Virus record (IMG/VR): IMGVR_UViG_3300020436_000015
Coordinates: 1-55,142 of that record
Reading direction: 5' to 3' (one strand)
Length of the DNA: 55,142 nucleotides
Source of the DNA: a virus
Shown piece by piece: positions 1 to 55,142 of the stretch. The position numbers and the translations under genes are program-made. How positions within the stretch are numbered: the first letter of the stretch is position 1; each line of letters opens with the position of its first letter. Below the pieces are notes generated by a model. It worked only from the letters and a program-made list of their open reading frames with translations, ran no database searches and was not told the origin of the DNA.

Positions 1-92
1 TTCAGAAGCTCTTGCTCCCGCTCAGCCTTGAATGCGGCCACCGCTCCATTATCTACTTCTGTCTTTGGAGTCCTTTGTTCTCTGACAGAGAC
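1..92. repeat. Terminal direct repeat, left copy
   Basis: The first 92 bases are the same as bases 55051-55142 except at one position (G at 77, A at 55127). The giant leftward reading frame passes through the repeat in frame, so the repeat is most simply the overlap left when a circular or circularly permuted genome was assembled. A short true terminal redundancy cannot be excluded from sequence alone. Confidence 0.95.
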
Positions 93-2525
93 AGCCATTT
101 CTTTTGTCTGGAAAGCCTTTCCCGTAACGCCATCGACAAAGCCAGCCTCGCCTTTTTTCATAAGGCGCTTTGTGCCGTTCTCGTCTACGAAAGAAGTTCT
201 AGCGTCATCTGCTATGAATGGCTGTACATCTAGTTCGCCCGGCGTTTTTGCTCGAATATACGCATCTTCAAAAGACTGACTGCCAATACGATCTATGATG
301 GTGTAGTCACTGCCCTTAGCGATGGGAGTGTTGTACTTCAAAAAGCTCTGTATGCGCCCGTCCGCTGTACGTCCAGCGCCTTCAAATACTCCCTTCTCTT
401 CTATAGCCGTTTGCGTGCTTCGCGGCTTCGCTTTCGAGTCTTCTACAGCGGCACGCTCTGAAATAATGAAATCATCTGCAAGCGTCTCTCTCGCACTGTC
501 GGAGAGTTCGGGCTGTTCTTTTTTTAGCTTTCGCAGGAAAGCGTTACGCTTCCTTACTTCTGTCTTTGTCAGGACTCTTATTGTGCTTTCAGATTGCGAT
601 GCTCCTCGTAGGGCATCTCTAAACTTCTTTAATACTGCGGCACTGATTTCGTCCGAGGGGGATGTGACCCCGGCCATTCGCGCATTAGCCTCTGTCAGAG
701 ACCTTATGACACTGGGGTTAAAGTCGCTTTCGGCTATTTCCTTAAACTGTCCAGTATCTTCTAGCCACGCCACCATGGTTTCGACATCCCTGTCCAAGCG
801 AACAGGGTCAACGGTCGCAACCTCCCCTTCTGGAGTGGTTTCCACTGGTGTGGCATCGGGTTCTTCTGCGACAGTAGGAGAGGGTTCTGCTTCTGCTTCA
901 AGGCGCTCCGCTGTCTTTATCCGCTCAATATCGGAGATGGACTGCTTGACCATCTGCCCCTTCTTTCCTACGGCTACCCTGCCGTCCGATATAAGCTGAG
1001 CTATTTCTTCGTCAGTTATTTCTAGCTTTGCTCTTAGCTCAGCCAACGCCTGCTTAGTGGAGTCTCTTGAATACTTGAGCGCATCTTCTAGTGGAGAGGT
1101 AGTAGTAGACCCCCCCTCTCCCTCAACCGCTCCCGTAGGAGGAGTCTCGGCTTCTGGGGTGAGAGGAGGGGTCTGATCTGGTGCGTCCCCTTCTGGTGCG
1201 TCCGGCCCCTCCGGTGCGCCTCCTTCTGGTGCATCTGGGGCTTCGGCATCTGGGTCTGCCAGCTTGTTTGCTGATGATTGGTCTTCTAACAGCTTTATCG
1301 AATCGTCAAAGTTTTTACCCGCGTCGGCTACAGCATTATCAACTGCTAGGGTGTCTTCTTCTCGAAGAGCGCGATTAAAGAGTCTTCGGTATTCGCTGTA
1401 TGCGTTCTCGAAGTTTGCCCTTCTGTTAGCGGCCAGTTGTTGCTTGGGCAGGTCATTTGACTGCTCAAGAATCCTTATTTGCTCGCTTTCGTTTGCTAGT
1501 CGGCCCCTAAACTCTCTGAGCCTAGCCAGCATGTTTACTTCTCTTCTGTGCTCTCCGATGACATCCGCGTCAACGTCGCCTTCTATGGCCTCGTCCAGAT
1601 TCCTTCTGCTGTCATTGAGAAGTCTTTCGATCTGTTCCAGTTCTTCTGCTTCAGTAAGCGCCTGTCTTGTTGGCAGGAAGTCGTCGTCCGCTTCTGGTAT
1701 TGCAAGAGAGCCTTTGTTTTCTCGCATGTCTTCAAGAAGAAGCTGTTCGTTTCTGGCTGTTTCTTCTGCCAGTAAGCCTCTTCCGCCAGCGCGATCAGCA
1801 CGCATCTGGCGAATGCCGCCAAATGCACCACCGACAGCACCAACTCCTGCACCCACGGGGATTCCGATACCCGCGCCAATCGCGGTTTGTCCCGCCAATC
1901 TTCCGGTGGAAAACTCGTCCTGTACGCCAAGGTTCTTGTCTCTGACCTGCATGGCGGCATCGTGTACACCGCCAGCCAGAGCGCCAATCGCCATCTCCTG
2001 CTTAACGCCTGTCTTTACGCCCGCTTTTATGGCCTCTGACGTAGTGTTTTTTCCAGCCGCGTATGCCGCACGAGCCGCTCTAGCACCAGCTTGTGTCGCT
2101 CCGTAAGCCGGATACAGGAAGTTAATTGGGTCTGCCGCCGCCGCTAGCGCGCCCTGACCAACGCCAGCCCAGCCTCTACCGCCCTGCTCCCAAGGATTAG
2201 GGAACTGGTTGTATAGCTGATTGAGTCTTGCGCTACGATTTTGTTGCTCTGGAGAGTAGCCGGAACTGCGAACCGCCTCTTTTACTGCGCCAGCGGTGTT
2301 GAAGTTAGTCCAGACTTGGCCACTAAAGAACCTGTCTCTGACCTCATCATCTGTAAGAAAGGCGCTTTCGCCGTTTTCTTCCAGAAAATCCCGCATGTCC
2401 GTCAAAAAACCGGGGTCATAAAGGGCTTGGTTGGGGTCTATATCTAGGTAGGTCGATCCGTTTGTGGGTGCATCTGTATCAGCAGACTGATCGTCACCGA
2501 AATTAGGACGGATTCCGTAGGCCAT
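1..2525 (-). CDS. Giant polyvalent virion (ejection) protein, N-terminal part
   Basis: This is the first ~840 codons of a gene that continues across the contig join into 55142-47853; joined, it encodes about 3,240 residues. The start is ATG at 2525 (MAYGIRPNFG), and the frame is open to base 1. Residues ~120-150 are Ala/Gly rich with an ADPINFLYP motif, and ~211-238 is a glycine-zipper-like stretch that could insert into a membrane. Residues ~290-470 look coiled-coil. A low-complexity Pro/Glu/Ala linker (repeated APEG/DAPD units) lies at ~430-480. Glycine-rich segments and long helices followed by enzymatic domains are usual in phage proteins injected with the DNA (T7 gp16-like, DarB-like). 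It is the last gene of the virion block. The nucleotide at 77 matters: here codon 817 is CAA (Gln), while the other copy of the repeat has TAA. Confidence 0.85.
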   Translation of the reverse strand, partial: MAYGIRPNFGDDQSADTDAPTNGSTYLDIDPNQALYDPGFLTDMRDFLEENGESAFLTDDEVRDRFFSGQVWTNFNTAGAVKEAVRSSGYSPEQQNRSARLNQLYNQFPNPWEQGGRGWAGVGQGALAAAADPINFLYPAYGATQAGARAARAAYAAGKNTTSEAIKAGVKTGVKQEMAIGALAGGVHDAAMQVRDKNLGVQDEFSTGRLAGQTAIGAGIGIPVGAGVGAVGGAFGGIRQMRADRAGGRGLLAEETARNEQLLLEDMRENKGSLAIPEADDDFLPTRQALTEAEELEQIERLLNDSRRNLDEAIEGDVDADVIGEHRREVNMLARLREFRGRLANESEQIRILEQSNDLPKQQLAANRRANFENAYSEYRRLFNRALREEDTLAVDNAVADAGKNFDDSIKLLEDQSSANKLADPDAEAPDAPEGGAPEGPDAPEGDAPDQTPPLTPEAETPPTGAVEGEGGSTTTSPLEDALKYSRDSTKQALAELRAKLEITDEEIAQLISDGRVAVGKKGQMVKQSISDIERIKTAERLEAEAEPSPTVAEEPDATPVETTPEGEVATVDPVRLDRDVETMVAWLEDTGQFKEIAESDFNPSVIRSLTEANARMAGVTSPSDEISAAVLKKFRDALRGASQSESTIRVLTKTEVRKRNAFLRKLKKEQPELSDSARETLADDFIISERAAVEDSKAKPRSTQTAIEEKGVFEGAGRTADGRIQSFLKYNTPIAKGSDYTIIDRIGSQSFEDAYIRAKTPGELDVQPFIADDARTSFVDENGTKRLMKKGEAGFVDGVTGKAFQTKEMAVSVREQRTPKTEVDNGAVAAFKAEREQELL

Positions 2526-2592
2526 GGTTAGCTCCAGCTAAAGAATGACAAGCCCTGAGTCTAACCCTTTATTTGTCTGGGGGTCGTCCTGC

Positions 2593-2805
2593 CTAAGCCC
2601 AATAATTGTGTGTGTTTACAATGGTTACGGACTCGATTCTGCCGCTCTGATTGTAGACAACGGTGACCTCGCTGGTCTGCTTGTAGAGGTTTTGGAGAGA
2701 AGGCTCTATGGCAGGGACTACTAGCTTGGAGGTGACGTGCTTCTGGGTATAAGAAATCGGATGCTCGGCCAGACCGTTCATGGAATGTATGGCTAGTTCT
2801 GTCAC
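2593..2805 (-). CDS. Small hypothetical protein in virion operon
   Basis: This 70-residue protein has no family that I recognise. Its start overlaps the stop of the 791-residue virion gene by four bases (ATGA), which implies translational coupling and makes it a real gene of the virion operon. The sequence is mixed, with no membrane segment or Cys pair; the C-terminal half (TVVYNQSGRIESVTIVN) looks like beta strands. The gap to the giant virion gene downstream is only 67 bases. A virion accessory role is inferred from position alone. Confidence 0.7.
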   Translation of the reverse strand: MTELAIHSMNGLAEHPISYTQKHVTSKLVVPAIEPSLQNLYKQTSEVTVVYNQSGRIESVTIVNTHNYWA

Positions 2806-5177
2806 TGCCTTTGTATCTGGCGAACTACTGAGCCAAGAAGCTCCTCAGTGGTGTACTGGCTTCTTCTGTTAGCTATGTCACCCTGACTCAAGTCTTGGCC
2901 AAGCTGGTACTTACTGCTTATCTCATCCCAGCTAATGTCTGGATTTTTCATATCAGCAATAAGAGCAAACGCTGTTTCTGGAGTTGAAACGCCAAGCCTA
3001 TAGACAATGTTATTGCGATTGTTGGAGTCAAGAAGCTGGGTCTTTTTATCTTGAGCGTTGTTTACCTGCTGAACAGACAAGAATCTGTCGTCGCCTCTAC
3101 CTGTAAAGGCTCTCATTTCTTCAAAGACAGGTTGCACAAAGCCCCCCGGCATCTGAATAGGAACAAATCTTTCTTCGGCTATTTCTCCACCAGACTGAAT
3201 ATCAAGCACGCTATCTATCAAGCTCAAGTTTCTGTCTATGGACTGAGTAATTCTTTCGCTCTGCTGGTTCAGAGGTATCTGATCCATAGCCGCGATTTCT
3301 TCGTTGGAGTACCTAACCAGATCGTTCGCTACAACCGCCCCGCTATTCAAAGCCTGAGTCACTTCTTCAGCCATTCTTTGCACTTCCTGTGCATACGGGG
3401 ATATAGACTCTGCAAAACTTCCGCTAATTTGAGCGGCAAAATCTTCTGGCGCTCTCTGTAGCGCCCATTTGGGTTGGGCGTTATATTGATCTTGCGCGGC
3501 CCTAGACACTCTCAGAGCAACATCTTGTTGTTGCATCTGGAACATCTGAATAAGTCTTGACGCCTGATCTATGTTTCCAGAGTCAATCGCCATCCTTATC
3601 CTGTCTACAACGGGCTTAAAGTCCTGCTCTACCATTTCTCTGGTTTCAGCTACTTCCCTTTCAATGGTATCTGTTGGGCGTTCAACCCGATAAACCCTGT
3701 TACGTTCCTCTGTGGATTGCTGGAGCAGGTCAACCCGTCCAGACATGTCTGGAACCTGATAGTCCTGCATTGTCTGCCTAAATGCTCGGGCAAGCTCGTT
3801 TACGTCGTCACCATCTAGCTCGCCGCTAAGGTCTCTGCCACGCATGTAAGTTTCTCGGAAAGCATTCAATGCAGACCTGTATGCAGGCGAGCTAGTATCA
3901 AACTCGTCTCTGCTCATAGTTGCGACAATCGCTTTAGCAAGGCTCTCGTTGCCAGTAGCGTTTTGAACAGAGCTAACCAGCTTATCTTTATTGTCGTTTA
4001 ATGCGGCAGTTGTCAGACCCGGAACTTGGTTGCGGATTTCTTGCCTTCTGTCTTCGGCGCTTTCTTCCAGCTTGTTCTTTGCCACGTCAAAATACTGGTC
4101 GTATATTTCTTTAAGAACAGGGCTGTCAGTAGGTATGCTTTGTCCCTCGTCAAGACCAAATGCATCTTGTAACTCCTGCGGCGTAAGGCGAGTCTCCAGT
4201 TGCATTGCAAGAGTTTGCAGAGCGTCGTTTTTATCTTCTAAGATTGCCCTCTGAACGGCCTCGTTGGAGAACATCGAGTCTATTTGTGTGGCCAGTTTGC
4301 CTTTAGCCGCCCGCGTGCGTTCCTCTTCTTCTCTGGCTTTTCTTTGAGTGTATGCATCTAACTGCGGCTGGATTTCTTCAAGTTCAAATCCCTTTCTTCC
4401 TGTCGCGCTTTGCAACTGTCTTCCCGCCATAGCGTTAAACGCATCAAGCGCCACCTTTGGATCGACATCGGGGAATTTGTCCAAGTACGACTCAAACCGA
4501 TCAACATAGTTCATTCTAATTTCATCTGCGGCCAGAAGGGCATTCTGTTCTGCGTTGGATATAAGCGTCTGAATATCTGCGTCAGGCATTATAAGATTTG
4601 GAAACCTTGACCTTATGTTTTCGACGGTCACGTTCCCATCAAGACTGCCAATGTATGAGTCTACTTGAGGTTGCATTTCGGCCATTCTGGCTTGAAGCAC
4701 ACTGCTTCTCTTGGCTTCTGTAAGGTTGACCAGAGGGTCTGTTCCATACATATCTTGAAAAGCCGCAGGATCGTAGTCTGCTCTGTTGATTCCCAATGCT
4801 CCCAAGAAGGCGTCCTGATCTCCTGTCAGAGAATCTGTTGAACCAAGAAACCTTTGAGAAGAATCGCCAAACTGGTCTGCCAGCCTGAGCTTCTGCATGG
4901 CTTCTTCCATGCGCGTCAACTGCTCGTCTTTTTCCTGTCTTTCTGCGTTCTCGTTGGCAAGCCTGCGAAGCAGGTTGTCTGACGCCACGCCGCCACGCAG
5001 GTAGTTCTCGCCAAAGTCTAGCTGGGAGTCAATAAAGTTTTGATAATCTTCGTAGGTGGCATAAGGATTGTTCTTCTTATACTGCTCGAACGCTTGAGCA
5101 AGCTCGCTTCTACGACGACGAACTTCTCCGCGAGCATCTCTAAAAGCATCGTAAGCATATCCTGTAAACATCGACAT
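2802..5177 (-). CDS. Internal virion / DNA-ejection protein (791 aa)
   Basis: This large Gln/Ala/Asp/Arg-rich, almost wholly helical protein lies between a coiled-coil internal virion protein and the giant polyvalent protein. It has no signal peptide and no clear membrane helix. Residues ~20-110 and ~500-620 look like coiled coils. No catalytic motif is visible. In short-tailed phages a set of three or four large helical proteins at this position, after the neck and fibre genes, are core/ejection proteins (as T7 gp14-gp15-gp16); this is the gp15-like member by position and size. The function is inferred from synteny and composition, and the family was not recognised directly. Confidence 0.7.
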   Translation of the reverse strand: MSMFTGYAYDAFRDARGEVRRRRSELAQAFEQYKKNNPYATYEDYQNFIDSQLDFGENYLRGGVASDNLLRRLANENAERQEKDEQLTRMEEAMQKLRLADQFGDSSQRFLGSTDSLTGDQDAFLGALGINRADYDPAAFQDMYGTDPLVNLTEAKRSSVLQARMAEMQPQVDSYIGSLDGNVTVENIRSRFPNLIMPDADIQTLISNAEQNALLAADEIRMNYVDRFESYLDKFPDVDPKVALDAFNAMAGRQLQSATGRKGFELEEIQPQLDAYTQRKAREEEERTRAAKGKLATQIDSMFSNEAVQRAILEDKNDALQTLAMQLETRLTPQELQDAFGLDEGQSIPTDSPVLKEIYDQYFDVAKNKLEESAEDRRQEIRNQVPGLTTAALNDNKDKLVSSVQNATGNESLAKAIVATMSRDEFDTSSPAYRSALNAFRETYMRGRDLSGELDGDDVNELARAFRQTMQDYQVPDMSGRVDLLQQSTEERNRVYRVERPTDTIEREVAETREMVEQDFKPVVDRIRMAIDSGNIDQASRLIQMFQMQQQDVALRVSRAAQDQYNAQPKWALQRAPEDFAAQISGSFAESISPYAQEVQRMAEEVTQALNSGAVVANDLVRYSNEEIAAMDQIPLNQQSERITQSIDRNLSLIDSVLDIQSGGEIAEERFVPIQMPGGFVQPVFEEMRAFTGRGDDRFLSVQQVNNAQDKKTQLLDSNNRNNIVYRLGVSTPETAFALIADMKNPDISWDEISSKYQLGQDLSQGDIANRRSQYTTEELLGSVVRQIQRQ

Positions 5178-5200
5178 AATTAAAAATCCAAGTTAAGCCG

Positions 5201-6760
5201 CTAGAAGGCTGGCCCACCAATGTCTGGCACACTGCTACCGCTCGACCCTAAATTTTTAAAGAAATTCCCAAGGTCACTGCCAAAGTCGGGGTATGCCTCA
5301 TCAAACAATCTTCCAGCACTCATACCGTAATTAAATAGGTCGGACATAGCTCTTCCTGCTTGTCCTGCCGCCGCTATACCTGCATCGTTGTAGGCGTTAA
5401 ATCTATTCGTAGAACCTTGAAGCATGTCACCAAATACGCCGCCAGCGACACCTCCGTATGCAGACGGAGCGGACAGATTGTCCATGGTATATGGAGCCAT
5501 AACCGCAGACTCAATACCTGCCAGATTGCGGAATATCGACGGGCTAAGGCGTGTCCCATAACGCGCCATGCCACTTCCAAGGTTTCGATAATCTGACGTT
5601 TGCGCGGTGGGCAGGCGCATATTTGTAGGCCCGACCCCGCTGACCAAGTTTCGGTCATAGATGCCAGACTTGATGTTGCCAAGCAGGTTGTACGCGCCTG
5701 TGCCGCTTCTTACCTGCGGCAGTCTCAGCATTTCTGGTAGGCCAGCAGAGTAGACATCACGAAGCTCTCCGAGTATTTGTCCTCTTTGAGCGTTGCGTGC
5801 ATTTACATTAGTGGCCAAGGAGTCTGTCCTGCCGCTAATGTATTTCAAGGCGTCGTCGTATGCCCTGTCTCTTGCGTCTTGGTACTGGTCTGCCAGACGT
5901 GCCGCTATGTCGCCGCGCTTCTGTGTGGCGGCGGTTCCTGTATCCATGCCTCGACGTATAAGGTCTGCCTCTCCTACGCTGGCAACAGCCTGCGCCGCCC
6001 TGTCTACGTCTTGCTGGTATTGCGCAGATCGTCGGCCAATCTCTTGGTCGATCATCTCTGGAGTCAGGCTCGGCAACTCAGCCATTGGGCCAAGGTCGCC
6101 TTGGGCCTGCCTCAAGGCTCCTTGCAAGTCATATATAGAGCCAGCAATCTCGTTTCTCTGCGCTAGGTCTAACGCTCTTTCTTGGTTGTACTGATCCCTA
6201 GCGCCTTCAAATTGACTGATTAAGAAGTCGCGCTCAATTTCTGCCTTGGCTTGATTCTGGAGAAAGAAACGCAGGTCTTGGTCTCTTTCGCCCTCGGCAA
6301 TAGCTTGCGCTCTTTCTAGCTGTTGCTGAACAAAATCTCTTTCTTCTTGGGCAAGTTGCTGGTTCCGAAGGATGTTCTGTAGCTGAAAAGCCTGTATCCG
6401 CGCGGCTTCTCTGTCTTCAGCTATCTGTCTTTCTATCTGTGCTTGCCTGTCTTCCTGTAGGAAGATGCGGTCTCGCTCGGCCTCGTCTATAAGATACTGG
6501 CGTTGTTGCGCTTGGATTATTCTGTTTAGTCTTTCTATTTCTGCGCGGCGTGCGTTTTCCTCAACCAGATAGTCGAAAGACGTTTGCTGAAACGCCATCT
6601 GCTGATCGGCAAGTTCTTTTTGATCTGCGGCTATCTCTCGCTGTAGCTCAAGCTCTTGTTGTGCAAGCTCGAACTGTTGCTTAGATGCGGCCTTGGCATC
6701 TTTTCTAGCTCGGTTGCTGAGAAACGCCCCAGCTACAGTTCCGACTATTTCTCCAAACAT
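5201..6760 (-). CDS. Internal virion protein with N-terminal coiled coil
   Basis: The protein has 519 residues. Residues 1-15 (MFGEIVGTVAGAFLS) form a short hydrophobic Gly/Ala helix. After it comes a very long charged, Gln/Glu/Arg-rich coiled coil (~20-215), then a Gly/Ser/Asn-rich C-terminus. A hydrophobic start followed by a long coiled coil is the pattern of T7 gp14-like and other phage DNA-ejection proteins, which leave the capsid and help build a channel through the cell envelope. It sits three bases after the 1,019-residue gene and 23 bases before the 791-residue gene, in one leftward operon. Confidence 0.7.
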   Translation of the reverse strand: MFGEIVGTVAGAFLSNRARKDAKAASKQQFELAQQELELQREIAADQKELADQQMAFQQTSFDYLVEENARRAEIERLNRIIQAQQRQYLIDEAERDRIFLQEDRQAQIERQIAEDREAARIQAFQLQNILRNQQLAQEERDFVQQQLERAQAIAEGERDQDLRFFLQNQAKAEIERDFLISQFEGARDQYNQERALDLAQRNEIAGSIYDLQGALRQAQGDLGPMAELPSLTPEMIDQEIGRRSAQYQQDVDRAAQAVASVGEADLIRRGMDTGTAATQKRGDIAARLADQYQDARDRAYDDALKYISGRTDSLATNVNARNAQRGQILGELRDVYSAGLPEMLRLPQVRSGTGAYNLLGNIKSGIYDRNLVSGVGPTNMRLPTAQTSDYRNLGSGMARYGTRLSPSIFRNLAGIESAVMAPYTMDNLSAPSAYGGVAGGVFGDMLQGSTNRFNAYNDAGIAAAGQAGRAMSDLFNYGMSAGRLFDEAYPDFGSDLGNFFKNLGSSGSSVPDIGGPAF

Positions 6761-6762
6761 TT

Positions 6763-9700
6763 TTAGCTACCAAATCTAACTGTTGGTAAAGCGTAAGGGT
6801 TTGCCGCGTACTGCCCACCTTGGCTCAGTGCTGTCGGCATGTAACCTTGCGACATTGCGTATGCTCTGTCTGCTTCCTCCTTGCTCATGAATGGGTTGTA
6901 CGCTCTGCCACCAAAGCCTGTTGGCATGCTGGTTGTGTAGCCCGGATCGCCTTGCGCGTAAACTCCACGCATGTCTCCACGCCTACCTTCAATCAGAGCG
7001 ATAAGCTGATCTATTTCATCGAAGGCTTGCTGGGCATCGTATAGCTCTACCTGATCCCTGTAGTCCATCAACTCGCTTTCATAGTCGTCTAGGTCAGAAA
7101 GATTGTAGAACTTCTTGGTTCTAAACTTTCTAATCTTGTCTGCGGCCTGTTTTTCAAGGTCTTTGCGGTAGTCTTTGAGTTCTTGCAGTTTGTCTTGCAC
7201 ACTCTTGCCCCGTTCTTTGAGGCGATTTCGTATTGTTTCAAGGGCTTCATCGTTACCAGTAAAGCCTTCGAGTCTGTCTTGTATGCCAAGAAGCCTGTCT
7301 CCGAAGCCGCGTATTGCGTCTTCGTCGTAAAGGTTTGTGCCTTCAAGAAGTTCTCTAAAGCTCTGTATGGTTTCTCCATCAGTACCCATGCTCGCGTCTT
7401 CTGGCAAGAAGTCGGAAAGAATGCTGGCAAGCTCGTTTTCCCTTCTAGTTTTTAGGCCAGTAAGTATGCCTTGAATCCCGCCTTCTCCCGAGAGAAGAGC
7501 GTTCAAGTTGGTCATATCTCCCGTGTAACCGCCTATCCCGCCGAAACCGGACACACTGTCTGAAAGAGCGCTGAACTGTCTTTGTAACTGATTAAGAAGT
7601 TGCCCTGACCTAAAATCTCCTGACTCTGCTCTGTTAATTAGCTGTCTCGCAAGGTCTTCGTAACTTCTGACATTAGAATCAACACTTGCTTTTGCTTGCT
7701 CGAAGTTGCCAAAGTATTGCTCAAGCATTTTCTGCACGGCATCGGCGCTAGTCATGGCTCCAGACTCGTTAGGGTCATAGAGGCCGCGAGCAATTAAAGG
7801 AGATATGGCTGTTGCAAGATCGCCGCGTGCAAAGGACAGATCATCCGCAAACTCGCGTATTTGTTCTATGTTTGAAAAGTCATAGTCACCAGAAGTTATT
7901 GCCTGATAGGCTTCCCCTGCTTCGGTTGTTATAGCGTCTCTCAGTTCATTTAACCTAGCTAATTCTGTGTCGTACTGCTGTTGGAATCCGGGGCTGTCAA
8001 ATCCTTCTGTCTCTGGATCATCAAAGCCGATAATTCTGTTTAGCTGGTCTTGAAGCTGTGTCCGTATTGCGGCAACTTGCTCTGGCGTATAGTTCTGGTT
8101 AAAGACAGCATTGTCTGACTGAGCATCCAGCGCGGCAATGGCCGCTTCTAGCTGGTTCCTAGTTTGATTGATTTGGTCTACGTCGTAGTAATTTACCGCG
8201 TCTAGGTTGCTAGCCTGCAAAGTACCCTCTTGGCCCAAGGCGTCATAGAGGTTAGAAAGTCTTGTGTTTTCTGCGTCTCTGGCCTCGTTCAGCGGGTCTA
8301 GCAGACCCATAAGCCTAGCCCTTCTGGCAAGAATGTCATCCATGTCGAACTCGGTTAGACCAGCGCGATCAAACCTTGGGTCTATCTCTACTACGTTGCC
8401 TTCTGCGTCGGTGTATGAACGGAGGAAGTTTGGCCCACCACGCTCAGCAAGCTGTTGATAAGTTTGATACAAGTCTAAGGCGTCTGCCTCACTGCCAAGT
8501 TGGGCGTAGATATTTTCGTTTATATCTGTCGTAGGATCGTCGTAAAAGTCTTCGATACCTAGCGTGTCCGTGTTGTCAAACGGGTTCACGCCTTGAGCTA
8601 CGGCAAGTGCATACTCGTTGAACGAGTCTCCAAAATCTTGGTACTGCTCGTTGAACTGATTGGTCAGGAAGTTGAAGTTTTCGCTACGGATTTGGTTGAT
8701 AGCATTTGCAACATCCAAGGTAATCAGTGCCGGATCAGCCGCCGCAACCATGTCATTAAATGTCTGTCGATCCATGTCGCCAGCTTGATAAGCGACTAAA
8801 GCGTCAACAAGCGCATTTGTTTCTTCTACAACCGCAGGGTCTTCAGTAGAAACGGTGTCTCCTTCTGCATTTGTAGTTGTAGCTCCAGTTCCGGCAGTTG
8901 TTACAGTGTCCTGACTGCCGACTCCGGTAGTTACATCTGCACCTACCGTTCCCAGTTCAAGGTCTAAATCTCCATCAACACCTTCTGCACCTGCCAGATA
9001 GTCAAAAGCAGAACCGTCAACAAAGCCTTCAGCGGGGTTAAAAAGAGGGCCGGTAACAGCGTCACTACCTTTTCCGGTAAAACCCGTGTCTACGGTATTT
9101 ACTGCGGTGTTTACTACGGCGTCTGTAAATGCACTGCCTGTGTCTACTGCGGCGGGTACAGTCTCTTCATCAACTGACGTTCCGCCAATCGGAGTGCCAG
9201 CATTTAAAGCGTTCAAATATGCCGCCCCGCCAAGAGAGTCTGGGTTCAAGGCCGCGTTACCTGTCAGGTCTGCCAAGGTAGCTGTTCCTTGGCCAAGCAA
9301 TTCTGTAACTGCCTCTTGATCTGCCGTGTCTAGATTGGCGAAGTAGTCGTCGTCCAAGATTACATTAACGTCTTGGGTCTGATTCCCCATACCTGCGGGG
9401 AAATTTGCGCCCATAAAGTTGTAGCCAAAGCCACCTCTTCCACCTCTTCCGAATGCGTTAGGGTTGAATCCTTCTCCAAAGGGGCCACCGACTAGATCGG
9501 TAAAGGTGTTGTAGGTGAGGCTAATGTTTCCATCCGGCGTCATATAGGCTGGCACTTCTTGAGTTCCGGGGGCGACCACACCAGAAAGACCAGCAAGGGC
9601 GTTGGCTTGCGCGCTTGAAATGGCCGTGTCCATGTTCAAAGGCCCGACAAAACTGCCGAAGTTGCTCATGGTGTTTGGCTGATCCACTGAGGTTTCTCCG

Positions 9701-9822
9701 CCAACAGAGTTACTGAGGTAGTTGTTAAGAGCACTCGTTTCGCCAGTACCGCTAGGCTGTCCGAAGTTCATAAACGGACTGAAATCAAACTCGCTTGTAA
9801 GATATTGACTACCAAAGGCCAT
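6763..9822 (-). CDS. Large virion protein (1,019 aa), Asp/Asn/Gly rich
   Basis: The N-terminal third (to ~340) is low-complexity, acidic and rich in Gly, Thr, Asn and Asp. The middle and C-terminal parts are helical with long coiled-coil segments (for example around 830-950). The C-terminal ~70 residues are Gly/Tyr/Pro rich. No catalytic motif is visible. The gene lies between the tail-fibre gene (10 bases away) and the coiled-coil ejection protein (3 bases away), so it is very probably a virion component, either an internal core protein or a tail-tip protein. An exact family was not recognised. Confidence 0.65.
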   Translation of the reverse strand: MAFGSQYLTSEFDFSPFMNFGQPSGTGETSALNNYLSNSVGGETSVDQPNTMSNFGSFVGPLNMDTAISSAQANALAGLSGVVAPGTQEVPAYMTPDGNISLTYNTFTDLVGGPFGEGFNPNAFGRGGRGGFGYNFMGANFPAGMGNQTQDVNVILDDDYFANLDTADQEAVTELLGQGTATLADLTGNAALNPDSLGGAAYLNALNAGTPIGGTSVDEETVPAAVDTGSAFTDAVVNTAVNTVDTGFTGKGSDAVTGPLFNPAEGFVDGSAFDYLAGAEGVDGDLDLELGTVGADVTTGVGSQDTVTTAGTGATTTNAEGDTVSTEDPAVVEETNALVDALVAYQAGDMDRQTFNDMVAAADPALITLDVANAINQIRSENFNFLTNQFNEQYQDFGDSFNEYALAVAQGVNPFDNTDTLGIEDFYDDPTTDINENIYAQLGSEADALDLYQTYQQLAERGGPNFLRSYTDAEGNVVEIDPRFDRAGLTEFDMDDILARRARLMGLLDPLNEARDAENTRLSNLYDALGQEGTLQASNLDAVNYYDVDQINQTRNQLEAAIAALDAQSDNAVFNQNYTPEQVAAIRTQLQDQLNRIIGFDDPETEGFDSPGFQQQYDTELARLNELRDAITTEAGEAYQAITSGDYDFSNIEQIREFADDLSFARGDLATAISPLIARGLYDPNESGAMTSADAVQKMLEQYFGNFEQAKASVDSNVRSYEDLARQLINRAESGDFRSGQLLNQLQRQFSALSDSVSGFGGIGGYTGDMTNLNALLSGEGGIQGILTGLKTRRENELASILSDFLPEDASMGTDGETIQSFRELLEGTNLYDEDAIRGFGDRLLGIQDRLEGFTGNDEALETIRNRLKERGKSVQDKLQELKDYRKDLEKQAADKIRKFRTKKFYNLSDLDDYESELMDYRDQVELYDAQQAFDEIDQLIALIEGRRGDMRGVYAQGDPGYTTSMPTGFGGRAYNPFMSKEEADRAYAMSQGYMPTALSQGGQYAANPYALPTVRFGS

Positions 9823-9832
9823 AATTTGCTCC

Positions 9833-11407
9833 TTATGAACTCAGGATAGAGACAGCCATTGTGACCTCTAAATCTACAGGAGTGGCTACGTTAGACACGT
9901 TTATGCCTATTTCCTGAGAGTTAGTGTTTGCCGTTACTGTCGCTGTGGTTCCGAGCGTTTGCTCGTTAATTGTTGAGCTTGCCGCAAATGTTGCTGGAGA
10001 TATTGAGGTCACCGCCGAGCCATTTACGGTTAGCTGTATGTCACAAGTTCCCGAGGCCAGCTTTACAGATATACCGTCTATGCGGACAACTTGCTTGAAG
10101 ACACGCTTCATTACCAAGTTTCCTGCTGTCAAAGTGCCAGAAAACTTTTCGTAGATGCTGTCAGTCGCCAGTGTCTCTGGCAACTGTGCAGAAGGTAGCC
10201 TTCCTGTGGCATCCAAAGTTGCCACGCCGCTTGCTACACCCTTCTGATTGACAGGTATGACCGACGTTAGGTCTACGTTGCCATACTCCAGTGCTGTGCC
10301 AGCACCGTTTACGCGAACATATTGTCCGGCGTTTGCCGTGGCAAATGTGGGCAAAGATGACTCCGGCGCTGTTCTTATCCAGCTTGTGCCGTCATAAAAC
10401 TTTAGCTGGTTAGGAGTTTGCGAACTGTCGTGCCATAAATCTCCTGTTGCTGGAGTGGATGGCGCAGACGCGGAAACCGTTAGCTTTGCTTTTGCGGCGA
10501 GCGCCGTAGGAAGACTGTCTACTTTTGCCTGCGGAATCTCGTTATTGGCTACCGACAGTTTTGCGTAGTTAATTAAGCCCGTTGCTGAATCGGTGTATGT
10601 CTCTTCAAACATCAGGCCAGTTACCGCAGTCGTAGCTGTGTTCTCTACGGTCAAGATTGTGACTAGGTTACCCGCCGGAACCGCTGTATTAAATCCAACA
10701 ATGTTCTGAGCAGGGATCGAAGTGTAGTCATTTGATGATCCTTCTCTTTGCAGTATTCCGTTTTTGTAAACCTGTAGCTTTGTGTTCTCGTCAAAAGTAA
10801 ATGGAAAGTTGGTTTGGTTAGCAGACGTAAAGGTGTCTGATCTGGTGTATCCGGTTACCGAAGTTGTGCGCACCTTGAAGATGCTCACAACATCACCCGA
10901 TGTAAGGCCAGAGTTAAATGTTACTGCGCCTGCACCAGCGGAGCCTGCGGTTGGACTAGACGTGTAGTCGTTGCTGGAACCGGGTCGCTTGAGAACGCCA
11001 CCAACGTAGACAAGAAGCTCGTCACCAGAGTCGTGGGCATAGTCCACCACGGTTTGAGCACCAGCCGCCACAGTGTCGGTGCGCCCAAAAAATATAGGTG
11101 CGCCAATCTCTCCGACTGCTTTTCCGTCTGGGCCTCGCAAAGAAGCCGCGCTAGCCAGAACAACCCAGCCGTCTTCTGTGTTTGTGTACTCTCCGACCCT
11201 GTACTTCAAGCCATCTGTAGAATCAAAGGTTATCTGGATTGGGCCATCAAAGTTGCCGCCCTCATCAAATATCTTTGCAAGAAGCTCGCCTACGGTGTTT
11301 TCGCCTAACTCTGCGGCATTGAGGTAGCGAACAACAGACTCAAACTCTGTGTTGATGTTCGTGCTACTTCCGTAGTTTTGTGGATATTGTTGGCGTAATC
11401 TAGCCAT
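9833..11407 (-). CDS. Tail fibre / appendage protein
   Basis: This protein has 524 residues. The N-terminal ~95 resemble the virion-anchoring part of T7-type fibres. Two internal repeats follow, each with a strand-turn pair and the same end (GVLKRPGSSNDYTS and GILQREGSSNDYTS, about 85 residues apart), as is common in phage fibres. The remainder is Ala/Thr/Ser/Val rich and beta in character, with a DLWHDSSQ...KFYDGTSW element typical of fibre stalks. It lies three bases after the tail-stabilisation gene. A host-surface binding role is inferred; the anchoring end is better conserved in such proteins than the tip. Confidence 0.75.
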   Translation of the reverse strand: MARLRQQYPQNYGSSTNINTEFESVVRYLNAAELGENTVGELLAKIFDEGGNFDGPIQITFDSTDGLKYRVGEYTNTEDGWVVLASAASLRGPDGKAVGEIGAPIFFGRTDTVAAGAQTVVDYAHDSGDELLVYVGGVLKRPGSSNDYTSSPTAGSAGAGAVTFNSGLTSGDVVSIFKVRTTSVTGYTRSDTFTSANQTNFPFTFDENTKLQVYKNGILQREGSSNDYTSIPAQNIVGFNTAVPAGNLVTILTVENTATTAVTGLMFEETYTDSATGLINYAKLSVANNEIPQAKVDSLPTALAAKAKLTVSASAPSTPATGDLWHDSSQTPNQLKFYDGTSWIRTAPESSLPTFATANAGQYVRVNGAGTALEYGNVDLTSVIPVNQKGVASGVATLDATGRLPSAQLPETLATDSIYEKFSGTLTAGNLVMKRVFKQVVRIDGISVKLASGTCDIQLTVNGSAVTSISPATFAASSTINEQTLGTTATVTANTNSQEIGINVSNVATPVDLEVTMAVSILSS

Positions 11408-11410
11408 GTG

Positions 11411-12925
11411 TTAATTCCTCACGTTGACCGCGAATCCAATGATTCTAAGAAGGCCATTGCCTTCTCTGGAGCGAAACCTGTATTGTGCCGCCTTGTAACG
11501 ATGGCTCCACTTTCGCTCGTACTGCCGTGATAGTGGCACATCTTCAAAGTAATTGTCGTCCTGATCGTCGTCCACTTCAAAGACTAAACTGCCAATTTTG
11601 TGGCCTCTGTCGTCTATTGCAACCATTTCGAGTATGCCTTTGCCCGTGGCTTGCACAGTTATGCTCTCTGTCTGCTTTGTGTCATACAGACTCCCGTGCC
11701 AAAGGAATGGAGTGAGCACGTCTATCTCTGGTGTAGATGCGCCGTCCTCAAACTCTTCGGGCAACAGCACTTCGTAGACACCGCCTGATGTCCCGAATGT
11801 CATTTTGCCAGCAAGGAACGAACCGCATCTTGCCTGCAAAAAGTCCGCCGTGCTGAATTTTGGCTGTGCCTGACCCCCTTCTGGGTTCATAGACAGGGTT
11901 AGTCTAGTGCAAAGCTGGTTCGTTTGAGGAAAGAAAAGATGGTACTGGGCATTGTCTTGGTCAAAGACAGCACTAATGTCCTGCTTGTTTTGCACGCTGT
12001 TGTATAGCTCTCGATACAGCAGGTCTACCTTGTCACTCAGTGAGTACGAGTAGACGAGAATACCATTCTCCTCAGACCGCTTGATGCTGTGTATTCCAGA
12101 TCGGCTCGCAAACAAAAGGTCTGTGCCAGCGTTTTGAATAGTGTTGTGAGAGAAAGTGCCGATGTTTATGTTGGCTGACTCGTCTATTGTCCAGAGCGTA
12201 AGGTCTGGGTCTATCTTGTAGATTACCGCCCTGTCATTAGTAAATACGACCAACCTATTCTGCTCAAAAGCACCAAGTCCCGTAACCACATCTGCACTTC
12301 TAAGAAGGCTCGCTATATCAAAAAACGAAGCGCGGAGAACATCTGCGCTTGTTTCGCTTTCGTCATCTGGAAATACGTCGTCTGAGTCAACTCTGCTGAA
12401 GTGAACCTCTGTAGGTTTTGATGGTATGCCAGCTACCGCAAGCCGTCTTTGTATGGAGACGCCGAATGCTGGGCGAAGTATGTTTAGTGCCGGAGACTGA
12501 TTCAAGGCAAAGCCGGAGCCGTCGTATCTGTAGGAAGACTCTCTGGGCGCAAAAAACATAACAGATTGGTCAAAGACAGCCGAAGACACGTTTGTTCCAA
12601 GCGGATATGCGTCCTTTAGGATTTGCCCGCCACCAGATTCAGAGACAAGATTTATGGAAGCACCCGTTTCTTCTGCGTAGACAATCTCAGAAGTGTTAAA
12701 AAAATTGATGTGTTTGACCACAAACTCGCCTGTTCGCTTTTTTGCACTTGCGTCACGCACGATCTGTCCGCGCCAATCGGCAGTGCAATTCTTCATGGAA
12801 GACAGGTGTTGGTCTTTGCCAGTGTCTAAGCTGGTAACGTCTCGGCTTGTGTCTAAGCCTTGGAAGTTCTCATAGGCGAATGTTTTTACCTTTACGCCAG
12901 TAAATGATTTTGTAGTGCTTGTCAT
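11411..12925 (-). CDS. Tail stabilisation / tubular protein (P22 gp10 or T7 gp12 type)
   Basis: This 504-residue protein is beta rich, with alternating hydrophobic strands and a repeated pattern of aromatic and charged turns. The N-terminus (FAYENFQGLDTSRDVTSLD) and length match the P22 gp10 stabilisation / T7 tail tubular protein B group, which forms the nozzle below the head-tail adaptor in short-tailed phages. Its start overlaps the stop of the adaptor gene by four bases (ATGA), as expected for neighbouring neck components. The assignment rests on position, length and fold character. Confidence 0.65.
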   Translation of the reverse strand: MTSTTKSFTGVKVKTFAYENFQGLDTSRDVTSLDTGKDQHLSSMKNCTADWRGQIVRDASAKKRTGEFVVKHINFFNTSEIVYAEETGASINLVSESGGGQILKDAYPLGTNVSSAVFDQSVMFFAPRESSYRYDGSGFALNQSPALNILRPAFGVSIQRRLAVAGIPSKPTEVHFSRVDSDDVFPDDESETSADVLRASFFDIASLLRSADVVTGLGAFEQNRLVVFTNDRAVIYKIDPDLTLWTIDESANINIGTFSHNTIQNAGTDLLFASRSGIHSIKRSEENGILVYSYSLSDKVDLLYRELYNSVQNKQDISAVFDQDNAQYHLFFPQTNQLCTRLTLSMNPEGGQAQPKFSTADFLQARCGSFLAGKMTFGTSGGVYEVLLPEEFEDGASTPEIDVLTPFLWHGSLYDTKQTESITVQATGKGILEMVAIDDRGHKIGSLVFEVDDDQDDNYFEDVPLSRQYERKWSHRYKAAQYRFRSREGNGLLRIIGFAVNVRN

Positions 12926-13830
12926 TTAGCATCCGTAACCAAGCCGTTGTAGTTGCTGGTTTTACTGCCGATAAAGTTTCTAGGGTTAGTTCCGTCATCA
13001 ACAATACGCATCTTGATATTCGTATTGCCGTTCAGAGACTCCCATAGCTTGCTGTTTAGAGTTCTAAAATAATTTGCTTGGTAAAACTGAGCCTTCTCCG
13101 ACATCTGTTGCATTGAGTAGTGGTACAAAAGACCGTTGACAATAATTATGTCCTCTATAGCCCTGCTGTCATTTTGACTGTCGTAGTAGTCAATCTCCAC
13201 AGTCAAGTCCCTGTAAGGGTGCATTCGGATGTCGTCTATGACCATGTTCGCAAACTCAATGAACATCAGCATGACATCTCCGTCTACAGTTCCGGGCGCG
13301 TAGTCTCCAAAGCGCCTGAGAGCCTGCATAGACAGCGTGCCTAGCGGAGAATACTTGTCTCTGATGTGCGGATTGGTGTCGCTAGATTCGGATGTTTTTC
13401 CAACATCCTCCTGCTTTGTCGCGTTCGCGTAAGTCCTGATTGGCTTTGTAACCCTGATGCTGTTTCCCATGCCATCGCCGTGTGCCGCGCAGTAATAGCT
13501 GAACGATCCGGGTATGGAAGAGGATGCGGGTATCTCAATAGTTGTTTGAGCGCCTGCTTGGCCAAGAGTGCCAGTGTTGGTTACGTTAGTGGTGTAAGCA
13601 ACCCCGCCTTGCTTGAAGGCTATCTGATGGCCTACGTTTGTAGAGTCGGACTGAACAAATGTATGTGTCTGCCCACGCTCTAGCTCAAGTACGGGTTTTG
13701 CAACGCCATCTATGTAGAAGACGTTAGCTCCATTATATGTAGCTACCGTGACAACAAAACTTGTTTTAGCAGTAGAACTACTTGAGGTGGTTCCCGTAGA
13801 ACTTGAACCCGAACCCGTGTGATAGGACAT
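12922..13830 (-). CDS. Head-tail adaptor with N-terminal cupredoxin-like domain
   Basis: The protein has 302 residues. Residues 1-22 are a Ser/Thr/Gly linker. Residues ~23-128 look like a plastocyanin/cupredoxin beta sandwich with all four type-1 copper ligands in order: His68 (GHQIAF), Cys114, His117 and Met121 (YYCAAHGDGM). Residues ~150-300 resemble the T7 gp11 / P22 gp4-like adaptor that sits under the portal (RRFGDYAPG, ANMVIDDIRMHPYRDL, LYHYSMQQMSEKAQFY). It lies between a small neck/head gene and the tail stabilisation gene. Copper binding is inferred from the ligands; the spacing Cys-x2-His-x3-Met lies between those of amicyanin and plastocyanin. An alternative is a cupredoxin fold used only for decoration. 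Confidence 0.7.
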   Translation of the reverse strand: MSYHTGSGSSSTGTTSSSSTAKTSFVVTVATYNGANVFYIDGVAKPVLELERGQTHTFVQSDSTNVGHQIAFKQGGVAYTTNVTNTGTLGQAGAQTTIEIPASSSIPGSFSYYCAAHGDGMGNSIRVTKPIRTYANATKQEDVGKTSESSDTNPHIRDKYSPLGTLSMQALRRFGDYAPGTVDGDVMLMFIEFANMVIDDIRMHPYRDLTVEIDYYDSQNDSRAIEDIIIVNGLLYHYSMQQMSEKAQFYQANYFRTLNSKLWESLNGNTNIKMRIVDDGTNPRNFIGSKTSNYNGLVTDAK

Positions 13831-13832
13831 TA

Positions 13833-14171
13833 TTAGCTTCCTTTACGGACTACTCGCGCATTCTGCACAAAGTGGTTTAGCATGAAACGCTCTACATCAT
13901 CCGCTCTGACATTATATTCAAGGCGGTTGGTCTGGTAGTTTCTTACTGGGTCAATTCCCGCTACTGGGAAAGACACGGATTCCTGCTCTCGTGTTTCAAA
14001 AACAACAATCTCGTCAGAAGAAGTTTTCTTTGGAGCGGCCTTCTTCTTTGCTGGGGCTTTTTTCTTGGGTGCAGGCTGTTCGTAAGCCTCGTTTACCTCT
14101 GGGGTGGATGGGTCGTCAGCCTTGTAGTGACCCTTCTTTGTCCTAGCTCGCTTGCGCTTTGGCTCTGCCAT
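13833..14171 (-). CDS. Small head/neck protein with basic Lys/Ala/Pro-rich N-terminus
   Basis: This 112-residue protein begins with a histone-tail-like basic region (RKRARTKKGHYK; later KKKAPAKKKAAPKK, residues ~33-50). A short folded C-terminal half follows (VSFPVAGIDPVRNYQTNRLEYNVRADDVERFMLNHF). It lies directly after the capsid gene and its hairpin, and two bases before the adaptor gene. A head-completion, decoration or DNA-contact role is plausible from this place and the basic tail, but I do not recognise the family. Confidence 0.6.
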   Translation of the reverse strand: MAEPKRKRARTKKGHYKADDPSTPEVNEAYEQPAPKKKAPAKKKAAPKKTSSDEIVVFETREQESVSFPVAGIDPVRNYQTNRLEYNVRADDVERFMLNHFVQNARVVRKGS

Positions 14172-14196
14172 TTGGGTTTCCTCTTTCTTAAATGAA

Positions 14197-14218
14197 TAGG
14201 GGGGTGTTACCCCCCCTA
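14197..14218 (-). terminator. Hairpin after capsid gene
   Basis: A perfect 8-bp stem (TAGGGGGG with CCCCCCTA) closes a 6-base loop between the capsid gene and the next gene. The sequence that follows on the minus strand is T-rich but broken (TTCATTT), so it may be a partial terminator or mRNA-stabilising hairpin that raises capsid output over downstream genes. Confidence 0.65.
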
Positions 14219-14251
14219 CCGTTTAACTCAAGACAACAAGCCGCCTAGTTA

Positions 14252-15442
14252 TTAGGATCGGCCTGACCAGTTCTTGATGTAACTATGAACTTTGTCTTGG
14301 AGCAGTTCGAGACCACACTCACTCAGGTACTCATGTTTGATGGTGTCGGCATCAGGGGACTGACGATTCTCCAGCAGTTGAGTATCCCGACCTTCGAGGT
14401 AGCGATAAGACAGATATGGGAAGTCAACGACAACCATAGATGTCTTCATGTGCGCCAACTGACGGAACTGGGGATGCAAATGCACCATCAGGTCTCCGGC
14501 AAAGGTCTCGTATTGGGTAAGATTTACACCGTAAGTGCCTTCGATTGCTGTCGGACGCCAGCGGTTCTTACCGATTTGTTGCAGATGGTTAGCAACAGTT
14601 TCGCCAACGAAAGCGATCTTCTGCTTGGAACCAAACTTGAAGACGCTAGAGATGAGCAAGTCATCAAAGCCTTCTTCAGTCATGTTTCCAGCAGAAGCAC
14701 CACCGTAACTTGCGTAGTCAGTGGTGATGTCGGTTACGTTGGTCATGCTGTTGATAAGACCACCCGTGTAGCGGGTCGGAGCATTTGTTGAGCCGTTTGC
14801 TTCGTGCTTCTTACCGAAGAACATCGCTCGCTCAATGTCGCTCATGTGTAGCTTCAGCGCCTTCGTCATGGCTTCATCCATCTTGTCTCCAGTGCGAAGA
14901 TAGGTGGAACCAAGAGTGTTGGTCACTTGGAACGCAGTTCGGAAGATTTGCGTGTAGTTAGAAGCTACGGTTGCGTCGAAGGTGATAGCAGTAGGACTGC
15001 TCGCGCCTTCAGCCGCCGCGAAACCCGCTACGAACAGTTTTGCGCCACTGGCAATCTGGTGGGAAGTGCCACCAATGTTACGAGTTACAACCACGTTAGT
15101 TGCTGAATAATCAGCAGTTACGTGCATAACCTCGCCAGTAGTTTGGTTTACCAAGATTGCGCCACTGATCGCGTACTTGTTGTCGTCACCATTAGAAACG
15201 GGGACAGTCCCAGTTGTGGTGTCAGCAACAGCGGCACTCGTCGTTAAGACGCGCTCTGGCAGTTCGTCACGGAAGTTCTTGTACTCAGGGTCATCGGTAG
15301 ACTCTGAAGAACCCATTGAAAGAAGAGCGTTCAGCGGTGCATTGCCGTTAGGCTCAAGCAACGTGAAAAGCTCACGATAGTTCTTGGGGCGGAAGTCTGA
15401 GCTAAACTCACCTGTGCCCCTCATACCTTGAATAGCGGCCAT
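14252..15442 (-). CDS. Major capsid protein, SU10/DUF5309-like
   Basis: This 396-residue HK97-fold candidate resembles the phage SU10 major capsid protein group (DUF5309). Recognisable features are an N-terminal MRGTGEFSSDFRPKNYRELFTLLEPNG-type opening, an insertion of beta strands, FRTAFQVTNT, the spine-helix stretch DEAMTKALKLHMSDIERAMFFGK, and the C-terminal CGLELLQDKVHSYIKNW. It forms the icosahedral shell. An AAGGAG ribosome site lies six bases before the ATG. It has its own unit: a hairpin terminator lies upstream (after the scaffold gene) and another hairpin lies downstream, as expected for the most abundant virion product. Confidence 0.85.
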   Translation of the reverse strand: MAAIQGMRGTGEFSSDFRPKNYRELFTLLEPNGNAPLNALLSMGSSESTDDPEYKNFRDELPERVLTTSAAVADTTTGTVPVSNGDDNKYAISGAILVNQTTGEVMHVTADYSATNVVVTRNIGGTSHQIASGAKLFVAGFAAAEGASSPTAITFDATVASNYTQIFRTAFQVTNTLGSTYLRTGDKMDEAMTKALKLHMSDIERAMFFGKKHEANGSTNAPTRYTGGLINSMTNVTDITTDYASYGGASAGNMTEEGFDDLLISSVFKFGSKQKIAFVGETVANHLQQIGKNRWRPTAIEGTYGVNLTQYETFAGDLMVHLHPQFRQLAHMKTSMVVVDFPYLSYRYLEGRDTQLLENRQSPDADTIKHEYLSECGLELLQDKVHSYIKNWSGRS

Positions 15443-15569
15443 GGTTAATCTCCTTGGCTTGGAATGAAAGGATTAAGTTGTAGGCGAATTAGCGGAATGT
15501 ACCGTCGCTCATTCAGTTATGCGGCTTGGCCGTGGCGAAGCACTATTGCATTCTCTGAATATAAATCAA

Positions 15570-15595
15570 AAAAGGGGACTTTTCGTCCCCCTTTT
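15570..15595 (-). terminator. Terminator between scaffold and capsid genes
   Basis: On the minus strand a stem of AAAAGGGG(G)AC with GTCCCCTTTT (one bulged base) is followed by a T-run. It lies between the scaffold stop and the capsid start, in a 162-base gap. Because the stem is A/T-flanked on both sides it could work in both directions. No convincing promoter for the capsid gene was found in the remaining ~100 bases. Confidence 0.75.
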
Positions 15596-15604
15596 ATAGA
15601 TTTT

Positions 15605-16651
15605 TTATCCAATTCCTTTTTGGCTCATTATGCCGGAAGACAGCTTGTCAAACGTGCTGTCTCCAGTAGGCTCTGCCGCACCCTGCTGGCTAGACGGAGA
15701 TGAACCCAAGCTACCTGTATAAGCCTGTCTTCGCTGAGACATCTCGCGGTAGCGATCCATTTCCTCTGAATCCATCATGTTTTTGAAGTCGGTCATCACT
15801 TTCGAAGTAAGCTGTCCGTCAACAAAGTCTTCTAGGCTATACCCCCTTTCTGCTGTAAAGATAAGAAAGTCGTTTACCTTGTCGTCAGCCAACTGAAGAG
15901 ATGCTTGCGCCCTGTTCAGATTATTGGCAATGGTTTGCTTTACCGCATCTACTTTCTGGGTGTTTGCATTGACCACGCCATCACGAGCCGCTTGCGCTAC
16001 GCCTTGGCTCTGGGCCAAAACCTGCTGTAGCTGTGCTTGCACTTGCTGTATTTGGGCCTGTAGTGCTTGATTAGATTGGCCCTGACCCACCAGCATTTCT
16101 TTGTATCCGGGCGGTAAGGTTGCGGCGTTTTCCTTCTCCCAGCTAGCAAGCATTTCGTCCATTTCTGGCTGGGGATTTTGGCCTGCTGGCGCTTGTTTTG
16201 ACTGAGAGTCTCCAGACTTCTCGCCCTTGACGTTGCCCATGGTCGGATTCGACTTACCAGCGCGGACAATGTTGTCTAGGGTTTCTGCGACCTGCGTAGG
16301 AGTCATGTTGGGGTTAGCCTTCATGATCTTGTCTACGAGGTCGTTCACGGGCTTGTACTGCGCCTGCTTGTGATTCAAGTCGCGGTATCTGTTGTAAGTA
16401 CCCACGATTTGCTTGTCTGTAAGCGAACGCATGTTCCCATCGCCAAAATCCACAGTAAACGTCGTGGACTCAGCCAGTACGTTGTCACCTTCTGTGGTTG
16501 GAGAAAGCTCCTTGGACGCGGCTTCTTGCGGCGTATCAGGTCTTTCTGCCGGAGCGGCTTGGGTTTGTTGTGGTGGGGTAGCCGGAGCGACTCCCATTTG
16601 CTTGGCGGCAATGTTGTCGATTGCGGCCATTTGCTCTTCTGGCAATGCCAT
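15605..16651 (-). CDS. Capsid scaffolding protein
   Basis: This 348-residue protein is Gln/Ala/Pro rich, acidic in the middle and helical, with a coiled coil at ~180-215 (QSNQALQAQIQQVQAQLQQVLAQ). Its C-terminal end is Ser/Gly/Gln rich. The position immediately before the major capsid gene, the low-complexity Gln/Ala coiled coil and the lack of enzymatic motifs are typical of scaffolds of short-tailed phages, which guide procapsid assembly inside the shell and then leave or are cleaved. No protease signature is visible here or in a neighbour. Confidence 0.8.
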   Translation of the reverse strand: MALPEEQMAAIDNIAAKQMGVAPATPPQQTQAAPAERPDTPQEAASKELSPTTEGDNVLAESTTFTVDFGDGNMRSLTDKQIVGTYNRYRDLNHKQAQYKPVNDLVDKIMKANPNMTPTQVAETLDNIVRAGKSNPTMGNVKGEKSGDSQSKQAPAGQNPQPEMDEMLASWEKENAATLPPGYKEMLVGQGQSNQALQAQIQQVQAQLQQVLAQSQGVAQAARDGVVNANTQKVDAVKQTIANNLNRAQASLQLADDKVNDFLIFTAERGYSLEDFVDGQLTSKVMTDFKNMMDSEEMDRYREMSQRRQAYTGSLGSSPSSQQGAAEPTGDSTFDKLSSGIMSQKGIG

Positions 16652-16682
16652 TTTGATCTCCTATCGAAGCCGTAGCGTCGAG

Positions 16683-16949
16683 TTAGTCTTCAGTAAATGG
16701 GTCTGTTGACCCTCCTAATGCGACCTCAGACTCCAGTTGAGCACGCACTTTTACGGGCAACTCTCTGCAACGAGCCGCCGCCCATATAGCCCCACGACGA
16801 AAATTTATCTCGTCTAGCTCCATCTTGGGGGATTCTGCAATCAGCATTGCCGCCTGCAAAATCTCATCTTCCATGATCTTGTTGAGGTGTTGCCACCCCG
16901 GCGAGTTCTCTAAGTCGATGATTTCTTTCAGCTTCTTAGATGCACTCAT
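16683..16949 (-). CDS. Small helical protein before scaffold
   Basis: The protein has 88 residues, predicted mostly helical, acidic at the C-terminus (DPFTED), without Cys pairs or membrane segments. Its start overlaps the stop of the upstream basic-protein gene by four bases (ATGA). A gene of this size often precedes scaffold genes in marine short-tailed phages, but I do not know its function. Confidence 0.65.
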   Translation of the reverse strand: MSASKKLKEIIDLENSPGWQHLNKIMEDEILQAAMLIAESPKMELDEINFRRGAIWAAARCRELPVKVRAQLESEVALGGSTDPFTED

Positions 16950-17170
16950 TTTTTCTTCTTCCAGCTTATACGCTTGCTGGAAGTTTTCTTGCTAGCCGCG
17001 CTCGTACATTGAGCTTTTGTCGGGCGGCAAGCAGGGTAAGACTTGCGCTTCTCGCCCTTTTGGCGTCCACACGGCTTACCTGTCTTGCAGTCTATCCAGC
17101 CTTTCCCATTGTTCTGGGAGAACCACTTTTTTAGGCTGTTACTGCCGCTACTTTTTCTTTTTGCTGGCAC
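16946..17170 (-). CDS. Tiny basic Cys-containing protein (DUF6321-like)
   Basis: This protein has 74 residues, about a third of them Lys/Arg, with a core of SLKKWFSQNNGKGWIDCK, TGKPCGRQKGEKRK and YPACRPTKAQCT. The four Cys (C...C...C...C) with Gly-rich spacing could form a small zinc knuckle. The core resembles the DUF6321-type proteins seen in many marine phages (named from memory). It overlaps the upstream gene by 23 bases and the downstream gene by four. Nucleic-acid binding is likely from charge, but no function is established. Confidence 0.7.
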   Translation of the reverse strand: MPAKRKSSGSNSLKKWFSQNNGKGWIDCKTGKPCGRQKGEKRKSYPACRPTKAQCTSAASKKTSSKRISWKKKK

Positions 17171-17327
17171 TCTTGTTGCCCCAGTTCTTAGCGCCGACCT
17201 TTCGACACTTAACTAATGCACCACTCGCATACGCCGAAGGCCAGACTTTATATCTGGCCTTTACCTTGCTGTAGCAAGCGTCCTTCTTGCCTTTTGACTT
17301 GGACTTACTTTTGCTTTTTCCTGCCAC
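17148..17327 (-). CDS. Tiny basic protein (DUF5872-like), GTG start
   Basis: This 59-residue protein starts with GTG at 17327, inside the end of the upstream gene. It has a Lys/Ser-rich opening (KSKSKSKSKGKKD). The core is then KDACYSKVKARYKVWPSAY and ASGALVKCRKVGAKNWG, which resembles the DUF5872 family of phages and giant viruses, followed by a basic tail (SKKKK). It has two Cys. Overlaps on both sides place it firmly in the tiny-gene cassette. Confidence 0.75.
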   Translation of the reverse strand: MAGKSKSKSKSKGKKDACYSKVKARYKVWPSAYASGALVKCRKVGAKNWGNKSASKKKK

Positions 17328-17421
17328 GCCTTAACCCCTTAAAGTCAGCGCCAGTGATCTTGTTCTTTGGCTTAGCGACTCTAGCTATTCTCTGTTGCTT
17401 TGGTGTCAGTTTCTTTGCCAT
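17305..17421 (-). CDS. Tiny basic protein (38 aa)
   Basis: The protein reads MAKKLTPKQQRIARVAKPKN followed by KITGADFKGLRRGRKKQK, half of it basic or polar. Its start and the upstream stop share the TAATG overlap, and its end overlaps the GTG-start gene. The motif KxTPKQxxxAxxAxPxNKITGADF is familiar to me from marine phage genomes. No function is known; binding of DNA or RNA is likely from charge. Confidence 0.7.
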   Translation of the reverse strand: MAKKLTPKQQRIARVAKPKNKITGADFKGLRRGRKKQK

Positions 17422-17537
17422 TACCTTTTTCCACCCTTTTTTGCAGGCACTCGCTTCTTGGTACACGGACAATCGTTGTGCTTCATGTTACCAGTTTGAG
17501 TGCGGCGTCCAAGCGCCTTGATAGATTTTGTCTTCAT
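17421..17537 (-). CDS. Tiny basic protein (38 aa) with Cys-x-Cys
   Basis: The protein begins MKTKSIKALGRRTQTGN and has a C-P-C pair (HNDCPCTKKRVPAKKGGKR). It overlaps the upstream gene by four bases (ATGA) and the downstream one by one base (TAATG), which is the main evidence that so short a frame is translated. Function unknown. Confidence 0.65.
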   Translation of the reverse strand: MKTKSIKALGRRTQTGNMKHNDCPCTKKRVPAKKGGKR

Positions 17538-17788
17538 TTCATTGACTTCGCGCCCTTACACTTCCAGCGTTTGCGGCTGAGATTGTTAGGCGTGTTGGGA
17601 TCGTTTTGCTTTTTCTTGGACAGGCGCTTCTTGATACCAAGAGAGCGTGCGCAATAAGAGTCGCCCTTGGACGTGCCGGGCTTGACTCGTGGGCCACCGC
17701 CTTTCGCCTTGCCTGCTTGCCCGTAACTAACGCGCTTGCCGGACTTGGTTACTTTGACTTTGGCCTTGCCCTTGCGGGGCTTAGCCAT
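17534..17788 (-). CDS. Small basic protein (DUF6321-like, 84 aa)
   Basis: This 84-residue protein is very rich in Lys, Arg and Gly. The core segments are GKRVSYGQAGKAKGGGPRVK, PGTSKGDSYCARSLGI and DPNTPNNLSRKRWKCKG, with Cys at two places. It resembles a second DUF6321-type group found in marine phages. It is coupled by overlap at both ends. Its pI must be extreme. Packaging of DNA or interaction with the scaffold/capsid is possible given its place before those genes, but there is no direct evidence. Confidence 0.7.
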   Translation of the reverse strand: MAKPRKGKAKVKVTKSGKRVSYGQAGKAKGGGPRVKPGTSKGDSYCARSLGIKKRLSKKKQNDPNTPNNLSRKRWKCKGAKSMK

Positions 17789-17901
17789 TACTTCTTCATG
17801 CCTCGCGGCTTGGTGCGCTTCTTAACCGTGCCAAAGGCAGGCTTGTGCGCTCGATCAGCAATGGATTTGGCTGTCTTTCTGGATTTCTTACGGCCTTTCA
17901 T
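17788..17901 (-). CDS. Tiny basic protein (37 aa)
   Basis: The protein reads MKGRKKSRKTAKSIADRAHK then PAFGTVKKRTKPRGMKK, with about 17 basic residues of 37. Both start and stop sit in one-base TAATG overlaps with the neighbours, which supports translation despite the length. It is similar in style to the 33-residue protein at 38865-38966 (Lys-rich, with KSM/KKA words). Function unknown. Confidence 0.65.
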   Translation of the reverse strand: MKGRKKSRKTAKSIADRAHKPAFGTVKKRTKPRGMKK

Positions 17902-18176
17902 TATTTACCGCTCCCTATCTGGGTCATAAAAAAACTACCTGCCGCAAAGGATACTATGGCCAATGCGATTAGCTTACCGAATGTTACAAGCATTCCTTTT
18001 TTTACAGCGCGATAGGCTTCGAGTAATTGCCTAAGCTCGTAAACATCTTTCTGGGCAGACTCGTCGTCTAGTCCCAGATCGTTTAAGGCTTGCTTTGCAC
18101 CTTTTCTGGCAGACTTGAGGATGATCTCTTCAAGCTCTGCCATTGATATTGAAAGCAGTTCTGACACTGATACCAC
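17901..18176 (-). CDS. Single-span membrane protein (DUF6127-like)
   Basis: The protein has 91 residues. The first ~55 are a charged helix (AELEEIILKSARKGAKQALNDLGL, DVYELRQLLEAYRAVKK), followed by one membrane helix at ~66-86 (LIALAIVSFAAGSFFMTQI). This matches small phage membrane proteins of the DUF6127 type that often lie among tail and lysis genes. A second holin or a holin partner is possible, but the true lysis cassette is at 45.9-47.8 kb. Confidence 0.65.
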   Translation of the reverse strand: MVSVSELLSISMAELEEIILKSARKGAKQALNDLGLDDESAQKDVYELRQLLEAYRAVKKGMLVTFGKLIALAIVSFAAGSFFMTQIGSGK

Positions 18177-18186
18177 CCCCTAGTGG

Positions 18187-18480
18187 TTAGGGAGCGGTTG
18201 GCCAATCGGCGTCTTCTAGGTTGGGCCAGTTCTCGTGAGTCGGCAAGTCTCGTAGCGCAGTTCGGTACGTCTTTATTGCGTCAGCAACGGCTAACCCTGC
18301 TTCAGTGGCCTTGGTGACTTCCCAATCTGTCTGCGCAAGAAGCGCATCACGCCGACTGCGATTTCCTTTTGCAAGGTCTGCACTCTTATCCGCATCGCTG
18401 GGCAGTTGAGACGTATACGCGGCCTCTTCTTCCGCGCTCATTGGAATACGTTCGCCAGCTTCCCATTTATAAGTAGGCAT
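18187..18480 (-). CDS. Tail fibre assembly chaperone
   Basis: The protein has 97 residues. The C-terminal half carries the signature of the phage tail assembly chaperone family (PF16778 type): RRDALLAQTDWEVTKATEAG, an acidic helix, TYRTALRDLP, and a closing NWPNLEDADWPTAP. The N-terminus (MPTYKWEAGERIPMSAEE) is the usual fibre-linked head. It is transcribed directly after four fibre/appendage genes, so its clients are probably those proteins. Confidence 0.75.
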   Translation of the reverse strand: MPTYKWEAGERIPMSAEEEAAYTSQLPSDADKSADLAKGNRSRRDALLAQTDWEVTKATEAGLAVADAIKTYRTALRDLPTHENWPNLEDADWPTAP

Positions 18481-18495
18481 ATCTAAATACTCCTA

Positions 18496-19368
18496 TTACG
18501 TTCGCTTCTTGATGCGAGTAATTAAAAATCCGCGATTTATGTTCCCGCTCGTCGCCTGCATTTGAAAACCATGGGAGGCCGTTGCTGGCGGCTGGCTGTT
18601 TGAGTAGTTGTCCCATTGGGTTCGTTCGCCGTTGTATGCGTTATAGCTGGTGTTTTGTTGGTAACCGTAGGTTCCATGAACCGAGTAATTACCATAAGTA
18701 GCATCTTTAAAGATGTACCAATCCAGCGTACCTGTGAGGCCAGAGCCGTATGAATAATCTGTCTGGGCCATGGGCTGATAGTTGGGTATTTCCCACCAAC
18801 CATTATTGCTGTTGTGACCTTGGTTGTCTGAGTCAGAACCCCAGTAGTTGTAGTTCGTCGTGTATCCAAGGTAGCCGCTCGTAATGTTGCCGCTAGAGTT
18901 TCTTCCGTAGAACCGAAGTTTTCCCGAGCTACTGGTAGAAACGCCTAGAAGAGAAATTTGAACTTGGGCAATATCGGTATCTGCAATCCCAGAGACAACA
19001 TCTGTCCAGTTTACTGTGATTGTGCTCGCATTGGCGGTTGTGCAGTTCACAACATAAGCGCCATCCCAACCGCCAACACTGAGGGTTGACCAAGTGGCGG
19101 CTCCAGCACCGTCTGAAGTGAGCACCTGATTGGCGGTTCCTGTCGAAGCAGGCACAGCAAAGCTGGATGCCTGTAGTACGTTGGAGCCATTAGAGGTTAA
19201 AAATTTGTTAGCGCCGGGATCGGATGCTGGAAGTGATAGGGGTGAAAATGCCAGTGTGCCAGAAGCATTGGAGACCAAGGGCTGATTGGCAGTAGACGCA
19301 TCCGAAGCGGGTAGCGTGAGTGCCGTGCCTCCATTTTTCTGTACCTGATCTACAATGATCTTACTCAC
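18496..19368 (-). CDS. Tail fibre / receptor-binding protein (290 aa)
   Basis: The N-terminus (MSKIIVDQVQKNGGTALTLP) is an opening shared by many marine phage fibre and stalk proteins. Three related segments follow (LPASDASTANQPLVSNASGT, LPASDPGANKFLTSNGSN, VPASTGTANQVLTSDGAG), about 32 residues apart, typical of fibre shafts. The C-terminal ~190 residues are rich in Tyr, Asn, Ser and Trp and look like an all-beta binding head. It lies just before the fibre chaperone gene. Confidence 0.75.
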   Translation of the reverse strand: MSKIIVDQVQKNGGTALTLPASDASTANQPLVSNASGTLAFSPLSLPASDPGANKFLTSNGSNVLQASSFAVPASTGTANQVLTSDGAGAATWSTLSVGGWDGAYVVNCTTANASTITVNWTDVVSGIADTDIAQVQISLLGVSTSSSGKLRFYGRNSSGNITSGYLGYTTNYNYWGSDSDNQGHNSNNGWWEIPNYQPMAQTDYSYGSGLTGTLDWYIFKDATYGNYSVHGTYGYQQNTSYNAYNGERTQWDNYSNSQPPATASHGFQMQATSGNINRGFLITRIKKRT

Positions 19369-19451
19369 AATTACTCTCCTGTTTCAGTTTGGAGCGGGAG
19401 TTATCCCAAGGATAAGTGGATTTCATAGGGATTGTCGTCCCTGCTCTAACA

Positions 19452-20123
19452 TTAAGTTGAGATGCCGCCATCGTTTAGCGGCGTGATTACTCGCTTAATT
19501 TTATAGACTTCAAAAATCATTTGCCCGTGACCATTGGGCGCTCTCCAGTTATCGAGGCCGTATGCCCTTATGTTTATTGAAGTCCACGGATTATTGGTGA
19601 ACCCAGTAGAGCCGCCTTCTGCTCCCATGCTAGGCACGTTGCCAGAAGATGTGACCTCATGGAACCAGCTAATGTATTTGTTTTCTACCGCGTCCAAGTA
19701 AATTTCGGCTGTTACAGTCGCCCAGCGGCCATTGGTGTAGCCTGACACAACTGTGCTTCCTCCATTCCAAGGAATACCATTGTTGCTGTTGGACTGAGAA
19801 GTAGTTGCGCTACCGCCACGCTGATGGCGGTTGTACCAGTAATGACTGCCGCCTCCCGGCATGTGCCAAGCTAAGTCAGAGTCGCCGTTAAAGCCGGGGT
19901 TTCTAATTCTTACCTTGTAGCCAGCAGTCTCAGTGAAATTTATGTTGTCGTCTATCAGTATGTCGCCTAGGTTGGGTGTCGAGGCGCTGGTAAAAACGTA
20001 ACGTCTGATAAGATTTTCAACACCATTTTTGTCGTTGTGGGCAATTATTTCGGCGGGGACATCAACAGTTGCGGCTCCTGTGGAACCGCCTGCGGCGCTG
20101 TTTAGGGTAATAGTTCTCGGCAT
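19452..20123 (-). CDS. Appendage / fibre-head protein (223 aa)
   Basis: This all-beta protein is Gly/Asn/Ser/Tyr/Trp rich (HMPGGGSHYWYNRHQRGGS, NGIPWNGGSTVVSGYTNG, RAYGLDNWRAPNGHGQMIF). It lacks a helical anchor. Composition and placement among fibre genes suggest a receptor-binding head. The C-terminal third of the 290-residue neighbour has the same residue bias. The family was not recognised. Confidence 0.6.
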   Translation of the reverse strand: MPRTITLNSAAGGSTGAATVDVPAEIIAHNDKNGVENLIRRYVFTSASTPNLGDILIDDNINFTETAGYKVRIRNPGFNGDSDLAWHMPGGGSHYWYNRHQRGGSATTSQSNSNNGIPWNGGSTVVSGYTNGRWATVTAEIYLDAVENKYISWFHEVTSSGNVPSMGAEGGSTGFTNNPWTSINIRAYGLDNWRAPNGHGQMIFEVYKIKRVITPLNDGGIST

Positions 20124-20132
20124 ATTAATTAC

Positions 20133-21746
20133 CTACAGAGAAACCGCTAGCACGTTGCAAGCAACGCTGGCCGTGGGATGGTGGTTATTGACGTATAAAC
20201 AATCCCCAGCAGGAACAATTATTGCCGTTCTCTCAAAATTGCCTGCGGTTGTTTTGTTTTCCAGTGTGCCTGCGCTCGGAACAGCACTCCACCCATCCTC
20301 TAACCTTTTCGTTACAGAGCTTGATTTTCCGTAATACCTGACCTGATTGTTTAGCGTCAAACTTCCTATTTCGTTAAGCATTGTATAACCAGTTGGCGCG
20401 AAAGTATCAAAAGCACTTAGCTCTTTCCAGTTTATGATGTCGTTAGAAAAATACACTGTTCCAGAGGTCGATTTGCAAACCCATATTTTGTAGCCGACAC
20501 AAATTGGTCTGGTTGTAAACTCGCCTTGAGGTATTCCGTTAGAGCCACTGTTTGTTGAAACAACAGTAAAGGCATTACCCCAGCTAGTGCTTTTTGGGTA
20601 GTCGGTGTCTCCGGTTGTAACTCTGCCGGTCACGTTTCCTGCCACCCTAGTGCCTTTGTGGTACTGCACAAGGCCATCTACGTCATTTCCTGCTGTAGAG
20701 CCAACAAACCTGATGTAGTATTTTTGCTCCCAAGGGTTGTAGACCAGATAATTCGCATTGTTTTCGTTTTGTGTTGCACGAATCCTTACAGGGCTGTAAC
20801 TACTGTTTATCAAGTCTTCAATGTTTGTGGTGGTTACAGTAGAGCTTCCAGCGTATCTGGTGTCTCCCAGAACACCTGTGGTATCAAACAGGCGGTAGTA
20901 TCCGCCACTGTACCGAGAAGCGTTATACAAATAGATTCCGTGACTTCCGCTCCACCACCATCCTGACGTACCAGAGGGTGCTCCGCTTGAGCTACTAATA
21001 TCAGGAATGTAGTTATTGGGGTTTGCACCGCTAAATGATGCGTAAATCCAACCGTTGGACGATCTATTCTGGTTGTGAGCGTTTGCATTGTTGTAGGGGT
21101 ACGTCATGGTCGAATAACCGTTCGACTGAAAGCTCACCGTAAAACCATAATATGGGCAGTGCATTGTCCCGCCATTACTGTTGTCGTAATAGGATGGGTT
21201 GTAGTTGGCGGTGGCGGCTGGGCTAACGGTGTTTGGAGTACCAGATAACATCGTTTGCCAATCAGCATTGCTATAGCCAGAGATGTCTGAAAAGTGATAT
21301 ACAGTTCCTCCAGAATTTTTTATGGAGGCCATGTACGTCCAATCCGAACCCATGCCCGCCTCTTCTGGGTGCGCAATGAAATACGGATCAAAAGGGTAGC
21401 TGTTGTTGTACCCGCTCGTCTCGTAATCACTGCCGTTGGCTCCCCTTATATTTCTTCCCCCAAGGCTCCCCTTGGTGCTAGTGTCGCCAAATGTCGGGGT
21501 AAATGCAGAATTTGTAAATCCCAGCCAAAAGCCATTGTTCACTAGTTGACTAACAGAAGAGTCATCTACTTCATAATCAAAAGCATAGCTTTGAGTGTTG
21601 TCTATTTTTACGCTGACTTGCGGGTTGGCGGTGGAGTCTTCGCTAACAAGTGAAAGCGTTACCACAACAGCGTTGGTTCCGGTGTTGGTATAAGCCTTGA
21701 CCTTTCTGGTCGGAGCTATTGATGTTGATGTTCGAGTCGCTGACAT
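20133..21746 (-). CDS. Large fibre / appendage protein (537 aa)
   Basis: This long beta-rich protein is dominated by Ser, Gly, Tyr, Asn and Thr, with many aromatic repeats (GYNNSYPFDPYFIAHPEEAG, SHGIYLYNASRYSGGYYRLF). It contains a stretch like carbohydrate-contacting beta-propeller blades (VYFSNDIINWKELSAFDTF). The C-terminal ~50 residues (IIVPAGDCLYVNNH) look like a small sandwich. It is one of four fibre-like genes between the portal and the chaperone. Host recognition is inferred. Confidence 0.65.
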   Translation of the reverse strand: MSATRTSTSIAPTRKVKAYTNTGTNAVVVTLSLVSEDSTANPQVSVKIDNTQSYAFDYEVDDSSVSQLVNNGFWLGFTNSAFTPTFGDTSTKGSLGGRNIRGANGSDYETSGYNNSYPFDPYFIAHPEEAGMGSDWTYMASIKNSGGTVYHFSDISGYSNADWQTMLSGTPNTVSPAATANYNPSYYDNSNGGTMHCPYYGFTVSFQSNGYSTMTYPYNNANAHNQNRSSNGWIYASFSGANPNNYIPDISSSSGAPSGTSGWWWSGSHGIYLYNASRYSGGYYRLFDTTGVLGDTRYAGSSTVTTTNIEDLINSSYSPVRIRATQNENNANYLVYNPWEQKYYIRFVGSTAGNDVDGLVQYHKGTRVAGNVTGRVTTGDTDYPKSTSWGNAFTVVSTNSGSNGIPQGEFTTRPICVGYKIWVCKSTSGTVYFSNDIINWKELSAFDTFAPTGYTMLNEIGSLTLNNQVRYYGKSSSVTKRLEDGWSAVPSAGTLENKTTAGNFERTAIIVPAGDCLYVNNHHPTASVACNVLAVSL

Positions 21747-21755
21747 TTCTATCTC

Positions 21756-22844
21756 CTAGCGAATTGATCCGAAGTAGAGCATCTCGCCACTGCTCCTTAC
21801 AAGGTCTGTAGAAGTTCCTGCCGCTGGCGCAGTGTCTACACCTTGGACTATGCTACCACTCGTTAATGTAATGGTTATGCCATCTGCTACGTGCGCTGAT
21901 TGGTAGAAAACGTGGTTGTTCACGTTCTCTGTTACAGCAAACGTGCTAGATGTGCCAGCTATGCTGGCAACTTCTGTTACATGCAGAGTTTTAAAAGGGA
22001 AGACCTGTGCGCCATTCGCGGGGACGGTGTAATTGTTTTCAATCGCCTCATACTCGCCATCAACAACAAGCGGGTTGGCGGCGCTGTCTGCAACGCTGAA
22101 CTTGGACGTACCGCCTCCGCTAGAAACACTGCCAAACGAAAGTGTGCCTGCTCCGTCTGTCTTCAGAACCTTGCCTGCGCTGTCATCAGCGGTGGGCAGG
22201 GTAAAGGCAGAGACAAAAGATGCGAGGTTAGAGTCTAGGTTGGACAGGGCTGTTGCGGCATTTGCTAGGTCAGACAGGTTGTTGGCGGCAACCAATGCCC
22301 CGCTAGCGTCGAACACTGCGGTTTGCCAAGATGTTCCGTTATAGACTCGCAGGGCGTTGTCTGTAGTATTGAAGTACAGAGTGCCTGCCGCGAAAGAACC
22401 CGAAGGGTTCGAGGCAAACGGCCCCAAAAATATCTGAGTGAAGCTGTTTATCTGCGTTTGGGCGGCAGTTGCTACTGTTTCGCTAGCAGAGGCAGAAGTT
22501 GCAGACGCGGCGGCGGCTGTGGCTGAGTTAGCGGCGGCTGTGGCTGAATTGCTTGCTAGGTCTGCAATGTCACTTAGGTCGTTTGTGTTCCATTGAACCC
22601 AGCCCGTGTCATAGGAAGTGCCTTGTCCTATACGGTACTGGTAAATACCTGCGTTAGTTGAAAGCTCACGCAGTTGGAAAACAGTAGTTTTGTAGTTGCC
22701 GCTACTGTCGAACAGATCACCGATCATGTCACTGAGTTGGCGCGTGCCTTTCTCAGTGTTCTCCATGTACGTGTCTAGGTTGTGCTCTCCTGTTTTAGAG
22801 CTAACAAACCTAATCTGTTCACTGGCGGGTCTTGTTTCAGCCAT
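21756..22844 (-). CDS. Tail fibre with virion-anchoring N-terminus (362 aa)
   Basis: Residues ~1-95 resemble the anchor of other fibres (NTEKGTRQLSDMIGDLFDSS, GNYKTTVFQLRELSTNAGIY, RIGQGTSYDTGWVQWN), and the same kind of layout is seen in the 524-residue fibre at 9833-11407. An Ala/Ser/Thr-rich triple-helix-like segment (~100-135, SATAAANSATAAAASATSAS) follows, then a beta stalk with TLYFNTTDNALRVYNGTSW, then a small C-terminal domain. It is the first fibre gene after the portal. Confidence 0.7.
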   Translation of the reverse strand: MAETRPASEQIRFVSSKTGEHNLDTYMENTEKGTRQLSDMIGDLFDSSGNYKTTVFQLRELSTNAGIYQYRIGQGTSYDTGWVQWNTNDLSDIADLASNSATAAANSATAAAASATSASASETVATAAQTQINSFTQIFLGPFASNPSGSFAAGTLYFNTTDNALRVYNGTSWQTAVFDASGALVAANNLSDLANAATALSNLDSNLASFVSAFTLPTADDSAGKVLKTDGAGTLSFGSVSSGGGTSKFSVADSAANPLVVDGEYEAIENNYTVPANGAQVFPFKTLHVTEVASIAGTSSTFAVTENVNNHVFYQSAHVADGITITLTSGSIVQGVDTAPAAGTSTDLVRSSGEMLYFGSIR

Positions 22845-22885
22845 CTACGTCTTCTCCGATAAGAGACATATCATGTACTATTTTT

Positions 22886-24868
22886 TTACTGGGGTCGTCC
22901 ACGCGCCTGACGAGCTTCAGAAAGAGGAATTAGATTCCCTCTGTCTACTTCTTGCTGGACTTGCTCATTAGGTTGTACGGATGCACCGCGCATCTTTTCC
23001 ATCATTGCTAGCTGTTGGCTCGGGGACGGGCCGTTAGCACGCATCTCTTCCTCAGAGACACGGAACCTGTCTAAGTCTGTAATACCCATGGCGCGTATGG
23101 CTTCTTCTGCAATCTGACCAGCGTTGTACTCCATGTTGAGTCCTGTCTGATTCATGATCTGAAGCATGTTCATCCACGTTTCTGCGTTACGGGTCGGCTC
23201 TAGCGGGAGAGTTCCGTCGATTACTAGGTAGTCGATTTCGCCCTGTAGGTCTTTGCTGACGTTGTAATCTAAGTATCCGTCGTCAACCATTTCGCTTAGC
23301 TGTGTAGGCATTTTGTCTCTGTCTATGCGGATAGAGCCGTTCATGTCGAGAGAGTCTTGTATGTTGGCAACCATCATCCTGACCATTGGGCGGATAGTGG
23401 TTGACGACATGATGCGTGCGATGACGCCTAGGCGCTGTGAGCCTAGCTGTGTAAGGCGCTGAATCTCAGTGGCCGTCCGTATGCCATCAGATGTTGGCAT
23501 GCCCTGTTGGGCGTCGGAGGCCGCTGAGACGCGCTGTTTGAGGCCGGACATTACTTCGATGTCGGTTAAATGGCCTCTAGTTACGTCAGGCACTTGTGCT
23601 ATAAACACGCCATCCCCCGGCTTGACGCCGGGAAGTGTCCTGACAATCCCCCAAGGATTCCTGTCTATCAGGTCTGGAATGCTGACCTGAGTTGGATCGG
23701 CAAAGATCAGGTTGTTCAGTGCCGCTGATATATTGTCGATACGGCTACGCATCAGGAATGTGGCGACATCGTGCATTGGCAGGATGAGGTCGTACAGTGA
23801 TTGGCCGTATGTCTTGTGGCTGTCTTGGTATAGACCACCAATTACGGCTGGGAACTGCCTGCCGTATGGGTTTAGCTGGAAGCGTATGACTACGTTCTCG
23901 TCTAGGATTGTGACGACTAGGAATATCTGGTCTATGGTCGGAATGCCGATCTCATGTCCAGAAAGTCGAACCCACGCCTCATCTACGACTCGCGCGTCAC
24001 CCAGAGTAAAGTAGCTGTGATCCATTCGCTCGCGCTGGAGGGGAGAAGCTGGGTCTATTGACAGTCCGCGACCTTCTTCTTTGTGCCACTTGTGGGCGTT
24101 CCATGCATTGCGAGGCGGACTCATCTTGTGGCGCAGAGCCTTATTGTCTCTAAGCTTGGGGTAGAGGCCGCTATACAGGAGCGAGTTGTAGGATTGATAG
24201 TTTGTGAAAACGATGTACTGCATGCTCTCCCAATCGCCCCATGTCACACGGGGGTCTGGGAAACAGCGGCGTGGATCGAAGTTCACAAGTTTGTTCTGGT
24301 TGCTTTGGTTGTCCCAAATTACTTTTGTTGGGGCAAAGCCGTAGCGGATGCTGTCCATAAGCATCTGGGCTAGTCGCGCCTCACCTGCGGTTCTGCGCAT
24401 CTGCTGGTGCAAGACACGCTCTAGGATCAGGGAGGCTTTGCGAGACTGTCGGTCTAGACCCTCAAGCTGGAACATCGGGTTCCTGCCGCCAAGCGCGGCC
24501 ATGAGGTAAGTCAGAACGGTGTCTGCTATGGCGCGGGTGTCGGCCATGACCGCTTTCTCACGGAAGTCTGTGGTGTCCGGTGGGACGTAGACATCGTGAG
24601 CGCGGTCGGCTTCTTTCCAGTGGTCGTAGCGTTTGCGAATCTTAAAGTAGGACATATCGACCATAGACTTAACGTAGTCTACGATCCGACGCTCTTCGTT
24701 CTCCGTGAGCATTCCAGATATGTCTTCGTAATTGATTAGCTGGTTCGCGTACCTAGACAGGTCTACGATCATCCCCTCGTTGGGTACAGATGACGCAACG
24801 TACTCCGCGCTGTTATACGAGGAGCCTGATGGGAGTGATGGTGTATTTTTTGGGCCTGAAGTCGCCAT
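22886..24868 (-). CDS. Portal (head-tail connector) protein
   Basis: The 660 residues are right for portals of short-tailed phages. It follows the large terminase gene. Visible features are an N-terminal helical wing (NEERRIVDYVKSMVDMSYFK), a conserved-looking core with VPPDTTDFREKAVMADTRAI, the stem region (YGQSLYDLILPMHDVATFLM), the crown-side helix TATEIQRLTQLGSQRLGVIA, and a Gln/Pro/Arg-rich C-terminus. It forms the dodecameric ring at the packaging vertex that receives the terminase. Confidence 0.8.
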   Translation of the reverse strand: MATSGPKNTPSLPSGSSYNSAEYVASSVPNEGMIVDLSRYANQLINYEDISGMLTENEERRIVDYVKSMVDMSYFKIRKRYDHWKEADRAHDVYVPPDTTDFREKAVMADTRAIADTVLTYLMAALGGRNPMFQLEGLDRQSRKASLILERVLHQQMRRTAGEARLAQMLMDSIRYGFAPTKVIWDNQSNQNKLVNFDPRRCFPDPRVTWGDWESMQYIVFTNYQSYNSLLYSGLYPKLRDNKALRHKMSPPRNAWNAHKWHKEEGRGLSIDPASPLQRERMDHSYFTLGDARVVDEAWVRLSGHEIGIPTIDQIFLVVTILDENVVIRFQLNPYGRQFPAVIGGLYQDSHKTYGQSLYDLILPMHDVATFLMRSRIDNISAALNNLIFADPTQVSIPDLIDRNPWGIVRTLPGVKPGDGVFIAQVPDVTRGHLTDIEVMSGLKQRVSAASDAQQGMPTSDGIRTATEIQRLTQLGSQRLGVIARIMSSTTIRPMVRMMVANIQDSLDMNGSIRIDRDKMPTQLSEMVDDGYLDYNVSKDLQGEIDYLVIDGTLPLEPTRNAETWMNMLQIMNQTGLNMEYNAGQIAEEAIRAMGITDLDRFRVSEEEMRANGPSPSQQLAMMEKMRGASVQPNEQVQQEVDRGNLIPLSEARQARGRPQ

Positions 24869-24905
24869 AGCTGGATATTAGTCCTGTATATAGTCTTTGT
24901 CGTCC

Positions 24906-26525
24906 TTACATCCCCCAGCCTCTCCAACTGATCCGCCCTTTCTTTACTGTCTGAAAAAGGGACTTTCCAAAGTCCCTGTCGGGATTTTGGTTGATGGACT
25001 GTGTTGGGTCTGAGTGTAGGTCGTAGGCTTCTGGAGAAACTGATGTTCGAGATAATACATCAACGGCTATGGTCATGGCGTCCACTTGGTCGTCATGGTT
25101 GCCGTTTGGGAAAGACACGCACTCGTCAGCGAAATCATCCAGCCAGACAGAGGACTCTGGCAGAAAGACACGCCCGCCTTCGATGAGTGGCAGTATGGCA
25201 TTTACCCTAGCAACTTTGTCTGTGACAACCTTGTAGGGGATGACGCTGACACCGGACTCGCGCTTGAGTTCTTGAATGAGAGATTGGCCGGAGGCTTTAT
25301 CCTCGATGTAGATTGCGCGTAGACCTCTGCCTCGCCATGCGTTGTTCAGTTGGATCATGCGCTGTTTGAGTTCTGGGAAGTCGTACTTGCCGCGCACGAT
25401 GTCCACTATGTAGATGTCGCCCGTCTTGTCCATACCTGCTACGACAAAGACAGAGTAGTCTGCTGACTCCGACTTCTTGAATGCTGTGTCAGCCGCTATG
25501 ACCAGAGTTGTGAAAGATTCTGGCTTGAGATCGTCTGGATAACTGCGCCACCAATCTGTGCGAATTAGGTTACCGCCTTGAATGTAGGGCTGTTGCTGGT
25601 ACAAGCTGGCAAACTCTCGCGGGTTCAGACGCTCTCTTCGCTTCAAGTCTTCCAGCGGGAATCGTTCCGGCCAGAGTGGTTGTTCGTTTTCTTCTGCCAC
25701 CTCTCTTTTTGCTGGAGACAAGGAGCGGTATTCGTCTGGAGACACGTAGCGTGGGTCATCTTCTGGAAGCATGCGTCGGCTTATTTTCCTGCCGTTTACT
25801 TTCTTGATGGCTGGGAAGTTGATGTGTTTCCAACGTCCTTCTTTCCAATCCTCGCTATCCATGAGTCGGCCAGCTAGGTCGTCTGGATGCCAGCGGGTCA
25901 GGATGACTATTTGTTTTGGCTGGTCGCCCTTGTTACTGGGCTGGAGTCGAGTGGCCAGTGCAGAAGTGTAGTAGTTCCACGTCTTGTTGCGCTGGGTCAG
26001 GGACTCCGCGTCCTCTCTTGACTTGATTGGATCGTCCACAAGCAGGAGGTTGGCTGGTCGGCCAGAGGTTGTACCGCCAACACCGACTGCGAAATAGGCT
26101 CCACCCGACTCTGTGCGCCACACATCTGCGGCGCGTGACTCTTGGGACAGGTTGAAGTCGGGGAATGCTTGGTTGATTAGGTTCTGCTCTACGACCGTGC
26201 GTACTTGTCTGCCAAAGTCTGTGGCTAGCTGGGCGTTATAGGAGCAGGACATGATGTACCGTTGTGGATCACGGGCCATGAAGTAGCTGGGGAACAAGAC
26301 CGTGCCGAATGTGGACTTAGCATGTCGTGGCGGCATTGTGACAAGGAGGTTATTAACACCAAGAGTGCCTTTCTCTAGGCTGTCTAACGCTTCTATTAGC
26401 TCAAGCTGGAAGTCTGCCAGCGTCCACTCTGGATACATCAGCTTTACAAAGCCAAGATACCCTTCGTTTGCGTCACGTATGCGGAGAAGGTACTGAGCTA
26501 CCTGCTTTTGGGAAACTTTGCTCAC
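24906..26525 (-). CDS. terL: Terminase large subunit
   Basis: This 539-residue DNA-packaging motor has an N-terminal ATPase with Walker A at ~64-72 (MPPRHAKST), Walker B at ~160-166 (LLLVDDP) and the coupling region after it. The C-terminal RNase H-like nuclease shows IAADTAF at ~348 and HDDQVDA near ~475, which supply the metal-binding Asp residues. It translocates DNA into the procapsid through the portal and cuts it. The start is GTG at 26525, overlapping the upstream stop (GTGA). TerL of this kind is used by both headful and site-specific packagers, so the packaging type is not settled. Confidence 0.93.
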   Translation of the reverse strand: MSKVSQKQVAQYLLRIRDANEGYLGFVKLMYPEWTLADFQLELIEALDSLEKGTLGVNNLLVTMPPRHAKSTFGTVLFPSYFMARDPQRYIMSCSYNAQLATDFGRQVRTVVEQNLINQAFPDFNLSQESRAADVWRTESGGAYFAVGVGGTTSGRPANLLLVDDPIKSREDAESLTQRNKTWNYYTSALATRLQPSNKGDQPKQIVILTRWHPDDLAGRLMDSEDWKEGRWKHINFPAIKKVNGRKISRRMLPEDDPRYVSPDEYRSLSPAKREVAEENEQPLWPERFPLEDLKRRERLNPREFASLYQQQPYIQGGNLIRTDWWRSYPDDLKPESFTTLVIAADTAFKKSESADYSVFVVAGMDKTGDIYIVDIVRGKYDFPELKQRMIQLNNAWRGRGLRAIYIEDKASGQSLIQELKRESGVSVIPYKVVTDKVARVNAILPLIEGGRVFLPESSVWLDDFADECVSFPNGNHDDQVDAMTIAVDVLSRTSVSPEAYDLHSDPTQSINQNPDRDFGKSLFQTVKKGRISWRGWGM

Positions 26526-26740
26526 AATGCGCCTTTTAATATGCGGCTAATGTGAAGTTCCTGCGCTTTCTCCTTGTCTTTCAGTGCTTCAGCCATGATT
26601 TTGGCTAGATGATCGCGGATTGCATCGCTTTTTCTGTGCTCTGGCACGCCGTCTAGGTTTATTTGAGACATTGCTGTGCCAAATTCAGACAGTGTGATGT
26701 TGGTTTCTAAGGCTTCTGCCTGATTATTGGTTACCTTCAA
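26522..26740 (-). CDS. Small protein between terminase genes, TTG start
   Basis: This 72-residue helical protein is without recognised family. The start is TTG at 26740, with an AGGAGG site about ten bases upstream inside the small terminase gene; an ATG 23 codons later is the alternative. It overlaps both terminase genes (17 and 4 bases), so it is probably co-translated and may assist packaging. Confidence 0.6.
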   Translation of the reverse strand: MKVTNNQAEALETNITLSEFGTAMSQINLDGVPEHRKSDAIRDHLAKIMAEALKDKEKAQELHISRILKGAL

Positions 26741-27203
26741 TGAGTATTCCCTCCTGCGCTTCTACTTCTATGCTAGAAACGCCAGCGGCAATGGCCTCTA
26801 GGTCGTCCCTTGATAGCTCTGTTAGCTGTTTTGTAGTGTGTTCGTGCTGTACAAAGGACGCATTAAGGTCTGGAACCACCTTATTTAAGAGCATTCCAAA
26901 GACTCTAGCCTGCGTGGGGTTCCATGTTATGTGGCCAAGCACCACTTGATGGGCCAAATCTATCTGATTCTTCAGATAATCGCCTATCTCTGCCCGTATT
27001 TTTGCGCTTTGGGCGGGTGTTAGTCGCTCTTTCTCTGCAAGATTCATAATTTCCCTAGCCTTTCGCGCCTCTGGCGCGATCTTTCTGCACTCCCAAGAAC
27101 AAAACTTACGCCTTTCTTTATGATAACGCTTTGTCTTGAACTGCTTTTTACACGTTTCGCAAGTGATTGTCACACTTGCTCTTTTCTTTTCGGACGTTTT
27201 CAA
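26724..27203 (-). CDS. terS: Terminase small subunit with N-terminal zinc ribbon
   Basis: The protein has 159 residues. Residues ~15-40 hold CETCKKQF and FCSWECRK, a Cys4 zinc ribbon (C-x2-C...C-x3-C). The helical remainder (LKNQIDLAHQVVLGHITWNP, ARVFGMLLNKVVPDLNASFV, TELSRDDLEAIAAG) has the C-terminal pattern of phage small terminase subunits, which bind the packaging site and stimulate TerL. It is the first gene of the leftward virion operon, so its promoter should lie in 27204-27586. Confidence 0.7.
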   Translation of the reverse strand: MKTSEKKRASVTITCETCKKQFKTKRYHKERRKFCSWECRKIAPEARKAREIMNLAEKERLTPAQSAKIRAEIGDYLKNQIDLAHQVVLGHITWNPTQARVFGMLLNKVVPDLNASFVQHEHTTKQLTELSRDDLEAIAAGVSSIEVEAQEGILIEGNQ

Positions 27204-27586
27204 AATTTGATGCGCTTAGTTAAGGGGCAGGCAAGTGACACACTGGCATCGCAAAGCGGGTCGGCGGGACGCCCCCCCCTCGTCCCATGTGTGTACGCGC
27301 GCCTCATGCGCAAACACGACGCAATCGCGCGTAACCCGCTGATTTCACACGCAAAAAATCCCCCTGTAAGGGGGATTCGACCCGTCTCTGGCCTGCCGGA
27401 CGTTTCGCGTCATGCGCTCGCATGTACGCGCTAAACGCGCGTGAGGCAAAAATTTCAATCATATCCGTAGGATACGGCTCTCGGCGGTCTCGTGTCGTCC
27501 CATGCGCGGCGGGCGCGCGGGCGGGCGAAAGGTACTTCTTGGGCAAGCCGACCATTCCGGTTCGGTATTCACACGAGGATACACAC
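27204..27586. other. Intergenic control region between virion and accessory blocks
   Basis: This is a 383-base gap between the divergent small terminase gene and the first rightward accessory gene. It holds a perfect hairpin (27357-27377) and a GC-rich tract with repeated GCGCG words (27290-27330 and 27420-27520). It also holds short inverted repeats TATCCGTAGGATA (near 27466) and CCGACCATTCCGGTTCGG (near 27549). I did not find a convincing sigma-70 promoter on either strand, so late transcription of the virion block may need a phage activator. Confidence 0.5.
27353..27377 (-). terminator. Strong hairpin terminator on the minus strand
   Basis: A perfect 9-bp stem (AATCCCCCT with AGGGGGATT, three-base loop) is followed on the minus strand by TTTTTT. 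No leftward gene lies upstream of it for 11 kb. It must therefore stop antisense transcription entering the virion operon, end a short leftward RNA made from 27.38-27.6 kb, or act as a folded control element. Confidence 0.7.
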
Positions 27587-28003
27587 ATGACCACGATCAC
27601 ACCCGAAGGACTCGCGCTCACGGTAATCGCTGAGCACCTCGACGCAGGTACGCTCGACGCCGCCGCAGTCATACCCGTGCTCCGTGCGCGCCTTGCCCGC
27701 GCCGCGAAAAACGGCAAAACCGACGGCTTCCGCGCGATGCGCACAGCCGCGATGCTCGAGAACCTCGAAGCGACCGGCTCGCACGATCTCACGGGCGCGA
27801 ACGCCCGCGTGCAAGCGCACTTCGCCGCGAAACGTGCCGCCGCGAAAGCATCGGCTCCCGCACCCGCGAGCGTGTCCGTGGACGCACCCGCACTCGCGCT
27901 CACGACTGCGCAAGCGCGTGAAACCACCCGCGCCACGAACTTCATCGCTGGCCTTGACGCGGACACCCGTGACGCGGTACTCGCACTGCTCACGCGCTCC
28001 TGA
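27587..28003 (+). CDS. Hypothetical Ala-rich helical protein (GC-rich gene)
   Basis: This 138-residue protein starts at the ATG after GAGGATACACAC. It is about one third Ala, with Arg, Thr and Asp: N-terminal helices (TPEGLALTVIAEHLDAGTL), then a linker rich in Ala and Pro (KASAPAPASVSVDAPAL), then a C-terminal helix pair. The gene is much GC-richer than the virion block and prefers G/C at third codon positions, a sign of recent or separate acquisition. A perfect terminator follows 16 bases after the stop. No function recognised. Confidence 0.6.
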   Translation: MTTITPEGLALTVIAEHLDAGTLDAAAVIPVLRARLARAAKNGKTDGFRAMRTAAMLENLEATGSHDLTGANARVQAHFAAKRAAAKASAPAPASVSVDAPALALTTAQARETTRATNFIAGLDADTRDAVLALLTRS

Positions 28004-28018
28004 TCCGCGCACACGCAA

Positions 28019-28050
28019 CCCCGCAGGCTCACGCCTGCGGGGTTTTTTTT
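28019..28050 (+). terminator. Rho-independent terminator
   Basis: A perfect 9-bp GC-rich stem (CCCCGCAGG with CCTGCGGGG, six-base loop) is followed by eight T. It closes the transcript of the Ala-rich gene. Confidence 0.93.
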
Positions 28051-28078
28051 GGCCTGTCGTTTTCTGGAGGCACACACC

Positions 28079-28282
28079 ATGCAGGCACACAAGTACGGCA
28101 ACAGCACAGCAAGCTACTCCTGTGCGGAAGCGCGAGTACAGCGCAAGCACATGAGGGAACAGCGAGAACAGGGCGATCACGCCTACAAGTCGTTCTCGTG
28201 CAAGCACGCACAACGCCAGACGAACAAAGCGGTACGGCGTCACGCGAAGACACACATCCGAGACGAACTGCTCTCGTGGTGA
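28079..28282 (+). CDS. Small basic hypothetical protein (67 aa)
   Basis: The protein is rich in Arg, Lys, His, Gln and Ser (SCAEARVQRKHMREQREQGD, SCKHAQRQTNKAVRRHAK), with two Cys and several His that could bind metal. The ribosome site TGGAGG lies nine bases before the ATG. A terminator stands before and after it, so it forms a one-gene unit. No family recognised. Confidence 0.6.
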   Translation: MQAHKYGNSTASYSCAEARVQRKHMREQREQGDHAYKSFSCKHAQRQTNKAVRRHAKTHIRDELLSW

Positions 28283-28293
28283 CATCACACACA

Positions 28294-28326
28294 CCCTCAC
28301 GGGCTACGCTCGTGGGGGTTTTTTTT
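28294..28326 (+). terminator. Rho-independent terminator
   Basis: An 8-bp stem (CCCTCACG with CGTGGGGG, one G-T pair) with a nine-base loop is followed by eight T. It ends the small basic gene just before it. Confidence 0.9.
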
Positions 28327-28356
28327 CGCCCCAAGTTTTCTAACGGAGACACACAC

Positions 28357-28494
28357 ATGAACGCAAGAGTCAGACAAGCTCAGCGCAGATCACGCGAGCG
28401 CATGGAACTCGCCATCGTCGTAGCCACGGAGGTCATGTTCTACGCGCTACCCATAGGCATCGCCGCCTTCATCCTGTTCCAGTTCACACGCTAG
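28357..28494 (+). CDS. Small single-span membrane protein (45 aa)
   Basis: The protein has a basic N-terminus (MNARVRQAQRRSRERMEL) and one membrane helix (IVVATEVMFYALPIGIAAFI). GGAG lies ten bases before the ATG, in the same ACACACATG leader that recurs in this block. The 111-residue gene begins ten bases after its stop. Function unknown. Confidence 0.6.
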   Translation: MNARVRQAQRRSRERMELAIVVATEVMFYALPIGIAAFILFQFTR

Positions 28495-28504
28495 GAGGCA
28501 ACAC

Positions 28505-28840
28505 ATGGAAAGACAACACTACGTCGTGTTCATGGTCGTCGCCTGCTACCACAAGCAAGCTGGGTCAGACGGCGAGCGGGACTACCTGTTACCCGTCAAG
28601 GCTCCAGACGGGCAGATGACCTACTTCACGCTTGAGCACGCTTACGAATGGATCGAGCGCATGGTGGAACGACTTGCTCCACCACCGACAGGACTCATGG
28701 GCAGGGAGTACTACGACACAGGAGTGCCTGTGTACGTGGGCGACATGACGACCGAGGAGGTGTCAGACATGGCCCAGAGATTGTGGGGCGTCAGACCTGC
28801 TGACCTCGCACGCTTGGCCGAGCACTGGCCAGAGGAGTAG
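28505..28840 (+). CDS. Hypothetical protein (111 aa)
   Basis: This soluble mixed alpha/beta protein begins with strands (YVVFMVVACYHKQ) and has a central helix (LEHAYEWIERMVERL). The C-terminal part is acidic (TTEEVSDMAQRLWGVRPADL). GGAGG lies seven bases before the ATG. A short inverted repeat (AGGG-TGT-CCCT, near 28864) follows in the 75-base gap to the next gene. I do not recognise it. Confidence 0.6.
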   Translation: MERQHYVVFMVVACYHKQAGSDGERDYLLPVKAPDGQMTYFTLEHAYEWIERMVERLAPPPTGLMGREYYDTGVPVYVGDMTTEEVSDMAQRLWGVRPADLARLAEHWPEE

Positions 28841-28915
28841 AGCATAGCCAGTTGGGCATCCTCAAGGGTGTCCCTCTGGGTGGGCTTTTCCACCTAACCA
28901 AGAGGAGTACGTCAC

Positions 28916-29254
28916 ATGACATACGATGGATATGAAGCAGAGAAAAAGCTCGTAGGACACATAGGCGTAGACGCCGGACTGTGTTGGCTCGGAGACCCTT
29001 GCTACATCTTGCCCGAAGACAGGGACGAGAACGTGGGCAAGGATTGGATGTCGTTCGTTAACGAGATAGGCAACGACCACTGGAAGGAGTTCCGCTACAA
29101 CGCGGGACACAAGGGCGTTGGCTGTGTCGTGTCTACGGGGTACGGGGACGGTATGTATCCGGTATTTGTTACGCTCAATGACGAGGGTCGTGTCGCCAAG
29201 GTCGAGGTAGTATTCGTGGAGGAAGACGACGACGAGGAGTTTGACTTCGCATGA
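28916..29254 (+). CDS. Hypothetical phage protein with GDPCYI motif
   Basis: This 112-residue beta-rich protein has the motif GVDAGLCWLGDPCYILP, which I know from many phage and plasmid hypothetical proteins. It also has a glycine-rich centre (GVGCVVSTGYGDGMYPVFV) and a strongly acidic end (EEDDDEEFDFA). GAGGAG lies upstream of the ATG. Its stop overlaps the next start (ATGA). The family is recurrent, but its function is not known to me. Confidence 0.65.
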   Translation: MTYDGYEAEKKLVGHIGVDAGLCWLGDPCYILPEDRDENVGKDWMSFVNEIGNDHWKEFRYNAGHKGVGCVVSTGYGDGMYPVFVTLNDEGRVAKVEVVFVEEDDDEEFDFA

Positions 29255-29427
29255 GAGATCAAAAGCAACGCGAGTTCGACAACGCAGTATGGGCAGACGA
29301 GAAGCCTGTCTACCTACCAACATGGTTCGCGTACACGGTAGCTGTGCTGGGCGCTATTGGCCTAGTGGCTACCGTGGCTGGAATCGTAGCACTCACGCTG
29401 ACCCTGTTCTTCCCGACCTGCTACTGA
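29251..29427 (+). CDS. Small membrane protein (58 aa)
   Basis: After a charged N-terminus (MRDQKQREFDNAVWADEKP) comes one long hydrophobic segment (FAYTVAVLGAIGLVATVAGI and on to VALTLTLFF) that could span the membrane once or twice. It is coupled by ATGA overlap to the preceding gene, which supports its reality. A terminator hairpin follows. Function unknown. Confidence 0.65.
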   Translation: MRDQKQREFDNAVWADEKPVYLPTWFAYTVAVLGAIGLVATVAGIVALTLTLFFPTCY

Positions 29428-29445
29428 TACACGGGCGCAGGCGCG

Positions 29446-29472
29446 GGCGAAGTACTAAGGTACTTTTTCGCC
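29446..29472 (+). terminator. Hairpin terminator before cobS/cobT operon
   Basis: AAGTAC and GTACTT pair around TAAG, with flanking GGCG/CGCC able to lengthen the stem. A T-run (TTTTT) overlaps the 3' arm. It separates the small-gene block from the promoter of the ATPase/VWA operon. Confidence 0.7.
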
Positions 29473-29535
29473 GCTGAGCCGATGGTCTTCGGCTTGGCTT
29501 CCCCTTTCCCTCATTGCGTTATGCACGGCAGGCTC

Positions 29536-29563
29536 TTGTCTGCTGTGTATAACGTGTTATACA
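29536..29563 (+). promoter_or_regulatory. Promoter with operator, upstream of cobS-like gene
   Basis: A plausible promoter is TTGTCT (29536-29541), 16 bases, TATACA (29558-29563). It contains a perfect inverted repeat: GTGTATAAC-GT-GTTATACAC at 29545-29564. The 18-bp core at 29546-29563 matches, at 13 of 18 fixed positions, cores at 36788-36805 and on the minus strand at 43052-43035. A repressor bound here would cover the -10 region. The first gene starts 25 bases after the palindrome. Confidence 0.65.
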
Positions 29564-29588
29564 CTCCAACAACACCACAGGAGGTTTT

Positions 29589-31619
29589 ATGTCACACACT
29601 CTGGATCAACTGCTCGTGGAAGCATTCAACGAGCAGAAGAAGGTGTCCGCACTCAAGGACATCTTCGCAGAGGTAAATGCAAGCCGCAGGCGTAGCAAGC
29701 TGAAGGCACACGTTGCCGACACGCTGATGCGAGCCAGCGATCCCGCGATAGCCAACGAGGTTATCGCAATCACAGGCCAAGACACGGTAAACAAAAGCAT
29801 CGCAATGATGCCCAAAGACATACTCGTGCCGCTTGTCCTGTACGCACCAACGGCAGGCATGTACTACGCCGATGTCGCGCTCAGCGACACAATCCCCCGT
29901 GCTCGTTATGTCGGCAAGGACGGCACGCTCAAGGGCCATGGCAAGCTGTTACAGGCAAACCAATACGGCTACTTGCCCGAGACCGCAAACGAGATCGAGG
30001 ATGCCATCATCGCCAAGTTACAGGCGACAACCACACCCACCAACACACCCACCAACACACCCACCACTAAGGAGACGCCTATGTCTACTGTTTACACAGC
30101 CGCCGCTTGGCTCGACACCGTGTTCTGCATCGTATACGAACGTGAGGAATGGCTACGCGGTGAAGGATATGGAGACATCATCGGAGTGCCAGAGCTACGT
30201 TCTGTCCACAAGGCAAAAGAGTTGCTCGTCCACTTCCTGACAACAAACACCCCGAATGACGCGCTGTTCAAGGCCAACGTCGATCAGCTTGACTCCGCGA
30301 TCGGCCAGATCGACCTCGACCTGTGGTCTCCGACAGAAGCGGATGAACTTACACACAGGGACTTCGACCACGAGTTGCATGACACACTAATACGTCACCT
30401 CATGGACAACACCCCCGCGTCTGGCGCTAACCCACCCCCGATCTTCAAGATGCCAGATGACGCCATGACGCAGGCCATCAATTCCTTGCTTGCCTCGTCC
30501 GGCACTCCCCACACGCTTCAAGGCATACGCAAGGAGCTTGTTGCCGCTATCGGTCGTGTGCAGGAGCTTGAGTCCGCGCCACCCGCTGTCTCTGCGATCA
30601 ACGTGCAGGTTGGCGGAGACACCAAGATGTCTTCGGCTACCGCCGAGTTGCCCGACGGCGAGTTCAAGGTCGAGCCTGTCTCCAAGCGGTTCGACATACC
30701 TTCCCATGTATCCGCGTTCGACTTCAGCGTGCCTACCTTCACATGGGAATCACCCCACCCTCACGTACCAGAAATCAACCCCGACTACATCTTTGACCCG
30801 AGCAACCTGTTGCGCGTGCTGTACTCGCTTGTCTGCAACACACGGTGCTGGCTCCACGGCCACACGGGTACAGGCAAGTCCACCATGATCGAGCAAGTCT
30901 GCGCACGTCTTGGCTACCCGCTTCGTCGTGTGAACTTCGACTCTGAGATCACACGTCTCGACCTGATCGGTCGTGACGTACTGACACAGGAGAACGGAAC
31001 CACTGTCTCCAGATTCGAGGACGGCATCCTGCCCCAAGCCATGCAGGAGCCATGCGTGTTGCTGTGTGACGAGATGGACTTTGTGCGTCCTGACGTTGCC
31101 TACGTGGCCCAGCGTGTGCTGGAGGCTGACGGTGGCCTGATGCTCACGGAGGATGCTGGCCGCGTGGTCAACCCGCACGCCTTGTTCCGCATCTTTGCGA
31201 CAGCCAACACGAAGGGTCAGGGCGACGAGTTCGGCATGTACTCCGGTGCTCGCGTTCAGTCGATGGCGTTCCTTGAGCGATTCACCTCATGGATCAAGGT
31301 CGATTACATGCCCAGCGAGGATCGCGCCAAGCTCATGCTAGCCAAGGTGGGTGGTGGCCTGACAGACACCGTGCTCAATACGATCAACCAGTATGTCACT
31401 GAGCACATCGAGGCGTTCACTGGTTCGCAGGTCATGCAACCCATCAGTCCGCGTGGTTATCTGGAGCTTGCCTCCGCGACATCGTTCCTGCGCGGCTCGT
31501 ACCAGAGCGAAGAACAAGCCTTACGTGAGGCTTTCGGCATGGTCATCCTTGACCGCGCCACAGAGCAAGACAAAGTTGTACTCGAAGGCATCGCCCAGCG
31601 TGTCTTTGGCAACGCCTAA
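29589..31619 (+). CDS. cobS: CobS/MoxR-like AAA+ ATPase
   Basis: The protein has 676 residues. The AAA+ module occupies ~395-670, with Walker A at ~424-431 (GHTGTGKS) and Walker B near ~489-497 (VLLCDEMDFV). It also has the CobS-type signature between them (RVNFDSEITRLDLIGRD) and a sensor segment (RIFATANTKGQG). CobS is the ATPase partner of CobT in aerobic cobaltochelatase, and MoxR-type ATPases act with VWA proteins to remodel partners. The next gene is such a partner. Residues 1-160 are a separate helical domain joined by a Thr-Pro-Asn repeat; an in-frame ATG at 30081 with AAGGAG eight bases before it could give a 512-residue short form. No CobN is present, so true cobalt chelation is uncertain. 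Confidence 0.8.
   Translation: MSHTLDQLLVEAFNEQKKVSALKDIFAEVNASRRRSKLKAHVADTLMRASDPAIANEVIAITGQDTVNKSIAMMPKDILVPLVLYAPTAGMYYADVALSDTIPRARYVGKDGTLKGHGKLLQANQYGYLPETANEIEDAIIAKLQATTTPTNTPTNTPTTKETPMSTVYTAAAWLDTVFCIVYEREEWLRGEGYGDIIGVPELRSVHKAKELLVHFLTTNTPNDALFKANVDQLDSAIGQIDLDLWSPTEADELTHRDFDHELHDTLIRHLMDNTPASGANPPPIFKMPDDAMTQAINSLLASSGTPHTLQGIRKELVAAIGRVQELESAPPAVSAINVQVGGDTKMSSATAELPDGEFKVEPVSKRFDIPSHVSAFDFSVPTFTWESPHPHVPEINPDYIFDPSNLLRVLYSLVCNTRCWLHGHTGTGKSTMIEQVCARLGYPLRRVNFDSEITRLDLIGRDVLTQENGTTVSRFEDGILPQAMQEPCVLLCDEMDFVRPDVAYVAQRVLEADGGLMLTEDAGRVVNPHALFRIFATANTKGQGDEFGMYSGARVQSMAFLERFTSWIKVDYMPSEDRAKLMLAKVGGGLTDTVLNTINQYVTEHIEAFTGSQVMQPISPRGYLELASATSFLRGSYQSEEQALREAFGMVILDRATEQDKVVLEGIAQRVFGNA
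30031..30069 (+). repeat. Short tandem repeat coding Thr-Pro-Thr-Asn
   Basis: About three copies of a 12-base unit (ACACCCACCAAC) encode TPTNTPTNTPTT inside the cobS-like gene. The repeat forms a flexible linker between the N-terminal domain and the part that could start at the internal ATG 30081. Confidence 0.85.
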
Positions 31620-31645
31620 CACACACACAACAAGAGGAATCACCT

Positions 31646-33673
31646 ATGAACATACGCAAGTATACGACCGGCCAAGCCGTCAAGGAGATCAAAGGCACGA
31701 GTGCTGTCTTTGGCCGCAAGCATGACATCAGTGTTGAGTTCGGCGGAGAGATCGCCTACACGGATGGAACGAAAATCCACTATCCCGCAGTGCCAGAGGG
31801 GACTACGTTCACCCCCAAGGAAATGGCGGTACTGCGCGGCTTCACAGACCACGAGACAGGTCACATCGTCTACTCAGACTTTTCAATCATCCCCACCATC
31901 AAGCGGTACATGACCCGCAACAACAAGCCCATCACCATGCAAGTGACCAACGCGCTCGAAGATATGCGCATCGAGCATAGGCGCATGCAGGACTACGCGG
32001 GGGCCAGAGCAAACCTATCTGCTTTGGGTGACCAAACGAATGGCCAGTTCCTTGAGGCCATGAAGGAGCGCGATATGTCTGCCGAGTGCTACAACCCGCT
32101 GTGGGTTGGGCCTGTCGCGGCCACATGGATTGGGCGTGAGTCGTATGCCCACTCGTCTACTGAGTGCATCAGCCTGTTGGACGATGTTCTGCGTGACACC
32201 ATCAAGCCTTACATACCACGCGCTCTCCAAGCGGACTCTACGAAAGCTGTGTTCGAGTTGGCCAAGGAGCTTGAGGACAAGCTCATCAAGCTGTACGAGG
32301 AGCGCAAAGCAGAGGAGCCAGAGCCACCGAAGCCGCCCAAGGGAGACGACGAGGACGAAGACGGTGACGGAGAGGGCCAAGGGCCAGAGCATGAGCGGGA
32401 GGACGAGCCAGAAGGCGAGAGCGAAGGCGATGGCAACTGCGATGGCGAGAGTGAAGACACAGAAGAGGGGGACGACGGCGATGAGGAGGATTCGAGTCAA
32501 GGCGACGGCGAAGATGAGGGCGAAGACGACGGAGATGGGGAGGATTCTGAAGACGGCGACGGCACGGGTGAAGGCGAAGACGGACGTGAGGACGGCGGCT
32601 CCGACGAGGATCGAGAGGTCGAGTCGGGTCGCCCCCAGTGGACAGAGGAAGCCTACAGCCCAGAGGTCAACAACTCTGTCACAACGCTGATACAGAAAGA
32701 CGAGAATGAGGTGGCGGGTCACGGACGAACCTACAAGCTCGGGCAGAACCTTGAGGAGAAGGTCTACCACTGGGATGACACGAACAGATGGATATACGAG
32801 AAGTACTGGCCAGCGCATCCTCATGTGTATCAATCGTGTATCACGAAGACAGCAGGCACAACGGCTGTCATACGCCAGCGTCTCAGTCGGGCAATCATGG
32901 CGCAAGACAGGCGTGGCTATGAGACAGGGCTTGAGCAGGGCAGGCTTGATACACGCAAGTTGCCATCCGTCATGTCCGGCAGAACCAACGTGTTCAAGCG
33001 CGTAGACAACAGACACGATGTGAACACCAGCGTGATGTTGCTTGTGGATATGTCCGGCTCCATGGGCGGACGCAAGATTGAGTTGGCACAGCAGTGCGTC
33101 ATCTCGATACTCGAATCGCTTGAGCCAACCGGAGTCGAGACAGCGGTGATGGGCTTCACTACTGGTATGCGCACCTATCAGTATGCGAGAGGCGAGAAGA
33201 CACGCGCCGTGATCGAACAGAAGGAAAGCATCCTGTGCGAGAACACAGACCTGCTTGTCTTCAAGCGTTTCACTGACCGCCTTGCTCGTACTCGCAACAG
33301 CGTTGCGGCCATGGAGGAGATCGTTACCAACTGGGGCGGTCACAACAATGACAACCACGCGCTCAATGTTGCGGGTGACATGCTGTTGCCGCGCCCGACC
33401 AACCGCAAAATACTCATCACTCTGTCTGATGGCTACGCCAATGCCAAAGGCGTCGATTGGTATGTGTTGCGTAACGCATGCCACGACACTGTTGGCGTGC
33501 TGGAGTCCTCTGGCATAGAGACAGTGGGCATCGGCATCAAAGACGATGCAGTGAGTTACATCTATCCCAACTACGTTGTCGTGCGCCAACTGAGTGATCT
33601 TGCAGGCGAGGCCATGGACAAGCTGTCTCAACTGTTGCTGGGCTTGAAGATCACAGACATCAAGGTTGCGTGA
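31646..33673 (+). CDS. cobT: CobT-like VWA protein with zincin-like N-terminus
   Basis: The protein has 675 residues. Residues ~60-110 carry HETGH (69-73) and NALEDMRIE (102-110), the pattern of the metallopeptidase-like domain found in CobT/VWA relatives. Residues ~225-330 are an Asp/Glu/Gly-rich tract. The VWA domain (~460-650) has a complete MIDAS: DMSGS at 468-472, a later Thr region and LSDGYANA. CobT binds CobS and, in cobaltochelatase, links it to CobN. Here only S and T occur. The pair starts 27 bases apart in one operon under an operator-like site. A role in metal insertion or protein remodelling is inferred. An overlapping frame on the other strand across the acidic region is a shadow of biased codons. 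Confidence 0.8.
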   Translation: MNIRKYTTGQAVKEIKGTSAVFGRKHDISVEFGGEIAYTDGTKIHYPAVPEGTTFTPKEMAVLRGFTDHETGHIVYSDFSIIPTIKRYMTRNNKPITMQVTNALEDMRIEHRRMQDYAGARANLSALGDQTNGQFLEAMKERDMSAECYNPLWVGPVAATWIGRESYAHSSTECISLLDDVLRDTIKPYIPRALQADSTKAVFELAKELEDKLIKLYEERKAEEPEPPKPPKGDDEDEDGDGEGQGPEHEREDEPEGESEGDGNCDGESEDTEEGDDGDEEDSSQGDGEDEGEDDGDGEDSEDGDGTGEGEDGREDGGSDEDREVESGRPQWTEEAYSPEVNNSVTTLIQKDENEVAGHGRTYKLGQNLEEKVYHWDDTNRWIYEKYWPAHPHVYQSCITKTAGTTAVIRQRLSRAIMAQDRRGYETGLEQGRLDTRKLPSVMSGRTNVFKRVDNRHDVNTSVMLLVDMSGSMGGRKIELAQQCVISILESLEPTGVETAVMGFTTGMRTYQYARGEKTRAVIEQKESILCENTDLLVFKRFTDRLARTRNSVAAMEEIVTNWGGHNNDNHALNVAGDMLLPRPTNRKILITLSDGYANAKGVDWYVLRNACHDTVGVLESSGIETVGIGIKDDAVSYIYPNYVVVRQLSDLAGEAMDKLSQLLLGLKITDIKVA

Positions 33674-33710
33674 TCGTAAGCCGACCGGAGTCACAGTCAG
33701 AAAGGAATGG

Positions 33711-33851
33711 ATGCACTGGCATCCCAAGCGGATGTACCAGTGGTCTTTCTGGATCGAGGTCGGCCACAAGGTGAAAGAACGTGGCGTGCGTCACAAGGAT
33801 CGTGGGCGCGTCATGAAAATCGTAGAAGAAACAGAAAAGCAATGGAGGTGA
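33711..33851 (+). CDS. Small basic protein (46 aa)
   Basis: The chosen ATG follows AGAAAGGA; a TTG at 33666 would give 61 residues. The protein is basic with many aromatic residues (WHPKRMYQWSFWIEVGHKVK, RVMKIVEETEKQWR). Its stop lies just before the next gene, whose ribosome site (GGAGG) overlaps its end. No family recognised. Confidence 0.55.
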   Translation: MHWHPKRMYQWSFWIEVGHKVKERGVRHKDRGRVMKIVEETEKQWR

Positions 33852-33853
33852 AC

Positions 33854-34339
33854 ATGAACATATTTCACACGAACGAAAACCCAATGCGTGCGGCTCGTGA
33901 CCAGTGCGACAAGCACATCAACAAGATGCTACTCGAAGACTGTCAGATGTTGTCTACCGCGCACTGGCTGAACGGTGCAGAGGATGTTCCTTACAAGCCA
34001 GCGTATGCCAAGCACCCGTGTACTGTGTGGGTTGCGGATCATGCCAAGCATTACGATTGGGTTCTGCGTCACGCTATCGAGACGCTTGCCGAGGTAGGCA
34101 GGCGGTTCGGAAACCATGCACACAAGTGTTCTGGGCCGTTGCTCTGGCTCAGCATGCACAAGCCACCCAACATCGAGGAATGCCCAACTGCTGTGTACGA
34201 CCAGCCGCAGTGCATGCCCGATGTCTACAAGGTAGACGGCGATCCCGTCACTGCGTACCGCAACTTCTATCGTGCGGAGAAAGCGTACTTCGCCAAGTGG
34301 GAGCGTGGTCGTGAAGCTCCATCATGGTGGACAGCATGA
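33854..34339 (+). CDS. Conserved phage protein, NIFHTNENPxxAARxxCDKH family
   Basis: The 161 residues start at the ATG six bases after GGAGG. Conserved-looking blocks are MNIFHTNENPMRAARDQCDK, HINKMLLEDCQMLSTAHWLN, KHPCTVWVADHAKHYDWVLR, and a C-terminal AYRNFYRAEKAYFAKWERG. The invariant His and Cys residues (CDKH, STAH, HPC) suggest a metal site. I know this family as an uncharacterised protein common in marine phages; some relatives are labelled as DNA-repair related without proof that I can cite. It is coupled to the next gene by ATGA. Confidence 0.65.
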   Translation: MNIFHTNENPMRAARDQCDKHINKMLLEDCQMLSTAHWLNGAEDVPYKPAYAKHPCTVWVADHAKHYDWVLRHAIETLAEVGRRFGNHAHKCSGPLLWLSMHKPPNIEECPTAVYDQPQCMPDVYKVDGDPVTAYRNFYRAEKAYFAKWERGREAPSWWTA

Positions 34340-34611
34340 GTCGTAAGCAAGAGTGGTGGGCGTGGCACAAGAAGAATCCCCACGTCTATCAACTGTTCGA
34401 GCGGTTCACGATGGAGGCAATCAGTAAGGGCCACACGCGACTCAGTGCGTGGCTCGTTGTAAATCGAATCCGATGGGAGACCACTGTTGAGACGAGCGGC
34501 AGTGACTTCAAAATCAGCAATGATTACATCGCCTATTACGCTCGTCTTTTCCATGCGTGGAATCCAGAGTACGACGGGTTCTTCGTGACTAAGAAGATGA
34601 AAGGAGAGTGA
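34336..34611 (+). CDS. Conserved phage hypothetical protein (91 aa)
   Basis: This small helical protein is rich in Trp, Tyr and Phe (SRKQEWWAWHKKNPHVYQLF, ISNDYIAYYARLFHAWNPEY) and ends FFVTKKMKGE. The ATG at 34336 overlaps the previous stop (ATGA) and is preferred to 34324. The pattern WLVVNRIRWET and DFKISNDY recurs in phage and prophage proteins that I cannot name. Function unknown. Confidence 0.65.
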   Translation: MSRKQEWWAWHKKNPHVYQLFERFTMEAISKGHTRLSAWLVVNRIRWETTVETSGSDFKISNDYIAYYARLFHAWNPEYDGFFVTKKMKGE

Positions 34612-34612
34612 C

Positions 34613-35077
34613 ATGGACACCATGGTTAGCAAGCTAGTGAAAGTCATCAAGGGGCTTTCGGATGTACAAGTAGAAGAGTTGCGTGGCGGTCTCGGGTGGG
34701 ACATACCAACCCACATACCCAAGGCCAAGCGTAGTGGTTACAAGCCTCGCAAGTCCAACAGGGATTGGTGGATTCGCGTGGTTGACCAGTGGGTTGCGTC
34801 AGAGAAGGGCATCAAGTGCTTCGGGGGCGGCAAGCCATGCTGGATAGACAAAGACAACACGGGCGAACTGAACGGGCAGGTCGTCATCATCGCCAACAAG
34901 CGCGACAAAGAGAACCCGATGTATGCCGTCTGCCAGCACAGGGTTGGGTCTGCCACTGATCTTGGCGGAATACACTTCCACAACTTCGAGATGTTGTTTC
35001 ACGGAACCAAGTTCTCCGAGTTGAGCGAGTGGATGGTTGCCAACAAGAGCCATGTCAGCTTCGAGGTGAAGTCATGA
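34613..35077 (+). CDS. Hypothetical protein (154 aa)
   Basis: This soluble protein has a helical N-terminus (LVKVIKGLSDVQVEELRGGL), a basic linker (KAKRSGYKPRKSNRD), and a beta-rich C-terminal half with GGGKPCWIDKDNTGELNGQV. GGAGAG precedes the ATG. Its stop overlaps the next start (ATGA). No family recognised. Confidence 0.6.
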   Translation: MDTMVSKLVKVIKGLSDVQVEELRGGLGWDIPTHIPKAKRSGYKPRKSNRDWWIRVVDQWVASEKGIKCFGGGKPCWIDKDNTGELNGQVVIIANKRDKENPMYAVCQHRVGSATDLGGIHFHNFEMLFHGTKFSELSEWMVANKSHVSFEVKS

Positions 35078-36069
35078 AGCGGCCAGACGCAAGCATCATC
35101 AGACGCGCCCTCAAAAGAGGGCGCTTGGTTGTGGGAGACACGACCAAACTAGGTGAGGCTATCAAGCTGGGTCTCGATCTTCCGCTCATGTCTTTCACGG
35201 GCAAGGACTTCAAAGACACAGACACCTTCGCCTTCTCAGATTCCCACCCGGAAACCGCACTCAACGAGCCTGTCTTTGACGAATGGGTTATCCACTACGA
35301 GCAGGACATGACGCTTGAGGTCAGAAGCCGTGGCCGTAGCTTCTGGAACTCCAAACACGCAGACAGACAGGAACATGTCAACGCAGAGGTCTGGACTTGC
35401 TTCCTCGATCCCATGCACCCGTTTCTCAAGACGCTGGAGAACTACCCACAAACGATTGATGAGCACATCGCAGGATTTGCCAGATCACACAACGGGGTAG
35501 TGATACCGGAGACGATCAAGTTTGCGACCATGATCCTTGAATACAAGGGCGAGCCTCTGACATACATCTGGCAGGGTTGGACAGCGATGACCGGAGACAG
35601 ACACATTGTCGCCATGAACACAGAAGGCGCAGAGTCGGCTTGGGGGAATCAGATAGACGGGCTTACGCAGTGGGCTATGAACACCACGATTCACTGCTTT
35701 GGTATCTGGTCTTACTGCAAGTACGGAGACAAGCACATGGTTGAGGTTGTGCCTGCCAACCCGAAGTCCAAGCAAGCCAAGCGCAGTGCGGTCAACAGGT
35801 CGCGCCCATGGAACACCGCCGCAGGGCCGCACATCTTGTTCTTGGACAGGATGCCGACGACCCAATCCGGCGGAGCCACGGGGACAGGGACTAGCCCCAA
35901 GCCGCACCGTAGACGTGGACACTGGAAGACGTTGCGACATCCCAAGTACAGGCATCACCCGCAGTACCAAAAGCAGATATACGTGAAGCCAAGTTTTGTG
36001 GGGCCAAGGCAAGTAACTTACGAAGGGAATATCTACAGGCTCGTTGAGCCACTGGAGGATGAAGTATGA
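35074..36069 (+). CDS. Conserved mobile-element hypothetical protein (331 aa)
   Basis: The ATG at 35074 overlaps the previous stop. The N-terminal two thirds are mixed alpha/beta without a motif I can name. The C-terminus has a strongly basic segment (SPKPHRRRGHWKTLRHPKYR) followed by QIYVKPSFVGPRQVTYEG. This RGHWRTLRHPR...VKPSFVG ending is familiar from uncharacterised phage and plasmid proteins. Nucleic-acid binding by the tail is plausible. It is coupled to the next small gene by ATGA. Confidence 0.65.
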   Translation: MKRPDASIIRRALKRGRLVVGDTTKLGEAIKLGLDLPLMSFTGKDFKDTDTFAFSDSHPETALNEPVFDEWVIHYEQDMTLEVRSRGRSFWNSKHADRQEHVNAEVWTCFLDPMHPFLKTLENYPQTIDEHIAGFARSHNGVVIPETIKFATMILEYKGEPLTYIWQGWTAMTGDRHIVAMNTEGAESAWGNQIDGLTQWAMNTTIHCFGIWSYCKYGDKHMVEVVPANPKSKQAKRSAVNRSRPWNTAAGPHILFLDRMPTTQSGGATGTGTSPKPHRRRGHWKTLRHPKYRHHPQYQKQIYVKPSFVGPRQVTYEGNIYRLVEPLEDEV

Positions 36070-36236
36070 AATTTGAAGTTACAGTAGAGCATAGCTACTA
36101 CACGACCTATCTAGTTGAGGCTGACTCAGCAGAGGAAGCCGCAAAAGATTGGGAGTTCGGTGAGGCGCAAGGCGATCCGGTTCTTGGAATCTCCCCTGCG
36201 CTAGTTGTCAACGTCATTGAGGAGAGTGAAGTATGA
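36066..36236 (+). CDS. Small acidic protein (56 aa)
   Basis: The protein reads like a short alpha/beta fold: FEVTVEHSYYTTYLVEADSA then EEAAKDWEFGEAQGDPVLG. It overlaps both neighbours by four bases (ATGA at each end). It resembles, in its strand-helix opening with an EADSAEEA turn, the start of the next protein (HFVLAESEEDANARF), so the two may be distant paralogues. Confidence 0.65.
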   Translation: MKFEVTVEHSYYTTYLVEADSAEEAAKDWEFGEAQGDPVLGISPALVVNVIEESEV

Positions 36237-36505
36237 GCGAAAGACAGGTTTACCAAGTAACCAGAATGTACAGCGTGGCAGAGATACACTTTGTCTTAGC
36301 TGAGTCTGAAGAAGACGCCAACGCGAGATTTGATGCTGGCTGTGGCGAGAAGTACAAGGAGTATGATGGCGACTACGAAGGCCCGAACCTGACTGAAGAG
36401 TGGGGTACGCTGGAGGACTTTAGCTGTCACATGGGTTCTGATTGGGAAGACGATTTGATTGAGTCATGGGGGAACTATTCATGCAAACGAAAGCGACGTG
36501 CGTGA
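36233..36505 (+). CDS. Small acidic hypothetical protein (90 aa)
   Basis: The protein is acidic with a strand-helix start (YQVTRMYSVAEIHFVLAESE, EDANARF) and a Glu/Asp/Trp-rich end before a basic tip (CKRKRRA). It is coupled to the preceding gene by ATGA and overlaps the next by 25 bases. Function unknown. Confidence 0.6.
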   Translation: MSERQVYQVTRMYSVAEIHFVLAESEEDANARFDAGCGEKYKEYDGDYEGPNLTEEWGTLEDFSCHMGSDWEDDLIESWGNYSCKRKRRA

Positions 36506-36684
36506 TCTGTGGCGGCACAGATGAGATGGGAGAGAACGGTCTTGGGAACAACCCGTACCCCGTGAGTGACGAGGGCAGATGTTGTGACCTGTGCAACACC
36601 TTGTACGTGATACCGCAGAGGATGGAGGACTTGCTCAACAAGCGGATCGCAGAAAAAACCCCCACGCCTTCCGGCGCGGGGTAA
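36481..36684 (+). CDS. Small zinc-ribbon protein (67 aa)
   Basis: Two Cys pairs (CVICGG and CDLCN, preceded by another Cys) flank GENGLGNNPYPVSDEGRC, a pattern I know from many phage and bacterial small zinc proteins. GGGGGAA lies upstream of the chosen ATG; the in-frame ATG at 36466 is less well placed. The end of the gene forms the arm of a GC hairpin. The role is unknown. Confidence 0.65.
   Translation: MQTKATCVICGGTDEMGENGLGNNPYPVSDEGRCCDLCNTLYVIPQRMEDLLNKRIAEKTPTPSGAG
36660..36681 (+). terminator. GC hairpin at end of accessory operon
   Basis: CCCC-A-CGCC pairs with GGCG-C-GGGG around TTCC, at the very end of the zinc-ribbon gene. No long T-run follows (TAACTTT), so termination may be weak. 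Confidence 0.5.
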
Positions 36685-36768
36685 CTTTAGGAGGATAAAC
36701 ACCTAAACACACACACCAGAAACAAGGGAGTCCATGGTGTGAGATAAGTGTACTCCTATCCCCGCCTG

Positions 36769-36805
36769 TTGCAAGCGCCTCACGGCTTGTATAATATGTT
36801 AGACA
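36769..36805 (+). promoter_or_regulatory. Integrase promoter with operator
   Basis: TTGCAA (36769-36774) and a perfect TATAAT (36790-36795) are 15 bases apart; a TGTTGC/17-base reading is also possible. The -10 is embedded in an imperfect palindrome TTGTATAA-TATG-TTAGACAA (36787-36806), the second copy of the 18-bp operator-like core. It lies 124 bases before the integrase ATG in an otherwise gene-free stretch (36685-36929). Confidence 0.65.
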
Positions 36806-36929
36806 AGTGGGTACGGCTCTTTTCTCTGTGGAGCCTCAACCGGATGCTTGGGACATGCGAATCCTGTCACCCTGCCCACCCTAACAACGACAACAAAGCA
36901 GTGTTCCACGTAGAACACCGGAGGATAAA

Positions 36930-37943
36930 ATGCTAAAGCTGAAGTACATCCACTCGACGTGGTGGATTGTCGGTACTGTGCGCGTCAACGGCCAGACCAA
37001 ACGAGTACGCCGCAACACAACCATGAAGAAGAACGAGAAGCGAGTTGCGAACGCGCTTCTTCTTGAGTGCATAGACGAGAAGACAGAGCAGATACGTGGT
37101 AATAATCATGTGAGTCCCAAGGTGGTGACCCAGAAGGTCGAGGACATTGTGCGCTTGTATTTGCGTAGACCGGACTCACCCACGGGAACCGATGCCAGCT
37201 TTCTCGTGAATCACTTCATGGAGAGATACAAAGGGCGCAGTGTCTTCGACCTTCGGGCCGATGAGATTATATGCTGGCTCTACGGGTCAGGCAATTCTGC
37301 CGGAACCATCAAGCGAAAGATCACATCCATAAACTCATGCCTTAACTTTGCGAGGAAGGCGGGGATACCTGTGCCAGAAGTAAACCTGTCTAAGCCAGTA
37401 GTAAACGACGAGCGGGAGCGATGGCTCACCGACGAGGAGCGCGACCGCCTTTTGGCGGCGTGCGACGAGGAGCTAAGGCCGATCATTACGTTCCTGTTTT
37501 TCACGGGCGTCCGGTTGGGCGAGGCCAAGGCGCTGACGTGGCAATACGTGCAGGAAGACTGCGTTTTGATTGCGTCTATCAAGGGCAACAGAAGAAAGTT
37601 TTTTCGCTCTGTCCCGCTTCACGCAAGGGCCAAGCAGGCGATGGGCCAGAGGAACGACAGCAACACATTCGTTTTTTCTGAGGCAGATGGTACTGTCTGG
37701 GGTGCGCGTCTCTGGAAATTGTTCAACGAGGCATGCGAGCGCGCAGGCATCGAGGACTTTAGACCGCACGATGCCAGACATACGTTTGCGTCTAGGCTGA
37801 TGCAGGAAGGCGCAGGAATTGAGAACGTCCAAGCGTTGCTTGGGCATAGGAATTTGAATATGACGATGCGGTATGCACATCACGCACCGTCACAATTAAA
37901 GGGTGCTGTCGATCTATTGGGAGACGACAACACGACGGGCTAG
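36930..37943 (+). CDS. int: Tyrosine recombinase / phage integrase
   Basis: The protein has 337 residues. The N-terminal ~70 include an arm-type DNA-binding segment (WWIVGTVRVNGQTKRVRRNT). A core-binding SAM-like domain spans ~75-150. The catalytic domain spans ~165-325, with Arg195 (TGVRLGEAK), a Lys in the hairpin near 219, His280 and Arg283 (RPHDARHTF), His306 (LGHRN) and nucleophile Tyr315 (MRYAHH). All active-site residues are present, so it should integrate or excise the phage chromosome. CGGAGG precedes the ATG. The attachment site is probably in the adjacent gene-free stretch, but it was not proved. Confidence 0.93.
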   Translation: MLKLKYIHSTWWIVGTVRVNGQTKRVRRNTTMKKNEKRVANALLLECIDEKTEQIRGNNHVSPKVVTQKVEDIVRLYLRRPDSPTGTDASFLVNHFMERYKGRSVFDLRADEIICWLYGSGNSAGTIKRKITSINSCLNFARKAGIPVPEVNLSKPVVNDERERWLTDEERDRLLAACDEELRPIITFLFFTGVRLGEAKALTWQYVQEDCVLIASIKGNRRKFFRSVPLHARAKQAMGQRNDSNTFVFSEADGTVWGARLWKLFNEACERAGIEDFRPHDARHTFASRLMQEGAGIENVQALLGHRNLNMTMRYAHHAPSQLKGAVDLLGDDNTTG

Positions 37944-37947
37944 CGAT

Positions 37948-38202
37948 ATGAGAGTAAGCGAGAACAAAGATAAGGCAGAACTTAGAAGGCAGTTGGAAGA
38001 GGAGGTTCAAGACTTCCTAAATAAAGGTGGCGAGATAAATAAAGTTGAGGTCGGCTCCACGGGCCAGAATGCTATGAAGGTTCCCTTCATGAAACGCAAC
38101 CCAACGAGGGGAGTGAATAAAAAGTTTGATGAGGTTGATAAAAAGAAGAGTGTGTTCGAGGAACTGATGGGAATGTTAGGGGGGAAGAATGAAAAAGATT
38201 AA
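37948..38202 (+). CDS. Small charged protein after integrase (84 aa)
   Basis: This highly charged helical protein (NKDKAELRRQLEEEVQDFLN) has a basic middle (KVPFMKRNPTRGVNKKFDEV) and a Gly-rich end. It starts four bases after the integrase stop and overlaps the next gene by 14 bases. A similar small protein with a FMKRNPTRGxNK word occurs in other phages, but I cannot name a function. Confidence 0.6.
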   Translation: MRVSENKDKAELRRQLEEEVQDFLNKGGEINKVEVGSTGQNAMKVPFMKRNPTRGVNKKFDEVDKKKSVFEELMGMLGGKNEKD

Positions 38203-38413
38203 CTTCACCCTAGACAACAGGGTTCACATATCGCCGGAAGACTTGAGGCAGATGACTTGGATTTGCGATCAGGTTATCGACACGGTACTTGCCTTGAAGA
38301 GCAAAGATAGAAGGGCCACGGCCAGTATATTTTGCGAGGCTCTGGCTGACTTCATGATTGACATGAAAATATCCGTAGCGGAAGCGGCCAAGGAAGATGC
38401 ACAGGATTCCTGA
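38189..38413 (+). CDS. Small helical protein (74 aa)
   Basis: The protein begins with a short strand (MKKINFTLDNRVHISPEDLR) and then two long helices (DQVIDTVLALKSKDRRATAS, EALADFMIDMKISVAEAAKE). It overlaps genes on both sides. It could be a partner of the winged-helix protein that follows. Family unknown. Confidence 0.6.
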   Translation: MKKINFTLDNRVHISPEDLRQMTWICDQVIDTVLALKSKDRRATASIFCEALADFMIDMKISVAEAAKEDAQDS

Positions 38414-38651
38414 GAGAGACATCAGGTCTATGATTCTGTTCTATCGCTTGTGCGATATGAACGGAGGACAGCCGCAAAGGCTGGCCGACATCTCAAAGGC
38501 TCTGTCTCTGAGCACAGCCAGTGTGAGCAGGCTGTTGTCTAAGTATTCTAAGATCGGCCTGTCTTTGAGAACCCCGGAGGGATTTTGTCCGGGGTCGAAC
38601 AAAGACAAGTACTTAGACAGATGGCTTAACGGCGGCGTCGGCCACCAGTAG
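38397..38651 (+). CDS. Winged-helix DNA-binding protein candidate (84 aa)
   Basis: A helix-turn-helix is readable at ~24-55: QPQRLADISKALSLSTASVS and RLLSKYSKIGLS, with the recognition helix around STASVSRLLSKY. The pattern is that of MarR/GntR-like small winged helices. It starts inside the previous gene and ends by overlapping a convergent gene by 26 bases. It may control excision or the lysogeny choice, given its place after the integrase, but this is inference. Confidence 0.6.
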   Translation: MHRIPERDIRSMILFYRLCDMNGGQPQRLADISKALSLSTASVSRLLSKYSKIGLSLRTPEGFCPGSNKDKYLDRWLNGGVGHQ

Positions 38652-38865
38652 TTACGACGTTAGCAAACTGACTGCTTGTCATAGCATTGGAATCGCCAGA
38701 CAGCGGAGACGATTTCACGTCTGCGTTGGAACCAAAGATTGTGGACGTGTTTGACGCGGCCACCATGTTTGAGTTCTGTCTGCCGAACACAGGGCGCATA
38801 CCACTGGTAGCTTGAGACGCGCCAAAGACGAGACCCCTACCCTTTTTGCTGTCGTATACTGCCAT
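38626..38865 (-). CDS. Hypothetical low-complexity protein (79 aa)
   Basis: The protein is rich in Ser, Asn, Gly and Thr (SQATSGMRPVFGRQNSNMVA, NTSTIFGSNADVKSSPLSGD) and ends in a basic tip GGRRRR. Its start is coupled (TAATG) to the 33-residue frame upstream. A structural or disordered adaptor role is possible. No family recognised. Confidence 0.55.
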   Translation of the reverse strand: MAVYDSKKGRGLVFGASQATSGMRPVFGRQNSNMVAASNTSTIFGSNADVKSSPLSGDSNAMTSSQFANVVTTGGRRRR

Positions 38866-38966
38866 TACCTAGTGCGCTTTCTTACTGGCGCTTTCTTTAG
38901 CTTGGCAGACCGTTTCATACTCGGTTTGACCATAGCCTTCTTCATCGACTTTTTCTTTCCACGCAT
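38865..38966 (-). CDS. Tiny basic protein (33 aa) nested in a neighbour's end
   Basis: The protein (MRGKKKSMKKAMVKPSMKRS then AKLKKAPVRKRTR) lies almost wholly inside the 3' end of the 204-residue gene, in another frame. Support comes from AAGGAG eight bases before the ATG, the TAATG coupling with the following gene, and the likeness in composition to the tiny basic cassette at 17 kb. Confidence 0.6.
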   Translation of the reverse strand: MRGKKKSMKKAMVKPSMKRSAKLKKAPVRKRTR

Positions 38967-39483
38967 TTCTAACTCTCCTTCGATTGGCGAAATACAAAGT
39001 GTCCTCTTCGTCGAACCTATCATAATAGCCAGTTTTTTCTAGGCTCTGAGAGGCGTCATCTAACTCCGATAATGATTGCACAAGAACGACAACAAAGTCG
39101 TCCTCTATTTCCGAAACATACTCTGGGACACCCTCACTTTCTGGCGAGTCTGGGTGGAAGCCCATCAGCCAGACGCCAAAGTGGTTTTCGTTTTGCCTGT
39201 CTATCCAGTTCTCCAATTCCTTTGCGGACAAGTTTTCAAACTCGATCAAGCAACAGACGTGTATTGTGTTTGAGTAACCAGAGACAGGCATCTTCCCTTT
39301 GATCTGTGACACCTCCTCCAGATCATCTATCACATGGATAAACACCAATCCCTCCGACCACGCTGTCTTTGCGTATGGGCAGGGCGGCAGGCCAGCGTAG
39401 AAATCGCTAGGCCTTTCAAGGACATCAAGCGACCACTTGCGTAGGTCGCGCATCACCCTCGCGGCATTCAGTTTTCTTGTCAT
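38869..39483 (-). CDS. Conserved phage hypothetical protein (204 aa)
   Basis: The N-terminus (ARVMRDLRKWSLDVLERPSD then FYAGLPPCPYAKTAWSEG) belongs to a family I recall from marine cyanophages and pelagiphages, with a conserved LPPCPYAK word that could be a Cys-containing active or metal site. A mixed alpha/beta middle (FIHVIDDLEEV, HVCCLIEFEN) and acidic stretches follow. It overlaps the upstream nuclease by 59 bases. Function unknown. Confidence 0.65.
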   Translation of the reverse strand: MTRKLNAARVMRDLRKWSLDVLERPSDFYAGLPPCPYAKTAWSEGLVFIHVIDDLEEVSQIKGKMPVSGYSNTIHVCCLIEFENLSAKELENWIDRQNENHFGVWLMGFHPDSPESEGVPEYVSEIEDDFVVVLVQSLSELDDASQSLEKTGYYDRFDEEDTLYFANRRRVRNAWKEKVDEEGYGQTEYETVCQAKESASKKAH

Positions 39484-39850
39484 TCGATAACCCCTCCCTC
39501 TTGAGAAAGTACTCGTAGAAGAAAAGGAAGGCGTCCAGACGCAAGAGGCAAAGACTGTCTCCTGTGCTCATTCTGTTTCTTCGGTTAATTACGATTGGCG
39601 CGTCTTCGTGAGCGCCAGACATATCTTGGTTTCTTTCTGCTTGGGCCAAGGCGTCATGGAAGTTAAGGCGCTCTACCCGCTTTGCCTCTACGAACAGATA
39701 TGGAGTGCCAACTAGGTCTGCTCCGCCATGGCTGGTCAGGTTTCCGCCCCCAGACAGGGGTGCTCGGAAGCTGTCTAGGCCAGTATGTTCATTGATGTAA
39801 GCGGCCAGTTCCCGTTCGTAGTTGTCGCCCTTATTTTTTTGCCTGCTCAA
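39425..39850 (-). CDS. Holliday-junction-resolvase-like PD-(D/E)XK nuclease
   Basis: The protein has 141 residues. The N-terminus (NKGDNYERELAAYINEHTGL), RAPLSGGG and the catalytic set Glu12, Asp45 (HGGADLVG), Glu55 and Lys57 (LFVEAKRVE) match small HJR/RecU-like restriction-fold nucleases that cut branched DNA. The start is TTG at 39850, overlapping the previous stop (TTGA); the next ATG would remove the active site. It probably resolves recombination or replication junctions before packaging. Confidence 0.75.
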   Translation of the reverse strand: MSRQKNKGDNYERELAAYINEHTGLDSFRAPLSGGGNLTSHGGADLVGTPYLFVEAKRVERLNFHDALAQAERNQDMSGAHEDAPIVINRRNRMSTGDSLCLLRLDAFLFFYEYFLKREGLSNDKKTECREGDARPTQVVA

Positions 39851-40146
39851 TCGTCATACCCCATCTCCCTTCTGCAATCGAGACAGAAGAAATAATTCTT
39901 TGGTCTAGGCTTTGTATCTTTGCACGTCATACAGGGGCGAGTCCACAGCTTAGATGGTTCATCGCGCTTGACTTGGTATTTTGCGCCGTCGAAGTCCTGT
40001 AGCCCTTCCCGAACGAGGATTCTTTTGAGCGTGTCTACGCAACAGCCAACCTTGTCTGCAAGCTCGCTGTAGGGGAGTGTGCTGTGATTTTTTTTGAGCC
40101 AGCACAAGCTCTCATCTGTGACATTCACAGTCTTGGGCATAGGCAA
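39847..40146 (-). CDS. HTH and zinc-ribbon protein (99 aa)
   Basis: The N-terminal half has a helix-turn-helix pattern (STLPYSELADKVGCCVDTLK, RILVREGL). The C-terminal third has two Cys pairs (CMTCKD and CLDCRREMGYDD), a zinc ribbon. It is the first gene of the leftward group and starts 29 bases from the divergent 41-residue gene. A transcriptional regulator of this small block is plausible. Confidence 0.65.
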   Translation of the reverse strand: MPMPKTVNVTDESLCWLKKNHSTLPYSELADKVGCCVDTLKRILVREGLQDFDGAKYQVKRDEPSKLWTRPCMTCKDTKPRPKNYFFCLDCRREMGYDD

Positions 40147-40174
40147 TCACCGAGTTTTTACGGAAGATACACAC

Positions 40175-40300
40175 ATGTGTAGCTTTTGGCTACACGCAAA
40201 GACAGGTATTTACTTTTACACCCCAGACCGATACACTCGCTTACGAGAACGAGTTCGTCGGTGCGGAGCACCGCCGAACGAGTTTCTCGGAAGTAAGTGA
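40175..40300 (+). CDS. Small basic protein (41 aa)
   Basis: The protein reads MCSFWLHAKTGIYFYTPDRY then TRLRERVRRCGAPPNEFLGS with a final Lys. GGAAGATACACACATG precedes it, the same leader style as the 27.6-28.5 kb genes. A hairpin (GTGTAGC/GCTACAC) covers the second to eighth codons and may limit initiation. The reading frame also contains long inverted repeats, so coding and structural roles overlap; translation is not certain. Confidence 0.45.
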   Translation: MCSFWLHAKTGIYFYTPDRYTRLRERVRRCGAPPNEFLGSK

Positions 40301-40357
40301 GTTGCACTCACTTATGTGAGCGGTGCGAACACGAGTGTATCGCCTGTTGTACAACAG
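40229..40357 (+). ncRNA. Nested inverted-repeat element (possible structured RNA or origin)
   Basis: An outer 11-bp perfect pair (CGATACACTCG 40229-40239, CGAGTGTATCG 40332-40342) encloses two hairpins. The first, 40240-40297, is long and imperfect, with a core GTTCG-T-CGGTGC-GGA-GCACCG-C-CGAAC (40253-40279). The second, 40295-40313, is AAGTGAGT-TGC-ACTCACTT. A 14-bp perfect palindrome CTGTTGTACAACAG (40344-40357) follows. The element bridges the 41-residue frame and the nuclease gene. It could be a replication origin, a recombination site or a structured leader RNA; the sequence does not decide between them. Confidence 0.5.
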
Positions 40358-40380
40358 AAGAATAGTCAAAAGTTTGGCGC

Positions 40381-40797
40381 ATGTACGAATACAAGATACA
40401 AGAAGTACGGAAGGTGATTGATGGTGATACAGTTCGTTGTGACGTTGATCTTGGTTTTGGTATTGTCCATCGTGGTAGTGGGCGTGGGGTCACTATTCGT
40501 CTTTCTGGAATTGATACTCCCGAGTCAAGAACAAGAGACAGAGAAGAAAAGAAGTACGGACTCGCCGCCAAGGAATTTGTCTACTACTTCCTCGCGCTTG
40601 GACTGACCAACGGCGAAGCAATCCTCAAAACATTTGAGCAAGACAAGTACGGGCGGTGGCTTGGAGACTTCAAGTGTGGAGACCAGTGGCTAACAGAAGC
40701 ATTGCTTGAGGCCCACCACGCAGTCCCGTATCACGGCAAATCAAAAGACGACATCAAAAAACTGCATCTCGCCAACCGAAAGATACTCAAGCTGTGA
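40381..40797 (+). CDS. Staphylococcal-nuclease-like (SNase) protein
   Basis: This 138-residue OB-fold nuclease candidate has VIDGDTVRCDVDLGFG (metal-binding Asp), TIRLSGIDTPESR (Arg40, Asp45, Thr46 and Glu48 equivalent to Arg35, Asp40, Thr41 and Glu43 of the staphylococcal enzyme) and KYGRWLGDF, whose Arg matches Arg87. All catalytic residues are present. There is no signal peptide, so it would act inside the cell, perhaps on host DNA or recombination intermediates. It is coupled to the next gene by a GTGA overlap. Confidence 0.85.
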   Translation: MYEYKIQEVRKVIDGDTVRCDVDLGFGIVHRGSGRGVTIRLSGIDTPESRTRDREEKKYGLAAKEFVYYFLALGLTNGEAILKTFEQDKYGRWLGDFKCGDQWLTEALLEAHHAVPYHGKSKDDIKKLHLANRKILKL

Positions 40798-40967
40798 CAG
40801 AAGAAGAACAACGACGACGCAACCGAGAGCTATACCCAGAGTTCGCCGCCTTTGTGGACGAGGTGAGGCGTGTCTTTGGTGACGACTGCGAAGTCGTTAG
40901 CCTAGAAATCAATCCTAAATTTCAAGCCACTCTCGAATCAGCCGGACAGGTCGAGATAAAGTCCTAG
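40794..40967 (+). CDS. Small hypothetical protein, GTG start (57 aa)
   Basis: The GTG start overlaps the nuclease stop (GTGA). The protein begins TEEEQRRRNRELYPEFAAFV and continues with DEVRRVFGDDCEVVSLEINP and a short C-terminus. It overlaps the convergent primase gene by 53 bases at its end. The coupling and even codon use support it; function unknown. Confidence 0.5.
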   Translation: MTEEEQRRRNRELYPEFAAFVDEVRRVFGDDCEVVSLEINPKFQATLESAGQVEIKS

Positions 40968-42813
40968 CTATCTCTTCCGGCTCCTGCCCCTGCAACGCCA
41001 TGTCCTTGGCTCTTTGCTTGGTAGATCGGCTACTCACGATGATCTTGTCATCCGTAGTATCAGAAGCCGCAAACCCTATCCACTGCACTCTGTCGTGTAG
41101 GTCTGTCCACTCCCTGACTTTTCCGTAGCGAATCTCCATCACCATGTAGAGCGAGTATCCATCTGGAACCTTCTGTCTCAGCAGTGGCCAGATCGGCATT
41201 TGGTAGTTGCCGTCCCAGAGGGCCGCGTTCTGCATGGCGGTCTCCTTGTCCTCGAACACCTGAGCCACACGTATCTGTGTCTCCAGAACAGTAAGCTGGT
41301 TCGTGCTTCCCGCTTCCCTGCCTATGCCGTTCTCCGAAGGCTTGTTCGAGTGATGGATCATCACGACGCTCATGCCTGAGTTACGCAGAGCTATCGCCAG
41401 CTTGTTTACCTTAGACCACTCGTCTGCTGAGTTCTCAGACAGGCCGGGATATGCTGACCGGATCGTGTCTATGACGACAACATCAGGATCGGAAAACTCG
41501 ATCCAACCCTGCAATTCAACCAGCCCTTCTCGATGATTTAGGTCTATCTCTTTGTTGTCTACAAAGGGAGTCCAGATGTTTAACCTGTCTTGGGAATCTC
41601 CGTGAGTGTCGCGCATCTCCTTCAAACGTCGGGCTATTGTCGCCATCCCCATCTCGAAATCCAGATACAAGACAGAGGCGGGTTGACCGACCTCGAAGCA
41701 CCCATAGTACTTTTTGCCTGCCGTTAGACAGGACATTGCGTGCTGTACGAAGTAGCTCTTTCCGTGTCCACTGTATCCAAACACCTGCACGATGCTGTTC
41801 TTACCAAGCCACGGTTCGATGTGATACTCCTTGGCACTGCTTTGCTCAAGCAGGTGCTCGGCATCTTTCATCTGGATCAGCTTTCTCTGTCTGTTTGTCT
41901 CCTGCTCTATCCTCTCGTCTACAGGCGATCCTATGAAGACGCCATGCTTGTCGAACCGCTCTGGATGATTCCGTCTTTCGGCTTCCTCCATGCTACGGAC
42001 GGTGGCCTCGAACTCGCTTTCCGGCAGTGCCTCCTCGAAGAACTCCCGCATGAATGCGTAGCCACGAACGCGCAAGTTCGCACCGAAATAACCCTCGATT
42101 ATGCTTTCAGAGACATACCTCATCACCCGTTCATTGCGACCGTTGCCAAGGCCGGACGGTATCTTATTGGTATTTGGGAAGTTTTCTCGCACAAACTTTG
42201 CGGTTCTGTCCCACTCAGACATCCCGTCTTCAAGAGTGACGTTGATGTTTGATAGGTCTAGCGTGTCGAAGGAGAACTCACCCTCAACAGAGACAGGCTT
42301 TAAGGTTGGCCTCCAATCTTCCCAGACGGGCATCTCGTCGTAGTTAAAGACGTGCTGGGGATAGTCCCATGCGTACCCGTTTGATGGTGGCAACACCGCA
42401 TACGACCCATCACCACGAAAGTCCAAGCCATTTATGCGCGGCCAATCGGAGCCGCGTGAGTTGACCCCTGCTCGTGGGCCACGGCGCACACCATCCATCG
42501 GGTGTGAGAAGTATAGGTGTACTCCCCGCTTGGTCTTTACCTTTATAGGTGACCGCATCCCTGCGTCGAACGCGGCGTGCAGTGCGTCTTCGTTGTCACA
42601 ATCTACTACGACAACGCCAGAAACAGCGCCAGTGACCAGAGCAATGTCGTGATCCGGCCACCTTGTCCACCACTCCTCTACTAGCTCGTGGTCTGGGGCT
42701 TCGTTTTGATAGTCTAGCCATTTAACTGCTGGTCTTTTTGCGTCAGGTTTTATTGGAATTATGCTCCATCCACGCTCAAGATAATCGAGCGCGGCCTCCT
42801 TTTTAGTTTTCAT
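40915..42813 (-). CDS. Primase-polymerase / RepA-like helicase fusion
   Basis: The protein has 632 residues. Residues ~1-170 are a bifunctional primase-polymerase domain: GWSIIPIKPDAKRP, catalytic DCD at 71-73 (VVVDCDN) and HLYFSH at 99-104. Residues ~330-560 are a RecA-fold helicase, with Walker A FGYSGHGKS (345-353), a DnaB/RepA-type VLYLDFEMG (381-389), Walker B VVIDTIRSAYPG and an HHSNKP motif. A basic HTH-like end follows (MALQGQEPEEIARTLSRPVR). One protein could thus prime and unwind during phage replication. It is coupled by TAATG to the HTH gene. No replicative DNA polymerase gene accompanies it. Confidence 0.88.
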   Translation of the reverse strand: MKTKKEAALDYLERGWSIIPIKPDAKRPAVKWLDYQNEAPDHELVEEWWTRWPDHDIALVTGAVSGVVVVDCDNEDALHAAFDAGMRSPIKVKTKRGVHLYFSHPMDGVRRGPRAGVNSRGSDWPRINGLDFRGDGSYAVLPPSNGYAWDYPQHVFNYDEMPVWEDWRPTLKPVSVEGEFSFDTLDLSNINVTLEDGMSEWDRTAKFVRENFPNTNKIPSGLGNGRNERVMRYVSESIIEGYFGANLRVRGYAFMREFFEEALPESEFEATVRSMEEAERRNHPERFDKHGVFIGSPVDERIEQETNRQRKLIQMKDAEHLLEQSSAKEYHIEPWLGKNSIVQVFGYSGHGKSYFVQHAMSCLTAGKKYYGCFEVGQPASVLYLDFEMGMATIARRLKEMRDTHGDSQDRLNIWTPFVDNKEIDLNHREGLVELQGWIEFSDPDVVVIDTIRSAYPGLSENSADEWSKVNKLAIALRNSGMSVVMIHHSNKPSENGIGREAGSTNQLTVLETQIRVAQVFEDKETAMQNAALWDGNYQMPIWPLLRQKVPDGYSLYMVMEIRYGKVREWTDLHDRVQWIGFAASDTTDDKIIVSSRSTKQRAKDMALQGQEPEEIARTLSRPVRLIREWLEI

Positions 42814-43016
42814 TATGCCTCCTTGAAATAGGTGTCTAGGTCGATGTCTGGCCTAACCTCCTTGATTTTTTCTAATGCGGTCGATGCGATGTAGCCTCTG
42901 CGTATCCAGCCGTAGGGGGCAGTTCTCTGTACGCCAGTTATCTCGGCCACCTTGGCTGGGCCACCACAGTCATCGATCAAAGATTGGATGTCGATCTTCA
43001 TGTTGCCCTTGTTCAT
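42813..43016 (-). CDS. Cro/YdaS-like HTH regulator (67 aa)
   Basis: The start is the ATG at 43016, seven bases after AAGGAG; an upstream extension is possible but has no ribosome site. The helix-turn-helix is clear: GGPAKVAEITGVQRTAPYGW then IRRGYIASTALEKI, as in small phage Cro and YdaS-like proteins. An operator-like site lies 19-36 bases before its start, so it probably controls itself, the rightward recombination genes and the other two operator sites. Confidence 0.75.
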   Translation of the reverse strand: MNKGNMKIDIQSLIDDCGGPAKVAEITGVQRTAPYGWIRRGYIASTALEKIKEVRPDIDLDTYFKEA

Positions 43017-43033
43017 ATTTTCTCCTTCGGGGG

Positions 43034-43061
43034 TTGTCAAACCTGTTATACAGGGTACAAT
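43034..43061 (+). promoter_or_regulatory. Divergent control region: rightward promoter enclosing an operator
   Basis: TTGTCA (43034-43039), 16 bases, TACAAT (43056-43061) is a good sigma-70-type promoter for the rightward genes. The third operator-like core (43035-43052; on the minus strand TGTATAACAGGTTTGACA) fills its spacer, so a bound repressor would block polymerase. The leftward HTH/primase operon starts 18 bases away; no clear separate -35/-10 was found for it, although TATAAC within the site could serve as -10. Confidence 0.7.
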
Positions 43062-43117
43062 ACCTTCTCCTGCTAACACAACCGTCATACATAGCTGACG
43101 AAGATTAAGGAGGAAAT

Positions 43118-43552
43118 ATGGCAGAAGACCCGTGGTCTCGCTTTGAGACCCCTATGCAACAATCTGTAAATCAATCTGTAAAAGAGAAACAGCTTGCGCT
43201 TATGAGTAAGCGTTTCTTAGAAGTTACCCAAAAAAAGCAAGAGATAGACTCGGAACTAGAATCACTGACCGACGACATCGCACGCATGTTCCCAGAAATC
43301 GCGGGAACCGAAGCCAAAACTGCTGGGCCTTACGAGGTCTCAGTATCAAGAACCGAAACCTTTAACTGGGACTCCGATGGATTAGCCGAACACTTTGGCG
43401 GTTCTGTCGTGCCTGAGTGTGTCAATCAAAAGTGGACGGTAGACAAGAGGAAGTACCTAAAGCTCAGCAGTAAAGAGCAAGCAGAATTAAGCGACTTCCT
43501 AACTAGGAAACTCAACAAACCTAAAGTGAGGGTAAGCAATGTTCAAAGTTAA
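43118..43552 (+). CDS. Conserved phage protein of recombination operon (144 aa)
   Basis: AAGGAGG precedes the ATG. The protein has a coiled-coil N-terminal half (LMSKRFLEVTQKKQEIDSEL, ESLTDDIARMFPEI) and a small C-terminal domain (YEVSVSRTETFNWDSDGLAE, CVNQKWTVDKRKYLKLS). Similar proteins stand before Sak4-type ATPases in other phages. It overlaps the next gene by 14 bases. The function is not known to me; a cofactor for recombination is plausible from place. Confidence 0.6.
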   Translation: MAEDPWSRFETPMQQSVNQSVKEKQLALMSKRFLEVTQKKQEIDSELESLTDDIARMFPEIAGTEAKTAGPYEVSVSRTETFNWDSDGLAEHFGGSVVPECVNQKWTVDKRKYLKLSSKEQAELSDFLTRKLNKPKVRVSNVQS

Positions 43553-44282
43553 ATCCACGGGCGGCAAAGTAGATAGTACGCACAAGGTACTTCTATACGC
43601 CCATCATGGTTTTGGTAAGACCTACCAGTGTAGATTCTTTGAGAAGCGTTATGGCAAAGGACTAATACTATCAGGGGAATCCGGCTTGAAATCCGTTGAG
43701 GATGTGTCGATAGATTTCGTGCCGTTTTCAAGCTGGGATGGAGTCCACGATCCAGACGCAGGCATCTACTCATTTCGAGAGATTCTTACCGACTTAATAA
43801 TGGGTGTCGGCAAAGACGACTTTCCCTATTCTTGGATTGCTCTTGACTCACTCACTGAGCTTGGAGACCAAGTTCTCGCTCATAGTGAAAAAGAGAACGA
43901 GCACAACACAAACGCATTCGACGTTTGGAAAGACTACAAAAGGATAATGATTGGCACTCTAAAGATGATTAGGGATATGCCGATCCACGTCTACGTTACT
44001 TGCTTAGCCAAAGAAGAGGCTGACCATAATGGTGTCAATCATTATTGGCCAAATGTCGAAGGAAGGGCGGTTGGCAAACAGATACCAGCCATTTTCGATC
44101 ACGTCTTTTGTGGTGTCAGGAGCACAGACAAATCAGACAACACAGTAAAGGTAACACGCCACATCATCACCGAAGAGGTGGATGGTTGGCATGGAAAAGT
44201 CAGAGACCCTCTCAACGCTCTTGCTCCAAGAGAGAAGGTATCTGACATCACTGAACTCTTAGTAAAAATCCAAGGAGAATAA
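43539..44282 (+). CDS. Sak4-like RecA-fold ATPase (recombinase)
   Basis: This 247-residue AAA_24/RecA-core protein has Walker A AHHGFGKT (21-28), Walker B WIALDSLTEL (99-108), and a CLAKEEADHNGVNHYWPNVE segment as in phage Sak4 proteins, which promote single-strand annealing with an SSB partner. The SSB-like gene follows after one base and an exonuclease gene comes next, so the three form a recombination module. Walker residues are intact. Confidence 0.8.
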   Translation: MFKVKSTGGKVDSTHKVLLYAHHGFGKTYQCRFFEKRYGKGLILSGESGLKSVEDVSIDFVPFSSWDGVHDPDAGIYSFREILTDLIMGVGKDDFPYSWIALDSLTELGDQVLAHSEKENEHNTNAFDVWKDYKRIMIGTLKMIRDMPIHVYVTCLAKEEADHNGVNHYWPNVEGRAVGKQIPAIFDHVFCGVRSTDKSDNTVKVTRHIITEEVDGWHGKVRDPLNALAPREKVSDITELLVKIQGE

Positions 44283-44283
44283 T

Positions 44284-44769
44284 ATGTTTGAAGGATTCGA
44301 TAAGCTAGACCTTAGCGACACAGAGGTCAGCGGAGGTTCCATTCTTGAAGCTGGGATAAACCACTTAACGTGTACCGAAGCCGAAGTAAATCCAGCGGCG
44401 AGTAACCCCAGCAATATGGTTTTGTTGTGCAAGTTTGCTGTCGAAGGTGGTGGCGAGATAAGAAATTATTTCAACATACACAACAGCAACGAACAGGCAG
44501 AGCGAATTGGTAAGGAGCAACTGAAGCGATTCCTGATCGCCGCAGAGCACCCGACGCCAGACAAGCCTAGCGATGTCTCCTCTCTCAAGGGTCTGAAGGT
44601 TACGGTAGACCTACAGCTTGGCAGGCCACGCAAAGACACTGGACAGCAGTATCTTGAGATCAAGCGTTGGTTCAAGTACATGGATGAAGGCGCTAAGGCA
44701 TCCAGCCCTCCCGCATCATCGAAGGGAGACAGCACCAGCGAGTTCAGAGAAGATAAGATTCCATTTTAA
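44284..44769 (+). CDS. DUF669-like ssDNA-binding protein
   Basis: The protein has 161 residues. An OB-like beta core is suggested by GINHLTCTEAEVNPA, VLLCKFAVEGGGEIRNYFNI, LKGLKVTVDLQLGRPRKDTG and YLEIKRWF. A Ser/Pro-rich linker follows, then an acidic-hydrophobic tip EDKIPF, the typical SSB tail that binds partner proteins. It matches the DUF669 phage family found beside Sak4. A strong terminator follows. Confidence 0.75.
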   Translation: MFEGFDKLDLSDTEVSGGSILEAGINHLTCTEAEVNPAASNPSNMVLLCKFAVEGGGEIRNYFNIHNSNEQAERIGKEQLKRFLIAAEHPTPDKPSDVSSLKGLKVTVDLQLGRPRKDTGQQYLEIKRWFKYMDEGAKASSPPASSKGDSTSEFREDKIPF

Positions 44770-44784
44770 TCTGGGGGATTTATC

Positions 44785-44811
44785 AGGGGGGCAACGCCCC
44801 CCTTTTTTTTT
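44785..44811 (+). terminator. Rho-independent terminator after SSB-like gene
   Basis: A perfect 8-bp stem AGGGGGGC-AAC-GCCCCCCT is followed by nine T. It stands inside the recombination operon, before the exonuclease gene, so it probably lowers exonuclease expression relative to the SSB-like protein. Confidence 0.92.
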
Positions 44812-44822
44812 AGGAGCCAGCT

Positions 44823-45626
44823 ATGGATGCGCAATCTGTAATTGACCGCATAGACAAAGCATACGAAGAGAGCTTTAAAGAAAAGCCGCGCAAATATCTT
44901 GGTGCGAGTATCGTCGGTAATCCATGTGACGCCCTGCTGTCTTTCAATCTGCGTGGGTTTCCCAACGACCCGCCAGACGCAAGACTGCAAAGGGTTTTCA
45001 GAATGGGACACATCCTCGAAGACGAGGTGGTTAAAGACCTAAAGAAAGCTGGTCTAAGCATATTTGAAGTAGACGGAGTTACTGGAAAGCAACACACATA
45101 CTCGGCCCTTGGTGGACACATCGTCTGCCACACAGATGGCCTTGCTGAAGACGAAGACGGGAGCGTGATGGTTCTTGAGATCAAGTCTATGAACGAGGCA
45201 AGCCATAAAAAGTTTTTATCTAAGGGCGTCCGCATATCCCACCCTCAGTATTACGGGCAAGTTCAACTAGAGATGGGCCTGTCTGAAATTCACTCGACAC
45301 TGTTCGTTGCGATCTGCAAGAACAACTCTATGTACGGGGTGGAGATTGTAGAGTTTGACGAGATTGAATTTGCTTTTATTCGGGAGCGAGTTCAAAGAGT
45401 TATAGACGGTGATGTAGAAAAAATATCCAGCGACAAGACAGATTGGAGATGCAAAGGATGCTTCAAGCGTAGTGTTTGCTGGGATGGGAAAGAGCCAACA
45501 GTTGAGTGTGCGACTTGCAAACATGCTACCGCAACGCACGGAAAAGAGTGGTACTGCAATGCCAAAGACACGCCAGCCGTTAATCCGTGCGACAAGTATG
45601 AAATATGGAGGCCGCGTGACAGGTAG
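44823..45626 (+). CDS. Cas4/RecB-like Fe-S exonuclease
   Basis: This 267-residue PD-(D/E)XK nuclease has His63/Glu66 (MGHILED), Asp105 (CHTDGL), Glu119 and Lys121 (VLEIKS), and the QYYGQVQ helix (142-148). Cys35 with Cys210, Cys213 and Cys219 (C-x2-C-x5-C) fits the 4Fe-4S clamp of Cas4/AddB. Four further Cys (229, 232, 245, 256) near the C-terminus could form a zinc ribbon, an uncommon addition. It should produce single strands for the Sak4/SSB pair. AGGAG precedes the ATG. Confidence 0.8.
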   Translation: MDAQSVIDRIDKAYEESFKEKPRKYLGASIVGNPCDALLSFNLRGFPNDPPDARLQRVFRMGHILEDEVVKDLKKAGLSIFEVDGVTGKQHTYSALGGHIVCHTDGLAEDEDGSVMVLEIKSMNEASHKKFLSKGVRISHPQYYGQVQLEMGLSEIHSTLFVAICKNNSMYGVEIVEFDEIEFAFIRERVQRVIDGDVEKISSDKTDWRCKGCFKRSVCWDGKEPTVECATCKHATATHGKEWYCNAKDTPAVNPCDKYEIWRPRDR

Positions 45627-45927
45627 AAAAGAAGTATTAGAAGGCGCGTCTGAGCTTATTGATGGTGACAGAGAGCGTGATTACGGCGATGCGTACATGA
45701 ATCATCTTCGCATCGCAAAAGGGTGGAACCCAATTATAGAAGAGGCAATGTTATCCCACGGACACATAACACCATCGCATGTTGCGCTGATGATGGATTG
45801 GGTAAAGACAGCCAGACTTTTGAATAGCTTGGATCACAAGGATTCTTGGGTAGACAAGGCAGGATACACCGCACTTGGTTACGAGTTCTCTTACAGAGAC
45901 GCGCACAAAAAATCAGCAGTCGATTAG
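45616..45927 (+). CDS. DUF6378-like protein, GTG start (103 aa)
   Basis: The GTG at 45616 has TGGAGG five bases upstream and lies inside the exonuclease's end; an ATG at 45598 is the alternative. The sequence (VLEGASELIDGDRERDYGDA, YMNHLRIAKGWNPIIEEAML) and VALMMDWVKTARLLNS match the DUF6378 phage family, which I recognise but whose function is not established. Its end overlaps the convergent lysozyme gene by 15 bases. Confidence 0.75.
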   Translation: MTGRKEVLEGASELIDGDRERDYGDAYMNHLRIAKGWNPIIEEAMLSHGHITPSHVALMMDWVKTARLLNSLDHKDSWVDKAGYTALGYEFSYRDAHKKSAVD

Positions 45928-46398
45928 GAATATCTCTCGCTCTGCTTCTCTTCTTCTTGTCAGTCCTCGGAGCACTCTGCCGCCTGACTTGTTCCACCGC
46001 AGGAACTCATTGGCGGCGTCCTTGTATTCACCCCTGTTGTATTTCTGTCTAAGCGTGCTGGCCTGCAAAGCGCCTAGCCCACAATTAAACGAAAAAGATA
46101 CCAGTGCGTCCAAATGGTTTTGACGAAAAGCACTGTCAGGGCAATGTCGAAGTACACCATTCTCGAACCGAACAAGGTCTTCACATAGTAATGAATCAAC
46201 CTCATCTTGACTCCAGACTCTATCGTCTTCTTCTGCTACTTCCTGCTCAAGCCGATCAACCGCCTTCATGCGAAGGTGGCTTTTGTAAAGCACATGGCCA
46301 TAACCGATAGTCCACAAATCGGCTGAGCATCTGTATGGTTTAAGCTCGCACCCTTCAAATGCTTTGATTAGGTCTATGCCGACCTGACTCACGTTCAT
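45913..46398 (-). CDS. GH24 lysozyme (endolysin) with Glu/Cys/Thr active site
   Basis: The 161 residues start at the ATG overlapping the previous stop (46398). IKAFEGCELKPYRCSADLWT then IGYGH is the catalytic region: Glu15, Cys24 where T4 lysozyme has Asp20, and Thr30. Cys at that position is known in many phage endolysins and is functional. The domain ends near residue 155 (RWNKSGGRVLRGLTRRREAE). There is no signal or SAR helix in this start, so it needs the holin to reach the peptidoglycan. An upstream in-frame extension is not used because the coupling fits 46398. Confidence 0.88.
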   Translation of the reverse strand: MNVSQVGIDLIKAFEGCELKPYRCSADLWTIGYGHVLYKSHLRMKAVDRLEQEVAEEDDRVWSQDEVDSLLCEDLVRFENGVLRHCPDSAFRQNHLDALVSFSFNCGLGALQASTLRQKYNRGEYKDAANEFLRWNKSGGRVLRGLTRRREAEREIFLIDC

Positions 46399-46721
46399 TT
46401 GGTTGGCTTGTGCATAAACGCTGTTGCACCCATGTAGGTTCCAACGATTCCACAGAGAGAGAAATAGAACAGGCCAAGCAGATCGGACAAAGCATTTACT
46501 CTGCTGTCTGGTATCAGAGGCGTGAACAGAACTATTGTGGCCACGACCATAACGCTTATTGCCAGCCAAGCCATCAGCTTTTGCGCCTCTGACTTTTCCT
46601 CCCGCAACTCAAGCTCAATCATCTCCTTTGACTTTGCTATCTCGTCGTCAGTGACTACGCCATCATTGTCTAGGTCGAACTCGTTGTACTTGGACTTTAT
46701 TTCTAGGCTTTTGGGAGTCAC
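46395..46721 (-). CDS. EF-hand membrane protein in lysis cassette, GTG start
   Basis: The protein has 108 residues. One EF-hand loop (DLDNDGVVTDDE, ~16-27) has Asp/Asn/Asp at positions 1, 3 and 5 and an acidic residue at 12. Two membrane helices follow (LMAWLAISVMVVATIVLF, LGLFYFSLCGIVGTYMGATA). GTG at 46721 overlaps the holin stop (GTGA), and its stop overlaps the lysozyme start (ATGA). Calcium binding next to membrane spans suggests a sensor or stabiliser of the lysis membrane complex; this is inference. Confidence 0.75.
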   Translation of the reverse strand: MTPKSLEIKSKYNEFDLDNDGVVTDDEIAKSKEMIELELREEKSEAQKLMAWLAISVMVVATIVLFTPLIPDSRVNALSDLLGLFYFSLCGIVGTYMGATAFMHKPTK

Positions 46722-47209
46722 TGCTTTGACCTACTGAAAGCCTGCGTGCCAAACCAGAAGGCAACGATTGAGCTAAGGATAAGCATTTCGTCGTCAGAGA
46801 ATGCGTTCTCCATTGCGGCGGCGAAAGGAACACCCGTCTTGTAGGCGTACCATATACCGGCGATGTCCACGACGACCAGCAACAAGACAAATATATAGGT
46901 CACCACTGGGCGAACTGATGCTCTCAGGTTTATCACCCAAGTGGACGCACCGTCAGCTAGGCCAGCATCGTGCTTATACATAGCGATCCTCTCTGCGGAG
47001 GTTGCCTGTATCTGCGCTGTCTCTGCCTTGATCTCTTCAATGTTCTGTTGCGCCTTGAAACCTTTTTCTGCCAGAACCGCTTCGCGCTCCGACTGAAGGC
47101 GCATCATTTCAAGCTCGTGTTTCTTATCACCACGGTCTTTGAATATGTCCAAGATAGTGGGTAGACCACCGCTAAGAAAACTGAGGAATGTTGAGGCTAA
47201 TGTAAGCAT
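46718..47209 (-). CDS. Holin, 3TM / gene-transfer-agent type
   Basis: This 163-residue protein has a first hydrophobic segment (LASTFLSFLSGGLPTILDIF). A long charged helix follows (KHELEMMRLQSEREAVLAEK to SAERIAMYKHD). Two membrane helices come next, ~103-123 (PVVTYIFVLLLVVVDIAG) and ~140-158 (ILSSIVAFWFGTQAF). The order and the WYAYKTGVPF...FWFGTQAFSRSK ending match the 3TM holin family seen in gene transfer agents and many phages of proteobacteria. It opens the membrane for the lysozyme encoded two genes on. Confidence 0.8.
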   Translation of the reverse strand: MLTLASTFLSFLSGGLPTILDIFKDRGDKKHELEMMRLQSEREAVLAEKGFKAQQNIEEIKAETAQIQATSAERIAMYKHDAGLADGASTWVINLRASVRPVVTYIFVLLLVVVDIAGIWYAYKTGVPFAAAMENAFSDDEMLILSSIVAFWFGTQAFSRSKQ

Positions 47210-47216
47210 GTCTACC

Positions 47217-47366
47217 TCACCAAATCACTGCTAGTACAAAGACAATGGCAAGGCAGATAGTGCCAAAGCCAACCACTTCGTCGGACTTCATTGTCGCGTA
47301 ATTGCCGACAGCCCTCCCGACTTTCTTAACTGGGATTAACATTGTTTGCTTAATAGATTCAATCAT
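47217..47366 (-). CDS. Small membrane protein in lysis cassette (49 aa)
   Basis: The ATG at 47366 overlaps the previous stop (ATGA). The protein has a short basic N-terminal part (MIESIKQTMLIPVKKVGRAV) and a C-terminal membrane helix (VVGFGTICLAIVFVLAVIW). It could be an antiholin or spanin-like partner by place and size. Confidence 0.65.
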   Translation of the reverse strand: MIESIKQTMLIPVKKVGRAVGNYATMKSDEVVGFGTICLAIVFVLAVIW

Positions 47367-47839
47367 CTGCTAGCTCCTACGATTATTGAGACGGTAAACC
47401 AAATAATTCCGACAGAGAAAACACAAGCACCAGCGATAAGCATGCCATCAATAATGAGGCGCTTTTTCTGTGCTTGAGCTTTGGCTCTGGCAAAACGCTC
47501 TGCCCGTAGCCGCCGCCTTGTTTGCATCATCTCTTTGTAAAACTGTTCTCCCGGCCCGTATATGCAGATCAACTCTCGTAGTTCTTTCTCCATCTGGTTT
47601 GTTTTGTGCTTGGCCATCTGAATCTCTAGGGCTTGAGCCTCTATAGAGTTGCCTCGCAAAAACTTCGGGCCGTTCTTGTTCTCTATTTCTATCTCAGTAA
47701 TTCTCTCTTTTTTATCAAAAAAAGACGAGAAAAAGCTAGCAGTGTCTTCGATCTCGCGGCCTGCATCTACGCAAGCCCTGACCATTTTATAAGCCTTGGT
47801 TGCACCTCCTATGCATAACGCCAATTCTGTTATGGGCAT
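47363..47839 (-). CDS. C-tail-anchored helical membrane protein (158 aa)
   Basis: A charged, long helical body (FLRGNSIEAQALEIQMAKHK, MMQTRRRLRAERFARAKAQA) ends in one membrane helix (LIIDGMLIAGACVFSVGIIW). It starts 13 bases after the giant virion gene and is coupled to the small membrane gene. Its C-terminal anchor rather than N-terminal one makes it unlike a classical i-spanin. A virion or lysis role is equally possible. Confidence 0.65.
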   Translation of the reverse strand: MPITELALCIGGATKAYKMVRACVDAGREIEDTASFFSSFFDKKERITEIEIENKNGPKFLRGNSIEAQALEIQMAKHKTNQMEKELRELICIYGPGEQFYKEMMQTRRRLRAERFARAKAQAQKKRLIIDGMLIAGACVFSVGIIWFTVSIIVGASR

Positions 47840-47852
47840 CCATCATTACCTC

Positions 47853-50800
47853 TTAAAAATCGCTACCAAAGTCTGAGGAAAATGCACCCGAAGAGAATGC
47901 TTGTGAGCCGCCGCCTCTCGTGGCATCGCCCATCAGATCAGCCGCGCCTTCTCGGAAAGCCCTGACTTGTCCAGCCACGGGTACTCTCATAGACAGCAAT
48001 CTAGCGGCTTGTCTTTCGTCTCCAGTTGGTTCCCCCGGTTCTTTAACAATCGCGTCACCAAAGCCTCTGCCCATTCTGTACACGTCAACACCCAAGCCCA
48101 CGGTTGGGCCAAGTAGTCTGCTTGCAAACGCCATCTCACCATAAGCTCCGTCATCAGCAGAAGCCGCCGCTTGGTATGCCAAGTCAGCAAACAGGCCGAG
48201 ACCGCCAAGCTGGACAAGACCTTCCCAATAAAGGGCCAGTGCCGCATCCGTGTCTTGGTGTATGTTTGGCGTAATGCCAAGGGTTTTTTCTAGGCTTCTT
48301 TCTCGAAGGGCGGCAGACTTTTCATCATCTCCACCCCTAAACTGCGCGAAGTCTTTTGCGGCTAGTGTAGCCGCACCCATTCCTACCCCAGCGGTGCTGA
48401 GAGCAAGGAGCGGAGTTATGTTTCCTTGTGCTCCTTCTTTGATTACGTCCAGAGTCAGCCTGCCCATCATCAACGGGAATGTCTTTAGCTGAAAAAGAAT
48501 CTGGCCAGAAGGTGTGTGCGCCCACATGGGTATGTCATCCGCATTAGGAGCGAACACCGTGTCGTTCACAAACTTGTTTAGAGCTACCCTTAATACCCTG
48601 TCTTCGCCAAGGTCTACGTCCCCAAGGTTTTCATTAAACCTAGAGCCTCCGGGCAAGAAGTCTTCGAGACCGTATCTGGCCATCAGCCTGTGGGCTGTCC
48701 TGTACCTGACACCCTGTCTTTGGACGGGTAGGGATGCGTCGTAGTGTCTTCTCAGCTTTATTTGCTGTGTCTTGAAAGCCTCAAGACCAACACCAGTTGC
48801 CAAGAGGCGCATGGTGTCTGTCCAAGGAGTAAGCATAGTCGCGTTAAAGAATGCATCAGATGCCTTGTTATGCACCTGACCATACATGTGAATCATTCTG
48901 TTGTGAGCAATGCTTTCTACACTAGCACCGATATTGAATATCTCGCGTCGATAGTCCTTGTCGTTTGTCGCAAAGTTCTTCAATGCCCGCAGGAAAGCGG
49001 GCATGTCTCCAGTTCTAACCAAGGGCAACACAAAGTCCGACAGAGAAGTCAGCGTTGTAAAGCCAAGAAGAGTTACGTTGTTGAATGTTCTAACTGCTTG
49101 AGAAGCCTGACGCCCAAGGTTTGTAGTGCCAATAGGCGGCTTCTTCATTGCAACATTCATTGCGTTTTCGAGGAATGTCATGTCGTCGTGTGAGAACTCG
49201 ACTTTGTTTCCTCTGAAATCTTCAAGAGCGCCGATTATTGCATCAACCCTGCGTTGATAAGTTGGGTTCGGCATCTGTCCGTAGCTCGGTGGGGCTATGT
49301 CTTCCAGCATTTTTCTAGCTGGGACAGAACCCTTAGACAAGAACGTAGACAGGAGGTTGTCTGCAAAAGCCGCCGCATCTCCCGGTCGGTTTGCAAATGG
49401 CATTCCGATTGTCTCTTTGAAGTCGATGCTTTCTACAAAACCTGTCTGGTTGTTGTATCCCTGTCTTGCGGTAGTGAACTCTTTGTTCTTAGACAGAAGC
49501 TCGGCTATGCCTTGAACGCCACCATTACGCACCACCATGTAGTCGTAGTAACCGTGGGTGTTGACACCCAGCTTTTCCATGAAAGCCAAGCGTCTGCTAC
49601 TGCCCTCAAAGTATTTCGTTAGCAAGAACTCAAGGTCTCCCTCTAAGAACTCTTCCATTCTGGAGATTGACTCTGGATACTTCTCAAGCTCTATCATCCT
49701 GCTGTAATCAAGAGCGTCAGATGTTGGATTCCTTGACCCGCCTCCGCCGGGAATAAATGTTCCTTGGTTTGACTGATCGCTAAGCGTGCCGAACATATTC
49801 TCAGCAAACTCTCTTGCCGCTTGTTCGTCGGCAAGCTCTCCGCGAGCAGTATGCTCAACCTTGTAGTAGTGAATCATGGCATCCAGAAAGCGTTCTCTGT
49901 TTCTGGATATAGATTCTGCGTTCCAAACCTGCGGAAGATAGTTTTTTCTGCGGCCAACATTTACGCCAGCTTCAATAAGCTCTTCTCTTTCCGCGTCAAA
50001 TGCCCTTCTAATCTGACCATATATCCCTTTTTCTTGGGTAGATAGAGTCTTGAAGAATCGGGAGTTCTCTCCATACCTTAGCGCCCTGACAAGTTTTTCG
50101 TGAGACTTGGGCTGTCCGCCAATGGCGTCCATGCTTACCCTTCTTGCCCACCTCTTTCCCTTGCCTTGTGCATCTGGCAAGCGATTGAGTGAGTGCATGA
50201 GAGGAAAATACTTTTTGGCAAAACGCTGACTAATGTCTGGGTAGACATCTCTGTACCAAGAGCCAAGCCACTTCAGCCCCATCTTGTTCATGCGCTCAGA
50301 AGATCGACCGATAAATTTAACCGGAGAGAAACTGCCTAGCTCTGCAATTTCCTCGTCGTTAAGGTTTCTCTTTCTAGCAAGAGTCTGAACAACTTGAGCC
50401 ATCTCGTTAGAGCCAGCAACTTCTATGGCTTCAGCAAAGGAACCGACATCTACATCGCCAATGTCTTTTATCTTTCCTTCTGAGGCTAGGCCAGCAATGT
50501 GGCCAGCAACACCGCGAGGCAGTGGCGCATCGCCCCTGCCGAACAGCCTGCTCTCATCAATGTCAAACTCCGTTGAGTTCGTGTGCTTGAACTTTGTGTT
50601 TGTCTTTTGCCCGAAGATCGCTTCTGGAGAGTCAAAGATAACCAGAGCAAGATGGTCTACATTTCTAGCAGAGACAGGAATTATTTGGCCTGACGGGCTT
50701 CTAAACTCGTTTACTCCCTCATGCGGAACGCTGTTGGAGTGGACATATATTAGCGAGTCGTAGCCAGCTTCTTTCAGCATGATGTTGAACTTGTCAGCCC

Positions 50801-53800
50801 GCATGCTGTGAGTTCCTTGGAACAAAGACAGTGCTTCGTCATAGAACTGCTCTGCTGAGAAGCTGTCTCCCTTTGAGCTTAACTTGCTTAGGAGATTACT
50901 TATCTGACGATCTGATATTTCCTCGCTGTTCTCAAGACGAACCAGCATATCTGCAAAAAGCCCGCTGTCCTCTCCCAATCTATGCATGGATTCTGGAGTG
51001 AAGTTGGCAACTTTCTGGGCCGCTGGGTATACGGGTATGACCATTGGATCAACAACGATGTCAAACTCAGCAAGGTTTTCTTCTAGCTCTTTTACCCTAT
51101 CCGCCCTGTAGGCAATGATCTGTCCAAAGTCTTCTAGTATGTCGTCTCTTGCGGCAAGAACTTGTTCGTAAGTCCTGTAAGGGTTTGATGGCATCAAACC
51201 CGTCATATCTCCGCCGCCTTCTCCTGCCGAAAACGCATAACCGTAGTAGCGGTCTAGCTGGCCTTCTCTGTATGCACCTTCAAAATCAACCAGAAGATTA
51301 GAGTAGACATTCCTGTCTATGGCGAGACCTCTCTGTAGCTCAGAAAGGTAATCTGCTGTCTCCGTCAGTCCGTCTTTTAGCTCTGGAGGATACTCGTCGC
51401 CCGGAAGACGCTGGATCATATTTCTATAGCCATCGCGGGTTGGTCTCAGAGCATAGACATCATGGGCCGCTGTAGCGGAGAAAGAGAAGTAGTTTCCAGC
51501 GCCATGATTGCCCTGCCTGCTGGGCTGAAGCTGTACGTCTGGATTGTCCAGATGATTTAGGCGCTTGCCGCTCGGCGTAGCATGGAAGACAACCACAGGC
51601 TCCCTAAAGTTTTTCAAATACTTATTTGGTATCTGAGTGGCAAAGCTACCTTGATACTCTCTTATGTTTGCCTGTGCTGTTTGACTACGCGCTCTGAAGG
51701 TGTCTCTGACAAAATTCTGCGCGCTGGTTGCGTTGTATATTCCAGCACCGGCTCTTTGCATCGGAGGATATGCCTTCGGAGAAAGCGCGCCATCTAGCAT
51801 GTTTCCGTACAGGAAAATTCTTCTGAACTGTTGCTTGATGTCGTCTCTACCAACCAAGCCATTCACGAGGTAGGCAACGTACTCAACAATTCTGTCTAAG
51901 GCTCTTTCGATAGTACCTTTGAACTGGATTGCGCCGATGTCTCCTGTAGCAACAGCTTGGTATATGTCGCCTTTTGCTACACGTTCTGCCATGTAAAGGG
52001 TTAGCTGTTCAGACATGTATTCTGAGGCCAGCAAGTCCTCTAACGGTCGCTCCCTAGTGCCATACTTCTGGGCGTAGGAAGCAAACAATCTGTCTTTTTC
52101 GGAGTCAGGCAATGCAAAGTATGCGTTCTTAATTGCAAACTGTTCGTCTGCGCTAAGAACATCGCTACGCATCACCGCTTCAGCAACGCTTTTTACAACC
52201 TCAAATGGAGACACGTTGCCTTTGTTTAGACCAATAGCGACCTGCCTCATATCTGTTCTGAACTTTTTAAACTCTGGAGACCTATAGTCTGCGAATACAG
52301 TCGCTCCAGACTCAGAGCTTGGCATACCAGACAGACGAGCAACGGTATCTGCGTCCACCACGTTCAGCTTTCCGTCCAAGAACCTGTTGGTCTTGCCCAT
52401 GAGGTTAAGCATTCGATACGCCAGAGTTCTAGCTCCGTACTCTATCTCCGGCTCCCTGTGCGTAATGTAAGACAGAAGGTTTTTGATTGATGCTCTGGAA
52501 TTTGCAGGTATGCCACGAGCAGAAGACACGCCCGTTGAGTCTGCGGCTTCTTTTACGATCTCCAGCTTGGAATAAAAGACAGGGGTGATCTGAACTTTTT
52601 TGTAATCTTCCTTGGAGTCAGCGCCTTTCTTGAGAGCTTTGTTGGCCCTACGCCTTCTGACCTCAAAAGATATTTCGTCCGCTACCTTCGAGTCTCCCCG
52701 ACCAAGAGCATCCATAAGCTCGTCCAGAAGCTCTGGCTCGTACATGTCCTTGTATTTTTTGGCCACGGGAACCTTCTTGAGTATTGGCCCAGTTTTTTCT
52801 CTGCGCACAATCTCATCAGCAAGCTGATCGCCGTAGTCTGTACCACGATGCTCTAGGAACTTTCTTCTAAGCTCGTCGTCTTTCATAGACTTAGAGCTAT
52901 CTGCGGTCTGCTTGTCTACCTTTGTCTTTTTCTTTTCTGCGGCAGGCTTTTTCTTCTGCTTGGCGTCATTCTTCGCCATCGCAGTTACAGCAGAAGATTC
53001 TCTTTCCCTCTTCTTTTTACTGCCACTGTCGGTTGGCTTGCCTCGTTTCCACTTCGGAGTGTGTCCCGGCATGATGCTACCGTCTTCTACCTTGTAGTAG
53101 GCGGCGGCTAGCGAGTCTTCTACTCTCTGGAAGATACTCCTGATTGCGGTTCGTCCGCCTGCCGGATCAAAGGTTTTGCCACCTTCTATTATCTTTCCGT
53201 CTGACGCTCTTTCGGCCAGAGCGGGGAAGAAGACATCCCCGTATCCATCAAGGTAAAGGGCTTTTATCTTGTCTGCCTGATCTTGTATGTCCCCAATAGA
53301 CATATCCACAAGGTCTTCGTAGCCTAGCTCGTTTCTGGCCGCATCATCTCCGAGAGAGTCGTAGTCGTAGTTTTTGCCTCCACGTATCTCGTCTATATTG
53401 TCTACACGATTATGGATGGCAGTCCATAGCGCAGGGTTTCTCTTGATCGGCTCAAGACTGCCTGTTCTGTATGGGCCTTTGCTGTTCTTGTATCTCTGAG
53501 CTATAGACAGCATGAACATTTGCATTTGGTCTGCGGCATTTATTATGCCGTCAGCACTGTCTCTGGTTATGGCGTCGTCCATGTCCGCCATAAGCTCTCG
53601 CATCTGTCTTACCCTGCCGTGCCATATTTTTCCGGCCTCAGTTTGGGGTGGGCCTGTCATGCCTTTTGCTCTAGCCGACTCAACCTTATCTGGCAAAGCC
53701 TTGGCAAAAAGTCTCTCAAGGTCTGGGTCTATCTGGGCGCCAAAGGCATAGCGTTCAAAAACATTTTTGATGTAGGACGCCATCCTTCTCCAGAAAGATT

Positions 53801-55142
53801 CTTCTGCCGCTTCTGGCACTCTCTTTCTGCCGACCCACATTGCGAACTGATTAGCAAAAAACTCTTGTGGCCCTATGATTGAGTTGCTTATTACGTCATC
53901 ACCAGTTAAATACAGGCTTTCTTTAATTTTCTTTATGTCCGGCTTTCCGTCTACATAATACTTTTTCATGTAGCCCCAGAACTCAGCCCTGTCTGCTGGG
54001 GTCAAGATATTGTGATACACCCAATGGCCCGTCTCGTGGAATACGGTCTCTACCTGCGGAACCGCATTGTTAGCCAATTTTGGATTAAGCTGTACCTCTC
54101 CAGTTTGGCCGTCATACCTGCCGAGAGACGTGTCGGCGTCCATGCGGTTGGGGTGCAAGTTTACGAAAATTGGCTTTTTACCACCCGCAAGCTGAGACAG
54201 CATGCTTTTTGCCATGGCAATCGTTTCTGATTCGTGAGAACCAAGCACGGCCTCTAGGCTGGCAACAGACTCTTCAAGGTTCGTGGTGTTTCTTTGTATT
54301 CCTTCGGGAGCACGGCGAGCGATTAACCTTTCTAAGTTGTTAATCGTGTTGACCGCCATCTCGAAGCGTGGGCCTGTCATCTGCAACCAGCGTAAATTAT
54401 TAAGCGACCCTAAAATCATGTCTGCGTCGTGCAGTGTTGCGCCTTGAATCAAAGTTTCGACATCAAAGCTCCCACCAAGGAGATCAGAGTCTAGGGCTAG
54501 CTCTACCGCGCTCCTGAGAGCGGCAACATCTTCGGCATCACTGGGCAGAGCGCCTTCTTCATTAAAGAGGCGGGTTTTCTGTGCCTCTTCTATGGTGATT
54601 GTCTCTGTTGCCGCTTGCCTTGATGGGTTAGCCCCCGTGCTCTGGCTTGGGACAGATGTCTCTTCTGGCAAGCTATCGAACAAAGCAACTAGGTTGTCTT
54701 GTCCTCTGGTGTATTGATCGCGTGGGGCGTACTTGATTATCCAGTTGTCTGGATTAGATCGCGGGCTATCGGCTTTCTGGCCAATGATGTCTTTCAGACT
54801 CTTGCCGTTTTCAGCTTGTCTGGGGGTCATCATCCTGACTTGGCCATCTTCTTTTGATTTGACGATGAGCAACTTATCGCCAGTGTCAGAAGATCGTGTT
54901 TCAGCGGCTACCTTTCCGCGCTTGAAGTTGTCTACAGCTTTTCTTGTTTCGGGGGAGACTTCAATTTGCTTGTCAGCAATCTCCATGATGATGCGCTCGA
55001 ACTCATCAAAGTCCCCGTTTATTCTGGCTTGTGTCGCCTCCGCTTGTAGCTTCAGAAGCTCTTGCTCCCGCTCAGCCTTGAATGCGGCCACCGCTCCATT
55101 ATCTACTTCTGTCTTTGGAGTCCTTTATTCTCTGACAGAGAC
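47853..55142 (-). CDS. Giant polyvalent virion protein, C-terminal part (zincin and ART-like domains)
   Basis: This part continues the gene that starts at 2525 across the join (residues ~812-3240). Residues ~1180-1188 (HETGHWVYH) are a zinc metallopeptidase motif like the MPTase of polyvalent proteins. A Lys-rich linker lies at ~1520-1560. Residues ~1992-2320 look like the ADP-ribosyltransferase-like domain of polyvalent proteins: VVVFHATPSG, GAGNYFSFS and, far on, GYDSLIYVHS. The remainder resembles large polyvalent-protein-associated domains, with a Gly/Ala membrane-like stretch (LLALSTAGVGMGAATLAA) and a Ser/Gly end. Such proteins are packed in the head and injected. In this copy of the repeat codon 817 is TAA. 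Confidence 0.85.
55051..55142. repeat. Terminal direct repeat, right copy
   Basis: This copy matches bases 1-92 except A at 55127 for G at 77. On the coding (minus) strand this changes CAA (Gln) to TAA (stop) in the giant gene. Confidence 0.95.

Follow-up and report, generated by a model that had tools for sequence, protein, structure and literature searches.

The window analyzed here is the whole stretch of DNA, a virus record of 55,142 bases. On its minus strand, at positions 12922-13830, lies an intact gene of 302 amino acids that runs from ATG to stop, has a Shine-Dalgarno-like AAAGGA shortly upstream of the ATG, and is syntenic with gp43 of Roseobacter phage CRP-810. Its product consists of a predicted copper-binding domain of the cupredoxin type joined to a head-tail adaptor. 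The features of this gene and of its surroundings, all on the minus strand, are as follows.

12922..13830, minus strand: cupredoxin-adaptor fusion gene, 302 amino acids (open reading frame, synteny with CRP-810 gp43, AAAGGA)
13762..13830, minus strand: N-terminal leader, residues 1-23, Ser/Thr/Gly-rich (MSYHTGSGSSSTGTTSSSSTAKT; from the sequence)
13444..13761, minus strand: predicted cupredoxin domain, residues 24-129 (AF2, Foldseek/VIA, hhalign, profile match)
13627..13629, minus strand: His68, predicted copper ligand 1 (46/46 aligned copies)
13489..13491, minus strand: Cys114, predicted copper ligand 2, the only Cys of the domain (46/46 aligned copies)
13480..13482, minus strand: His117, predicted copper ligand 3 (46/46 aligned copies)
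13468..13470, minus strand: Met121, predicted axial ligand, C-x2-H-x3-M spacing (46/46 aligned copies)
13381..13443, minus strand: predicted flexible linker joining both domains, residues 130-150 (pLDDT below 50 in the adaptor model)
12925..13380, minus strand: predicted head-tail adaptor of the P22 gp4/T7 gp11 type, residues 151-302 (66% identity to CRP-810 gp43; VIA Z 9-12)
11411..12925, minus strand: adjoining gene, homolog of a tail hub or "stabilization protein" (65% identical to CRP-810 gp42)
14252..15442, minus strand: major capsid protein of the SU10 type (PF17236, E 2e-37; 79% identical to CRP-810)
21756..22844, minus strand: tail-fiber homolog without a cupredoxin; its homologs in the sibling records L372-L377 have one (profile search)
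22886..24868, minus strand: portal protein (83% identical to CRP-810; PHROG portal match)
24906..26525, minus strand: terminase large subunit (79% identical to CRP-810; PHROG)

The core genes of the window are homologous to those of CRP-810 and stand in the same order, with identities of 79% for TerL, 83% for the portal, 79% for the major capsid protein, 66% for the adaptor, 65% for the tail hub, and 61% for the next tail gene. By these shared core genes and synteny, the window is a relative of CRP-810, a phage of the Roseobacter CHUG group and the founding member of a proposed family of marine phages that also takes in 251 uncultured relatives (PMC11288001). As reported for CRP-810-type phages (PMC11288001), the window has cobS and cobT: a cobS-like and a cobT-like gene lie side by side (29589-33673, plus strand). 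Near the end of the record, a 2412 amino acid open frame (47853-55091, minus strand) shares 34% identity over 1551 amino acids with the large CRP-810 protein gp35. In contrast to the window protein, its positional counterpart CRP-810 gp43 has only 153 amino acids, matches residues 149-299 alone, and lacks the N-terminal domain; no cupredoxin was found anywhere in CRP-810.

A 120-residue stretch with the cupredoxin domain (window 13426-13785) was modeled by AF2 from 46 aligned sequences, giving a pLDDT of 92.1 and a pTM of 0.84. The modeled fold is a Greek-key beta-sandwich of the cupredoxin type. Its top PDB matches in Foldseek are the cupredoxin domain of CuNiR (2dv6, E 4.5e-5), rusticyanin, and laccases, and VIA aligns it with residues 24-139 of 2dv6 at Z 9.8 over 106 residues (rmsd 3.2). 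The first His lies just ahead of strand 55-59, the Cys ends strand 94-99, and the second His and the Met occupy the turn and the strand start that follow the Cys strand, in agreement with a type-1 site. An initial annotation made from the sequence had named these residues as H68, C114, H117, and M121, which is where they stand. Whether the four might lie far apart in the fold, a finding that by that annotation would refute the copper site, was judged from this topology and from the alignment of profiles. It had also assigned the domain to the N-terminal 105 residues or so; the domain is indeed N-terminal, while the copper domain extends over residues 24-129 rather than 1-105.

Sequence libraries alone recognize this domain poorly. 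The Pfam model Copper-bind (PF00127) scores 19.1 bits for the domain alone and 16.5 bits for the whole protein, below its gathering cut-off of 21.2 bits, and the plastocyanin equivalog TIGR02656 scores 15.1 bits, under a curated cut-off of 87.85. For this reason we used hhalign to set the profile of the phage module against 64 domains of the plastocyanin/azurin type, taken from genomes of cyanobacteria and archaea. The probabilities range from 90 to 94%, with E-values from 2e-6 to 3e-8, and all four ligand columns are paired. Sixty column permutations reach at most 5.6% probability, and the adaptor profile reaches 0.1%. The window domain itself is matched by the domain profile at E 1e-39, in a profile that includes the window copy. 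By sequence, no solved structure contains this module family. The cupredoxin call of the initial annotation, for which structure prediction had been proposed as a check, is thus borne out by a confident model (pLDDT 92, pTM 0.84), by cupredoxins as the top PDB matches, and by a profile link to plastocyanin/azurin-type domains.

The window copy shares its fold, its His-Cys-His-Met set, and the positions of the ligands with cellular type-1 copper proteins such as plastocyanin, pseudoazurin, amicyanin, rusticyanin, and CuNiR (2dv6). It differs from them in being fused to a virion adaptor, in falling below the Pfam cut-off, in having no visible signal peptide (the sequence of the leader, residues 1-23, contains no visible hydrophobic signal), and in its C-x2-H-x3-M loop, which occurs in one of the 64 cellular domains sampled. 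Three other identities were considered and rejected. A chance motif in an unrelated beta-sandwich is ruled out by the fold search, the permutation-controlled profile comparison, and the invariance of the ligands. A PDB sequence search lists several nanobodies (E 0.1-0.8) through a YYCAA motif; an immunoglobulin-like domain is ruled out, as cupredoxins lead the structure search. An auxiliary metabolic plastocyanin is ruled out by the fusion to a structural gene, the lack of a visible signal peptide, and the failure to match the plastocyanin model.

How well is the putative copper site conserved? We aligned 46 diverse copies of the module, less than 75% identical to one another. Only seven columns are invariant (F, H, G, C, H, M, G), and four of them are the ligands; the chance of finding all four ligands among the invariant columns is about 8e-6, if columns are taken as interchangeable. 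The complete type-1 ligand set seen in the initial annotation aligns with the cellular ligand columns and is found in 46 of 46 copies, so that a loss of the ligands in homologs, which would have spoken against the proposal, did not occur. In a broader set of 184 distinct domains, 180 keep C-x2-H-x2/3-M (95 as C-x2-H-x2-M and 85 as C-x2-H-x3-M), three lack C-x2-H, and 180 have exactly one cysteine. All four ligands are also kept in each of the 76 distinct domains listed from a scan that was not seeded on the Cys-His-Met loop; one of its two search patterns included the first His. The second large scan of viral contigs, being seeded in part on the Cys-His motif, gives no independent evidence for ligand conservation. 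Judged from these sequences, the pattern does not look like that of a dead or purely decorative metal site.

Degenerate copies that lack the ligands are few; they turn up in virion proteins of S-H9-2, S-H9-1, Syn1, and S-CREM2 (gp130) and suggest that the fold can serve without metal. The large virion proteins of S-H9-2, S-H9-1, and Syn1 (L064, L066, L068) each have one ligand-bearing and one ligand-less copy. The gp130 protein of S-CREM2 (L380, record 98589-103511) has a cupredoxin-like copy without the Cys and His ligands, and this protein has been detected in virions by mass spectrometry (PMC10665884). We looked in S-CREM2 for a ligand-bearing copy proven by mass spectrometry and found only the ligand-less one.

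The C-terminal half was modeled separately from the cupredoxin domain (residues 129-302, 27 aligned sequences; pLDDT 71, pTM 0.61). The predicted fold is the helical bundle of a head-tail adaptor. Foldseek ranks Sf6 gp7 and P22 gp4 first in the PDB, and in VIA-align the first 29 ranks of the PDB all belong to head-tail adaptors or neck proteins of phages, with Z from 12.2 to 5.6, ahead of the first unrelated chain at Z 4.5. The matches include Pa223, KHP30, cyanophage A4, P22, Sf6, SU10, HRP29, and T7 gp11, the last at a Z of about 9. The gene also lies between those for the major capsid protein and the tail hub, as do the genes of known head-tail adaptors. Calling this half "T7 gp11-like", as the initial annotation did, was right in kind, with P22 gp4, SU10, and A4 at least as close, and the proposed fusion holds in that a single 302 amino acid gene has both halves matched by fold. 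The start of most known adaptors falls near residue 30-33 of our model of this half, so that everything upstream, including the cupredoxin, is an added N-terminal part. This additional cupredoxin distinguishes the window adaptor from those of P22 (gp4), Sf6 (gp7), SU10, and T7 (gp11), with which it shares the adaptor fold and the gene position between capsid and tail hub.

We then ask whether related phages have the same fusion, a search that the initial annotation had suggested. None of 69 distinct adaptor relatives carries a cupredoxin. In fifteen relatives, fragments among them, neither profile finds a cupredoxin in any part of the record, and seven of 20 further sibling records carry one in a place other than the adaptor. 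The six sibling copies that were read (L372-L377) all lie in the homolog of window gene 21756-22844, a tail fiber, and the window's own fiber gene has no cupredoxin by profile search. The fusion to an adaptor rests on one metagenomic record and, as far as these sequences go, is known only here; it is the position on the adaptor that appears unique, and the domain itself is common.

The N-termini of the adaptor homologs are variable, with nothing, a piece of 53-57 amino acids, or a piece of 84 amino acids ahead of the adaptor. Such different pieces suggest that domains are exchanged at the N-terminus of the adaptor. The 53-57 amino acid piece (L013, L014, L020, L021, L026, L027, L030, L032-L036, L351, L365) has a conserved motif, DGxxYTGDTHTMxxGxxMTGAxHTxxS; the 84 amino acid piece is found in L043-L047.

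Outside this family the module is widespread. A majority-consensus domain probe matches 333 of the 50,697 phage records searched, all of them, to judge by name, Synechococcus, Prochlorococcus, Pelagibacter, Methylophilales, or other marine or cyanophage records. In two viral-contig scans, at least 550 and at least 588 stretches were confirmed among the 600 listed in each. In 84,980 prokaryote genomes there are seven confirmed loci, all from marine organisms by title, and plasmids gave no match to the module. It may be N-terminal, internal, or C-terminal in proteins of 220 to 2,145 amino acids, and the flanking sequences form 45 clusters. The carriers are named tail fiber, baseplate wedge, baseplate wedge tail fiber connector, or virion structural protein: in cyanophages, pelagiphages, and methylophages the module sits on proteins of the fiber and the baseplate, small virion proteins carry it as well, and BFVD matches of the domain model are likewise among tail fibers and baseplate-fiber connectors. 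Examples are the P-SSM2 tail fiber, the S-TIM5 virion structural protein, and the Mosig and Melnitz tail fibers, which are about 27-62% identical and belong to the same domain family with the same ligands; the window copy matches the profile with all four. They differ from the window copy in not being placed on a head-tail adaptor. In the phage records examined the module is not annotated as a cupredoxin, and our literature search, which took in few subscription journals, found no report of virion or phage cupredoxins. As for the surprise of the initial annotation at a metal domain in a virion, the literature found bears it out, but the domain itself is common in marine phages.

Our tree of 85 domains places the window copy with L048 and L050, small virion proteins from other phages (support 98/94), and apart from the sibling fiber copies; the tree has few columns and its bootstraps are unsettled. 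On that tree, the module would have reached the adaptor from other phages. A move within the genome from the tail fiber is not supported, in view of this placement and of the window fiber without a module.

What could such a module do on a virion? It is found on a fiber in one phage, on the neck ring in a sibling, and on baseplate connectors elsewhere, and is most simply seen as an outward-facing tail module. The head-tail adaptor of the window phage would have gained it from a pool common to the virion proteins of marine phages. Known adaptors of the P22 gp4/T7 gp11 fold are 12-fold rings below the portal. The adaptor of a T7-like cyanophage is a 12-mer with a fiber dock (PMC10575957), from which one would expect some twelve flexibly tethered modules around the neck near the fiber roots, in the zone of fiber attachment. 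The N-terminus would be exposed there; the two domains were modeled separately. Each module would hold a complete predicted type-1 site (His-Cys-His-Met), with copper as the probable metal. Copper is scarce in the cytoplasm, so loading after lysis is likely: the protein would fold in the nearly copper-free host cytoplasm with its site empty and preformed, and acquire its copper later, in the periplasm or, after lysis, in seawater. In our reading, the displayed module, once loaded with copper, would help the virion to touch the host envelope and would serve as an accessory domain for adhesion or receptor contact; the fiber-borne sibling copies would do the same job. Copper-dependent host contact is our leading reading; taken as a whole, with a copper-binding module displayed on the tail exterior, metallated after lysis, and used at the host surface, we give it an about even chance of being right.

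The main rival is a metal-stabilized display domain, the marine phages' counterpart of the Ig-like domains of other virions, in which copper or another metal would only hold together a small beta-sandwich, binding specificity would reside in the surface loops, and copper chemistry would be irrelevant. The module's positions on fibers, baseplates, and small virion proteins resemble those of Ig-like display domains, it has no disulfides (one Cys in 180/184 copies), and some copies persist without ligands. However, stability alone would allow more replacement or loss of ligands than the near-absolute conservation found, and we regard this explanation as a serious possibility that is probably wrong.

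The copper might also act as a lure. By analogy with the iron Trojan or Ferrojan horse hypothesis, copper-loaded virions would engage outer-membrane receptors for copper uptake, or would join in marine copper ligation. All annotated phage matches are cyanophages or belong to other marine groups, and there is a precedent in the iron-binding HxH sites of phage tail fibers, described for T4 gp37 and alterophage R22Y with a proposed role in metal uptake or host contact (PMC11705849). Those sites resemble ours in placing a metal in a tail part, and differ in fold, metal, and ligands; the cupredoxin module, moreover, is mobile between tail proteins. Against such a lure, which we think rather unlikely, there is no link to a receptor, and the carriers infect very different hosts. 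Copper delivery is also not what type-1 sites, with their tight binding of the metal, typically do.

Cupredoxins are electron carriers, and with the full ligand set retained the module could cycle between Cu(II) and Cu(I) with reductants of the host surface or of seawater, or consume reactive oxygen at the particle surface. We consider this redox or protective role improbable, because the module is isolated on a tether, with no partner protein, no second copper center, and no sign of turnover. Finally, the proposal of the initial annotation that the copper site acts as a stabilizer of the neck, or as a periplasm sensor that triggers the release of DNA, takes up the module's seat on the adaptor of the window phage and has very little in its favor otherwise: the necks of 69 distinct adaptor relatives do without the module, seven of 20 sibling records carry it elsewhere (the fiber, in the six examined), unrelated phages have it on fibers and baseplates, the tree would derive it from unrelated virion proteins, and its absence from all other adaptors sampled disfavors gating or sensing and leaves any neck-specific role unlikely.

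Does copper-dependent host contact extend to the ocean at large? Many marine virus particles may carry copper. More tentatively, and with some doubt, one could imagine that marine tailed phages share a mobile, copper-loaded module of the tail exterior, that a large share of ocean virions are in this sense copper proteins, and that copper-dependent host contact, or copper-receptor mimicry, is a general strategy of attachment, the window phage using its neck ring instead of the fiber. Should the sites contain copper, the virions of many marine phages, cyanophages and pelagiphages among them, would carry the metal, which would bear on host attachment and on marine trace-metal chemistry in parallel to the iron-in-tails proposal. 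As the ligand set is invariant, the copper claim is directly testable on isolates already cultured. The adaptor fusion is also a natural example of a foreign domain placed on the neck ring of a phage.

Some further occurrences of the domain are of interest. Tandem modules are found within one protein in L111 (5590-6888) and in L234 (2758-3876). The Neomarinimicrobiota genome of L234 (G021) has seven module matches, some of them in frames of 1129, 1383, and 5267 amino acids, which are possibly cell-surface proteins or prophage genes. The BFVD matches of the phage cupredoxin model also include "Beta-sandwich" proteins from Pithovirus LCPAC304 and Marseillevirus LCMAC201.
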